From positions 1 to 38,504 of the forward strand of contig JAFRXL010000018.1 in NCBI GenBank assembly GCA_017441505.1: a DNA stretch of 38,504 bases, written 5' to 3'. The translations under genes and the position numbers were made by a program. The stretch is from Ruminococcus sp. GTDB taxonomy: Bacteria; Bacillota; Clostridia; Oscillospirales; Ruminococcaceae. Shown one piece after another: positions 1-38,504 of the stretch. Every line of letters begins with the position of its first letter. Positions within the stretch are counted from its first letter, which is position 1. Below the pieces are notes generated by a model. The model did not search any database, was not told the DNA's origin, and worked only from the letters and a program-made list of their open reading frames with translations.

Positions 1-166
1 CCAACTCCCTTCGTATTTCTTTCTCATTTATATTATACGACAAAAAGTTGGCTGTTTCTATATTTTATAGTGACAAATTTAAAAATTATTGCTCTGATTT
101 GCCTTTTTACCGCCTTTTGCGGTCTTTTGCTCAGGGCTATTATTATATAAGAACGGAGGTGTCGGA
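1..166. promoter_or_regulatory. Left-edge intergenic region, probably divergent
   Basis: This stretch has no gene of its own. On the reverse strand a GGGAG ribosome-binding-like sequence (bases 5-9) and a TATAAT box (bases 31-36) suggest that a gene starts just beyond the left edge and reads leftward. On the forward strand a small hairpin, ACCGC-CTTTT-GCGGT, lies at 108-122, and GGAGG at 155-159 is the ribosome binding site of the next gene. I found no convincing -35/-10 pair for the forward gene. Confidence 0.4.
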
Positions 167-1333
167 GTGAGCGATCAAGTAAAAACCGAAAACAATGCCG
201 TTATAAACGTAATTGAAGACCTCGACCCTACTGTACAGCGTAAAGAATATAATGATCTGTTCCGGAAATGGAGAAAACAAAAGAACAATTCATGTGGATT
301 CAAATTTGAAACAAACACTCGTGAACGCATTTACAACGACAGCCGTGGATTTGAAAACAAATCCCTGAAAGACGCTGAACGTTCCGCTTTAAAAAATATC
401 ATGCGGCGTATAGGATACGCAATGCTGATATATATCGTTATCGAAAAAATAATAGGAACGTCCATTATTGCTTTTCTTGACCTTCTCGGATTTGACATAC
501 ATACTGATCTTTTCAGTTCATCCGTTTACGGAGGTTCTGCCGAGATAGTCATAGTCATACTGAGCATAAGCTGTATATCGCTTATCGCTCCTTCTATCTA
601 CCTGCATAAAAAAATGAAAATGCCTTTACGAGTCGAATTCATGAGCACAGTCAATGATTCCCTTGAGATACTTTCCAGCATAGGCATGACGTTGGTAATT
701 TGTACTATTGTTTGTCTGCCTTCTGCATATTCAAGCGAAACAAAGGATATATACAACTACTTCAAACCTTCTGATGCTGACGTTTCAGTATGGGGTCAGG
801 GAGAATTCGTTGTCTATACTATTTTTGAAGTTCTTATTTTTGCTGTACTTACCGAGGTTTTACTGAGAGGTGCTATATTCGGTGCTCTGAGACAGTTTGG
901 CGACAGGTTTGCTATAATCATGACCTCTATCGTCGCTGCACTGCTTATGGGAGATGTATATGAAATACCGGCAGAAGTGCTCATATCAGTAGTCGCTTCT
1001 GTGGGAATGCTCAGAAGCGGAACTATAGTTTCTGCATTCTTTGTCCGGATAGTTTATAAGCTGTACCAATTCACACTGGTAATACTTCAGGGAGAAAATT
1101 CTCCTGAAATGGTGCTTCACAGGAACTTCTTCATGATAGCTGTATTCATTATAGGTGTGGTTTTATCAGCATCGATACAGTTCTCTAAAGGACGTAAAAA
1201 CAAAAAGGTACTTGCCGATTATAGTTCAGAAGTCAGAGCTTCAAACCGCTTTGCTTACGCTTTAAGAATGTCACCGTTTACCGCTGTTGCCGGAGTTTGC
1301 TTTATACAGGCTTTGGTCAGACTTGCTTTTTAA
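167..1333 (+). CDS. Degenerate CPBP-like multipass membrane protein
   Basis: Predicted 388-residue integral membrane protein with a soluble charged N-terminus of about 75 residues followed by about eight hydrophobic segments. It starts with GTG, 7 bases after GGAGG (155-159). The region reading TEVLLRG followed by a long hydrophobic stretch resembles the CPBP (CAAX protease / bacteriocin-processing) fold. The usual residues are largely lost: the first Glu of the EExxxR motif is Thr, and the two expected His positions appear to be Met (in LLMGD) and Arg (in FVRIV). It is therefore probably not a protease. It is followed by tadA with only 9 bases between them, so the two are likely cotranscribed. 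Family assignment is by motif resemblance and is tentative; function unknown. Confidence 0.7.
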   Translation: MSDQVKTENNAVINVIEDLDPTVQRKEYNDLFRKWRKQKNNSCGFKFETNTRERIYNDSRGFENKSLKDAERSALKNIMRRIGYAMLIYIVIEKIIGTSIIAFLDLLGFDIHTDLFSSSVYGGSAEIVIVILSISCISLIAPSIYLHKKMKMPLRVEFMSTVNDSLEILSSIGMTLVICTIVCLPSAYSSETKDIYNYFKPSDADVSVWGQGEFVVYTIFEVLIFAVLTEVLLRGAIFGALRQFGDRFAIIMTSIVAALLMGDVYEIPAEVLISVVASVGMLRSGTIVSAFFVRIVYKLYQFTLVILQGENSPEMVLHRNFFMIAVFIIGVVLSASIQFSKGRKNKKVLADYSSEVRASNRFAYALRMSPFTAVAGVCFIQALVRLAF

Positions 1334-1342
1334 GGAGCTTAT

Positions 1343-1810
1343 ATGGATAAGTATATGCAGCGTGCTCTTGAACTTGCCCGTGAAGCTTATGACGAGGGAG
1401 AAGTCCCTGTCGGAGCGGTTGTGGTAAAAAAAAGCACCGGAGAGATCGTCGGTGAGGGAAGAAACATGAGAGAGCAAGCAAAAAATGCTCTTGCTCATGC
1501 TGAAATAATGGCTATAGACTCAGCCTGCAAAAAGCTTGGCGGCTGGAGACTGCCTGATTGTGCTATGTATGTGACCCTTGAACCCTGTCCGATGTGCTGC
1601 GGTGCGATAATAAACTCACGAATAGACAACGTCTATTTCGGAGCTTATGACTATAAGAGCGGGTCAGCTGTATCTGTGCAGAAGATGTTCGAGCTTCCTT
1701 ACAACTACAAACCGGAAGTTACCGGAGGAGTCATGGAGGAAGAGTGCTCAGAAATGCTCTCAGCTTTTTTCAAAGATCTCAGAGCACGAAAAAAGAAAAG
1801 ATCCGAATAA
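1343..1810 (+). CDS. tadA: tRNA-specific adenosine deaminase TadA
   Basis: A 155-residue cytidine/deoxycytidylate-deaminase fold protein. It converts adenosine 34 of tRNA-Arg(ACG) to inosine for wobble decoding. The zinc site is intact: HAE with H52 and catalytic E54, and PCPMC with C82 and C85. Length is normal for TadA. The ribosome binding site AAGGAG overlaps the stop codon of the preceding membrane protein gene, so the two are probably translated from one transcript. A strong intrinsic terminator follows. Confidence 0.95.
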   Translation: MDKYMQRALELAREAYDEGEVPVGAVVVKKSTGEIVGEGRNMREQAKNALAHAEIMAIDSACKKLGGWRLPDCAMYVTLEPCPMCCGAIINSRIDNVYFGAYDYKSGSAVSVQKMFELPYNYKPEVTGGVMEEECSEMLSAFFKDLRARKKKRSE

Positions 1811-1820
1811 TAAAAACAAG

Positions 1821-1857
1821 GTCCGGAAGAAAGAGTTTCTTCCGGACTTAAATTTTT
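1821..1857 (+). terminator. Rho-independent terminator of tadA
   Basis: A 12-bp perfect stem (GTCCGGAAGAAA / TTTCTTCCGGAC, loop GAG) at 1821-1847 is followed by TTAAATTTTT. It lies 10 bases after the tadA stop codon. Confidence 0.9.
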
Positions 1858-1865
1858 ACATATAA

Positions 1866-1894
1866 AACAAAAAACTCCACATAAATGTGGAGTT
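1866..1894 (-). terminator. Rho-independent terminator of tRNA-Leu
   Basis: On the reverse strand a 9-bp perfect stem (AACTCCACA / TGTGGAGTT, arms at 1886-1894 and 1873-1881) runs straight into TTTTGTTTT. It begins 3 bases after the encoded CCA of the tRNA. Confidence 0.9.
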
Positions 1895-1897
1895 CCT

Positions 1898-1982
1898 TGG
1901 TGCGAGTAATGGGACTTGAACCCATACGTCTCTCGACACACGCCCCTCAAACGTGCCTGTCTGCCTATTCCAGCACACTCGC
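1898..1982 (-). tRNA. tRNA-Leu (anticodon GAG)
   Basis: The reverse strand folds as a class II tRNA. The acceptor GCGAGTG (1976-1982) pairs with TACTCGC (1902-1908), the D stem is CTG/CAG, and the anticodon stem CACGT/GCGTG encloses loop TTGAGGG with anticodon GAG. There is a long variable arm with GTC/GAC stem, a T arm ATGGG-TTCAAGT-CCCAT, discriminator A, and an encoded CCA (1898-1900). The long variable arm and the anticodon agree on leucine (CUC/CUU codons). It has its own consensus promoter and terminator, so it is a monocistronic tRNA unit. No integrase or duplicated 3' end is seen nearby, so it shows no sign of being a used attachment site. Confidence 0.96.
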
Positions 1983-2022
1983 ATTCAGCAGTCAGTGTTG
2001 TATCTCACCTGACTGCTTTAAT

Positions 2023-2051
2023 ATTATATCAAATATAATTTGATTTGTCAA
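2023..2051 (-). promoter_or_regulatory. Consensus sigma-A promoter of tRNA-Leu
   Basis: Reverse strand TTGACA (2046-2051), 17-base spacer, TATAAT (2023-2028): a perfect match to the housekeeping consensus. The -35 box overlaps the stop codon (2048-2050) of the diguanylate cyclase gene, which reads in the same direction. Confidence 0.9.
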
Positions 2052-3220
2052 GCGTTTTTCAAAAATTTTTTTGGATTTTTTTTAAAAAAGGCTTTTTCTG
2101 CTGTTCTTGTGTGTTTCTGACGCTTTTCAATATACATATTTTCGTCCATTCGATTCAAAAAAGCATCCACAGAAGCACCGTCCGCAAGAATACTGTGACC
2201 TATAGAAAACGACAATTCATAAACTCTTTCTTTTTTGGAATTGAATATTTCCAGCTCTCTTCTGATGCTCTCCATAACATCAAGCATCTCCCGTTCACTT
2301 TCAGCGAACATAATAACTATGAATTCGTCTCCGGCAAAACGTATCGTCACGGACTTTGATGGTGTTGCACGCTTTATCAGCTTTGCTGCATCAATAAGAG
2401 CCTCGTCACCTACAGAATGTCCGAAATCATCGTTAATGCTCTTAAAAAAATCAAGGTCTATCATCAGTCCGCCAAGGTTAGCCGAATTCCGCTTGATTTT
2501 TCTTATAATGTGGTCAAGATAATTTCTGTTATAGAGCTTTGTAAGAGAATCGATATAAGACAGCTCGTTTTGCAGACTCATGTGTATGCCAACAAGTCCG
2601 AGAGCCGCAGAAGTCCACGCTATGGATATTCCATATATGTACATCTGCAAAGTGATGCCTAAAAATATAGGCGTAAGGAACATCCCTATCGGGAAGAAGT
2701 GTATCTTTCCATATCTGTGTGTATATCGCAATGTCAGGAAAGTCGAGAATATCAGATAGCCGAGCGTTATTACGTAAAACGTATAGCCTATCGGGGCACG
2801 TTTGTAAATGTTATCCTCATCGATATAAAACAGAAACCTCAGCCACACGTTTGGCACCAGTGTAAGAATAGCAAAAAATGCCGGGATACCAATAAACGGA
2901 TAGTACTTTTTTATCCTTGACTCATCCTGATATAATCTGAGATCAACGTAAATACACCATATAAAAGATACTGCCATATTTGCTGCATAAAGATAGGAAT
3001 TTGTCAATATTGAAAGTGCTTCGCAGCCTCTGAATGATCTGCCGTCAATAAAAAAACCTAACGCTTCTACCGCACAGCTTCCGGCTGTAAGCGACATCAT
3101 TAATGTAAATAGCTTGTCACTAACGCCACGTCTTTGACGTACAAGATGACTGCTTATGAAAAGGACTGCCAGCATTGCAAAACCTATACAGTTGGTAATT
3201 ACAATAGACTGTATATTCAT
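2048..3220 (-). CDS. Membrane-bound GGDEF diguanylate cyclase
   Basis: A 390-residue protein: an N-terminal half of about seven hydrophobic helices (roughly residues 5-215) followed by a GGDEF domain (about 220-380). It is expected to make cyclic-di-GMP from two GTP at the inner face of the membrane. The active-site loop reads AGDEF (residues 296-300), a variant often found in active cyclases, preceded by the DLDFFKSINDDFGH metal/nucleotide-binding segment. The RxxD product-inhibition site before the loop is absent (PSKS in its place), so feedback inhibition is not expected. ATG at 3220 was chosen because GGAGG lies 8 bases upstream; a TTG immediately before it is too close. The C-terminus is Lys/Phe-rich. 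It has its own promoter and sits downstream of the AraC gene. Confidence 0.9.
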   Translation of the reverse strand: MNIQSIVITNCIGFAMLAVLFISSHLVRQRRGVSDKLFTLMMSLTAGSCAVEALGFFIDGRSFRGCEALSILTNSYLYAANMAVSFIWCIYVDLRLYQDESRIKKYYPFIGIPAFFAILTLVPNVWLRFLFYIDEDNIYKRAPIGYTFYVITLGYLIFSTFLTLRYTHRYGKIHFFPIGMFLTPIFLGITLQMYIYGISIAWTSAALGLVGIHMSLQNELSYIDSLTKLYNRNYLDHIIRKIKRNSANLGGLMIDLDFFKSINDDFGHSVGDEALIDAAKLIKRATPSKSVTIRFAGDEFIVIMFAESEREMLDVMESIRRELEIFNSKKERVYELSFSIGHSILADGASVDAFLNRMDENMYIEKRQKHTRTAEKAFFKKNPKKFLKNA

Positions 3221-3251
3221 CAATGTGTCCTCCGAAATGTTTATTAACTAC

Positions 3252-3280
3252 ATAATAACACATTTTTCGGACAATTTCAA
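3252..3280 (-). promoter_or_regulatory. Sigma-A promoter of the diguanylate cyclase gene
   Basis: Reverse strand TTGAAA (3275-3280), 17-base spacer, TATTAT (3252-3257), about 30 bases before the chosen ATG. It lies in the gap after the AraC gene, so the two genes can be expressed separately. Confidence 0.8.
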
Positions 3281-3299
3281 TAACTTTACAGCAATTTCG

Positions 3300-4169
3300 T
3301 TATTTTTTTACAAAATGTTCACGATATTCTGTGGGAGATAGCCCATTATATTTTCTGAATATTCTGCTAAAATAATTACTTTCGGTATATCCGCATTGTG
3401 CTGCCACCTCTGCGACAGACATTCTTCCGTCAATGAGCATATCTCTTGCCGCCTGCATCCTGAGCTGTGTTATATACTCACTCGGTACGCAGTCAAAGGT
3501 GCTGTGGAAAAGTCTTATAAGCTGTCGCTGTGAATAATTTGCTATTTCTGCAAGCTTGCTGACCTTTACATCAGAAGTATAATTCGTATGGATATACGCC
3601 AGCACCTTTGCAAGCTTGAGCATATCCTTGTTTTCGCTTATCTTTTCAAAGTCGTAGAGCCTCGAAAGCGTGACTACGAGCGTCTGAAAACAGGCTTTCA
3701 GCATAGCTATTCTTCCCGTAAGATTCGATGTATACTCACAGTTCATATTGTGTATCAACTGACTTATACGGCTGAATTCGACTGATCCAAGATGAAGGCT
3801 GCTGCAAAAAGTTTTTTTCATCGATGCATTTGGTTCGACCACAAATAGTGCCTGAAATCCGACGGAACCGGCAAGGTCTTCTGAAACCTCATCGAGAACG
3901 CTCTTCCGGAACATTATATTGCATATCCTGAAATTTTCAGGTTCGTCATAACCGTGCTCTGTGTCGCTTCCTATAACAAAAACATCGCCTTTCTTGACAC
4001 TATACCGCTCGCCGTCAACAATATGTACAGCAGTTCCGCTGAGAACGATAACAAGCTCAAAGTAATTGTCGTGACCATGAAGATACAGCGGCTCTTCATG
4101 CACACCATACTGTATATAAAATGGGAAGCTTTCATCCTTTGTAAAGGCACTCAGCGACATTCTGAACAT
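3300..4169 (-). CDS. AraC-family transcriptional regulator with cupin sensor domain
   Basis: A 289-residue regulator. The N-terminal cupin-like part (about residues 20-110, with the LHGHDNYFELVIVLSG start typical of sugar-sensing AraC proteins) would bind a ligand. The C-terminal part (about 190-287) contains the two helix-turn-helix motifs: SKLAEIANYSQRQLIRLFHS and the AraC signature VAAQCGYTESNYFSRIFRK ending in GLSPTEYR. The start at 4169 follows AAGGAGGG by 5 bases; an upstream in-frame ATG at 4238 lies in the promoter and is rejected. It is divergent from the GH5 glycanase gene, so control of that gene by plant-polysaccharide-derived sugars is a reasonable inference. The actual ligand is unknown. 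Confidence 0.92.
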   Translation of the reverse strand: MFRMSLSAFTKDESFPFYIQYGVHEEPLYLHGHDNYFELVIVLSGTAVHIVDGERYSVKKGDVFVIGSDTEHGYDEPENFRICNIMFRKSVLDEVSEDLAGSVGFQALFVVEPNASMKKTFCSSLHLGSVEFSRISQLIHNMNCEYTSNLTGRIAMLKACFQTLVVTLSRLYDFEKISENKDMLKLAKVLAYIHTNYTSDVKVSKLAEIANYSQRQLIRLFHSTFDCVPSEYITQLRMQAARDMLIDGRMSVAEVAAQCGYTESNYFSRIFRKYNGLSPTEYREHFVKK

Positions 4170-4237
4170 ATTATCCCTCCTTGTCATATATGTGCTTAAA
4201 TGTGTCAGAAAAATCCTGCATCTTTTTTGTCTCATCA

Positions 4238-4276
4238 TGCTATAATCATTATAGCAGAATTTCTATTCACTTTCAA
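4238..4276. promoter_or_regulatory. Divergent promoter region with a 19-bp palindrome
   Basis: TGCTATAAT-C-ATTATAGCA (4238-4256) is a perfect palindrome that places an extended -10 box (TGnTATAAT) on both strands. On the reverse strand TTGAAA (4271-4276) lies exactly 17 bases from TATAAT (4248-4253), giving a good promoter for the AraC gene. On the forward strand TATAAT (4241-4246) has no recognisable -35 box, as expected for an activator-dependent promoter for the glycanase. Confidence 0.7.
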
Positions 4277-4332
4277 GAATAGGCGTATACAAACAACAAA
4301 AAATGACTTTGGTCATGAAAGGAGTTTTCACA

Positions 4333-5772
4333 ATGTTCAAAACAAAAGCAACAAGCCTGCTTGCAGCAGCCGCAATGGTGATACCCTCTCTCATCATCAC
4401 TCCGTGCAATGCAGAGAACCGGAACGACTCGATGCGTGACATCACCACTATGGAGCTTGTCAGAGATATGGGCATAGGTATCAACCTCGGAAATACTATG
4501 GAGGCTGCCGGCGACTGGATAGCTGAATACGGCGACGGCACTGTAAGGTCATACGAGACTGCATGGGGAAGTCCGGAAGTAACAGAGGAAATGATAAAGG
4601 GCATGGCTGAAGAGGGCTTCGGCGTGCTTCGCATACCTGTAGCATGGTCGAATCTCATGGGAGATAACTACACTATCAGTCAGGACTATATGTCGAGAGT
4701 TCAGCAGATAGTCGACTGGACTATAGATGCTGATATGTACGCTATCATCAATATCCACTGGGATAACGGCTGGGTAAATAACTTTCCGGATAATAAGGAT
4801 GAAAATATGAAGCGTTATGCGAGAATGTGGGAACAGATATGCGACGGCTTTGAGGATTACGGCGATCATCTCATGTTTGAGTCACAGAATGAAGAGCTTG
4901 GCTGGGAATCTATCTGGAATCCGTGGGGAAGTACTGACGGCAAAGCTGAATCCTACGCACTCGTAAACGAAATAAACCAGAAGTTCGTGGACGTTGTACG
5001 TTCATCCGACGGTAATAATCCTGAGCGTCATCTGCTCATATCAGGCTATAACACCGGCATAGACCGCACCTGTGACCCTCTCTTCAAAATGCCTGCTGAC
5101 CCACAGAACCGCTGTGCAGTATCAGTACACTACTATACTCCGGCAGGTTTTGCTATCCTCGAAGATAAGGACGAATCATGGGCAAAGGCAAGGTCAACAT
5201 GGGGTACTAACGATGACCTCAACGAGCTTAAATACAATCTCGACATGATGAAGACAAACTTTGTTGATAAAGGCATACCTGTTATCATAGGCGAATACGG
5301 ATGTCCGACAAAGGGCAAAGAGCCGGATTCCGTAAGACTTTTCCTCAGCACAGTCTGCAAAGCGATATATGAGCGTAATATGTGTCCGGTAATGTGGTCA
5401 ACTCCGGGCGGACACTACAACAGGACCACCTACAAAATGGAAGACCAGCAGCTCGTACAGCAGCTGAAAGCTATCGGAGCAAGACAGCCTGACCCTGATA
5501 AGTCCTCTCAGCAGCCTGCCGGCGTATGGGGAGATGCAAACAATAACGGCACTGTCCAGATGAATGACGCAGTACTTGTAATGCAGGCTATATCCAATGC
5601 TGACGTATATGGTGTTAACGGTACGGACAAGAATCATATTACGGAAATAGGCGAGAAACTTGCCGATGTTTACGATAACGGCACGAGCGGACTTACTAAT
5701 ATGGATGCACTTCTGATACAGAAATATCTGATACATACAGTAACATCGCTTACTCCAGCCGGAGCAGCATAA
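4333..5772 (+). CDS. Secreted GH5 endoglucanase-type glycanase with C-terminal dockerin
   Basis: A 479-residue cellulosomal enzyme. A signal peptide (residues 1-27, likely cut after CNA) is followed by a GH5 (beta/alpha)8 catalytic domain of about 350 residues. Recognisable strands are INLGNTMEA, LRIPVAWSN, NIHWDNGW, FESQNEE with general acid E187, VHYYTP, IIGEYGC with nucleophile E321, and PVMWSTPGG. A Pro/Gln-rich linker leads to a dockerin (about 400-475) with two calcium-loop repeats: GDANNNGTVQMND, and ADVYDNGTSGLTNMDALLIQKY in the style of Ruminococcus dockerins. The enzyme should dock to a cohesin-bearing scaffoldin and cut beta-1,4-glucan or a related glycan; the exact substrate cannot be read from sequence. 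The start at 4333 is preceded by AAAGGAG with 8 bases spacing. Confidence 0.95.
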   Translation: MFKTKATSLLAAAAMVIPSLIITPCNAENRNDSMRDITTMELVRDMGIGINLGNTMEAAGDWIAEYGDGTVRSYETAWGSPEVTEEMIKGMAEEGFGVLRIPVAWSNLMGDNYTISQDYMSRVQQIVDWTIDADMYAIINIHWDNGWVNNFPDNKDENMKRYARMWEQICDGFEDYGDHLMFESQNEELGWESIWNPWGSTDGKAESYALVNEINQKFVDVVRSSDGNNPERHLLISGYNTGIDRTCDPLFKMPADPQNRCAVSVHYYTPAGFAILEDKDESWAKARSTWGTNDDLNELKYNLDMMKTNFVDKGIPVIIGEYGCPTKGKEPDSVRLFLSTVCKAIYERNMCPVMWSTPGGHYNRTTYKMEDQQLVQQLKAIGARQPDPDKSSQQPAGVWGDANNNGTVQMNDAVLVMQAISNADVYGVNGTDKNHITEIGEKLADVYDNGTSGLTNMDALLIQKYLIHTVTSLTPAGAA

Positions 5773-5790
5773 AACTCAATACGCATTTCA

Positions 5791-5809
5791 GGGGAGGCTC
5801 AGCCTCCCC
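5791..5809. terminator. GC-rich hairpin between convergent genes
   Basis: Perfect 8-bp stem GGGGAGGC-TCA-GCCTCCCC, 18 bases after the GH5 stop codon and 36 bases beyond the yqfD stop codon. No good T-tract follows on either strand, so it is a probable but not classical transcription end or mRNA 3' stabiliser serving both genes. Confidence 0.6.
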
Positions 5810-5845
5810 TTCCCTTATGCCCACACTATGTCGCCTGCGGCTGTT

Positions 5846-7012
5846 TTACTTAATAAATATTTCTCTCTCTTCACATATACTGCCCTCCGCAACATACTCA
5901 ACAGTCAGCGTTATCCCCTCCTCCGTCTTTTTTTCTGTTATTTTTCTGTCTATTATCTCTGTATCTCCGGAAAGAAAATTCTTTTCATAGAGATATACCC
6001 TGCCCATAAGCTCATCCCTGAGTTCATCTTCAGTTAAAGTAGTCTCAGTCTGCTCAAACACGGTCACCTTCTTTTTGATCGTACCTATATGCAGGTCTTT
6101 TCCGAATATCTCAAAGCTTTTTTCAGATGTTTCAGTCTCAGTGAACTCGTGCTCCTTTTTGCCGATAAACAGCGGTATATCCAGACTGAAAAGTTTCAGA
6201 TAATTTTCATTTTCAACTTCTCCCGAAGGTTCTCTGCGTACCGACTTAAACTCCCCCGAAAACTCGACCTTTTCCTTATACCGTCCCCTTATCTTGCCCA
6301 TAGCGTGGCTTATTACAGTCCGACCGTAGGCATCGGCATAAACTCCGCTAACAAGCAGAGTTCCTTCCACAACATGGTCACCTACCTTGTGGAGCAAAAA
6401 TCCGTCATATACTGTCGTTGAAATTATGTCCGCTTCCTTAGATGCAACAAGGTTGCACGGTGTACGCTCATGCACCATATCCGGCTTCCTGACTGTCTCT
6501 GTGACCTCAACTACTATCCTGTTGCCGGTGCGTCGGATGCCTGCCCACGCTATGTCGTCAAGCATGACACGAAGTTCGTTTTCGCAGTATTTAATGTCAA
6601 TATCGTGTATGAATTTTCCACGGCGGATACCGACTTCATCAAGAGCAGCAAGAATGTCTCTGTCACTGACCCTTGAATTGCCCTGTATATCGATGCTCAC
6701 AACTACATTTGAAAAATACAGCGAACCGAGCAAAGTCAATATCATACCTGCAATAATACCGAATCTCAGCCGGTATTTTTTTATTTTTATAAATACATTA
6801 TTGTACTCATGATGTTCTAACTCAATGCCGTATTTCTCGGCGAGTTTCAGCACTTCATCAAGTCCGGAGCTATGTATCTCACCATAAAATACATCCTTTT
6901 TGCAGTACTGTCCAGCACAGCTGACCCTGCTTGAATGAAGGGCATTTATGAATTTATACAGCTCTTTTCCTTTAGCACTTATCCTTATTCTTCTCCGCAT
7001 TTGCTCCTTCAT
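5846..7012 (-). CDS. yqfD: Sporulation protein YqfD
   Basis: A 388-residue protein of the YqfD family, required for late (stage IV, mother-cell) sporulation in Bacillus and Clostridia. A soluble N-terminal region with the RVSCAG..KKDVFYGEI pattern is followed by one membrane helix (about residues 84-102). A long outer domain then begins with a POTRA/FtsQ-like segment (VVSIDIQGNSRVSDRDILAALDEVGIRRG). The chosen ATG at 7012 follows GGGGAG (7022-7027) by 9 bases; an in-frame TTG 21 bases upstream is less likely. The start lies inside the 3' end of yqfC, so the two are translationally coupled. Confidence 0.92.
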   Translation of the reverse strand: MKEQMRRRIRISAKGKELYKFINALHSSRVSCAGQYCKKDVFYGEIHSSGLDEVLKLAEKYGIELEHHEYNNVFIKIKKYRLRFGIIAGMILTLLGSLYFSNVVVSIDIQGNSRVSDRDILAALDEVGIRRGKFIHDIDIKYCENELRVMLDDIAWAGIRRTGNRIVVEVTETVRKPDMVHERTPCNLVASKEADIISTTVYDGFLLHKVGDHVVEGTLLVSGVYADAYGRTVISHAMGKIRGRYKEKVEFSGEFKSVRREPSGEVENENYLKLFSLDIPLFIGKKEHEFTETETSEKSFEIFGKDLHIGTIKKKVTVFEQTETTLTEDELRDELMGRVYLYEKNFLSGDTEIIDRKITEKKTEEGITLTVEYVAEGSICEEREIFIK

Positions 7013-7274
7013 TTTTTCCGTCTCCCCTTTCAATAAATTCGACCTTAGCTATCTTTCCTCTCACGATAAGTCCGTTACCACGAAAATCGTATGCTTTAAG
7101 GTCGCTGCCCCATATCTGTATGCAAAGCTTTCCCGAGATAAGCTTCATGAATATCTCGTTATACTCCTCTATCCTCCGGCAATTTTCTATGAGGAGCTGC
7201 CTGTCGCAGTCAAAATATATCTGAGGTTCGAGAAAAAAGCTCTCCCTTGCTCTATCAGCTATCTTATCAAACAA
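6972..7274 (-). CDS. yqfC: Sporulation protein YqfC
   Basis: A 100-residue YqfC family protein (usual length about 90-100) with the family's core: an N-terminal DKIADRARESFFLEP, the middle LLIENCRRIEEYNE, and the beta-strand-rich LISGKLCIQIWGSDLKAYDFRGNGLIVRGKI. The start appears to be TTG, 8 bases after AGGAG. It overlaps the following yqfD by 41 bases, the conserved yqfC-yqfD arrangement. The C-terminal tail is charged and poorly conserved. Required for sporulation in Bacillus; the biochemical role is unknown. Confidence 0.9.
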   Translation of the reverse strand: MFDKIADRARESFFLEPQIYFDCDRQLLIENCRRIEEYNEIFMKLISGKLCIQIWGSDLKAYDFRGNGLIVRGKIAKVEFIERGDGKNEGANAEKNKDKC

Positions 7275-7288
7275 TCATATCACTCCTG

Positions 7289-7323
7289 AGGCAGCACCGC
7301 TCAAGCTTTGTGCAGTGCTGCCT
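7289..7323. repeat. Inverted repeat between yqfC and ylbJ
   Basis: A perfect 9-bp inverted repeat AGGCAGCAC (7289-7297) / GTGCTGCCT (7315-7323) with a 17-base loop, lying just upstream of the yqfC ribosome binding site. On the forward strand it is followed by GAATATTTTTCTC, terminator-like, 45 bases before the ylbJ start. It may be an operator or leader attenuator for one of the two divergent genes. Confidence 0.55.
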
Positions 7324-7368
7324 GAATATTTTTCTCTCTCAAATAATATGATTGACTGGGTGATCTTT

Positions 7369-8469
7369 ATGAAAAAAACGTCAGAAAAAGTCATATCAGT
7401 TATCGAAGTACTCCTGCTTCTGATTTCCGCATGGTACTGTATTACGGAAACAACTGCCGTAAAAGCCGCAGTTTCTGAGGGAATGTCACGTTGTCTGAAT
7501 ATCCTTATCCCCTCACTTTACGCAATGCTCGCAGCTTCTTCTCTGCTCACCGAAAGCGGACTTCTCGGACTTATCCCCAAATTCATAAAAAAAGCCGCTC
7601 ATAAAATTTTCGGTATGGACGATGACTGCTTCCTGATATTCCTTTTCAGCATGACAGCCGGCTATCCTGCCGGAGCTAAAATGATATGCTCCGAATACCA
7701 AAAGGGTCACATAGAAAAAAGCTCCGCAGAGCTTCTGATGGGCGTGTGCTTTGGTGCGGGACCCGCTTTTATTTTCGGCTGCATCTCAGGTCAGCTCTAC
7801 GGCAGTACGGAAGTCGGACAAACTATTCTCATATCCTCAATTTCTGCCAATATACTGCTTGCTCTGCTGATCTCCCCGAAGCTGAAAAAATACGGCTTCA
7901 AGGCTGTAAAACGGCAGTCCTTTCATTTTTCCGCTGATATGCTCACGGACTGCGTTATGTCCGCAGGGAGAAGTATGTCCGGTATCTGCCTTATGGTAAT
8001 TATTTTCGCTGTTGTGACGTCCATGCTCAGAACATACGGCGTATTGAACGTCTTTTCGGAGCTCCTCTCCTCGCTGACCGGACTTCCGTATGAAACTTCC
8101 AATGCAATTTGCTACTCATTTATGGACGTTTCTGCGATCTCTCAGTTACCCTCAGGCAACTATGCCCTGCTTCCGGAGATATGTGCTCTCGTTTCTTTCG
8201 GCGGAGTTTGCGTGATGATGCAGGCTGCTGCTATAACAAAAGGAACTCTTTCACTTCGTCCGCTCATAGCTTTACGCTCCGCCGCAGCTGTGCTCAGCTA
8301 CTTCATTTGCCGGTATATCATGAAATTCACGCTTGCAGATGTGACTGTTCCTGCTTCCGCAGGATTCAGTCTCCATAAAGCTGCCTCACCTGTTCCGTCC
8401 GTTATGATACTCCTTATGACCTTCCTGCTTATCTGCGAATGTGACGGAAGAAAAAATGAAAAAATTTGA
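7369..8469 (+). CDS. ylbJ: YlbJ-like sporulation integral membrane protein
   Basis: About 366 residues and eight to ten membrane helices. The sequence contains the family hallmarks near residues 70-150: LIPSLYAMLAASSLLTESG, then FLFSMTAGYPAGAKM with the conserved GYPxGAK, and later GACFGAGPAF-like and ISQLPSG motifs (here read MGVCFGAGPAFIFG and MDVSAISQLPSG). YlbJ is a mother-cell membrane protein needed for heat-resistant spores in Bacillus, related to nucleoside-recognition/transporter-like proteins. Start choice is uncertain: the ATG at 7369 has only a weak GGGTG upstream; an in-frame ATG at 7348 has none. It is divergent from yqfC, another sporulation gene. Confidence 0.85.
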   Translation: MKKTSEKVISVIEVLLLLISAWYCITETTAVKAAVSEGMSRCLNILIPSLYAMLAASSLLTESGLLGLIPKFIKKAAHKIFGMDDDCFLIFLFSMTAGYPAGAKMICSEYQKGHIEKSSAELLMGVCFGAGPAFIFGCISGQLYGSTEVGQTILISSISANILLALLISPKLKKYGFKAVKRQSFHFSADMLTDCVMSAGRSMSGICLMVIIFAVVTSMLRTYGVLNVFSELLSSLTGLPYETSNAICYSFMDVSAISQLPSGNYALLPEICALVSFGGVCVMMQAAAITKGTLSLRPLIALRSAAAVLSYFICRYIMKFTLADVTVPASAGFSLHKAASPVPSVMILLMTFLLICECDGRKNEKI

Positions 8470-8498
8470 AAATAGTATGGTAATTTCATAACGAGTAT

Positions 8499-8506
8499 GA
8501 TATAAT
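8499..8506 (+). promoter_or_regulatory. Extended -10 promoter of the ymfF-ymfH-lgt-folD operon
   Basis: The sequence reads TG-A-TATAAT with TATAAT at 8501-8506, about 35 bases before the ymfF start. The -35 position (8478-8483, TGGTAA) is poor, as is usual for extended -10 promoters. Confidence 0.55.
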
Positions 8507-8540
8507 ATGTTTATATGTACTTTTTTAATAAGGAGTGTTT

Positions 8541-9809
8541 ATGCCAATGAAATATAAAAGGACGAAACTCGCCGGAAACGTTGGCTTTTCAACAATAATA
8601 GACGAAAAGTTCAAAACCGGTTCTCTTTTGATCCGCTTCATCACTAAACTTGACAGCAGCACCGCTTCTGTCAACGCTCTCGCTATGAGTGTGCTGACCT
8701 GCTCAAGCAGTAAACACACAACACTTGCCAAACTCAACGAAAAGCTCTCTGAGCTCTATGGTGCGAGCCTCAGCAGCTTTGCAAGAAAGCGTGGAGATGT
8801 CCAGATACTCGGCGTTACCGCTTCATGGATAAACGACCGCTATGCGTTCGACGGTGAGAACGTGACCGGTGAGATGCTCGATATAATAAAGGACTGCGTT
8901 TTTGCTCCGAACGTTGTTAACGGCGAATTCGATGCTGATTCCTACCGCATAACTCAGAACGAGCTCCTCGACCGCATTGATGCTGAGCTCAACAATAAGC
9001 GTGGATATGCCCTTTCAAGAGCATCAGAGATTGCTTTCAAAGGCGAGCCTGCTGAAAATTCCTGCTACGGCACTAAGGAAGCAGTCGAAAAGCTCACCTC
9101 AAAGGACGCTTACGAAGCTTACCTCAGACTGCTCGAAACCGCTCAGATAGAGATACACTATGTTGCATCAGAGGAAAACAACACTGTTGCTGAGCTTTTA
9201 TCAGATTACTTCAGCAAGATAAAACGTGCTCCGCAGGATATTGTTTTCCGCACCCCAAGCCCTGTCCGCAGTGAGGTCGTTACAGAATCTGACCAGTTCG
9301 ATGTACGACAGTGCAAAATGGTAATGAACTTCAAAACCGACAGCGATGACCGCTACGCTGTAAAGCTTTTCAGCACTATCTTTGGTGAAACTCCGGTTTC
9401 AAAGCTGTTCATGAATGTCCGTGAAAAAATGAGTCTCTGCTACTACTGTGCCTGCCGCTCTATGGCTCCAAAGGCAGCTTTGACAGTCGACATCGGTGTT
9501 GAGCGTGAAAATATCGAAAAGGCTAAAGCGGAGATACTCCACCAGCTTGACGAGATGAAAAACGGAAATATCTCGGACGAAGAGCTTGAAAGTGCTCTCC
9601 TTACTCTTGATAACGCTATAACTCAGATCGGTGATACACCTGAATCATATTCATCATGGTACTTTGAACGCTTCTGCTGCGGCGACGAAATGCTCCCTGA
9701 GCAGCTGTTCACTGAGTACAAAAACGTCACAAAAGAACGCATAATTCAGGCTGCAAATACTGTAAAGCTCGACAGTATCTATCTCATGCTCGATAAGGAG
9801 GCTGAATAA
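8541..9809 (+). CDS. ymfF: YmfF/YfmF, M16-family peptidase-like protein (inactive subunit)
   Basis: A 422-residue M16 (insulinase-type) protein without the HxxEH zinc motif; the corresponding segment reads STLAKLNEKLSELYGASLSS-like (here TTLAKLNEKLSELYG), typical of the YmfF subgroup. YmfF and YmfH are encoded together in many Firmicutes and are annotated as associated with EF-P 5-aminopentanol modification; the pair probably forms a heterodimer like other two-gene M16 proteins. ATG 8541 was chosen because AAGGAG ends 6 bases upstream; the in-frame GTG at 8535 would leave no spacing. Its stop overlaps the ymfH start by one base (TAATG). Confidence 0.9.
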   Translation: MPMKYKRTKLAGNVGFSTIIDEKFKTGSLLIRFITKLDSSTASVNALAMSVLTCSSSKHTTLAKLNEKLSELYGASLSSFARKRGDVQILGVTASWINDRYAFDGENVTGEMLDIIKDCVFAPNVVNGEFDADSYRITQNELLDRIDAELNNKRGYALSRASEIAFKGEPAENSCYGTKEAVEKLTSKDAYEAYLRLLETAQIEIHYVASEENNTVAELLSDYFSKIKRAPQDIVFRTPSPVRSEVVTESDQFDVRQCKMVMNFKTDSDDRYAVKLFSTIFGETPVSKLFMNVREKMSLCYYCACRSMAPKAALTVDIGVERENIEKAKAEILHQLDEMKNGNISDEELESALLTLDNAITQIGDTPESYSSWYFERFCCGDEMLPEQLFTEYKNVTKERIIQAANTVKLDSIYLMLDKEAE

Positions 9810-11089
9810 TGGAAAAAAATATCATAAAAAGTCAGAACACCGGCGACAGCTGCATCCACGTAAAACACAAGAGCGGTCTTGATATATACATTTGCGAAAT
9901 GCCCGGATTCAGCAGCGTTGAAGCTCTTTTCGGTACAAAATACGGCTCTATAAATACAATGTTCAAAATGCGTGACGATAAGGAGTACACTGTAGTACCT
10001 GAGGGTATCGCCCACTTCCTTGAACATAAGCTCTTCGAGAATGAGGACTGCGATGTATTTGAACTTTACGCAAAAACAGGTGCTTCCGGAAACGCCTTCA
10101 CTTCCTTCGACAAGACCTGCTATCTGTTCAGCTGTTCCAAGAATTATCAGGAGTCTCTGAAGATACTCCTTGACTTCGTACAGAAACCTTACTTCACTCA
10201 GGAAACAGTCGACAAAGAACAGGGCATCATCGGTCAGGAGATAAAAATGACCAACGATAACCCTGACTGGCGTGTGTTCTTCAATATGCTCCGCTGTATG
10301 TACCACACGCACCCTGTAAAGATAGATATTGCCGGCACTGTCGAAAGTATCGCTCAGATAGACGCTGACCTGCTCTATAAGTGCTACTACACTTTCTATA
10401 ATCTCAATAATATGGTCCTCTCTATCGCAGGTAACATAAAGGCTGACGAAGTACTCGCTATATGCGACGAGTACCTTAAACCCTGCGAGGATAAAGGTCT
10501 TGAAACTGTTTTCCCTGACGAGCCGGACGAGATAGTAATGCCGGAATTCTTCGAGACTCAGCCTGTTGGTACTCCTATTTTCCAGATAGGATACAAGTGC
10601 AGAAATTGCAGCGGCGAAGAAAGACTCCGCAAGAGTATGGCGGCTTCTATAGCTTCATCAATGCTCACCGACGCTTCTTCCGATATGTATAAGAAGCTCC
10701 TTGACGAGGGCATAATCAATTCAAGCTTTGGCTCTGAGATATTCGACGGCGACGGCTACTTCACCGTAATTTTCGGCGGAGAATCCAAAGAACCGGCTAA
10801 GATAAGAGATGCGATCACCGCTGAGATAACCCGTATGCTCAAAGAAGGTCTGAACGAAAAAGACTTCCAGAGAATAAAGAAATCAACTTACGGTATGCTT
10901 GTAAGAGAGCTGAATAATGTCGAAGCTGTTGCTAATCTGCTTATAAACTCCCATATGGACGGCGTTGGTCCATACGATTCGCTTTCAGTTCTCTCTGAAC
11001 TTACAAGTGATGATGTAATCAACTTCATGCGTGACGAGCTTATTCCTGAAAGACTCGTTATGTCAGTTGTCGAAGGGGAGGCAGATTGA
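9809..11089 (+). CDS. ymfH: YmfH/YfmH, M16-family zinc peptidase
   Basis: A 426-residue M16 peptidase with the inverted zinc motif intact: HFLEH in the segment EGIAHFLEHKLFE (about residues 69-81), and the downstream Glu in the EQGIIGQEIKM segment, which supplies the third zinc ligand in this family. It is the catalytic partner of the inactive-looking YmfF encoded just upstream. The start codon is shared with the TAATG overlap, so the two are translationally coupled, supporting a 1:1 complex. Physiological substrate unknown; in Bacillus the pair is linked genetically to EF-P modification. Confidence 0.92.
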   Translation: MEKNIIKSQNTGDSCIHVKHKSGLDIYICEMPGFSSVEALFGTKYGSINTMFKMRDDKEYTVVPEGIAHFLEHKLFENEDCDVFELYAKTGASGNAFTSFDKTCYLFSCSKNYQESLKILLDFVQKPYFTQETVDKEQGIIGQEIKMTNDNPDWRVFFNMLRCMYHTHPVKIDIAGTVESIAQIDADLLYKCYYTFYNLNNMVLSIAGNIKADEVLAICDEYLKPCEDKGLETVFPDEPDEIVMPEFFETQPVGTPIFQIGYKCRNCSGEERLRKSMAASIASSMLTDASSDMYKKLLDEGIINSSFGSEIFDGDGYFTVIFGGESKEPAKIRDAITAEITRMLKEGLNEKDFQRIKKSTYGMLVRELNNVEAVANLLINSHMDGVGPYDSLSVLSELTSDDVINFMRDELIPERLVMSVVEGEAD

Positions 11090-11090
11090 T

Positions 11091-12266
11091 ATGGCTGCTG
11101 TTGAAAGAATCAGCGATGTAAAAGAAATAAGTTTCCCTGAGCTTGGCTGGACTTTCCATATCGACCCTACCGCTTTTAAAGTCTTCGGACTTGAAATACA
11201 GTGGTACGGTCTGCTGATCACGGTAGGACTTGCACTCGCACTTATCTACTGCTTCTCAAAAATGAAGCGATTCGGCATAGACCCCGACAGAGCTATTGAC
11301 GCTGTTATAGGCGGTGTGCTCGGAGGTCTTATCGGTGCAAGACTTTACTATGTTGCTTTTCAGTGGGATCAGTACAAAAAATCGTCCTTTTCCGAGACCT
11401 TAAAAGCCGTGGTCAATACCCGTGAAGGCGGACTTGCTATATACGGCGGTATAATCGGTGCTCTTACGGTAGGTCTTATTGTAAGCCACTTCCGCAAAGT
11501 CAAAAAACTCCCTCTGCTCGACCTGACAGTGCTTGGTCTGCTTATCGGACAAGGTATCGGACGCTGGGGCAACTTCGTCAATCAGGAGGCTTTCGGTACT
11601 AACACAAACAGCTTCCTCGGAATGACTGGCGGACGCATTCAGAATACTATAATCCGTGAAACTCAGATAGGCGGAGATATGTACATCCACGATCAGGCTA
11701 CAGTCGTATGGGACAAAGCTGTTCACCCATGCTTCCTTTACGAATCACTCTGGTGTCTGCTCGGCTTCTTCCTGCTTGCATGGTTCTCTAAACGCAGAAA
11801 GTATGACGGACAGCTCTTCCTCATGTACCTTACATGGTACGGTGCTGAGCGTTTTGTTGTTGAAAGTCTGCGTACAGACAGCCTCTATATAGGCAGCAGC
11901 AACCTCAGAGTTTCTCAGCTCCTTTCCGCTGTAGTCTGCATAGCTTCGATAATTTTGCAGATAGTGCTTTTCTCAAAGAGAAGAAGAGACCCTGAGAGCT
12001 TCGTGCTCTACGCAAATACTGAGGAATCTATCAAACTTATCGAGGAATCACGCAGAAAGCGTATGGGAATGCCGCCGGAGGATGAATTAGACAGCGATGA
12101 TGACGACGATATAGACTATGACGATATTCTCGATGACGACGATGATGACGACGACTTCAATGACGATGAAGATGATGATATAAACTCTGATGATGTGGAT
12201 ATTGAAAATGAGGATGAAACTTCCGATGAAGTATCGGACGAAAACAACAAGGAGGATGAAGAATAA
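11091..12266 (+). CDS. lgt: Prolipoprotein diacylglyceryl transferase Lgt with long acidic tail
   Basis: A 391-residue Lgt. It transfers diacylglycerol from phosphatidylglycerol to the lipobox cysteine of prolipoproteins in the cytoplasmic membrane. Seven membrane helices and the signature GRWGNFVNQEAFG are present, as are the Y-G-L and H-P family motifs (IQWYGLLI, VHPCFLYESLW) and the GARLYY helix. The core ends near residue 310. The rest is a charged tail whose last 62 residues (330-391) contain about 41 Asp/Glu, far beyond a standard Lgt of about 260-290 residues. The start at 11091 follows GGGGAGG by 9 bases; the gap after ymfH is 1 base, and the stop overlaps folD (TAATG). Confidence 0.95.
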   Translation: MAAVERISDVKEISFPELGWTFHIDPTAFKVFGLEIQWYGLLITVGLALALIYCFSKMKRFGIDPDRAIDAVIGGVLGGLIGARLYYVAFQWDQYKKSSFSETLKAVVNTREGGLAIYGGIIGALTVGLIVSHFRKVKKLPLLDLTVLGLLIGQGIGRWGNFVNQEAFGTNTNSFLGMTGGRIQNTIIRETQIGGDMYIHDQATVVWDKAVHPCFLYESLWCLLGFFLLAWFSKRRKYDGQLFLMYLTWYGAERFVVESLRTDSLYIGSSNLRVSQLLSAVVCIASIILQIVLFSKRRRDPESFVLYANTEESIKLIEESRRKRMGMPPEDELDSDDDDDIDYDDILDDDDDDDDFNDDEDDDINSDDVDIENEDETSDEVSDENNKEDEE

Positions 12267-13123
12267 TGGCACAGATAATCGATGGAAAGGCTGTTTCAGC
12301 CGCAGTTAAACAGGAGGTAGCTGATGAAGCTGCAAAGCTCCGTGAAGAAAAGGGACTCAAAGTTGGTCTCGCAGTTGTAATAGTAGGTAACAACCCTGCT
12401 TCAAGAGTTTACGTAAACAATAAGAAAAAAGCCTGTGAAGCAGTTGGCTTCCAGTCATTTGAGTATGCACTCGATGAGAATACTACTCAGGAACAGCTCC
12501 TCGATCTCATTCAGGTACTTAACAGGGATACAAGAGTAAACGGTATACTCGTACAGCTCCCGCTCCCTAAGCATATCGACGAAAAAACTGTTATCGATGC
12601 TATCTCTCCTGCCAAGGACGTAGACGCTTTCCACGCTATCAATGTCGGAAAGATCATGATAGGTGAGTACGCTTTCCTGCCATGTACTCCGGCAGGCGTT
12701 ATGCGTCTTATCGAAAGCACAGGCACCGACATAACAGGCAAGCAGTGCGTAGTTATCGGAAGAAGCAATATCGTAGGCAAGCCTATGGCTATGCTTCTGC
12801 TCCACAAGAGTGGCACTGTTACTATCTGCCACTCCAAGACTACTAACCTCAAGGAAATATGCCTCGGAGCTGATATACTCGTTGTTGCTATCGGTAAGGC
12901 TAACTTCGTTACAGGAGATATGGTCAAGGAAGGAGCTGTGGTTATCGATGTCGGCATGAACCGTCTTGAAAACGGCAAGCTCTGCGGCGATGTAGAGTTT
13001 GAATCCGCTGAGAAGAAGGCTTCTTATATCACTCCTGTTCCGGGCGGTGTTGGTCCTATGACTATCGCTATGCTCATGAAAAATACCCTCACTGCTGCTA
13101 AACAGCAGGCTGGTCTGGAGTAA
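12266..13123 (+). CDS. folD: Bifunctional methylene-THF dehydrogenase / methenyl-THF cyclohydrolase FolD
   Basis: A 285-residue FolD that interconverts 5,10-methylene-THF and 10-formyl-THF with NADP. Seen motifs: SRVYVNNKKKACEAVGF with the catalytic Tyr/Lys, GILVQLPLPKHID, PCTPAGVM, the Rossmann loop VIGRSNIVGKPMA, and the C-terminal PVPGGVGPMTIAMLM. Length is normal. It is the last gene of the ymfF-ymfH-lgt-folD operon, overlapping lgt by one base, with AAGGAGG in the lgt 3' end as ribosome binding site. A terminator follows. Confidence 0.97.
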   Translation: MAQIIDGKAVSAAVKQEVADEAAKLREEKGLKVGLAVVIVGNNPASRVYVNNKKKACEAVGFQSFEYALDENTTQEQLLDLIQVLNRDTRVNGILVQLPLPKHIDEKTVIDAISPAKDVDAFHAINVGKIMIGEYAFLPCTPAGVMRLIESTGTDITGKQCVVIGRSNIVGKPMAMLLLHKSGTVTICHSKTTNLKEICLGADILVVAIGKANFVTGDMVKEGAVVIDVGMNRLENGKLCGDVEFESAEKKASYITPVPGGVGPMTIAMLMKNTLTAAKQQAGLE

Positions 13124-13142
13124 TTATCAAATCATAAGAGCT

Positions 13143-13181
13143 CACCGGAAGTTCCTTTATATCGGGACTTCCGGTGTTTTT
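13143..13181 (+). terminator. Rho-independent terminator of the folD operon
   Basis: Stem CACCGGAAGT (13143-13152) / ACTTCCGGTG (13167-13176) with 14-base loop, followed by TTTTT and TGTGTTTT, 19 bases after the folD stop. Confidence 0.9.
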
Positions 13182-13195
13182 GTGTTTTATTGTCC

Positions 13196-13224
13196 TTGAC
13201 AAAAGACCGTAATTATAGTAAAAT
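13196..13224 (+). promoter_or_regulatory. Sigma-A promoter of the CPBP protease gene
   Basis: TTGACA (13196-13201), 17-base spacer, TAAAAT (13219-13224), 28 bases before the ATG and directly after the folD terminator. Confidence 0.8.
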
Positions 13225-13251
13225 TATTATAGCAAAACAAGGAGGTGCAGA

Positions 13252-14253
13252 ATGAAAGAACTCAAACCAGATCATAGAATAAAAATGTTTGAAGAATCTT
13301 CCAAATCTCATGCATCAAAGAATATATTTGTTCAGATTCTGATATTTCTGATAGTATTTTTTCTATTATATATTTTGCAGTCTTTAGCAGCATATTTATT
13401 TGCATTGCCGGATATAATGAAAGAAATAGGAAAAGACCATGACGTTTTACAAGGAACAAAAAAGGTGAACTACAGCTATTCAAAAGAATTGACCTATGCA
13501 GTCTTTGAAAAAACAAAAGGTCGTCTCATCCTACTTTTCACCACATTGATAGGAACTGTTTCATCTATCTTTTATTGCCGATGTATCGAGATGCGAAAAG
13601 TCGGCTCAATGGGAGCAAGAAAACGTAAACTCGTACAGCATTATCTCATTGGACTTGTTGTCGGAGCTGTCATGATGACCTCCATAACGCTCCTGACAGT
13701 TGTCTCCGGAGCAAACAGTATAAAGCTTTGCACAGGAATAAACTTTGGCATAATAGCACTTTATTTCCTCGGATTCTTTGTTCAGGGCATGAGCGAGGAA
13801 TTTATCTTCCGAGGCTATCTCATGACCACTGTCGGCGGAGCTAACTCCCCTGCAATTGCAATAAGCATCAGCTCTGTTGCCTTTGGATTGGCACATATCA
13901 GCAACCCCGGAATAAACGTCCTTGCTATGACTAACCTTATCCTGTTCGGAGTTTTTGCAGCAGTCTACATGATATATTTTGACGATATATGGGGCGGCTG
14001 TGCAATACACTCAATATGGAATTTCACTCAGGGAAATATCTACGGAATAAGCGTAAGCGGTTCAGGCGACTCTGAATCTGTATTCCGGACCTCTGCAAAG
14101 TCTTCGCACGCATTCCTTACCGGCGGAGAATTCGGTATAGAGGGAAGCATCTTCACTACTATCGTTCTTTTGACAGGAATTGCTGCTGTAGCTTATCTCA
14201 TCAGGAAAAACGGCATCGGAGAAAAATCCCAGCCTATTAAAGAAACTGAATAA
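13252..14253 (+). CDS. CPBP-family intramembrane metalloprotease
   Basis: A 333-residue membrane protein with about eight helices. The CPBP (Abi/CAAX-processing) catalytic motifs are intact: SEEFIFRG (EExxxR), FGLAHI (FxxxH), and a third-motif His in CAIHSIWNF with the Asn nearby. The protein is therefore likely an active glutamic-type intramembrane protease. Bacterial members process or defend against bacteriocins or cleave membrane anti-sigma factors; which applies here is unknown. An AAGGAGG site precedes the ATG by 7 bases. It is monocistronic, between its own promoter and a strong hairpin terminator. Confidence 0.92.
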   Translation: MKELKPDHRIKMFEESSKSHASKNIFVQILIFLIVFFLLYILQSLAAYLFALPDIMKEIGKDHDVLQGTKKVNYSYSKELTYAVFEKTKGRLILLFTTLIGTVSSIFYCRCIEMRKVGSMGARKRKLVQHYLIGLVVGAVMMTSITLLTVVSGANSIKLCTGINFGIIALYFLGFFVQGMSEEFIFRGYLMTTVGGANSPAIAISISSVAFGLAHISNPGINVLAMTNLILFGVFAAVYMIYFDDIWGGCAIHSIWNFTQGNIYGISVSGSGDSESVFRTSAKSSHAFLTGGEFGIEGSIFTTIVLLTGIAAVAYLIRKNGIGEKSQPIKETE

Positions 14254-14260
14254 AAAGATC

Positions 14261-14297
14261 GCCGCCTATGGTCGCATGACCATAGGCGGCTTTATTT
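14261..14297. terminator. Strong hairpin terminator, probably bidirectional
   Basis: A perfect 13-bp stem GCCGCCTATGGTC / GACCATAGGCGGC with loop GCAT (14261-14290), followed on the forward strand by TTTATTT and on the reverse strand by GATCTTTTT. It separates the convergent CPBP gene and anti-sigma gene. Confidence 0.9.
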
Positions 14298-14312
14298 GGA
14301 TGAGTCTGGATG

Positions 14313-16118
14313 TCAATTAATAAATTCTCTGTTAGTTATCATAAAATTATCGAAATCAGTCTTGGAAATCGTAACGTCCATAATATAAGTATTACCAGAA
14401 TGTGAAGTAGTAACTGTTACAACGAAGTCATTTTCATTTATTTCTTTAATTTTTATTCCTTTTAGCTCTTTATACCATGTTAAAGGAGCTACATACAACT
14501 TGTTTTGGAATTCTAGTACAACTGGTATACTAACGTGAACATCATCATCATCAACTAAATCACCTTCCTGAAGACCATTTCTGTTGTCAACTAAACGTAA
14601 TATTAAAGATTCATCTATATATGGTGAATAATATTCGATAACATCGTCCAGATCAGAAAATCTAGGATCTTTAAAAAGTCCGAATCCCATTTCCATTGGA
14701 GTCTGATCTTCTGCTTCAGGAGCCATTGGTACTTTGAAATATACCATTTCATTGAAATCAGCGTCAGGAGAATCTGGAAGAGTATCAAACTCTACCAATA
14801 CCTTAACTAATGTATTAGCAACATTCATTAATTCTTCTTCTGAATAATCTGAAACTGTCTTTGCAGGATCAGCCGTTACAGGTTCTTTTTCTTCAGAAGT
14901 CTCAACAGTTGTCTGTTCAGTTTTTTCAGTAATCACTTCTGAAACATTCTCAGTATTCAGCTCCGTAGTTACTTCTACAGGAACTTCAACGACATCTGTA
15001 GCCGGCTCAGTCTTATTATCAGCAGATTTGTAATAAATATCAGTCATTAATGAAGGAGTGGCTTCGCCCTTGTAGTTCTTGAACATTTCATAGCTGCACT
15101 GTCCCAGAGCGACTTTTGATATTTTCCATTCGCCGCTGTCGTCCATTTCTATAAGGGCATTTACTACCTCAATATTCTCCGGATCATCATTCAGATGATA
15201 GTAACACTCCCAGACGAAAGATGATTCATTTACAGTAAATGCTTTTTCATATGTTACTTCGCAATTTTCCGGATCAAATGAATCCGGCTCATACATTAAA
15301 GTGTAAAGCTGATCTCTGTACTGTATGATCTCGCCGAAATTGCCAACATCCTCTATAACGTCACCGTCTTCATAGTTATCGAAATCAAATTCTGAAATGC
15401 CGTCACACTCGAAATAGCAATTTGATTTTTCATAGAACTTTTCACTTACGTACTGTCCCATAACTTCCTTCATTCCGGCTATTGTATGGAAATCCGGATT
15501 GTTTATCCTATAGAACTTCAGACCTGCATACATTTTACCGTCTTGTTCTTTTAATTCACAGGGGAAATCCTCGCTTTTGAATACAGAAACGCCATAATCT
15601 GCCGCATCACAGAAATAATAATAAAATGTGATATATTCCTGATCCGGGTCATTACGGTCTGTGTCGCTTCCTCTTCTTATAGCCATGTAAGGATTAAACA
15701 GTTTTTCGTATATGCATTTCATCTCCACTTCAGATAACTGAGTGGTTACTGTTTTATCATCAGCTTCTTGAACATCAAAAGTTGTCTCTACTTCTGATGC
15801 TGCCTGCATACTCTCGTTTGACTTCTTTGTTTTATGGAGTGCGGTGAAAGTAGCTGTACCGCCTCCTACGAGCACGAGAGCCGCAGCTGCTGCACAAGCT
15901 GCTCTGTACCATTTCGGCTTGCTGTATTTTTCAACGCCATTAACTGAATTTTCTTCTGTTATCTCAAAATTGCTATTTAAATCATTATATTTCTTCTCAC
16001 TCATAGAAAACACTCTCCTTTTAGTTGCTTCGTCAGCTGACGGAAAGGAATTCAGTTCATCAATGACTTCATTATCAGCATTTTCAAGTATTTCAAGATC
16101 AAAATTATCTTTTTTCAT
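14313..16118 (-). CDS. Probable membrane anti-sigma / sensor protein with large outer region
   Basis: A 601-residue single-pass protein that starts 12 bases after the ECF sigma gene (AGGAGG overlapping the sigma stop codon, 8-base spacing). Cytoplasmic N-terminus (residues 1-70, with a DELNSFPSADEATKRRVFSMSEKKY segment), one Ala-rich membrane helix (about 71-93), and a long outer part. The outer part is in two globular-looking blocks (about 120-375 and 435-601) joined by a Thr/Glu/Val-rich low-complexity linker (about 380-430). Gene order and topology make it the likely antagonist of the sigma factor, but there is no zinc HxxxCxxC motif and I do not recognise a named domain outside. The cell-surface signal it senses is unknown. 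Confidence 0.75.
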   Translation of the reverse strand: MKKDNFDLEILENADNEVIDELNSFPSADEATKRRVFSMSEKKYNDLNSNFEITEENSVNGVEKYSKPKWYRAACAAAAALVLVGGGTATFTALHKTKKSNESMQAASEVETTFDVQEADDKTVTTQLSEVEMKCIYEKLFNPYMAIRRGSDTDRNDPDQEYITFYYYFCDAADYGVSVFKSEDFPCELKEQDGKMYAGLKFYRINNPDFHTIAGMKEVMGQYVSEKFYEKSNCYFECDGISEFDFDNYEDGDVIEDVGNFGEIIQYRDQLYTLMYEPDSFDPENCEVTYEKAFTVNESSFVWECYYHLNDDPENIEVVNALIEMDDSGEWKISKVALGQCSYEMFKNYKGEATPSLMTDIYYKSADNKTEPATDVVEVPVEVTTELNTENVSEVITEKTEQTTVETSEEKEPVTADPAKTVSDYSEEELMNVANTLVKVLVEFDTLPDSPDADFNEMVYFKVPMAPEAEDQTPMEMGFGLFKDPRFSDLDDVIEYYSPYIDESLILRLVDNRNGLQEGDLVDDDDVHVSIPVVLEFQNKLYVAPLTWYKELKGIKIKEINENDFVVTVTTSHSGNTYIMDVTISKTDFDNFMITNREFIN

Positions 16119-16130
16119 TTTCTATACCTC

Positions 16131-16697
16131 CTAAAGATCAATTCCGCTAACTTTCAGCATCAGACGCAGCTTATCGAGTGCTCTTTTGCACCGCATACGT
16201 ACTGTCGCCGCTTTCATGTTAAGCAGTTTTGCTATTTCTCCGGAAGATCGGTCATAGTAATATCTATGCAGGATAATGGTCGAATCAGGCTCTCCAAGCT
16301 CTTTTATAAGCTGTATCAGCGTAAGCTGAACATCCTTCTTTTCAGAATTTTCAACAATATCATCTTCTGCCTTTAGCTCTGTAAGCATATCCCCCTCAAG
16401 CGAAACAGAGCGGCTGTTTTTCAGCGTTATACTCCGGAAACGGTCTATAGCTCTGCGTTTGGCAATAGTAGCGATATAGCCTTTCATATCTTTATTGCCA
16501 TTACTGCCCTCGGAGTAATTGAAGAATATCTCTGCAAAAACATCACTGACACATTCTTCAACGTCTTCTGTACCTGCAACGCTTCTTAGACGATTAAAAA
16601 CGATCGTATAGGCATAATTAAAATACTCATCAAAAATTGCTTTATGAGCTTGTTGAGGTGAAGTTCTGACAAGTGAAAAATATTCACTGCCTGTCAT
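16131..16697 (-). CDS. ECF-type RNA polymerase sigma factor
   Basis: A 188-residue extracytoplasmic-function sigma factor. The sigma-2 region (about residues 15-85) contains the DVEECVSDVFAEIF core-binding helix and GYIATIAKRRAIDRFR. The sigma-4 region (about 125-180) contains the helix-turn-helix SGEIAKLLNMKAATVRMRCKRALDKLR. ATG 16697 was chosen because GGGAGG lies 7 bases upstream. The first gene of a two-gene operon with the membrane protein that follows. A possible self-recognised promoter, TGTTACA (16770-16776) and CGAATA (16748-16753) separated by 16 bases, lies upstream on the same strand; this is a guess, since ECF promoter consensus for this group is not known to me. Confidence 0.93.
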   Translation of the reverse strand: MTGSEYFSLVRTSPQQAHKAIFDEYFNYAYTIVFNRLRSVAGTEDVEECVSDVFAEIFFNYSEGSNGNKDMKGYIATIAKRRAIDRFRSITLKNSRSVSLEGDMLTELKAEDDIVENSEKKDVQLTLIQLIKELGEPDSTIILHRYYYDRSSGEIAKLLNMKAATVRMRCKRALDKLRLMLKVSGIDL

Positions 16698-16774
16698 CTG
16701 ATTTCCTCCCTTATATGAAGTTTTCCATGGATCACTTTCATTAACCATATTCGTACAGGATCTTGAAAGTGTAA

Positions 16775-16812
16775 CAAAAAATATCGCTGCAAAAATATTT
16801 TTTCACAGCGAT
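16775..16812 (-). terminator. Terminator of the reverse-strand CPBP gene
   Basis: On the reverse strand ATCGCTG (16806-16812) pairs with CAGCGAT (16783-16789), the inner bases A5-T-A-T5-like extend the stem, and ATTTTTTG follows (16775-16782). It lies 7 bases after the stop codon. Confidence 0.8.
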
Positions 16813-16818
16813 AAATTA

Positions 16819-18009
16819 TTATGCTTTTGAAAATACAAGGAACAGCACATAAGCTGTCTGAATTGTGAACGCTGCAACAACACCGACTGTAGTTTTAGCT
16901 ATAGCAAATCCTCGTTTGGACTGTGCCGGAGTAGTTGCCGGAAGTTTATCCTTGCTTCTGAATATTAGCAGCATCAGAAGTCCGAAAGCTGCCAGAGCTT
17001 CAAGAGATAAATTCAGGACGAGCTCCATATCTCCGGAGAGGTCTAACTCTCCCATAACTGTAACGAATGTATTTACAAAGATGTGTACCACTATTGAAGG
17101 TATTATCGAGCCGTGTTTAAGCGTTATATGTGCAAGGAATATTCCAAGAAGGAATGCGAGCAGGAACTGCGGAAGATTTCCGTGAGCAAGTCCGAAAAAT
17201 ACCGCTGTAGCAAATACTGCGAATCTCTGATTTGCCTTTGAAAAGACTTTCAGAAGCATCCCACGGAAGAAGAATTCCTCCGTAACAGGAGCTATTATAC
17301 AGGTGTATACGATAGATATAACGAAGCCGAGTTTAGTTACCGCATATCCTTCCATGTCCTGAACTTCTGTACTGTAGCCGTATTTTGTGAATATATCCTC
17401 TACTCCGAGCGAAATATATACTGATACTAACCATATGAACATCGCCGCTGTACAGTATTGTATGGCTTTTCCGACATCGTAGTCCCTCGTTTTTACAAGC
17501 GATGAGGCTTTCACTCCAGCCATTTTGAATCCTATCATGGCACATCCTACATTTGCCGCTATGTATATGAGCATATTCAGCGAGGTAAGTATTGATGAAC
17601 CTTTCATGTAGGTAGTTATCGAGACATTGTCCGCATCCGGATTCTGTCCTTCGAGCAGCGTTCGTATTATCAACACTATTACCACCGCTGCAAAGGTTGA
17701 AGCGGCAAACTGCAACACTGCACACCAGCCTCCGATAGCGTAGAAATGCTTTATCTTCTGTCTCTCAGCATAATCAGGTTCAAGACTTATCTTATAAGCC
17801 GGAGTCTTTATCGGCGGAAGGACCTCTGAATAATCGTCATTATAATCGTGATATTCTGTCGGATTATTGAAAGGGTCTTTTGGGTCGGGCATTTCGGATA
17901 ATGCTCTTTCCTGCTCTTTATCCTTTATGTGTTTTGTTAAACGATATATTTCGTGATTAAGAGCAGCAACTTCTGCATGATGCTGTTCTTCACTTATAAA
18001 GTCGGACAT
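16819..18009 (-). CDS. CPBP-family intramembrane metalloprotease with charged N-terminal extension
   Basis: A 396-residue protein: a soluble, charged N-terminus of about 100 residues (including a probable coiled coil, EEQHHAEVAALNHEIYRLTKHIKDKEQE), then about eight membrane helices. CPBP motifs are intact: TEEFFFRG, FGLAHGN, and VVHIFVN. Likely an active membrane protease. ATG 18009 follows AGGAGG by 6 bases; a longer in-frame start at 18084 would run through the promoter. It has its own promoter and terminator and lies downstream of and in the same direction as nothing else, so is monocistronic. It could act on the neighbouring membrane anti-sigma protein, but that is only proximity-based inference. 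Confidence 0.92.
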   Translation of the reverse strand: MSDFISEEQHHAEVAALNHEIYRLTKHIKDKEQERALSEMPDPKDPFNNPTEYHDYNDDYSEVLPPIKTPAYKISLEPDYAERQKIKHFYAIGGWCAVLQFAASTFAAVVIVLIIRTLLEGQNPDADNVSITTYMKGSSILTSLNMLIYIAANVGCAMIGFKMAGVKASSLVKTRDYDVGKAIQYCTAAMFIWLVSVYISLGVEDIFTKYGYSTEVQDMEGYAVTKLGFVISIVYTCIIAPVTEEFFFRGMLLKVFSKANQRFAVFATAVFFGLAHGNLPQFLLAFLLGIFLAHITLKHGSIIPSIVVHIFVNTFVTVMGELDLSGDMELVLNLSLEALAAFGLLMLLIFRSKDKLPATTPAQSKRGFAIAKTTVGVVAAFTIQTAYVLFLVFSKA

Positions 18010-18043
18010 TATACTCCTCCTTTTTTGTATACTTACATGGAAT

Positions 18044-18072
18044 ATTGTAACATATTTTAAAGAGATTGTAAA
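18044..18072 (-). promoter_or_regulatory. Sigma-A promoter of the reverse-strand CPBP gene
   Basis: Reverse strand TTTACA (18067-18072), 17-base spacer, TACAAT (18044-18049), 34 bases before the chosen ATG. Confidence 0.75.
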
Positions 18073-18130
18073 TAGCATTTTCAAGAAAAAAGTCCAGTCT
18101 GACAGGCATCAATAAAATTTTCTGCTAATA

Positions 18131-18159
18131 TTTACATTTCACTGGAAAAGTGATATACT
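18131..18159 (+). promoter_or_regulatory. Sigma-A promoter of the comM-rodA pair
   Basis: TTTACA (18131-18136), 17-base spacer, TATACT (18154-18159), 43 bases before the TTG start of the comM-like gene. Confidence 0.75.
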
Positions 18160-18202
18160 ATTAGTGTATGCCAAAAATAACCAACGACAGGAGGTATAAC
18201 AC

Positions 18203-19732
18203 TTGTTTGCAAAAGTTTCAAGCCTCGGGCTTTTCGGTCTGAATGCTTTTCCTGTAGATGTTGAGATAGATATAAGCCGTGGAAATCCGCAGTTCGATAT
18301 TGTCGGACTTCCCGATACCGTTGTAAAAGAGAGCCGTGAGCGTATACGTGCTGCATTAAGGTCATGCAGTATAAGCTTTCCTGTAGCTCAGGTCATGGTC
18401 AATCTCGCTCCGGCAGATACCAAAAAGAGCGGTTCTGTTCACGATATGGCTATATTCATGGCTGTACTAAAAGCCATGAGGATGCTCGACCAGCCGCTTG
18501 ACGGATGTGCATTTATCGGTGAAATATCTCTTAACGGAGATATAAGAAGAATTAACGGAGTGCTCCCTATGGTGATGCTCGCCCGTGAGGAAGGTATAGA
18601 GTCTGTATTTGTACCGGCTGAAAATGCTCTTGAAGCGTCAGTCATAGACGGAATAAATATCTATGCCGTAAATAACGCTGAGGAGCTTATAAGACATTTC
18701 CGCAATGAGGAGCTTTTATCCCCCTGCGAGCACTATATCCCTCCGGAAGCCGCCTATAACGAAGTCCTCGACTTCTCTGACGTAAAGGGACAGCAGTCCG
18801 CAAAGAAAGCTCTTGAAATAGCTGCTGCCGGCGGTCATAATGCACTGCTTATCGGTTCACCCGGAAGCGGAAAGAGTATGCTCGCCAAGAGGATGCCCTC
18901 GATACTTCCGCCGCTCACTTTTGAAGAAGCTCTTGAAACTACAAAAATTCATTCCATATCAGGTTTACTTACTCCGGAAACGCCCATAATAACTAAAAGA
19001 CCTTTCCGTTCGCCGCATCACACTATCTCCTCTGCCGGTCTTGCCGGAGGAGGTACGATACCGCATCCGGGTGAAGTTTCACTCGCTCATAACGGACTTC
19101 TCTTCCTCGATGAGCTTGCTGAATTCGACCGCAAGACACTTGAGATACTGCGTCAGCCACTTGAGGACAGAAAAGTTACTATCGCCCGTGCATCAGGTAC
19201 AGTGTCTTACCCTTGTACTATTATGCTAATAGGTGCTATGAATCCATGTCCGTGCGGATATTACGGACATCCGAAACGCAAATGCATATGTCCGCAGAAA
19301 AAGGTTGCGAATTATCTTTCAAAAATATCAGGTCCGCTGCTCGACAGATTTGACCTTCATATAGAGGTCGCTCCTGTAGAATTCGGTGACCTGTCATCAA
19401 AAGCAAAGGAAGAATCCTCGGCAGATATAAGAAAGCGTGTCATGTCCGCAAGAAAAATACAGGAGGAACGCTTCAAAGGTACGGCTATAACCTGCAATGC
19501 ACTCATAACTCCGGACAAGCTTCAGGAAATGTGTCCTATGGACGAGAATGCAGAAAAACTTATGAAAAATGTATTTGATAAACTCGGACTCAGTGCAAGA
19601 GCTTACGACAGGATACTAAAGGTCGCAAGAACTATCGCTGATATAGATAACTCTGAGGTCATAAAAAAACAGCATATAGCCGCTGCCGCACAGTACAGAA
19701 GTCTGGACAGGAAATACTGGTCAGAAGGATAA
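18203..19732 (+). CDS. comM: YifB/ComM-family Mg-chelatase-like AAA+ ATPase
   Basis: A 509-residue protein with the N-terminal ChlI-like domain (VDVEIDISRGNPQFDIVGLPDTVVKESRERIRAAL), an AAA+ core with Walker A GSPGSGKS and Walker B LLFLDELAEF, a Cys cluster CPCGYYGHPKRKCIC, and a C-terminal winged/helical lid (LSARAYDRILKVARTIADI). ComM acts as a hexameric helicase that promotes branch migration during natural transformation in Proteobacteria; the role in Firmicutes is less clear. The start is TTG, 8 bases after AGGAGG. The following rodA begins 14 bases after the stop, so they are probably cotranscribed. Confidence 0.93.
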   Translation: MFAKVSSLGLFGLNAFPVDVEIDISRGNPQFDIVGLPDTVVKESRERIRAALRSCSISFPVAQVMVNLAPADTKKSGSVHDMAIFMAVLKAMRMLDQPLDGCAFIGEISLNGDIRRINGVLPMVMLAREEGIESVFVPAENALEASVIDGINIYAVNNAEELIRHFRNEELLSPCEHYIPPEAAYNEVLDFSDVKGQQSAKKALEIAAAGGHNALLIGSPGSGKSMLAKRMPSILPPLTFEEALETTKIHSISGLLTPETPIITKRPFRSPHHTISSAGLAGGGTIPHPGEVSLAHNGLLFLDELAEFDRKTLEILRQPLEDRKVTIARASGTVSYPCTIMLIGAMNPCPCGYYGHPKRKCICPQKKVANYLSKISGPLLDRFDLHIEVAPVEFGDLSSKAKEESSADIRKRVMSARKIQEERFKGTAITCNALITPDKLQEMCPMDENAEKLMKNVFDKLGLSARAYDRILKVARTIADIDNSEVIKKQHIAAAAQYRSLDRKYWSEG

Positions 19733-19746
19733 AAGAAAGGATTACA

Positions 19747-20904
19747 ATGAGATCAGCATTCAAAAAATTATCAATCAACAAACATAATATCGATGCCGGA
19801 TTGCTGTTTGCTGTTACGCTTTGTGCCATTATAAGTACGCTTCTCATATACTCCATCGTTGAAAGCGGACTTGGTGAGGACGAAGGCGTAGGTGCAAGCT
19901 ACTGGAAGACCCAGCTAATATCTACAGCTGCCGGTCTGTTTGCAGCGATATTCATTTCACTTATGGATTACCGTAAACTCGTAAAGCTATGGTTCATATT
20001 CGCTCCGGCAGCATTGGGACTTGTCGCCCTGACGTTCACCTCGCTCGGATACCAACGATCCGGTGCGGACGATCAGGCTTGGCTAAGGATCGCCGGTTTC
20101 AACCTTCAGCCTTCAGAGGTGTTGAAACTCGCATTCATACTTACTTTCGGCTATCACCTTTCCCGTGATGAGGAGGACATGAACAAACCTGCTCATATGC
20201 TCCTGCTCCTGCTGCACGGAGCTCTGCCTATAGGCATTGTCGGACTACAGGGCGACTACGGTACAGCTATTGTATTCGCTGCTATATTCGGATTCATGAT
20301 ATGCTCCGCAAAAATATCGTGGAAGTATCTTCTTGCCGCTCCATTTGCAATAGGCGGAGCTGTCGCAGGAATGTGGTTCTTCGCACTCGACTCCTTCCAC
20401 AAAAAACGTATAACCATACTCTTCGACCCGGGTTCAGACCCTGAGAATATCGAGTATCAGCAGGACCTCGGTCTTGCAGCTCTTAAATCAGGAAAGATAT
20501 TCGGCAAGGGACTTTTCAAAGATGCCGATGAATATATCTACGTTCCGGAAATACACAACGATTTCATTTTCACATATGTCGGACAGGTTTTCGGCTTCCT
20601 CGGCTCTATCGGACTTCTTATCATCCTCGCTTATATTTGCCTGAAAATATTCGCAGACAGCCGTGTGACCCGTGACCGTCTCGGAAGATTCATCTGCATG
20701 GGAGCTTTCGGTCTGATGCTCTCGCACTGTATAATGAATATCGGTATGGTACTTAAAGTTGCTCCGGTTATCGGAGTTCCTCTGCCATTCCTCAGTGCCG
20801 GCGGTACGGCTATGATAAGTATGTACGCAGTTATAGGTCTTGTGCTCAGCACATACAGTCACAGAGCTGTTACCTATAATGTATTCTACGATGACAACGA
20901 CTGA
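19747..20904 (+). CDS. rodA: RodA/FtsW-family peptidoglycan glycosyltransferase
   Basis: A 385-residue SEDS protein with about ten membrane helices. It polymerises lipid II into glycan strands together with a class B PBP. Family motifs: the FNLQPSEVLKLAFIL segment, GDYGTAIVFAAIF, and near the C-terminus GVPLPFLSAGGTAM. Length is typical of RodA. An AAAGG site precedes the ATG. No partner PBP or mreC/mreD is encoded in the window, so whether it serves elongation, division or sporulation (SpoVE-like) is undetermined. Confidence 0.9.
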   Translation: MRSAFKKLSINKHNIDAGLLFAVTLCAIISTLLIYSIVESGLGEDEGVGASYWKTQLISTAAGLFAAIFISLMDYRKLVKLWFIFAPAALGLVALTFTSLGYQRSGADDQAWLRIAGFNLQPSEVLKLAFILTFGYHLSRDEEDMNKPAHMLLLLLHGALPIGIVGLQGDYGTAIVFAAIFGFMICSAKISWKYLLAAPFAIGGAVAGMWFFALDSFHKKRITILFDPGSDPENIEYQQDLGLAALKSGKIFGKGLFKDADEYIYVPEIHNDFIFTYVGQVFGFLGSIGLLIILAYICLKIFADSRVTRDRLGRFICMGAFGLMLSHCIMNIGMVLKVAPVIGVPLPFLSAGGTAMISMYAVIGLVLSTYSHRAVTYNVFYDDND

Positions 20905-20918
20905 TAAATATAAAAATT

Positions 20919-20951
20919 AAGGCTTCATACAAATCGTATGAAGCCTTTGTT
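20919..20951. terminator. Bidirectional terminator between rodA and the giant surface-protein gene
   Basis: A 12-bp perfect stem AAGGCTTCATAC / GTATGAAGCCTT with 5-base loop (20919-20947). It is followed by TGTTTAT on the forward strand and by AATTTTTATATTT on the reverse strand, so it can serve both convergent genes. Confidence 0.88.
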
Positions 20952-20963
20952 TATGTTATTTTA

Positions 20964-23900
20964 TCACTTCTTACGCTTTTTCATAAGAAGCATTGCAATA
21001 GCTATCAAAGCCAGAAGTCCGCCTGCACCTATTCCCAATGATGCCGACATATTTCTCTGGAAGAATGAAGCTGAAAGCTTAAATTTGATACTGCTCTTTG
21101 AATCTTCTGAATAGTTTCCTGCCTTATCCCTTACGGATACCAGTACATCCTCTGTTGAGTTTCTTCCGGTAGCCTTTATAGGAAGCTCTATGATGATATT
21201 ATTAGCACTGTCGCTGCTCAGTGAAGCACCAAACATACGAAGTCCCTCGACATCGTACTTATGATTGTTTATCTTTACAACAATATCATTGCTGCTCAGA
21301 GCTTCAACATTCTTCATATTCTGATCAGAACAGGTTATCCTGAGCTGTGTTTCAGATTCTTTCAGCACTGCGTTATCATCAACACCTGCTATTATTACTT
21401 CCGGAGATGTTCTGTCAACCGAGAATTCTATTCCGCACTTTCTCTCAGCATAGACCGGAGCATTATTGCTGTTGATATTTCCGGCTTCATCCTTTGACTG
21501 TATATTTATGAGATAATTACCGTCAGAATTGAAATTATCGCTGTTTAACGTGTAAATATACTCATACCAGCCCTCGCCCTCTTCATTATTGTCTTTATCA
21601 CCAGTAGTATTCGATTCGATATTGATCTCAGCTGAACCAAGCTTTTTGGTATCATAACCGTTTCTTATAATGGTGACCTCTCGCTCCTCTGTTATCTCAG
21701 AAGGACTTATCTCTCTTACAACGACCTGCAATTCCTCGCTTATCGGTGTACCTTCCTTGAATTTTTCTATCGCCTCGACAGCCGGAGCATTAATTACTTC
21801 ATATGTTGAACCGTATCTGTTTACAGACACTGTAAGATGCTGAGGTCTTGCTGCGTTTCCAGCCATATCTTCGGCAGTTATGGTGATATTGTAGATACCG
21901 TCTATTTCAGGATCATCACCGAATATATCGTATATCAGCTCATAGCTTGCAGCAGTTGAGTACGTTCCGCTTCTGAATTTTCTTGAAGAGCTGGTATATT
22001 TATTATCGGTCTTGCCGTTTATATCGACCTTCTCTATAACTACATTGCAAAGCTTATCTGCCATTCCCTCATCTGCCATATTGAAGTCAAGGAAAGTAAC
22101 AGACGGCACGAAAATTCCGTTTACAGCCTTTTTATCGGACAATTCTCCGGTGAACGACTGCATTATCTTAGGAGCTGTTGTATCGATAAAGAATGTACCT
22201 GAACTATATGGTGATGCACTGTTTCTTGCAGGATCGGTATAATTCAGTCTGAAAGAGTACTTTCCGTCTCTTGAGAATACAACGCTTGCTGTCCACTCAT
22301 CAGGGTCAGAGCTGCTGCGTTTCCATGAATCAGGCTCTATATTGAGTGAAGGAAGACTTACATAGCTTGTATTATCAGAGTCAAATGCACTCAGATCAAA
22401 CTTTACTGCCTTAGGATCAAAGTTATGATCCACTATCTTTATGGTCGCTTTTCTTGCAGCATGGTAGTATACCTCGTTCTTCACATCATTGTTATCGAAA
22501 GAGGCTGTAAGTACCGGAGCTGTTGTATCGATAGTGAATGCCTCAGATTTTGAAGCTTCGCTCTTATGACCTGCTGCATCAGCTGCTGCCATGCTGAAAG
22601 TATAGTCTGCATCAGCAATGAATGTTACCTTTGCCTCCCAGATATTAGCGTTATCGCTGTCAGTATCCGACTCACCGCTGATGAGTCTCCACTGTCCTAC
22701 TGTATAAGAACTTTCAGCAGTTACAGGTCCGGAAGGATTTGACACAGCCACATTTATAAGTTCATTGAGCTTCTTGGTATCAAGGTTTCTCTCCTTTACT
22801 CTTACTGTAGCTGTTCTGTGAGTATTATAATACTTCTTTCCGTTTACCTCATTTGCAGCATTGTTATCAAAGGTTATCGACTGTATCACAGGAGCTTTAG
22901 TATCTATGGAGAAACTTGCAGATGATGCACTTGAATGTCCCGAATTGCACTTCATGCTGACTGAAAGATCCATATTGCTGCGTTCCTGATTTACAGAAAC
23001 AGCTGCTTCAAGTCTTGTGACATTATTCTTATCCATTTCAGTGATAGTCCAGTTTATGCCGGCAGAGTCCTTGATAACTGAGCCCACTTCGTACCTGTCA
23101 CCGTCGATATGGTCTATACTGCTTATGTCGATATGTCCGGCACTAAGAGCCTGACCGTCAGATGTATTCAACGCCCAGTCAACAGCAGCTATACCGGTAT
23201 TATCCTTTATGACCATAGGTATGCGGACAGCCTTATCATAAAGCTTAACGCCTGTACCTGTAGTCTGATATGCTGTCTCTGGAAGCTGGATGCTTATATG
23301 CTCCTCAGCGTTGTGCTGAGCCTGAGACTCAAGTATTATACCGTCAGGAGTACGCCAGCCGCTGCAGTTTCCTGCATTGTCGAATACTCTTGCGACTATC
23401 TGTCCAGCCCAGTTTGCCGGAACTCTGAATACCGGCTCGGACTTTCCGCTGATAGTATGTATGCCTGCCTGAGCTATAAGACTGTCGTCTATATCAGTTC
23501 CGTCAGGAATAAGACTTGCATCTATGAGTGAGTACTCATAGCGATTGATACCGGAATTTACATTTCCGCTGCTATCATCGGCATTTATTCTTACTACGGT
23601 ATCATCAAAGAAATAGTAACCGTAATCCATTTCCTGTGCAGGATATGAATTATCGTCCTCATCGTCTATTGAATAATCGGATTTATTTTTGTCGAAATAG
23701 AAACTGTTTATAGAAGGAGCAAAGTCCTCAGTTCTGACAGTGAACGAAACCTGCTTGCTCTTATTGCTTACATTGTCGACAGCATCGAATACGTAAGTTC
23801 CATTGCTGCCGGCAGGTATAGTCAGGGTATAGCGTTTTTTCCTGCTGATACCTGTAGCACTGTCTACATCTTCGCCTGCAAATTCGAGTTTTTCTTTTCC

Positions 23901-26900
23901 TAATGAGTTTATGGAATAAACTCCGGATTCCTTATCCTCAGCAGACAATGTCAGAACTACACGTTTATTAGTCCATGAACCGCTTGCGTAGCCTGATCTG
24001 TTTCCGTCACCGTCAACTACGACGGCACTTTCGATCTTCAGCTCAGGAGCTGAACGGTCTATCCTTATCGTCTTTGATACAGGGAAGGACTTGTTCATTG
24101 CAAGGTCCTCAGCTGTTACAGTGATGCTGTTTGAACCATCAGCCATATCAGCCTTGTAGTAGCCTGTATATCTGCAATCAGCACTTTCTGCCGACTCAAA
24201 CAGCTTAGGGTCAGAACTTCTTGAAACGACCTTTCCGTTGACGCTTACGCTCTCTATACCGGAGTACTTATCGGAAGCTTCTACCTTATACTCAAACGGA
24301 GCATTAGTCCAGACTGAATTTTTTGAACTGCTGTAAGCGTGGAATTTAAGTCCGTCGTTATGGTAGAAACCGTTATGATTCCTGTCGCTCTTCTTGCTGT
24401 TTTCGAGAACAGGCTCAAAAGCGTTATCCTTTCCGCCGGAGCGAATTACCGGTGAAATTTTAACGTCCGGAGCTCCGGTTTCAAGATAGAGGTTGATATA
24501 TCCGGTCTCTTCGTTGCTTGGAGTAACATTCTTTATATCGCCGTTTTCTACATTAACGGTATATGAAACTCCGGTTATGCCCATAGAGCTTGCCTGAACG
24601 GTAAATTCTCTGTGGGGGTCCTTATCAGGGTCGAATGTGAATTCGACAGAAGCAGATGCGTCCTCGGGAGCTTTCTCTGCATATACCTCGCCGTCACTGC
24701 TTACCGCACTTATTGTGTCGATAGTAAGCGGTACTACGCTCTTGTCCTCAGCTGTGACCTTTACTGTCATTGAATCATGACCAAAAATACCGAACGAAAG
24801 GAATCTTAGTGTTGATTTGTCTGTTGTAACGTCAAAATCTGTTATCTGTATATCAGGAGCAACTGCATTTACAGTTACGGAAGTCTTTGTTACAACACCG
24901 GTAGTTTTATCGAGGAAATAAATTTCATGCACTTCCTCACCGGTCTGCTGTATCTTCTCATGACAAACCGCTTTAGCTGCCTGTATGAAATTATATCCTT
25001 CAGACTCAGCAGAAGCCTCAAAATAATTGTATTCTGCATCTTCACCGGTAACCTCAATATCATACTCCTCAACCAGAGTGCTGACATTATAGCTCTTGCC
25101 GCTGCCGTTCCAGAGCAGTGAAGAGTCCATAGCCGGATCAAGTCTGTCGTTTATATTTGTTATATCGATAGATGCAGTATTGCTGTTTTCTTCTGCTTCT
25201 GCAAATACTACCTCATAGTTATTTTCTGTTTTTACAGTTTCAGGATCGGTGAGCGATACCATTCCGTTATTTCCGATGACTGCACCGTTTGTCTCAGCCG
25301 CACTGAATATCTCTGTGCCGTTCCTTGTTATGGACTTTACGTAATATCCTGCTTTCGGTACTGCGTTGACTGTTATACTGCCGGAGTAATTTGCATTTCC
25401 GTCAGCATCTATGCCCTGAAGCTCTGCTGTACCGCCCTCACCGGCAGTTACGCTCTGAGCAAAAGCCTGAAGCTCAAACTGTACCTGAACATTATGGCTC
25501 GGAGAATCAAGGTCAAACATTATGTCAACGAGCTTTCTTGTAGGATCATCTTCTCTTACACGAACCCCATTGCTTCCGCCATTGTAATTTACGCTGTGTA
25601 TCATCCACTTATGTGCAGGATTTGATATGTCATCCACACCGTTATCTGTAACTGTAACGAGCAGCTGAGCTCCTGTGATGCCGTGGCTTACATCGAAAGA
25701 ATTCTCTTTACGGTCTTCATATAAGAATCCGCTTGAATGGTGCTGACCTACTATCTCTACCTGTCCTATACCGTCGGCAAGCGGAAATACCTGACCGCTT
25801 CTTGCAAGCTCGGCAAGATCAATGCTGAGGGCAAGGAAATAATTCACCTCAATAGTCGCATTGCAGTGGATGTTAGTGGTATCAATGCTGTAACTTACAG
25901 AACCGTCCGGATTATTCTGCGGCAGAAGCTCCACACGCTTTTTGTCGCTGTCCGGTATGATATACACCTTTCCAAGTGAATAGCCGCTGTTAGGAGTAAC
26001 CGTGAGCAGCCTGTGATCTTCGCTCAGAACAGCTCTTCCGAAGTTTGTATTATTGTTTATAGTAAAATCAGTGCTCTCAATTTTAGTAATGCACCTTATA
26101 TCGCCTGTCATATTACTTTTATCTATGACAAGAGGCTCATTGGTAACTACAGTACCCGTATCGAACTCAACAGCTATCTGATAGACCTTGCCTGCAACAA
26201 CATCAGCATTTGCAGGTCTTACAATAAACTTATCAGCCTGCTCCTCTACTACAAATTCACCGGAATCATTTTTTAGTGTCACTGTGAACGGCTCTGCTGT
26301 AACAGCACCGCTGCCGACTGTATAGAAGAAAGGCTTGGTATATTCGTTAGGGTCTCCGTCTACTCTTACCTTGGAAGCATACGGAGTTATCCTTACTTTC
26401 TCACCGTAATAATAAGGCACAGAATCATCTTTAGTATAACGTTTTATGGTATACGAACTGCTCTCCGGAACATCGCCTGTTCTGAGCTCAGTTACCTTCA
26501 AAACAGTCATATCCGGCTCAAACATATCCGACTCAAACTCAGAGTACTCATCTTCGTTGGATATAAGTATATTTCCTGTATCAGTATAGCCTCTGTGTTT
26601 GATATAATCATACGCAAGAGGTGAAAGGATAGTATTATCATTAAGATAGAAGAAAGAAGTTCCGTTCTCCGGATACACGAACTGAGATGCATTCAGGTCC
26701 CATGTATTTATAGTAACTGAGAGCTTATTGTCGGTAAAGCCATTCAGATCATACGGATTTTCTTCAAGAGTATCCTCTTTTGCAGTTATCTCAACTGTAT
26801 ATGATCCGGCATCCACACCAATCCCTTCAGAGCTCATAGTCTTTCTCTCTTCAACAGACTCCGGATCACTCGGGTCAGCCGGTATAACAACTGTTATGTC

Positions 26901-27182
26901 AAAGAAATTCCTTATAATATCATAGTATTCAACACCTATGACAAACTCTCCGACTATTTCCGGCTCACGGGATGTGATGACCAGACATGAAGGGTACTCA
27001 GATTTGCTGGTAACTATAGCACTTTTTCTGTTTTTGGACACCGGAGCTGCGTCCTCAGCATAGTAAACAGCCGTTATATCCTTATTATTAAGAAGCACAT
27101 TATCCCAGCATAGTGCCGAAACTGTCAGTGCAGCCGCAACCGAAAGTGCGGAGGCACGTTTAGCCAGTTCTCTTTTTTTCAT
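20964..27182 (-). CDS. Giant secreted, membrane-anchored protein with Ig-like modules
   Basis: About 2072 residues. An N-terminal signal peptide (MKKRELAKRASALSVAAALTVSAL), a long extracellular region, and a C-terminal membrane helix (GIGAGGLLALIAIAMLLM) followed by KKRKK. There is no LPxTG-type sortase motif, so it is probably held by the helix. The C-terminal two thirds is built of Ig-like modules joined by recurring IDxxAP-type linkers: IRIDRSAPELK (near 24050), SIDTKAPVIQ (22900), FTIDTTAPVL (22530), FFIDTTAPKI (22180), SVDRTSPEVI (21410). These are typical of bacterial Ig-like/cadherin-like domains with calcium-type D-x-A/S-G-N segments (DNAGN, DEAGN, DKAGN). The start is ambiguous: ATG 27182, or a GTG 9 bases upstream touching the previous stop codon. 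It is the last gene of the kinase operon. Likely adhesin or envelope-spanning receptor; function not known. Confidence 0.85.
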   Translation of the reverse strand: MKKRELAKRASALSVAAALTVSALCWDNVLLNNKDITAVYYAEDAAPVSKNRKSAIVTSKSEYPSCLVITSREPEIVGEFVIGVEYYDIIRNFFDITVVIPADPSDPESVEERKTMSSEGIGVDAGSYTVEITAKEDTLEENPYDLNGFTDNKLSVTINTWDLNASQFVYPENGTSFFYLNDNTILSPLAYDYIKHRGYTDTGNILISNEDEYSEFESDMFEPDMTVLKVTELRTGDVPESSSYTIKRYTKDDSVPYYYGEKVRITPYASKVRVDGDPNEYTKPFFYTVGSGAVTAEPFTVTLKNDSGEFVVEEQADKFIVRPANADVVAGKVYQIAVEFDTGTVVTNEPLVIDKSNMTGDIRCITKIESTDFTINNNTNFGRAVLSEDHRLLTVTPNSGYSLGKVYIIPDSDKKRVELLPQNNPDGSVSYSIDTTNIHCNATIEVNYFLALSIDLAELARSGQVFPLADGIGQVEIVGQHHSSGFLYEDRKENSFDVSHGITGAQLLVTVTDNGVDDISNPAHKWMIHSVNYNGGSNGVRVREDDPTRKLVDIMFDLDSPSHNVQVQFELQAFAQSVTAGEGGTAELQGIDADGNANYSGSITVNAVPKAGYYVKSITRNGTEIFSAAETNGAVIGNNGMVSLTDPETVKTENNYEVVFAEAEENSNTASIDITNINDRLDPAMDSSLLWNGSGKSYNVSTLVEEYDIEVTGEDAEYNYFEASAESEGYNFIQAAKAVCHEKIQQTGEEVHEIYFLDKTTGVVTKTSVTVNAVAPDIQITDFDVTTDKSTLRFLSFGIFGHDSMTVKVTAEDKSVVPLTIDTISAVSSDGEVYAEKAPEDASASVEFTFDPDKDPHREFTVQASSMGITGVSYTVNVENGDIKNVTPSNEETGYINLYLETGAPDVKISPVIRSGGKDNAFEPVLENSKKSDRNHNGFYHNDGLKFHAYSSSKNSVWTNAPFEYKVEASDKYSGIESVSVNGKVVSRSSDPKLFESAESADCRYTGYYKADMADGSNSITVTAEDLAMNKSFPVSKTIRIDRSAPELKIESAVVVDGDGNRSGYASGSWTNKRVVLTLSAEDKESGVYSINSLGKEKLEFAGEDVDSATGISRKKRYTLTIPAGSNGTYVFDAVDNVSNKSKQVSFTVRTEDFAPSINSFYFDKNKSDYSIDDEDDNSYPAQEMDYGYYFFDDTVVRINADDSSGNVNSGINRYEYSLIDASLIPDGTDIDDSLIAQAGIHTISGKSEPVFRVPANWAGQIVARVFDNAGNCSGWRTPDGIILESQAQHNAEEHISIQLPETAYQTTGTGVKLYDKAVRIPMVIKDNTGIAAVDWALNTSDGQALSAGHIDISSIDHIDGDRYEVGSVIKDSAGINWTITEMDKNNVTRLEAAVSVNQERSNMDLSVSMKCNSGHSSASSASFSIDTKAPVIQSITFDNNAANEVNGKKYYNTHRTATVRVKERNLDTKKLNELINVAVSNPSGPVTAESSYTVGQWRLISGESDTDSDNANIWEAKVTFIADADYTFSMAAADAAGHKSEASKSEAFTIDTTAPVLTASFDNNDVKNEVYYHAARKATIKIVDHNFDPKAVKFDLSAFDSDNTSYVSLPSLNIEPDSWKRSSSDPDEWTASVVFSRDGKYSFRLNYTDPARNSASPYSSGTFFIDTTAPKIMQSFTGELSDKKAVNGIFVPSVTFLDFNMADEGMADKLCNVVIEKVDINGKTDNKYTSSSRKFRSGTYSTAASYELIYDIFGDDPEIDGIYNITITAEDMAGNAARPQHLTVSVNRYGSTYEVINAPAVEAIEKFKEGTPISEELQVVVREISPSEITEEREVTIIRNGYDTKKLGSAEINIESNTTGDKDNNEEGEGWYEYIYTLNSDNFNSDGNYLINIQSKDEAGNINSNNAPVYAERKCGIEFSVDRTSPEVIIAGVDDNAVLKESETQLRITCSDQNMKNVEALSSNDIVVKINNHKYDVEGLRMFGASLSSDSANNIIIELPIKATGRNSTEDVLVSVRDKAGNYSEDSKSSIKFKLSASFFQRNMSASLGIGAGGLLALIAIAMLLMKKRKK

Positions 27183-27191
27183 TTCTACCAC

Positions 27192-27656
27192 TCATCCTTT
27201 CATCTGTGCTCTTTTGTTCAAATATATATAATTTCTTCCGTTAACCGCTGAATGAAAAATAATCATAAATAAAGCTAATGACCATACTGCAAACTTTATT
27301 GTCTGCGGTACATCCTTTATTATCATCATTACAACTGCGGCAGCTGTGACCGGTATCGTTATCATATCGACCGGTTTTGCCTGCTTTGTCCGGAAAAATG
27401 CAAATGCTCCCGGAGACAATGTCTTGTCTTCCTTAGAACTATCTTTTTTTCTCGCTCTGTCCAGTATAATAAGCAATACTGTTCCGGAAAGAGTTCCGGT
27501 CCAGAACAGGATACCGACTCCATAAGCAAGTACCCTTCTGATACCGGAGATATTGAAATCCGCAAATATCATCAGCAAAAATGACAGCGGTATGAGCCAG
27601 TAACAGCAAAGCATCAGCATAAATATTTTCCTGAACTTCGCCATATCCCTTTTCAT
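27192..27656 (-). CDS. Small four-helix membrane protein in the kinase operon
   Basis: A 154-residue protein with four predicted membrane helices (about residues 8-32, 38-66, 90-110, 118-138) and a basic loop between the second and third (RARKKDSSKED). ATG 27656 was chosen because GGAGG (27663-27667) lies 6 bases upstream; more upstream in-frame starts lack a site. It lies between the repeat-tail protein (16-base gap) and the giant protein gene (adjacent). I do not recognise a family. Position suggests a role in assembling or anchoring the kinase/surface-protein system. Confidence 0.75.
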   Translation of the reverse strand: MKRDMAKFRKIFMLMLCCYWLIPLSFLLMIFADFNISGIRRVLAYGVGILFWTGTLSGTVLLIILDRARKKDSSKEDKTLSPGAFAFFRTKQAKPVDMITIPVTAAAVVMMIIKDVPQTIKFAVWSLALFMIIFHSAVNGRNYIYLNKRAQMKG

Positions 27657-27672
27657 GATCATCCTCCGTATA

Positions 27673-28671
27673 TCATATATCAATTATTTCCTGAGTATGT
27701 ATGAGCACTATATTTTTGGTGATCTTAAATCCTGAATATACAGGAGCATAGTCACCAATATCTGTCCCCTCAGCCGGTGTTGGCTGTGCTGCCTGAGCTG
27801 TGGCAGGAGCTGCACTGAGCACCGAGGTCTCCTGCGTGCCGTAATCGTCAACTGGTGTCTCTGAGAGCACCGAGGTCTCCTGTGCACCGTAATCGTCAAC
27901 AGGTGTCTCCGAGAGCACCGAGGTCTCCTGTACACCGTAATCGTCAACTGGTGTCTCTGAGAGCACCGAGGTCTCCTGTGCACCGTAATCGTCAACAGGT
28001 GTCTCTGAGAGCACCGAGGTCTCCTGTGCACCGTAATCGTCAACTGGTGTCTCTGAGAGCACCGAGGTCTCCTGTGCACCGTAATCGTCAACAGGTGTCT
28101 CAGAGAGCACTGAGGTCTCCTGTGCACCGTTTATGTCTGCCTGAGCAGCCGAAAGCACTGTAGTTTCAGGCTTTTCGGTTGCGAGCTCATCAACTTTTAT
28201 CTCCTCATTCTGAACTGTCTTCGAAGCTTCCTTATCGGCTGCTGCCGGAGGCTCTACGAGTGCCTTAGGCTTATATGCCTGTTTAAGATACTCCTGCTTT
28301 TCATAGTACTCCTTTGCACTGAAGTCCTCCTGAGGTTTATTAGCTTCTTTTCTTGAAGTTATGTCATTCTTTATCTTGTTGAGCTTGCCGGAAAATTCAC
28401 CGGTAAGTCCGCTTTTCTTCTTTTTGGAATTAGGAGCTATAAAGCGTCCGGTGAGGGAATTTTCCTTCTCCATTTCGTCTATCTTACGCTTCTGAGCTCT
28501 TCCGGTCTTGATATTGAAGATATTTCTTATATCAAATACAAAAAACATTACAATAGCAGCTACAAAGAAGAGTATAGCAAGGATTATGCAGACTATAAAG
28601 CCATTGTGATATAAATTTATCAGCTTTTCAGAGTCCGCAGCAAGTATCATATTAGAAAGTGCAACTCTCAT
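27673..28671 (-). CDS. Single-pass membrane protein with cytoplasmic Thr-rich 16-residue repeats
   Basis: A 332-residue protein. A short N-terminus and one membrane helix (about residues 25-48) are followed by basic residues (RNIFNIKTGRAQKRK), so the rest should be cytoplasmic. After a charged region it carries six tandem copies of TSVLSETPVDDYGAQE (one with VQE, one with TQE), flanked by a degenerate copy (TTVLSAAQADINGAQE) and a partial one (TSVLSAAPA). It ends with a hydrophobic-polar tail. The ET(S/T)VL core resembles the phospho-Thr motif ETTSVF that Ser/Thr kinases modify in GarA/OdhI for FHA-domain binding. With a kinase gene overlapping its start by one base (TAATG), it is a likely kinase substrate. 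No named family recognised. Confidence 0.8.
   Translation of the reverse strand: MRVALSNMILAADSEKLINLYHNGFIVCIILAILFFVAAIVMFFVFDIRNIFNIKTGRAQKRKIDEMEKENSLTGRFIAPNSKKKKSGLTGEFSGKLNKIKNDITSRKEANKPQEDFSAKEYYEKQEYLKQAYKPKALVEPPAAADKEASKTVQNEEIKVDELATEKPETTVLSAAQADINGAQETSVLSETPVDDYGAQETSVLSETPVDDYGAQETSVLSETPVDDYGAQETSVLSETPVDDYGVQETSVLSETPVDDYGAQETSVLSETPVDDYGTQETSVLSAAPATAQAAQPTPAEGTDIGDYAPVYSGFKITKNIVLIHTQEIIDI
27817..28170 (-). repeat. 48-bp in-frame tandem repeat array
   Basis: Six full 48-bp units (27849-28136) with a partial unit (27817-27848) on one side and a degenerate unit (to about 28170) on the other. Units starting at 27849, 27945 and 28041 appear identical, while those at 27897, 27993 and 28089 share CAACAGG instead of CAACTGG. 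The units thus alternate, which points to expansion of a 96-bp dimer. Each unit encodes 16 residues, so copy-number change would not shift the frame. Confidence 0.95.
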
Positions 28672-30449
28672 TATTCCGCACCTCCCTGTTTCTGTCGTGA
28701 CTTAGCTGCATTGCTTACCTGTTCCAAAGTCATATCTATCAGCTTTTTAAGTTCCGCAGCCTGTTTATCGTTATTCTCGGCATAGTAAGTAGGATAAGTG
28801 CTGATCTTTCCGATATTCTCAAGTATCTTGCCAAACTCAGCCTTTATCTCTTCCTCAGTCTTGACTTTGAGGAACTCGTCTGCCTTTGAATAAACGGTCA
28901 CAGCAAAGCTTTTATAGACTGAAAGTGCTATAGTAACAGTTTCGGTACTTTCAAGGTCCATAGCGACCATGGAAGAATAGTCGTTCCAGTAATCAAGGAA
29001 AGAGTACTCATAATAGCCCTCATTGTTTACCTGACCTCTTCCGCCGTCCTTCATAAATTTGGACATCTTAGTAATTATCTCAGCCTTTTCGGCAATTGTA
29101 TCGTGATCCTTACGCTGCTCATCCTCGGCAGCCTTTTTAAGTTCATCAGTGTCCGATATTTTGCTCAGCCATGCGTATGCATACTGAGCACCTGTCTGAC
29201 GAACAGAGCTGTCAGTAATATCAGCATCAGCATCAGTGTTGAAATTGAAATAGTAGTACCTTCCGACATCATAGCAGAAGAGTGCATATGCTGCCGGATC
29301 ACTGTCTTTCAAAGCCTTTTCTCTCGGCTTTTCAGAAGTACCCGAAGTCAGCTTTATGAGTGTAGAGTTCTCCTCAGCCGTCAGCACACCGTCACCTTTA
29401 AAGTAGTTCAGCAGTGCATTATAAGCCTTAGCATCATCAGGTTTCAGCGAAATAGCTTTATTATAAAGATCATATGCTTCATCAGCTTCCGCAGTAGAAG
29501 CTCTGAGCAGATATGAATCGTAGGTATCAGCAGTTTTGCTCTTTTCAAGCGACTTGAACGTCAACGCTCCGCCTACCATAACAAGGCTTAATGCAGACGT
29601 TGCAATGAAAGTTCTCCACTTGAAATTCTGAGCTTTCTTACTTTCAGCATCAAGATCCTGATAGTGTTCAAGTGCATACATAAGCTCTGCACAGGTCTGA
29701 TAACGGTCATCAGGATTCTGCTGTGTACATTTAAGTATTATTTCTTCAAGTCCGGATGAAAGCAGGGAGTTCCACTGCCTTATCGGGTACATCTTATACG
29801 GATATACAGCCGGATTATGACCTGTAACAAGGTGATACATGGTCGCACCAAGGCAGTATATGTCTGTTCGTGGGTCAGTCTGTCCCTGACCTCCGAACTG
29901 CTCCGGAGCAGCATATCCTCTTGTACCAAGACAAGTGGTATCAGCAACACCGGCATATTTGAATTCTCTTGCAGTACCAAAGTCAATAAGTGTTACAGAG
30001 CCGTCAGGCTTGAGCATAACATTGGCAGGCTTCATATCACGGTAGATTATAGGCGGCTTTCTCGAATGAAGATACCCCAGAACGTCGCAGAGCTGCTTTG
30101 CCCATGCTATAACATCATCCTGATCCTGAGCTCCTTCCTCCTGAAGTTTCTTATCAAGAGCATTACCCTCGATATAGTCCATAACGATGAGAAAAGTACC
30201 GTCGCCGTCGATAACATCGACGATGCTCGGAAGATTAGGATGATTGAAACGTTTGAGCATATCTATCTCAGCCACAAGTCCCTGCTTGACAACATCAAAG
30301 TCTTGCTTGCCGTCTTTACGCACTTCCTTGATAGCCCACTGCTTATTGGCTTTCTCGTTCATCGCAAGGTAAACGATACTCATACCGCCCTTGCCGATAA
30401 CGTTCAGTATTTTATATTTTCCGTCAATAACTTGTCCTATTTCCAGCAT
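28671..30449 (-). CDS. Membrane Ser/Thr protein kinase with outer TPR-like domain
   Basis: A 592-residue Hanks-type kinase. The kinase domain (about residues 10-270) has P-loop GKGGMS (19-24), Lys41 in AIKEV, catalytic loop YRDMKPAN with D138 and N143 (HRD is YRD here), DFG at 156-158, and activation-segment end GTRGYAAPEQFGG. One membrane helix (about 285-303) is followed by an outer region containing a TPR-like stretch (AEADEAYDLYNKAISLKPDDAKAYNAL) rather than the PASTA repeats of PrkC/PknB. ATG 30449 gives the normal kinase N-terminus; its ribosome site is weak and the gene is probably coupled to the phosphatase gene 9 bases upstream. It likely phosphorylates the repeat protein encoded next. 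Confidence 0.93.
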   Translation of the reverse strand: MLEIGQVIDGKYKILNVIGKGGMSIVYLAMNEKANKQWAIKEVRKDGKQDFDVVKQGLVAEIDMLKRFNHPNLPSIVDVIDGDGTFLIVMDYIEGNALDKKLQEEGAQDQDDVIAWAKQLCDVLGYLHSRKPPIIYRDMKPANVMLKPDGSVTLIDFGTAREFKYAGVADTTCLGTRGYAAPEQFGGQGQTDPRTDIYCLGATMYHLVTGHNPAVYPYKMYPIRQWNSLLSSGLEEIILKCTQQNPDDRYQTCAELMYALEHYQDLDAESKKAQNFKWRTFIATSALSLVMVGGALTFKSLEKSKTADTYDSYLLRASTAEADEAYDLYNKAISLKPDDAKAYNALLNYFKGDGVLTAEENSTLIKLTSGTSEKPREKALKDSDPAAYALFCYDVGRYYYFNFNTDADADITDSSVRQTGAQYAYAWLSKISDTDELKKAAEDEQRKDHDTIAEKAEIITKMSKFMKDGGRGQVNNEGYYEYSFLDYWNDYSSMVAMDLESTETVTIALSVYKSFAVTVYSKADEFLKVKTEEEIKAEFGKILENIGKISTYPTYYAENNDKQAAELKKLIDMTLEQVSNAAKSRQKQGGAE

Positions 30450-30458
30450 AACAATCAC

Positions 30459-31226
30459 TCAATCCGCTCGGACGAGAATAGCGGTAATATTATCCGTTTC
30501 CCGTCTGTTTTTATTTAGCTCAGTAAAATAAATCAATGTATCCAGCATTGCCTTTTCGTCTGTAAGCATCTGTGAATTCATTCTCTCAAAAAATTCCGAC
30601 GGAGTTACTGTGTGTCTGAATCCATCGCTGCATAGCAGGTAACAATCACCGGACTCTATCTCTTCCGAATAAAAATCTGGAGAAATAACATCGCTCGCTC
30701 CAACGCACTGGAGCAGTACATTTCTCTGGTCGCTAACACTCGCTTCCTCAGGAGTCATACGACCCATATCTATTTCACGCTGTACATAAGTCTGATCTTT
30801 TGTAAGCTGATAGATAGTATCGGTCATTTTATATGCTCTTGAATCTCCGATATTCATTATATAGTACCTTCCGGCTGCAAAAAGCATAACAACGATAGTG
30901 GTGCCGAGACTTACTCCATTCTTCGCACCATATTCTCCTATACGGTGGTTCATATCAAAGGCTATACTTCCAAATGAATTGAATACCGCCTGATGATCTA
31001 CTCCGTTCTGCACTATCTCCGGAAGCTTATTTTTGAACCAATCAGAAAAAGCGTTTATCAGAGCCGCACTTGCGACCTCGCCCTTCGCAAGACCTCCCAT
31101 GCCGTCACATATAACAGCCATAAGGATCCTTCCTATTTCTGTTTCTGCCTCCATTATCAGGGCAGAATCCTGATTTGTTCTTTTTTTAATGCCTACATCG
31201 GTATGAACGGCTGTTAAAAATTTCAT
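30459..31226 (-). CDS. PP2C-family Ser/Thr protein phosphatase
   Basis: A 255-residue PPM/PP2C phosphatase, cytoplasmic, Mn/Mg-dependent. Family motifs in order: KRTNQDS (motif 1), ICDGMGGLAKGEVAS with the metal-binding Asp, LGTTIVVMLF, YIMNIGDSRAYKM, VLLQCVGA, CYLLCSDGF with the second metal Asp, and the terminal RETDNITAILVRAD. It is the first gene of the operon and the expected antagonist of the kinase that follows, a standard phosphatase-kinase pairing in Firmicutes. The ATG at 31226 has only a weak site (CAGG). Confidence 0.94.
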   Translation of the reverse strand: MKFLTAVHTDVGIKKRTNQDSALIMEAETEIGRILMAVICDGMGGLAKGEVASAALINAFSDWFKNKLPEIVQNGVDHQAVFNSFGSIAFDMNHRIGEYGAKNGVSLGTTIVVMLFAAGRYYIMNIGDSRAYKMTDTIYQLTKDQTYVQREIDMGRMTPEEASVSDQRNVLLQCVGASDVISPDFYSEEIESGDCYLLCSDGFRHTVTPSEFFERMNSQMLTDEKAMLDTLIYFTELNKNRRETDNITAILVRAD

Positions 31227-31312
31227 AGTCCTGACACCTTATTTCTGATCTGGATTTTATCTTTAATTATTAAGATAATAATTTTTACTTAATAAAACTG
31301 CACTTTTTATTT

Positions 31313-31341
31313 ATTATACACTATTCGTCATTTTATGTCAA
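31313..31341 (-). promoter_or_regulatory. Perfect sigma-A promoter of the phosphatase-kinase operon
   Basis: Reverse strand TTGACA (31336-31341), 17-base spacer, TATAAT (31313-31318). The leader to the phosphatase ATG is about 80 bases. Confidence 0.9.
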
Positions 31342-31398
31342 TATACCTAACAAAATTTTATGCCCTGCTCATTAATTTCATCAATTCCTACAATACCA

Positions 31399-31477
31399 TA
31401 ACACTATTTTTTATCATTCGTGCAATAAAAAAGACTGCATCGTAATGCGGTCACAGTCTGCCGAAAAAATAGTGTTA
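31399..31477. repeat. 79-bp element with 14-bp perfect terminal inverted repeats
   Basis: TAACACTATTTTTT (31399-31412) is the exact inverse of AAAAAATAGTGTTA (31464-31477). The interior contains a second hairpin, AGACTG (31432-31437) / CAGTCT (31454-31459), with GCAT/ATGC inside. On the forward strand AAGTTTTTTG follows. It could be a small structured RNA, a terminator-like barrier between the two divergent units, or a MITE-like insertion; no target-site duplication is evident. Confidence 0.75.
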
Positions 31478-31520
31478 AAGTTTTTTGTATTTTTGTTATA
31501 TAAAGCTAAACCCACTTTGC

Positions 31521-31549
31521 TTGACACTCCAAACACTGAGTGTTATAAT
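31521..31549 (+). promoter_or_regulatory. Perfect sigma-A promoter with operator-like repeat (two-component/ABC operon)
   Basis: TTGACA (31521-31526), 17-base spacer, TATAAT (31544-31549). The spacer is spanned by an inverted repeat, ACACTC (31524-31529) / GAGTGT (31538-31543), a plausible regulator site. Confidence 0.9.
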
Positions 31550-31601
31550 TACAATAATATTTTGTCTTATTATCGTTTTTAATATAGAGGAGCAAAACAC
31601 A

Positions 31602-32285
31602 ATGCACAACATTTTAATAATCGAAGACGACATTTCATTAAATCAAGGGCTTTCCATATACCTCAGCAAAGAGAATAATACATTTCAGGCATATGAACTG
31701 AAAACTGCTGAAGATATATTCAAAAATAACAAGATCGACCTTATCATACTTGATATTTCACTTCCGGACGGAAGCGGTCTTGAATTCTGTTCAAAAATAA
31801 GAGCAGCTTCAAACGTGCCTATTATTTTTCTCACAGCCAATAATCTTGAAACAGATGTTGTTTCGGGCTTTATAGTCGGCTGTGATGATTTTGTTACAAA
31901 GCCTTTCAGTATGATGATACTTCAGGAACGCATAAAAGCTGTATTAAAGCGATGTGACGGGAATTCATCCATGCGTTTTACTATCGATGACCTTGTACTT
32001 GATTTCGATAATCTGATTTTCTCAAAAGGAGAAAAAACGATAGAACTCAGCAAAAATGAGCAGAAATTACTGAAAAAGCTCATTCTAAACAAAGGTCAGA
32101 TACTTACAAGAGAACAGCTCATGGAAACCATATACAGCAACGATTCGGATTTCATAGTCGAAAATGCACTTAACGTAACAATAAGAAGATTAAGACAAAA
32201 AATTGAGGACGCCCCTAAATCTCCGGTATATATAAAAAATATCTACGGACTTGGCTATATATGGACCGGAGGCATAATAAAATGA
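31602..32285 (+). CDS. OmpR/PhoB-family response regulator (BceR-like)
   Basis: A 227-residue regulator. The receiver domain (residues 1-115) has the acidic pair E8-D9-D10, phospho-acceptor D51 in IILDISLPDGSG, Thr in FLTANN, and Lys in VTKPF. The C-terminal winged-helix domain (about 130-225) has KGQILTREQLMETIY, NALNVTIRRLRQKIE and a GLGYIW end. The start at 31602 has GAGGAG 9 bases upstream; a long upstream extension would read through the promoter. Stop and histidine-kinase start overlap (ATGA). With the kinase and ABC genes it forms a Bce-type operon. Confidence 0.94.
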   Translation: MHNILIIEDDISLNQGLSIYLSKENNTFQAYELKTAEDIFKNNKIDLIILDISLPDGSGLEFCSKIRAASNVPIIFLTANNLETDVVSGFIVGCDDFVTKPFSMMILQERIKAVLKRCDGNSSMRFTIDDLVLDFDNLIFSKGEKTIELSKNEQKLLKKLILNKGQILTREQLMETIYSNDSDFIVENALNVTIRRLRQKIEDAPKSPVYIKNIYGLGYIWTGGIIK

Positions 32286-33190
32286 AGATACTGTTATTTA
32301 TTCTTCTTATTTTATGTGCTGTTGAATTTATCTATATCGTCATTTCAAAAATTTCAGCAATTAATATGTATAAAAAGCTATCAAAAGCGTTTGATGATGC
32401 TATAAACGAAAGACCTGTAGAACTTCATTACGACGAAAGCATCTTATCTGCATTATATGATTCTATATTAAGATACATTAATATAAATAAAAGCAAACTC
32501 GAAGCTGCTGAGCAAGAAAAAGAGTCCCTGCAAATGATAATATCGAATGTCTCGCATCAGATAAGACAGCCTGTCAGCGATGTCTGTCTTTACATCGAAA
32601 TGCTTGCTGAAAAAGATATACAGGATGAAGAAACACGGCTCATGCTGAACGACCTCCACCGGCAGTCTGAAAAACTGAGGTTCCTTTTCGAGGTGATGCT
32701 GAAATCTTCCCGTCTTGAAGCAGGCATAATCGCTGTAAATAATATTAAAAGACAAAGTGTAAGGAAACTCATATCTGATACTATCCCTGAACTTATAACA
32801 TCGATCACTGCAAAAAATATCAATATTTGCGTTGATATAGACGAGGAGGTAACGGCTGATCTCGATTTCAACTGGACAAAGGAAGCTGTATATAACATTA
32901 TCGAGAATGCTGTAAAATATACTCCTGAAAATGGAGTTATATCCATAAAAGCAATATGCTATGAGACATATGTGTGTCTTGATATTTCTGACACAGGTAT
33001 AGGTATCGCAAAAAATGAGTTCAATGATATTTTCAAAAGATTTTATCGCTCCGAATCGGTAAAAGGCTACAGCGGGCTTGGTATAGGACTTTATCTTTCC
33101 CGTGAAATAATCATGAAAGAAAACGGATATATAAAAGTTTCATCGGTTATAGGAAAAGGAAGTACATTCTCGATCTTTCTCCCTTGCTGA
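32282..33190 (+). CDS. Sensor histidine kinase (BceS-like, little outer domain)
   Basis: A 302-residue kinase. One N-terminal membrane helix (residues 3-22), a short linker, dimerisation/phospho-acceptor helix with H92 in SNVSHQIRQPVSD, then an HATPase domain with N box ENAVKYTPE, G1 DTGIGIA and G2 GLGIGLYLSREI. It has almost no extracellular part, so, as in BceS-type systems, it may sense through the ABC transporter encoded downstream. Starts in a 4-base overlap with the response regulator; GGAGG is 9 bases upstream. Confidence 0.93.
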   Translation: MKILLFILLILCAVEFIYIVISKISAINMYKKLSKAFDDAINERPVELHYDESILSALYDSILRYININKSKLEAAEQEKESLQMIISNVSHQIRQPVSDVCLYIEMLAEKDIQDEETRLMLNDLHRQSEKLRFLFEVMLKSSRLEAGIIAVNNIKRQSVRKLISDTIPELITSITAKNINICVDIDEEVTADLDFNWTKEAVYNIIENAVKYTPENGVISIKAICYETYVCLDISDTGIGIAKNEFNDIFKRFYRSESVKGYSGLGIGLYLSREIIMKENGYIKVSSVIGKGSTFSIFLPC

Positions 33191-33283
33191 AAAATAACAG
33201 CTTTATTATTTTTCGGTAATTATTCAGTAACTATTAAAATATATAATTACTTCATTGATCTAAATTTCAAGGAGTGAAGTCAA

Positions 33284-33958
33284 ATGGAAGTATTAAGAGC
33301 AGAGAAACTTGTCAAACATTATGGTAAAAATCCAAATATCGTGCGTGCATTGAATAATGTGAATATTTCTGTAAAGAGTGAGGAGTTCGTTTCTATAACA
33401 GGAACAAGCGGAAGCGGAAAAAGCACTCTTCTGCATCTTCTCGGAGGTCTCGACCGACCAACATCGGGTCAGGTGTTTGTAGGGGATAAGAATATTTTTA
33501 AAATGAACGATGACGAGCTGACTATTTTTCGCCGCAGAAAAATAGGTTTTGTTTTTCAGAATTATAACCTTATCCCGATATTAAATGTCTATGAAAATAT
33601 CGTTCTGCCAACTAAACTTGACGGCAAACAGCCGGATACAAAATTTGTGGACGAGATAATCGAGTCACTTGGTCTGACTAAAAAAATAAACAGCTATCCG
33701 AATAATCTCTCAGGCGGACAACAGCAGAGAGTTGCAATTGCCCGTGCACTTGTTTCAAAACCGACTATTCTTCTCGCTGATGAACCTACCGGAAATCTCG
33801 ACAGTAAAACAAGTATGGAAGTCATACTGCTTTTGAAAAAAATGAATAAGCAGTTCAAGCAGACTATAATCATTATTACTCATAATGATGAAATAGCTCA
33901 GATGACCGACCGCATCATACGTATTGAAGACGGAAAGATAGTTTCGGGGGAAAAGTGA
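33284..33958 (+). CDS. ABC transporter ATP-binding protein (BceA/MacB/LolD type)
   Basis: A 224-residue ATPase with Walker [11 protein letters not shown]-loop [10 protein letters not shown], signature [15 protein letters not shown], Walker [13 protein letters not shown] and H-loop ITHND. These are the features of the type VII (mechanotransmission) family. AAGGAG lies 9 bases before the ATG. It follows the histidine kinase by 93 bases, a gap containing TATAAT (33242-33247) without a clear -35 box and a 9-bp inverted repeat (33189-33197/33206-33214), so a regulated internal promoter for the transporter is possible. Confidence 0.95.
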
Positions 33959-33959
33959 T

Positions 33960-36392
33960 ATGCTTAAAGTTCCAAATAATAAAACTATCTTTTCTCTTGC
34001 ATTAAGACAGCTAAAAAGTTCTTGGATAAAAAATATTTTTTCTGTTGCAGCGATAGTACTCACTACGATGCTTATAATGACTATCCTTACTATCGGAAAT
34101 ACGCTTATGGAAGCCGGAAAAGCCGCACAGATGAAAGATACAGGTCAAAAATCAGAAGTATCTTTTCAGTGTCTGCTGGAAAATGAAGCGGATGCAATTT
34201 CATCACACGATATGGTAGAAAAGTTTGGTGCTTCAAGAATAGTTGCCAGAGTACATAATGCTCCATGGGATAAAACTCCGCTTGAAATACGAACTGCCGA
34301 TGAAGAGTATGCCGACATGACGTACAGTCTTCCTACAGTGGGCAGACTTCCGGAAAATAAAAATGAAGTTGCTGTAAAGACATGGATGCTTAAAGATATG
34401 GGATTGCCTTGTGAAACAGGTCAGAAGTTCCCTGTTTCATTTGATGTAGATAATAAGCATTACGAGCTTGAATTTACAGTGAGCGGTATATGGAGCGATA
34501 ATAAAACACTTTCTCCATACGCTACAGCGTATATATCTGATGAATTAGCTGCCGAATTGCTCCAGAATGTAAATGTTGAGGAAAATATCAGCAACGGTAC
34601 GTATATCGGCTCATATCAGGCAACTGCTGATCTTGATTGTAAAGATGAAGACCTCAAAAGCGTTCTTGATAAGATAGTCGAAGATACAAATACCGATCCT
34701 GCAAGAAGTGTTCCAAGGGTCAATGAAGCTTTCAGAGATACCAAAACTGATAAAGGTACGATAGCAGCAGTTGTTTGTATACTTATCGTTGTAATGATAA
34801 GCGGTTTCTTCCTCATATACAACATCTTTTTTATTTCGATCGAAAAAAATATCCGCTCTTACGGTATGCTTAAAACAATAGGAACTACTTCTTCTCAGAT
34901 AAAGCATATAGTCAATATCCAGAGCCTGATCTACTGTCTGATAGGTATACCATGCGGACTTGCTGCCGGTTACTTCATGTCTGCAAAAATGTTTCCGTAT
35001 GCAGTTTCTATATCCAATGTTACAGAGAATATCGATATTGTTGTAAGTCCGGTATTTGTAGCATCAGCAGCTCTGCTGTCTTTGATAACTGTCTTTATCA
35101 GCTGTAGACACCCTGCAAAATATGCCTCTAAAATAACTCCCATAGAATCCATGAGATTCAATGGGACAAATAAAATATATCACCCTAAAAAGAATCTTAT
35201 TTCAAAACGCTCCGGCATCTTCCAGATGGGATATGCAAATCTTTTCAGAAATAAGAAGAAAACTATAATCACAATTGTTTCAGTTGTTTTAGGTATGATA
35301 CTTGTAAACGTGTTCTATACCTTTTCAAAAAGCTTTGATGTCGAGAATATGACCCAAACCTATATTTACGGTGATCTCATGGTCGCCGATAAAAGCTACG
35401 TCGATTTTTCTTCATCATATACCGAACCAACATATACTCTCAAAGAAAATGATGTCAAAGAAATATCCTCTTTTGAGGGAGTAAAAAAAGCTGCGGCAGT
35501 TTATTTCAGATGTGATGATAAAACTTATATAAACTCACAAGGTGAACCAACTTATTCAATGCTTTATGGTCTTGATGACTATTGGTACGATATACTCGAA
35601 GACAGCATTATAAGCGGCGATTTCGACAAGCAAAAATTCCAGACCGGAAAATACATTATAATCGCCTATGATAAAGGTGCAGATGTAAATATAGGAGATA
35701 CTGTGACGGTAAACAAGGATAAAGAATATGAGGTCATGGGAAAAGCTTCGTATGAGAAATTGTTCGCATTGTCTGCAAGATATAACGTCGCAATAGGCTT
35801 CTCTGCTTACCTTCCGGCATCAGAATTGGTCAACATGAAAGATACTGATATAATGTCACTCTCGCTTTTCGCTGATGATAATGATGTGAACAGACTCAAG
35901 AACAGTCTCGACAGCTACATCTCTATAAATAATAAAGAACTTGACTACGCTGTAAAATCTGAATACAAAAATGAGGTCAAAAAGAATAATTCTCAGTTTT
36001 CTGTAGTCAGCATCACTCTTAGCCTTGTTATACTTCTGATTGGAATGATAAATTTCATAAATACTTCAATTTCTGAAATCATATCCAGAAAATATGAAAC
36101 TGCCGTCCTTAATGCTATCGGCATGACTTCAAAACAAATACGCTCTATGCAGATGTTTGAAAGCCTTATCTTTGCTTTGATAGTATCACTTGTTTATGTC
36201 CCTGTCAGCACATTGCTCAGTTACCTTATAATAGGTGTTATCCTTCGTGACAGCGGTGCGTTCAAGTACCATTTCAGCATTATTCCTATAGCTGTAACAC
36301 TGCTCCTTCTTATTGTAACTTCTGTAATTTTACCACTGATATTATCTAAGTTTATTAATAAGAAAAGTACTGTTGAAAGGCTTAGAGATTAA
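33960..36392 (+). CDS. FtsX-family ABC permease (MacB/Bce type, two outer domains)
   Basis: An 810-residue permease built as two tandem FtsX units. Unit 1: helix at about 25-45, outer domain of about 220 residues, helices near 270-295, 320-340 and 365-385. Unit 2: helix at about 438-460, a second outer domain of about 225 residues, then three helices near 685-705, 735-760 and 770-800. The segments EKNIRSYGMLKTIGTTSSQI and SRKYETAVLNAIGMTSKQI are the coupling helices before the FtsX cores. The ATP-binding subunit is encoded 1 base upstream. With the linked two-component system it likely senses and removes cell-wall-active peptides, by analogy with BceAB; the substrate is not known. Confidence 0.92.
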   Translation: MLKVPNNKTIFSLALRQLKSSWIKNIFSVAAIVLTTMLIMTILTIGNTLMEAGKAAQMKDTGQKSEVSFQCLLENEADAISSHDMVEKFGASRIVARVHNAPWDKTPLEIRTADEEYADMTYSLPTVGRLPENKNEVAVKTWMLKDMGLPCETGQKFPVSFDVDNKHYELEFTVSGIWSDNKTLSPYATAYISDELAAELLQNVNVEENISNGTYIGSYQATADLDCKDEDLKSVLDKIVEDTNTDPARSVPRVNEAFRDTKTDKGTIAAVVCILIVVMISGFFLIYNIFFISIEKNIRSYGMLKTIGTTSSQIKHIVNIQSLIYCLIGIPCGLAAGYFMSAKMFPYAVSISNVTENIDIVVSPVFVASAALLSLITVFISCRHPAKYASKITPIESMRFNGTNKIYHPKKNLISKRSGIFQMGYANLFRNKKKTIITIVSVVLGMILVNVFYTFSKSFDVENMTQTYIYGDLMVADKSYVDFSSSYTEPTYTLKENDVKEISSFEGVKKAAAVYFRCDDKTYINSQGEPTYSMLYGLDDYWYDILEDSIISGDFDKQKFQTGKYIIIAYDKGADVNIGDTVTVNKDKEYEVMGKASYEKLFALSARYNVAIGFSAYLPASELVNMKDTDIMSLSLFADDNDVNRLKNSLDSYISINNKELDYAVKSEYKNEVKKNNSQFSVVSITLSLVILLIGMINFINTSISEIISRKYETAVLNAIGMTSKQIRSMQMFESLIFALIVSLVYVPVSTLLSYLIIGVILRDSGAFKYHFSIIPIAVTLLLLIVTSVILPLILSKFINKKSTVERLRD

Positions 36393-36400
36393 CACTATAT

Positions 36401-36437
36401 ACTCCGGATCGAATATGTATATTCGATCCGGAGTTTT
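36401..36437 (+). terminator. Terminator of the two-component/ABC operon
   Basis: A 16-bp perfect stem ACTCCGGATCGAATAT / ATATTCGATCCGGAGT with 2-base centre (36401-36434), then TTTTAATTT. It lies 8 bases after the permease stop codon. On the reverse strand no T-tract follows, so it is mainly a forward terminator. Confidence 0.9.
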
Positions 36438-36456
36438 AATTTATTATGGGTAAATG

Positions 36457-36855
36457 TTAGTCCCCTACTATCGGTTCCATATATTCACCATCCCCAATTA
36501 TAATATTTAGCGGGTTTGATAAATTCCAAAGTAATATATCTTTATAGATACACTTAACTACTTGACCACCTATAAAACATTCACAATTAATATCTATACT
36601 TTCAATAATACGCTTGACAATATTGATATTTTGACTAAACACATTGATTCCTAAATATTTAGGCTTACAAAAACTTATATAATTTAGTATTTCATCAACC
36701 GACAACCGTTTTTTTATACAATCAACTATCTCAACTTCAACACCATTTTTTTCTAAATATGTAGCAATATAAACTAAACCTAAAGGAGGTAAATATTGTT
36801 CTTTTTCATTTATCGCATTCTCTAAAAAAGGAGAATTCAGCAATATAAACTTCAC
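36457..36855 (-). CDS. Lone B12-binding-like domain, truncated radical SAM protein?
   Basis: A 132-residue protein resembling the N-terminal cobalamin-binding (B12-binding, Rossmann-like) domain of B12-dependent radical SAM enzymes: YLPPLGLVYIATYLEKNGVEVEIVDC, KPKYLGINVFSQN, CECFIGGQVV, and a final IIIGDGEYMEPIV corresponding to the usual GEGE motif. The radical SAM core with its CxxxCxxC cluster, which normally follows, is absent: the frame stops here and the neighbouring operon's terminator begins 20 bases on. The DxHxxG B12 ligand motif is also not seen. Start is GTG overlapping the kinase-like gene by 4 bases (GTGA), with GGAGGG 7 bases upstream. Either a genuine stand-alone domain or a gene fragment. 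Confidence 0.7.
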   Translation of the reverse strand: MKFILLNSPFLENAINEKEQYLPPLGLVYIATYLEKNGVEVEIVDCIKKRLSVDEILNYISFCKPKYLGINVFSQNINIVKRIIESIDINCECFIGGQVVKCIYKDILLWNLSNPLNIIIGDGEYMEPIVGD

Positions 36856-37472
36856 ATTTTTTCCCTCCTTATTTTTTCTATACTTGAAATAATCATCTCA
36901 ACATTATGTTCAACATGCTCATTATTGTCTATTTCTTTAACTATTATTTCTTCTTTTCTAAAAAGATCTATTCCTTTTCTCATAAAAAATAATTCATTCT
37001 TTGACTGATTTTCCTTTTCAAATCTTGTAAGATTCACTCTATCACTCAATCTTTCTCTTAATATTTCCGCGTTTGCATATACAGCAATCTGTAAATCAGG
37101 TTTAGTCATTTCACTACAAATGCTCATAATAAACCCCGTATCAACACCATCTATTCCTTGAAAAATCAGAGAAGACAAAACATATCTGTCAGTAATAACT
37201 ATTTGCCCTTTTTGCAGAGCTGGAACTATTTCATTATTAAGGTGTTCATATCTGTCACACATCACAAGACAAGCCAAACCGATTCCACGATGTGTTTCAG
37301 AAAAATCTCTTACATATTCACCTAAACATGTAGATGTAGGTTCATTAGTAACAAGGATGTCAAATCCTAATTCTTTTAAACGCATCTCTACCAGTCTTAT
37401 TAATGTTGTCTTACCAGCGCCATTAGGCCCGTCAAATGCTATAAATACACCCCTATAATCATTTTTCTTCAT
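36852..37472 (-). CDS. tmk: Thymidylate-kinase-family nucleoside monophosphate kinase
   Basis: A 206-residue P-loop kinase. Walker A FDGPNGAGKTT (about residues 12-22), the NEPTSTCLGEYVRDF segment matching the REPGGTxxGExIR region of thymidylate kinases, DRY in ITDRYVLSSLIFQG, and a lid-like SDRVNLTRFEK. It would phosphorylate dTMP or a related nucleotide using ATP. Context (AT-rich accessory block, coupled to a B12-binding domain gene) argues that it is not the housekeeping copy, so substrate specificity is open. AAGGAG lies 5 bases before the ATG. Confidence 0.85.
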   Translation of the reverse strand: MKKNDYRGVFIAFDGPNGAGKTTLIRLVEMRLKELGFDILVTNEPTSTCLGEYVRDFSETHRGIGLACLVMCDRYEHLNNEIVPALQKGQIVITDRYVLSSLIFQGIDGVDTGFIMSICSEMTKPDLQIAVYANAEILRERLSDRVNLTRFEKENQSKNELFFMRKGIDLFRKEEIIVKEIDNNEHVEHNVEMIISSIEKIRREKM

Positions 37473-37593
37473 AAAATCTCCTTGACTTTATAGTATATGC
37501 TCTTTACTGACTCTGCACGAATTATGAATGATATGATTATTTATTTGTATACCTTATAAATAAGTTCACAGCCATAATAACAATCATATCAAA
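37473..37593 (-). promoter_or_regulatory. AT-rich gap before the thymidylate-kinase-like gene
   Basis: A 121-base gap between two reverse-strand genes. It contains an 8-bp inverted repeat TTATTTAT (37537-37544) / ATAAATAA (37556-37563). No convincing -35/-10 pair or GC-rich terminator stem is visible, so whether the genes share a transcript is unresolved. Confidence 0.35.
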
Positions 37594-38504
37594 TCATTTT
37601 AGAACGTAGTTATCAATAAGCACTTCGAGCAATTCCTTATATTCCTCTTTCTTGCCCTTCTTTAGCTTTTCATGTATTTGCTGCCTTTTCATTTCTATTA
37701 ATTCCTGATCATCATTATAAATAAAATACTCATGGAAATCATCATAGAAAAGTTTTGAGAGATGTCTTGGAACGCCTATTTTCTGTACTTCAATTAATTC
37801 TTTTCTTGATGTACCATGTTCCATAAACAATGCCCAGTCTTCTCCGCCTCCGCCTTTACCATCACGTTTTTCCAAAATACAAAAATAGTTTTCAAAGTAG
37901 TTTTTCAAATCATAACGTATTACTTTATCAATCTCATTTATTGTACGGTTAATTACAATATTAATATGCCTTGGATTGCTATATACAAATTCAACCATAT
38001 TCATTTTACCTGAAGGAAGGTAACCATCAGGAATCCTCTTCCCTCTGGTATTATAAAGCGTCTGATTAATAATCTCATTCATGGATTTACTATTCATCCA
38101 ATCCGTCATTAAACTTGCATAATGCTTAATAAAATCTTTATTTCCATATGGAAATAAAGGATTTCTTCCCTTACTTTCCTCATTTTTCCATTCATACAGT
38201 TCAAACAAATGACTTAACATTTCTAAGCAATTCTCATATGTAGGTTCCAATAGTTGCGGCGTATACATAGGCGACATATTCCATATTTTGTCCTGATATT
38301 CAGCCTTTATTAATGGGAACCTACATATTATTTCAGATGGGATTGAGAGATTCTTTCCTATTTCTGTTATCACCTTTACACTATCAGGCTCCCTCTTTTG
38401 AAATTCATTTCTCAATAAGCTCGGCTGATCATCTGCAAAATGTGATATTAAAACATTTGAAAACGCATTATAAACACGGCGTTGTGTTTCGGAAACATTT
38501 TCTC
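37594..38504 (-). CDS. C-terminal part of an unidentified protein, runs off the window
   Basis: The reading frame is open from the stop at 37594 to the right edge (at least 303 codons), so the true start lies outside; an internal TTG at 38415 is not a convincing start because the frame continues upstream (ENVSETQRRVYNAFSNVLIS). The visible part is rich in Lys, Glu, Asn and aromatic residues and looks soluble and helical. A segment MEHGTSRKELIEVQKIGVPRHLSKLFYDD resembles, by eye, C-terminal tails I associate with large superfamily 2 helicases of defence loci, but no helicase motifs are in view, so this is weak. Base composition is more AT-rich than in the genes left of 36440. Function unknown. 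Confidence 0.6.
   Translation of the reverse strand, partial: ENVSETQRRVYNAFSNVLISHFADDQPSLLRNEFQKREPDSVKVITEIGKNLSIPSEIICRFPLIKAEYQDKIWNMSPMYTPQLLEPTYENCLEMLSHLFELYEWKNEESKGRNPLFPYGNKDFIKHYASLMTDWMNSKSMNEIINQTLYNTRGKRIPDGYLPSGKMNMVEFVYSNPRHINIVINRTINEIDKVIRYDLKNYFENYFCILEKRDGKGGGGEDWALFMEHGTSRKELIEVQKIGVPRHLSKLFYDDFHEYFIYNDDQELIEMKRQQIHEKLKKGKKEEYKELLEVLIDNYVLK

Follow-up and report, generated by a model that had tools for sequence, protein, structure and literature searches.

The locus considered here raises the question of what an operon may do that joins a protein phosphatase and a membrane kinase to a membrane protein with a tandem ET(S/T)VL array and to a giant surface protein. The window, that is, the whole analysed stretch of 38,504 nucleotides of Ruminococcus sp. 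(GCA_017441505.1, contig JAFRXL010000018.1), carries five minus-strand genes, for a PP2C phosphatase, a membrane kinase, the array protein, a small membrane protein and the giant protein, behind one perfect promoter, as the sequence-only reading had described. This sigma-70-type promoter (TTGACA-17-TATAAT; 31313..31341, minus strand) matched at 12/12 positions, and only one other site in the promoter scan was perfect (31521-31549, plus strand). Since the scan gave 37 sites vs 23.6 in shuffles, weak promoter sites carry little meaning. A terminator-like hairpin (20919..20947, minus strand; -18.1 kcal/mol, z -7.9) lies 3' of the giant gene, and the start and stop of the array-protein and kinase genes overlap in TAATG at 28671, also as described earlier.

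The first gene encodes a PP2C/PPM phosphatase of 255 aa (30459..31226, minus strand; Pfam PP2C_2, E 7e-9), denoted F-type after the secretion-system component discussed below, as are D, H and I. Its catalytic motifs are kept, as read from the sequence, and it matched the NCBIfam Stp1/IreP family below the cut-off. The D-type membrane Ser/Thr kinase (28671..30449, minus strand; Pfam Pkinase, E 1.3e-46) has the catalytic motifs YRDMKP, DFG, and APEQ in place (read from the sequence and an alignment of seven proteins) and, C-terminal to the catalytic domain, a hydrophobic stretch. All assignments of membrane topology (including the cytoplasmic side of the array), of the signal peptide and of the anchor come from reading the sequences by eye. 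The predicted TPR-like character of the outer kinase domain was borne out by TPR profile matches, which cover it in part, and by an AlphaFold2 model that is nearly all helical (mean pLDDT 93.2). A PASTA kinase (PknB/Stk1) was rejected, with an NCBIfam score of 198.6 vs a cut-off of 450 bits and a match confined to residues 7-276; Pfam found no PASTA domains in the kinase. The H-type membrane protein (332 aa; 27673..28671, minus strand; alignment of seven, 75 homologue rows) has one hydrophobic stretch, the array on its predicted cytoplasmic side, and a conserved C-terminal end, F-x-I-x-K-x4-IHT-x-E-x-I in the alignment. The small hydrophobic membrane protein (27192..27656, minus strand; alignment of seven) has no family match in Pfam or NCBIfam, and its homologue adjoins H in 6/6 relatives. 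The last gene encodes the I-type giant protein (20964..27182, minus strand), which has the stated 2072 residues from its ATG, Ig-like Pfam matches (Big domains), a signal-like N-terminus, and, towards the C-terminus, a hydrophobic stretch with KKRKK after it.

The gene set is conserved. The PP2C gene lies upstream of the kinase gene in 75/78 loci, an H-type ORF is present in 74/76, a giant protein (by homology or size) in 52/55 loci of sufficient length, and an FHA protein is encoded upstream in 47/69. Within the genus, homologues of the array protein adjoin a kinase in 6/6 relatives rather than lying mostly away from kinase genes. The family-wide search for the array protein (10 of 297) gave one match in the genome of the window itself and nine others; the match adjoins a kinase in G352, G175, and G193 and has a kinase match 1.8 kb away in G261, a neighbourhood count that leaves out G154, G168, G235, G313, and G395. 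In G235 and G313 the similarity is confined to the repeats, within frames of about 740 aa. A match in G060 was discarded because of ten internal stops.

The sequence-only reading knew of no described system with this layout. That claim fell, since Garrett, Higginson and Palmer (2024, PMC11217815) had already described D, H, I, and F as components of T7SSd/T7SSe. In the accessible part of that paper, these systems have a membrane kinase D, whose outer part is called helical in TscD and TsdD, a PPM phosphatase F, FHA proteins, an H protein whose single TM helix is accompanied by a short, likely unstructured cytoplasmic part, and a giant Ig-like I protein with a signal peptide and a C-terminal TM. 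As judged from its sequence, the window layout corresponds to T7SSe components F, D, H, and I: a membrane kinase with a helical outer domain (TM by eye), a PPM phosphatase, and a giant Ig-like protein with signal and C-terminal TM (by eye) are present. The assignment of H is tentative and is based on gene order, on the one hydrophobic stretch, and on the resemblance of its C-terminal end to that of the H-like protein on contig C53 of the same genome, with a BLAST E value of only 0.7. Contig C53 holds a fuller T7SSe-like cluster, with genes for an FHA protein, a PP2C phosphatase, a kinase, an H-like protein, a giant protein, a small protein where YukD would be expected, and EssC, next to which come WXG100 genes; the EssC and WXG100 matches of the genome lie on this contig. 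The window giant is homologous to the C53 giant (26% over 1084 aa, E 8e-56). The YukD Pfam family had no match in the genome; for the 88-aa protein that takes the place of YukD on C53, Pfam likewise gave none. No EssC-type ATPase, YukD-like or WXG100 gene was found among the ORFs of the window operon region, nor a J-type (DUF6382-FHA) protein, no FHA match being present there. Three further differences from T7SSd/T7SSe are that the window H bears a long motif array, that the small membrane protein sits between H and I, and that relatives encode a trypsin-like-TM-FHA protein upstream rather than a DUF6382-FHA protein; the main text of PMC11217815 has 0 occurrences of 'trypsin'. Garrett et al. 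raise threonine-phosphorylation control of the kinase/FHA T7SS subtypes as a possibility, and the accessible part of their paper names no phosphorylated site and no H motif (PMC11217815).

What is new here is the T[ST][VIL]L motif in the predicted cytoplasmic tail of H; a search of the open part of PubMed Central, over titles and abstract starts, found no paper on this motif in an H-type protein. The array (27817..28167, minus strand) contains eight motifs, one ETTVL and seven ETSVL, where seven or so had been noticed; the repeat unit is ETSVLSETPVDDYGAQ, of 16 aa. It is a real tandem repeat in the DNA, with a period of 48 bp, 6.5 copies, and 94% match. The predicted phospho-acceptors are Thr170, 186, 202, 218, 234, 250, 266, and 282, the register being set by comparison with DgcB/OdhI/GarA. 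Weak Pfam matches of the array protein (PMI_typeI_C, DUF1120) were dismissed as low-complexity noise, as they fall in the repeats and no stretch passes alone; Pfam found no FHA domain in the protein. A pattern search of the whole genome gave 54 DNA sites, eight of them in the array, vs 70 with the reversed pattern, so single motifs elsewhere in the genome are at chance level.

Among H homologues, T[ST][VIL]L occurs 135 times in 75 proteins vs 2.0 in shuffles. With [EGDNQ] before it, the motif was counted 105 times in H (1.05 in shuffles), 95 times in the trypsin-FHA proteins (1.5), and 4 times in 483 other neighbouring ORFs (5.1). Loci L097 and L098 were left out of the H set, since the ORF picked after the kinase is unrelated, and L046, L062, and L090, which have no ORF before the contig end. 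The strict core is missing in 21/75 rows, most of which have an ETxxL-like site; L060 has only a VTELL site, and in L107 and L108 the motif patterns used found nothing. The arrays have units of 8, 10, 11, 13, 16, and 20 aa and keep a near-constant spacing, which suggests that expansion happened several times independently.

The earlier comparison of the ETSVL core with the GarA/OdhI site gained backing from the FHA protein encoded upstream in those 47/69 loci. This trypsin-like-TM-FHA protein has the same motif just before its FHA domain (in a looser form, in 56/60 proteins). After the Thr, the motif has the register of the DgcB/OdhI/GarA self-ligand, with Ser at +1 and hydrophobic residues at +2 and +3, as given in the available text of PMC6733907; the hydrophobic residue at -3 of the DgcB consensus is lacking, and Glu stands mostly at -1, not -2. 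The FHA pocket residues G, S, R, H, and N are invariant in 48 trypsin-FHA rows. The window operon lacks an adjacent trypsin-FHA gene, as does genome G065, and in both genomes, which are incomplete, trypsin-like and FHA matches were found only in separate proteins. The genome of the window has four FHA matches, all outside the window, and FHA proteins with a PP2C alongside are encoded on its contigs C53 and C34.

The motif class agreed between H and FHA flanks in 67/69 pairs, for classes and a co-variation test that were defined after the data were seen and for rows that hold near-duplicates (L164 repeats L038). The set comprised 86 pairs, from which 2 without a located FHA domain and 15 without a motif class on one or both sides were left out. 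In the range L150-L201, ten loci (L153-L156, L166, L170, L177, L181-L183) were omitted because the kinase pattern did not fit, and further loci have no FHA protein within the short locus. Both proteins of L148 have the class TGLL, and both have a TVVV-like class in T7SSe-type loci; L036 and L070 are discordant. The class switches only 4 times on the kinase tree, and with the near-duplicate rows and post hoc classes, common descent accounts for part of the match. For sign tests, this tree offered 2 to 4 pairs on starred branches, which is too small a number of independent changes. L168, the sole TxDT locus, sits on a kinase-tree branch of 5.5 and is given little weight.

Parts of this arrangement are found in other systems. 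PknG, according to the open portion of PMC8546545, docks OdhI/GarA via several phospho-Thr in a disordered segment. A kinase with TPR, an FHA substrate, a multisite phospho-Thr segment, and an ETTS motif by the FHA domain are common ground; unlike PknG, the window kinase sits in the membrane, and the multisite segment belongs to another membrane protein, where it takes the form of tandem repeats. In GarA/OdhI, a single cytoplasmic protein bears both the phospho-Thr motif and the FHA domain, whereas the window H has no FHA match; the trypsin-FHA proteins of relatives combine both and add a protease domain and a hydrophobic stretch. In the T6SS PpkA-TssL-Fha system, a kinase phosphorylates a Thr of a membrane component, which is read by an FHA protein, and secretion is activated, as the accessible part of PMC3953482 describes. 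The order proposed here, from kinase through membrane-protein Thr to FHA reader, is similar, but the T6SS case involves one Thr, other proteins, and a Gram-negative machine. DgcB has a Thr-Ser-hydrophobic-hydrophobic motif beside its FHA domain, a self-ligand for which structures are given (PMC6733907, available text); it differs from the window H in its single motif without a tandem array and its cyclic-di-GMP output.

We consider it probable that FHA proteins dock on H at multiple phosphothreonine sites, which the kinase encoded next to it writes and PP2C erases, in the F-D-H-I part of a T7SSe-type apparatus. The operon would thus encode a kinase-phosphatase-scaffold-surface part (F, D, H, I), apart from any ATPase gene. 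The kinase D may sense an envelope signal via its outer TPR-like domain or the giant I, and in the cytoplasmic H tail it would phosphorylate every T[ST][VIL]L motif at its first Thr. Each phosphorylated motif would be an FHA ligand, so that H could act as a membrane dock whose valency tracks repeat number. Candidate docking partners are FHA proteins with their own motif beside the FHA domain, namely the trypsin-like-TM-FHA proteins of relatives and the J-type FHA proteins of T7SSe-type loci; once docked, they may be phosphorylated in turn and toggle between docked and self-bound forms, and PP2C would reset the state. The docking idea of the sequence-only reading was strengthened by motif sharing with the FHA protein and by kinase adjacency, and docking itself stays a predicted step.

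The same motif sharing would follow equally from one kinase with one specificity. The motif could then be a mere shared substrate, D phosphorylating H and the FHA-protein linker in parallel and altering the conformation of H or its contacts with the giant or small membrane protein, with no FHA docking on H. The AlphaFold2 model of linker plus FHA, with a linker pLDDT of about 50 and no confident docking, is in line with this, and so is the FHA pocket, where at least 90% of the 48 rows have Lys in place of the usual pThr-contact Arg (GR), which counts against docking. We nevertheless hold this explanation unlikely, as the motif is composed from +1 to +3 like the published FHA self-ligands (PMC6733907, in its available text), stands beside the FHA domain in nearly all of the proteins counted, and has been expanded with a near-constant spacing that suits avidity over a single switch. 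A passive low-complexity spacer produced by replication slippage, in which the motif matters at one copy only, seems more improbable still. Slippage would fit the near-identical DNA of the window units, the nine copies of the G065 homologue (94-95% identical) vs eight in the window, the 40/75 H rows with the strict core once or never, and the decayed copies of L077, where only two keep the core, and of L084, whose array has none. Against it, the same four residues are the ones multiplied in arrays of six unit lengths, whose spacers differ, and the window array has the motif every 16 residues with no broken unit while its spacers vary. A separate comparison of units picked by the motif cannot show conservation of the motif itself.

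It is also doubtful, if somewhat less so, that the operon functions within the T7SSe-like system encoded by its own genome, serving the C53 ATPase as a second F-D-H-I set. Such a role would be in keeping with the gene content of C53 given above, EssC and WXG100 genes included, and with the module adjoining the ATPase in 11/18 regions fetched upstream of EssC-type ATPases, the T7SS marker used. However, an F-D-H-I set is already encoded on C53 itself, and other genes come after the giant in the window, G065, G016, and G030 (in G037 the contig ends within the giant). Moreover, 14/39 module genomes have EssC only with FtsK-like or weak scores, or none, and 8/8 tested among these 14 have no WXG100 match, though most of them may be incomplete.

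Beyond the dock itself, we tentatively propose a family of T7SSe-derived envelope signalling modules, with and without the secretion ATPase, in which a tandem phospho-Thr array of evolvable length would serve as a graded FHA dock, and writer specificity, array motif, and FHA self-ligand might drift together by lineage into insulated codes (TSVL, TTLL, TVVV, TGLL). The motif gives H a candidate role and exact candidate threonines, and it leads one to expect FHA partners in gut bacteria, among them [Ruminococcus] torques, Faecalicatena, and Butyrivibrio. If the docking reading is true, these proteins would provide a natural repeat-number series for studying valency in bacterial phospho-signalling, and the motif array offers a direct test of how such secretion systems may be switched.

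The operon (positions 20964-31341, minus strand) lies on contig C49, which makes up the window and belongs to a draft genome of 2.24 Mb in 57 contigs, 79.6% complete. The gene order was PP2C, membrane kinase, array protein, small membrane protein, and giant Ig-like protein, with a perfect promoter at the head and a strong hairpin at the end. As read from the sequence, the array protein has a single hydrophobic stretch close to the N-terminus followed by a basic stretch, a disordered-looking tail with one ETTVL and seven ETSVL motifs, and a C-terminal end conserved among homologues; membrane topology of the window proteins was assigned by eye. Two listed ORFs overlapping the array (27708-28127, minus strand, and 27855-28163, plus strand) were ascribed to the 48-bp repeat and not taken as genes. 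Divergent two-component and ABC transporter-like genes with their own perfect promoter (31521-31549) occupy 31485-36392 on the plus strand; in G016, G024, G030, and G037, different response regulator, kinase-like, and ABC-like genes (by eye) are located upstream of the same module. An ftsW/rodA-family gene (19747-20904) is convergent with the giant gene, and one is also found near the module in the relatives G065 and G016.

Within the genus, 8 of 125 genomes were matched: one was the own genome, six contained real homologues, and one match, interrupted throughout by stops, was discarded. The order PP2C, kinase, array protein, small protein, giant was retained in all six relatives (two giants being truncated at contig ends), and in five of them, with the exception of G065, a gene for a trypsin-like protein with a transmembrane segment and an FHA domain (trypsin-FHA) lay immediately upstream of PP2C. 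Pfam confirmed both domains in L034 and L079, the two of these proteins that were scanned. The repeat core of the window and G065 was ETSVL, that of G037, G030, G024, and G016 was EGTSVL, and that of G031 was QTT[IV]L; thus, T[ST][VI]L is constant and its surroundings are variable.

A kinase scan of named genomes extended the family, and the best 80 of 479 loci, mostly titled Lachnospiraceae or Ruminococcus, were analyzed. Among these, 75 of 78 loci had PP2C upstream, 47 of 69 had an upstream FHA protein, and 74 of 76 had an array-protein (H-type) ORF on the downstream side; a giant ORF, recognized from homology or size, was present in 52 of the 55 loci of sufficient length. The 75 H sequences from these best 80 loci contained 135 copies of T[ST][VIL]L (mean 2.0 and maximum 7 in 300 shuffles), which is not a number of independent events, since the sequences are mutually related and the repeats self-copying; at least one copy occurred in 54, at least two in 35, and at least four in 11. 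The core preceded by [EGDNQ] was counted 105 times in H (1.05 expected), 95 times in the trypsin-FHA class (1.5 expected), and, in the remaining 483 ORFs of these loci, which served as the control, 4 times (5.1 expected). The 11 longest arrays had near-constant spacings of 8, 10, 11, 13, 16, or 20 residues, and these differences suggest several independent expansions; a relationship between the units of 16 and 20 residues is possible. The strict core was absent from 21 of the 75 sequences, most of which had an ETxxL-like site; L060 carried VTELL instead, and no motif was detected by the patterns used in L107 and L108. The ORFs following the kinase in L077 and L084 have similar arrays, which are decaying copies, with motif-less units (AASLL, ANSLL) and a shortened C-terminal end. 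Several loci have a second kinase gene 3' of the giant, e.g., L020 18878-20000 with HNDIKP and GSGGTGTV motifs, with which 16 neighbouring ORFs were grouped.

The FHA proteins carry the motif as well. Of 60 FHA-protein hits, 56 had a looser form in the 150 residues that precede the FHA domain, often as two GET[TS][VL]L copies. In an alignment of 48, Thr and Leu of both copies were at least 90% conserved, the pocket residues G, S, R, H, and N were invariant, and the usual Arg after the pocket Gly was replaced by Lys in at least 90%. The nearest PDB sequences to this FHA family include DgcB, EmbR, GarA, and OdhI. In the available text of PMC6733907, the bound Thr of DgcB, GarA, and OdhI is followed by Ser at +1 and hydrophobic residues at +2 and +3, and preceded by Glu at -2 and a further hydrophobic residue at -3. 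The motifs considered here have Thr at 0, Thr/Ser at +1, mostly Val or Leu at +2, and Leu at +3 (fixed by the choice of pattern), with Glu at -1 in 52% (H) and 84% (linkers) and at -2 in 38% (H), whereas position -3 is mostly non-hydrophobic; compared with that text, the fit is therefore good after Thr and partial before it. The FHA protein of L148 (13626-14816) has its own ATGLL array of four exact copies before the FHA domain; thus, arrays also grow on the FHA side. The trypsin-like domains of L035 (6668-8206) and L036 (6201-7718) have lost Ser from the catalytic site (GNAGGP) and, on visual inspection, also the His, and are likely pseudoproteases; among 46 homologues scored, this Ser was kept in 31, lost in 3, and not located by the pattern in 12.

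The motif class, defined post hoc after the sequences had been seen, agreed between H and FHA flanks in 67 of 69 pairs (partner permutation disregarding descent and including near-duplicate pairs: mean 36.4, maximum 50); of 86 pairs, 2 were excluded because the FHA was unlocated and 15 because the class was missing on one or both sides. T7SSe-type loci had a TVVV-like motif both in H and flanking the J-type FHA domain, and L148 had TGLL in both proteins. On the kinase tree, the class changed only four times per protein, so that significance was unreachable in sign tests; for the finer V/L and S/T traits, sign tests likewise fell short, despite rank correlations of 0.67 and 0.76 (39 loci). Because descent is ignored, near-duplicates are included, and class changes are so few, the match in these sequences is read as a few concordant switches rather than as a statistic.

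The module resembles the T7SSe type VII secretion cluster, for which the available text of Garrett et al. 2024 (PMC11217815) describes an H protein that has a single TM helix and a short unstructured part, together with kinase D, phosphatase F, the Ig-like giant I, FHA protein J, YukD-like B, and ATPase C. From its place in the gene order and a C-terminal end in common (non-significant by BLAST alone), the array protein is a putative counterpart of TseH. A more complete T7SSe-like cluster was found on contig C53 of the own genome (L125, 26000-45999), in the order FHA protein, PP2C, kinase, H-like protein, giant, a pair of unknown genes, an 88-aa protein in the YukD position (named by position, with no Pfam match), and EssC with an FHA domain, followed by two WXG100 hits, one exceeding the cut-off. 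Its kinase and giant are homologues of those of the window, each with 26% identity (596 and 1084 aligned positions, respectively). For EssC hits of 15 further module genomes, 18 upstream regions were examined; the module was present in 11 (L134-L138, L141, L142, L144, L145, L147, and L148) and absent from six, five of which were truncated at contig ends (L143 was full length), and L139 contained the giant's end and the second kinase. EssC was detected in 25 of 39 chosen module genomes (18 strong, 1 split, and 6 more from a second search); the other 14 gave only FtsK-like matches or weak scores. Genome incompleteness contributes to these absences, since not even FtsK was matched in G448; in G423, a weakly matching 1523-aa frame may represent a different kind of ATPase. 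Records titled as strains among the EssC-less genomes include Blautia sp. An81, Lachnoclostridium sp. An131, Fusibacillus kribbianus, and Anaeromicropila populeti. WXG100 was found in all seven EssC-bearing and in none of the eight EssC-less genomes tested. As EssC and WXG100 are missing from part of the module genomes examined, the module, though related to T7SSe, does not seem bound to it, and the window operon is not classed as T7SSe.

The trypsin-FHA protein was not found in the own genome, whose assembly, being 79.6% complete, may just lack the gene. The nearest FHA protein, on contig C34 (L124, 66000-84000), has EGTVVL before the FHA domain and an adjoining PP2C gene; it is 700 aa long with long EKKPEPVKEE-type repeats, and the same FHA protein-PP2C pair occurs in G065 (L131; FHA protein truncated at the contig start). 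The nearest worked-out precedent for the window system is PknG, in whose disordered N-terminus, according to the available text of PMC8546545, several phospho-Thr dock the FHA domain of OdhI/GarA, raising ETTS phosphorylation; in type VI secretion, TssL is phosphorylated by PpkA and then read by Fha (available text of PMC3953482). For the window system, the parts, their conservation, the enrichment and matching of the motif, and the pocket residues are shown by the data, and we infer phosphorylation, docking, a signal, and an output: it would combine PknG-type docking with reading of the PpkA-TssL-Fha type, the membrane kinase with its TPR-like outer domain being the putative writer, the separate membrane protein H the multisite dock, and FHA proteins bearing the same motif in cis the candidate readers.
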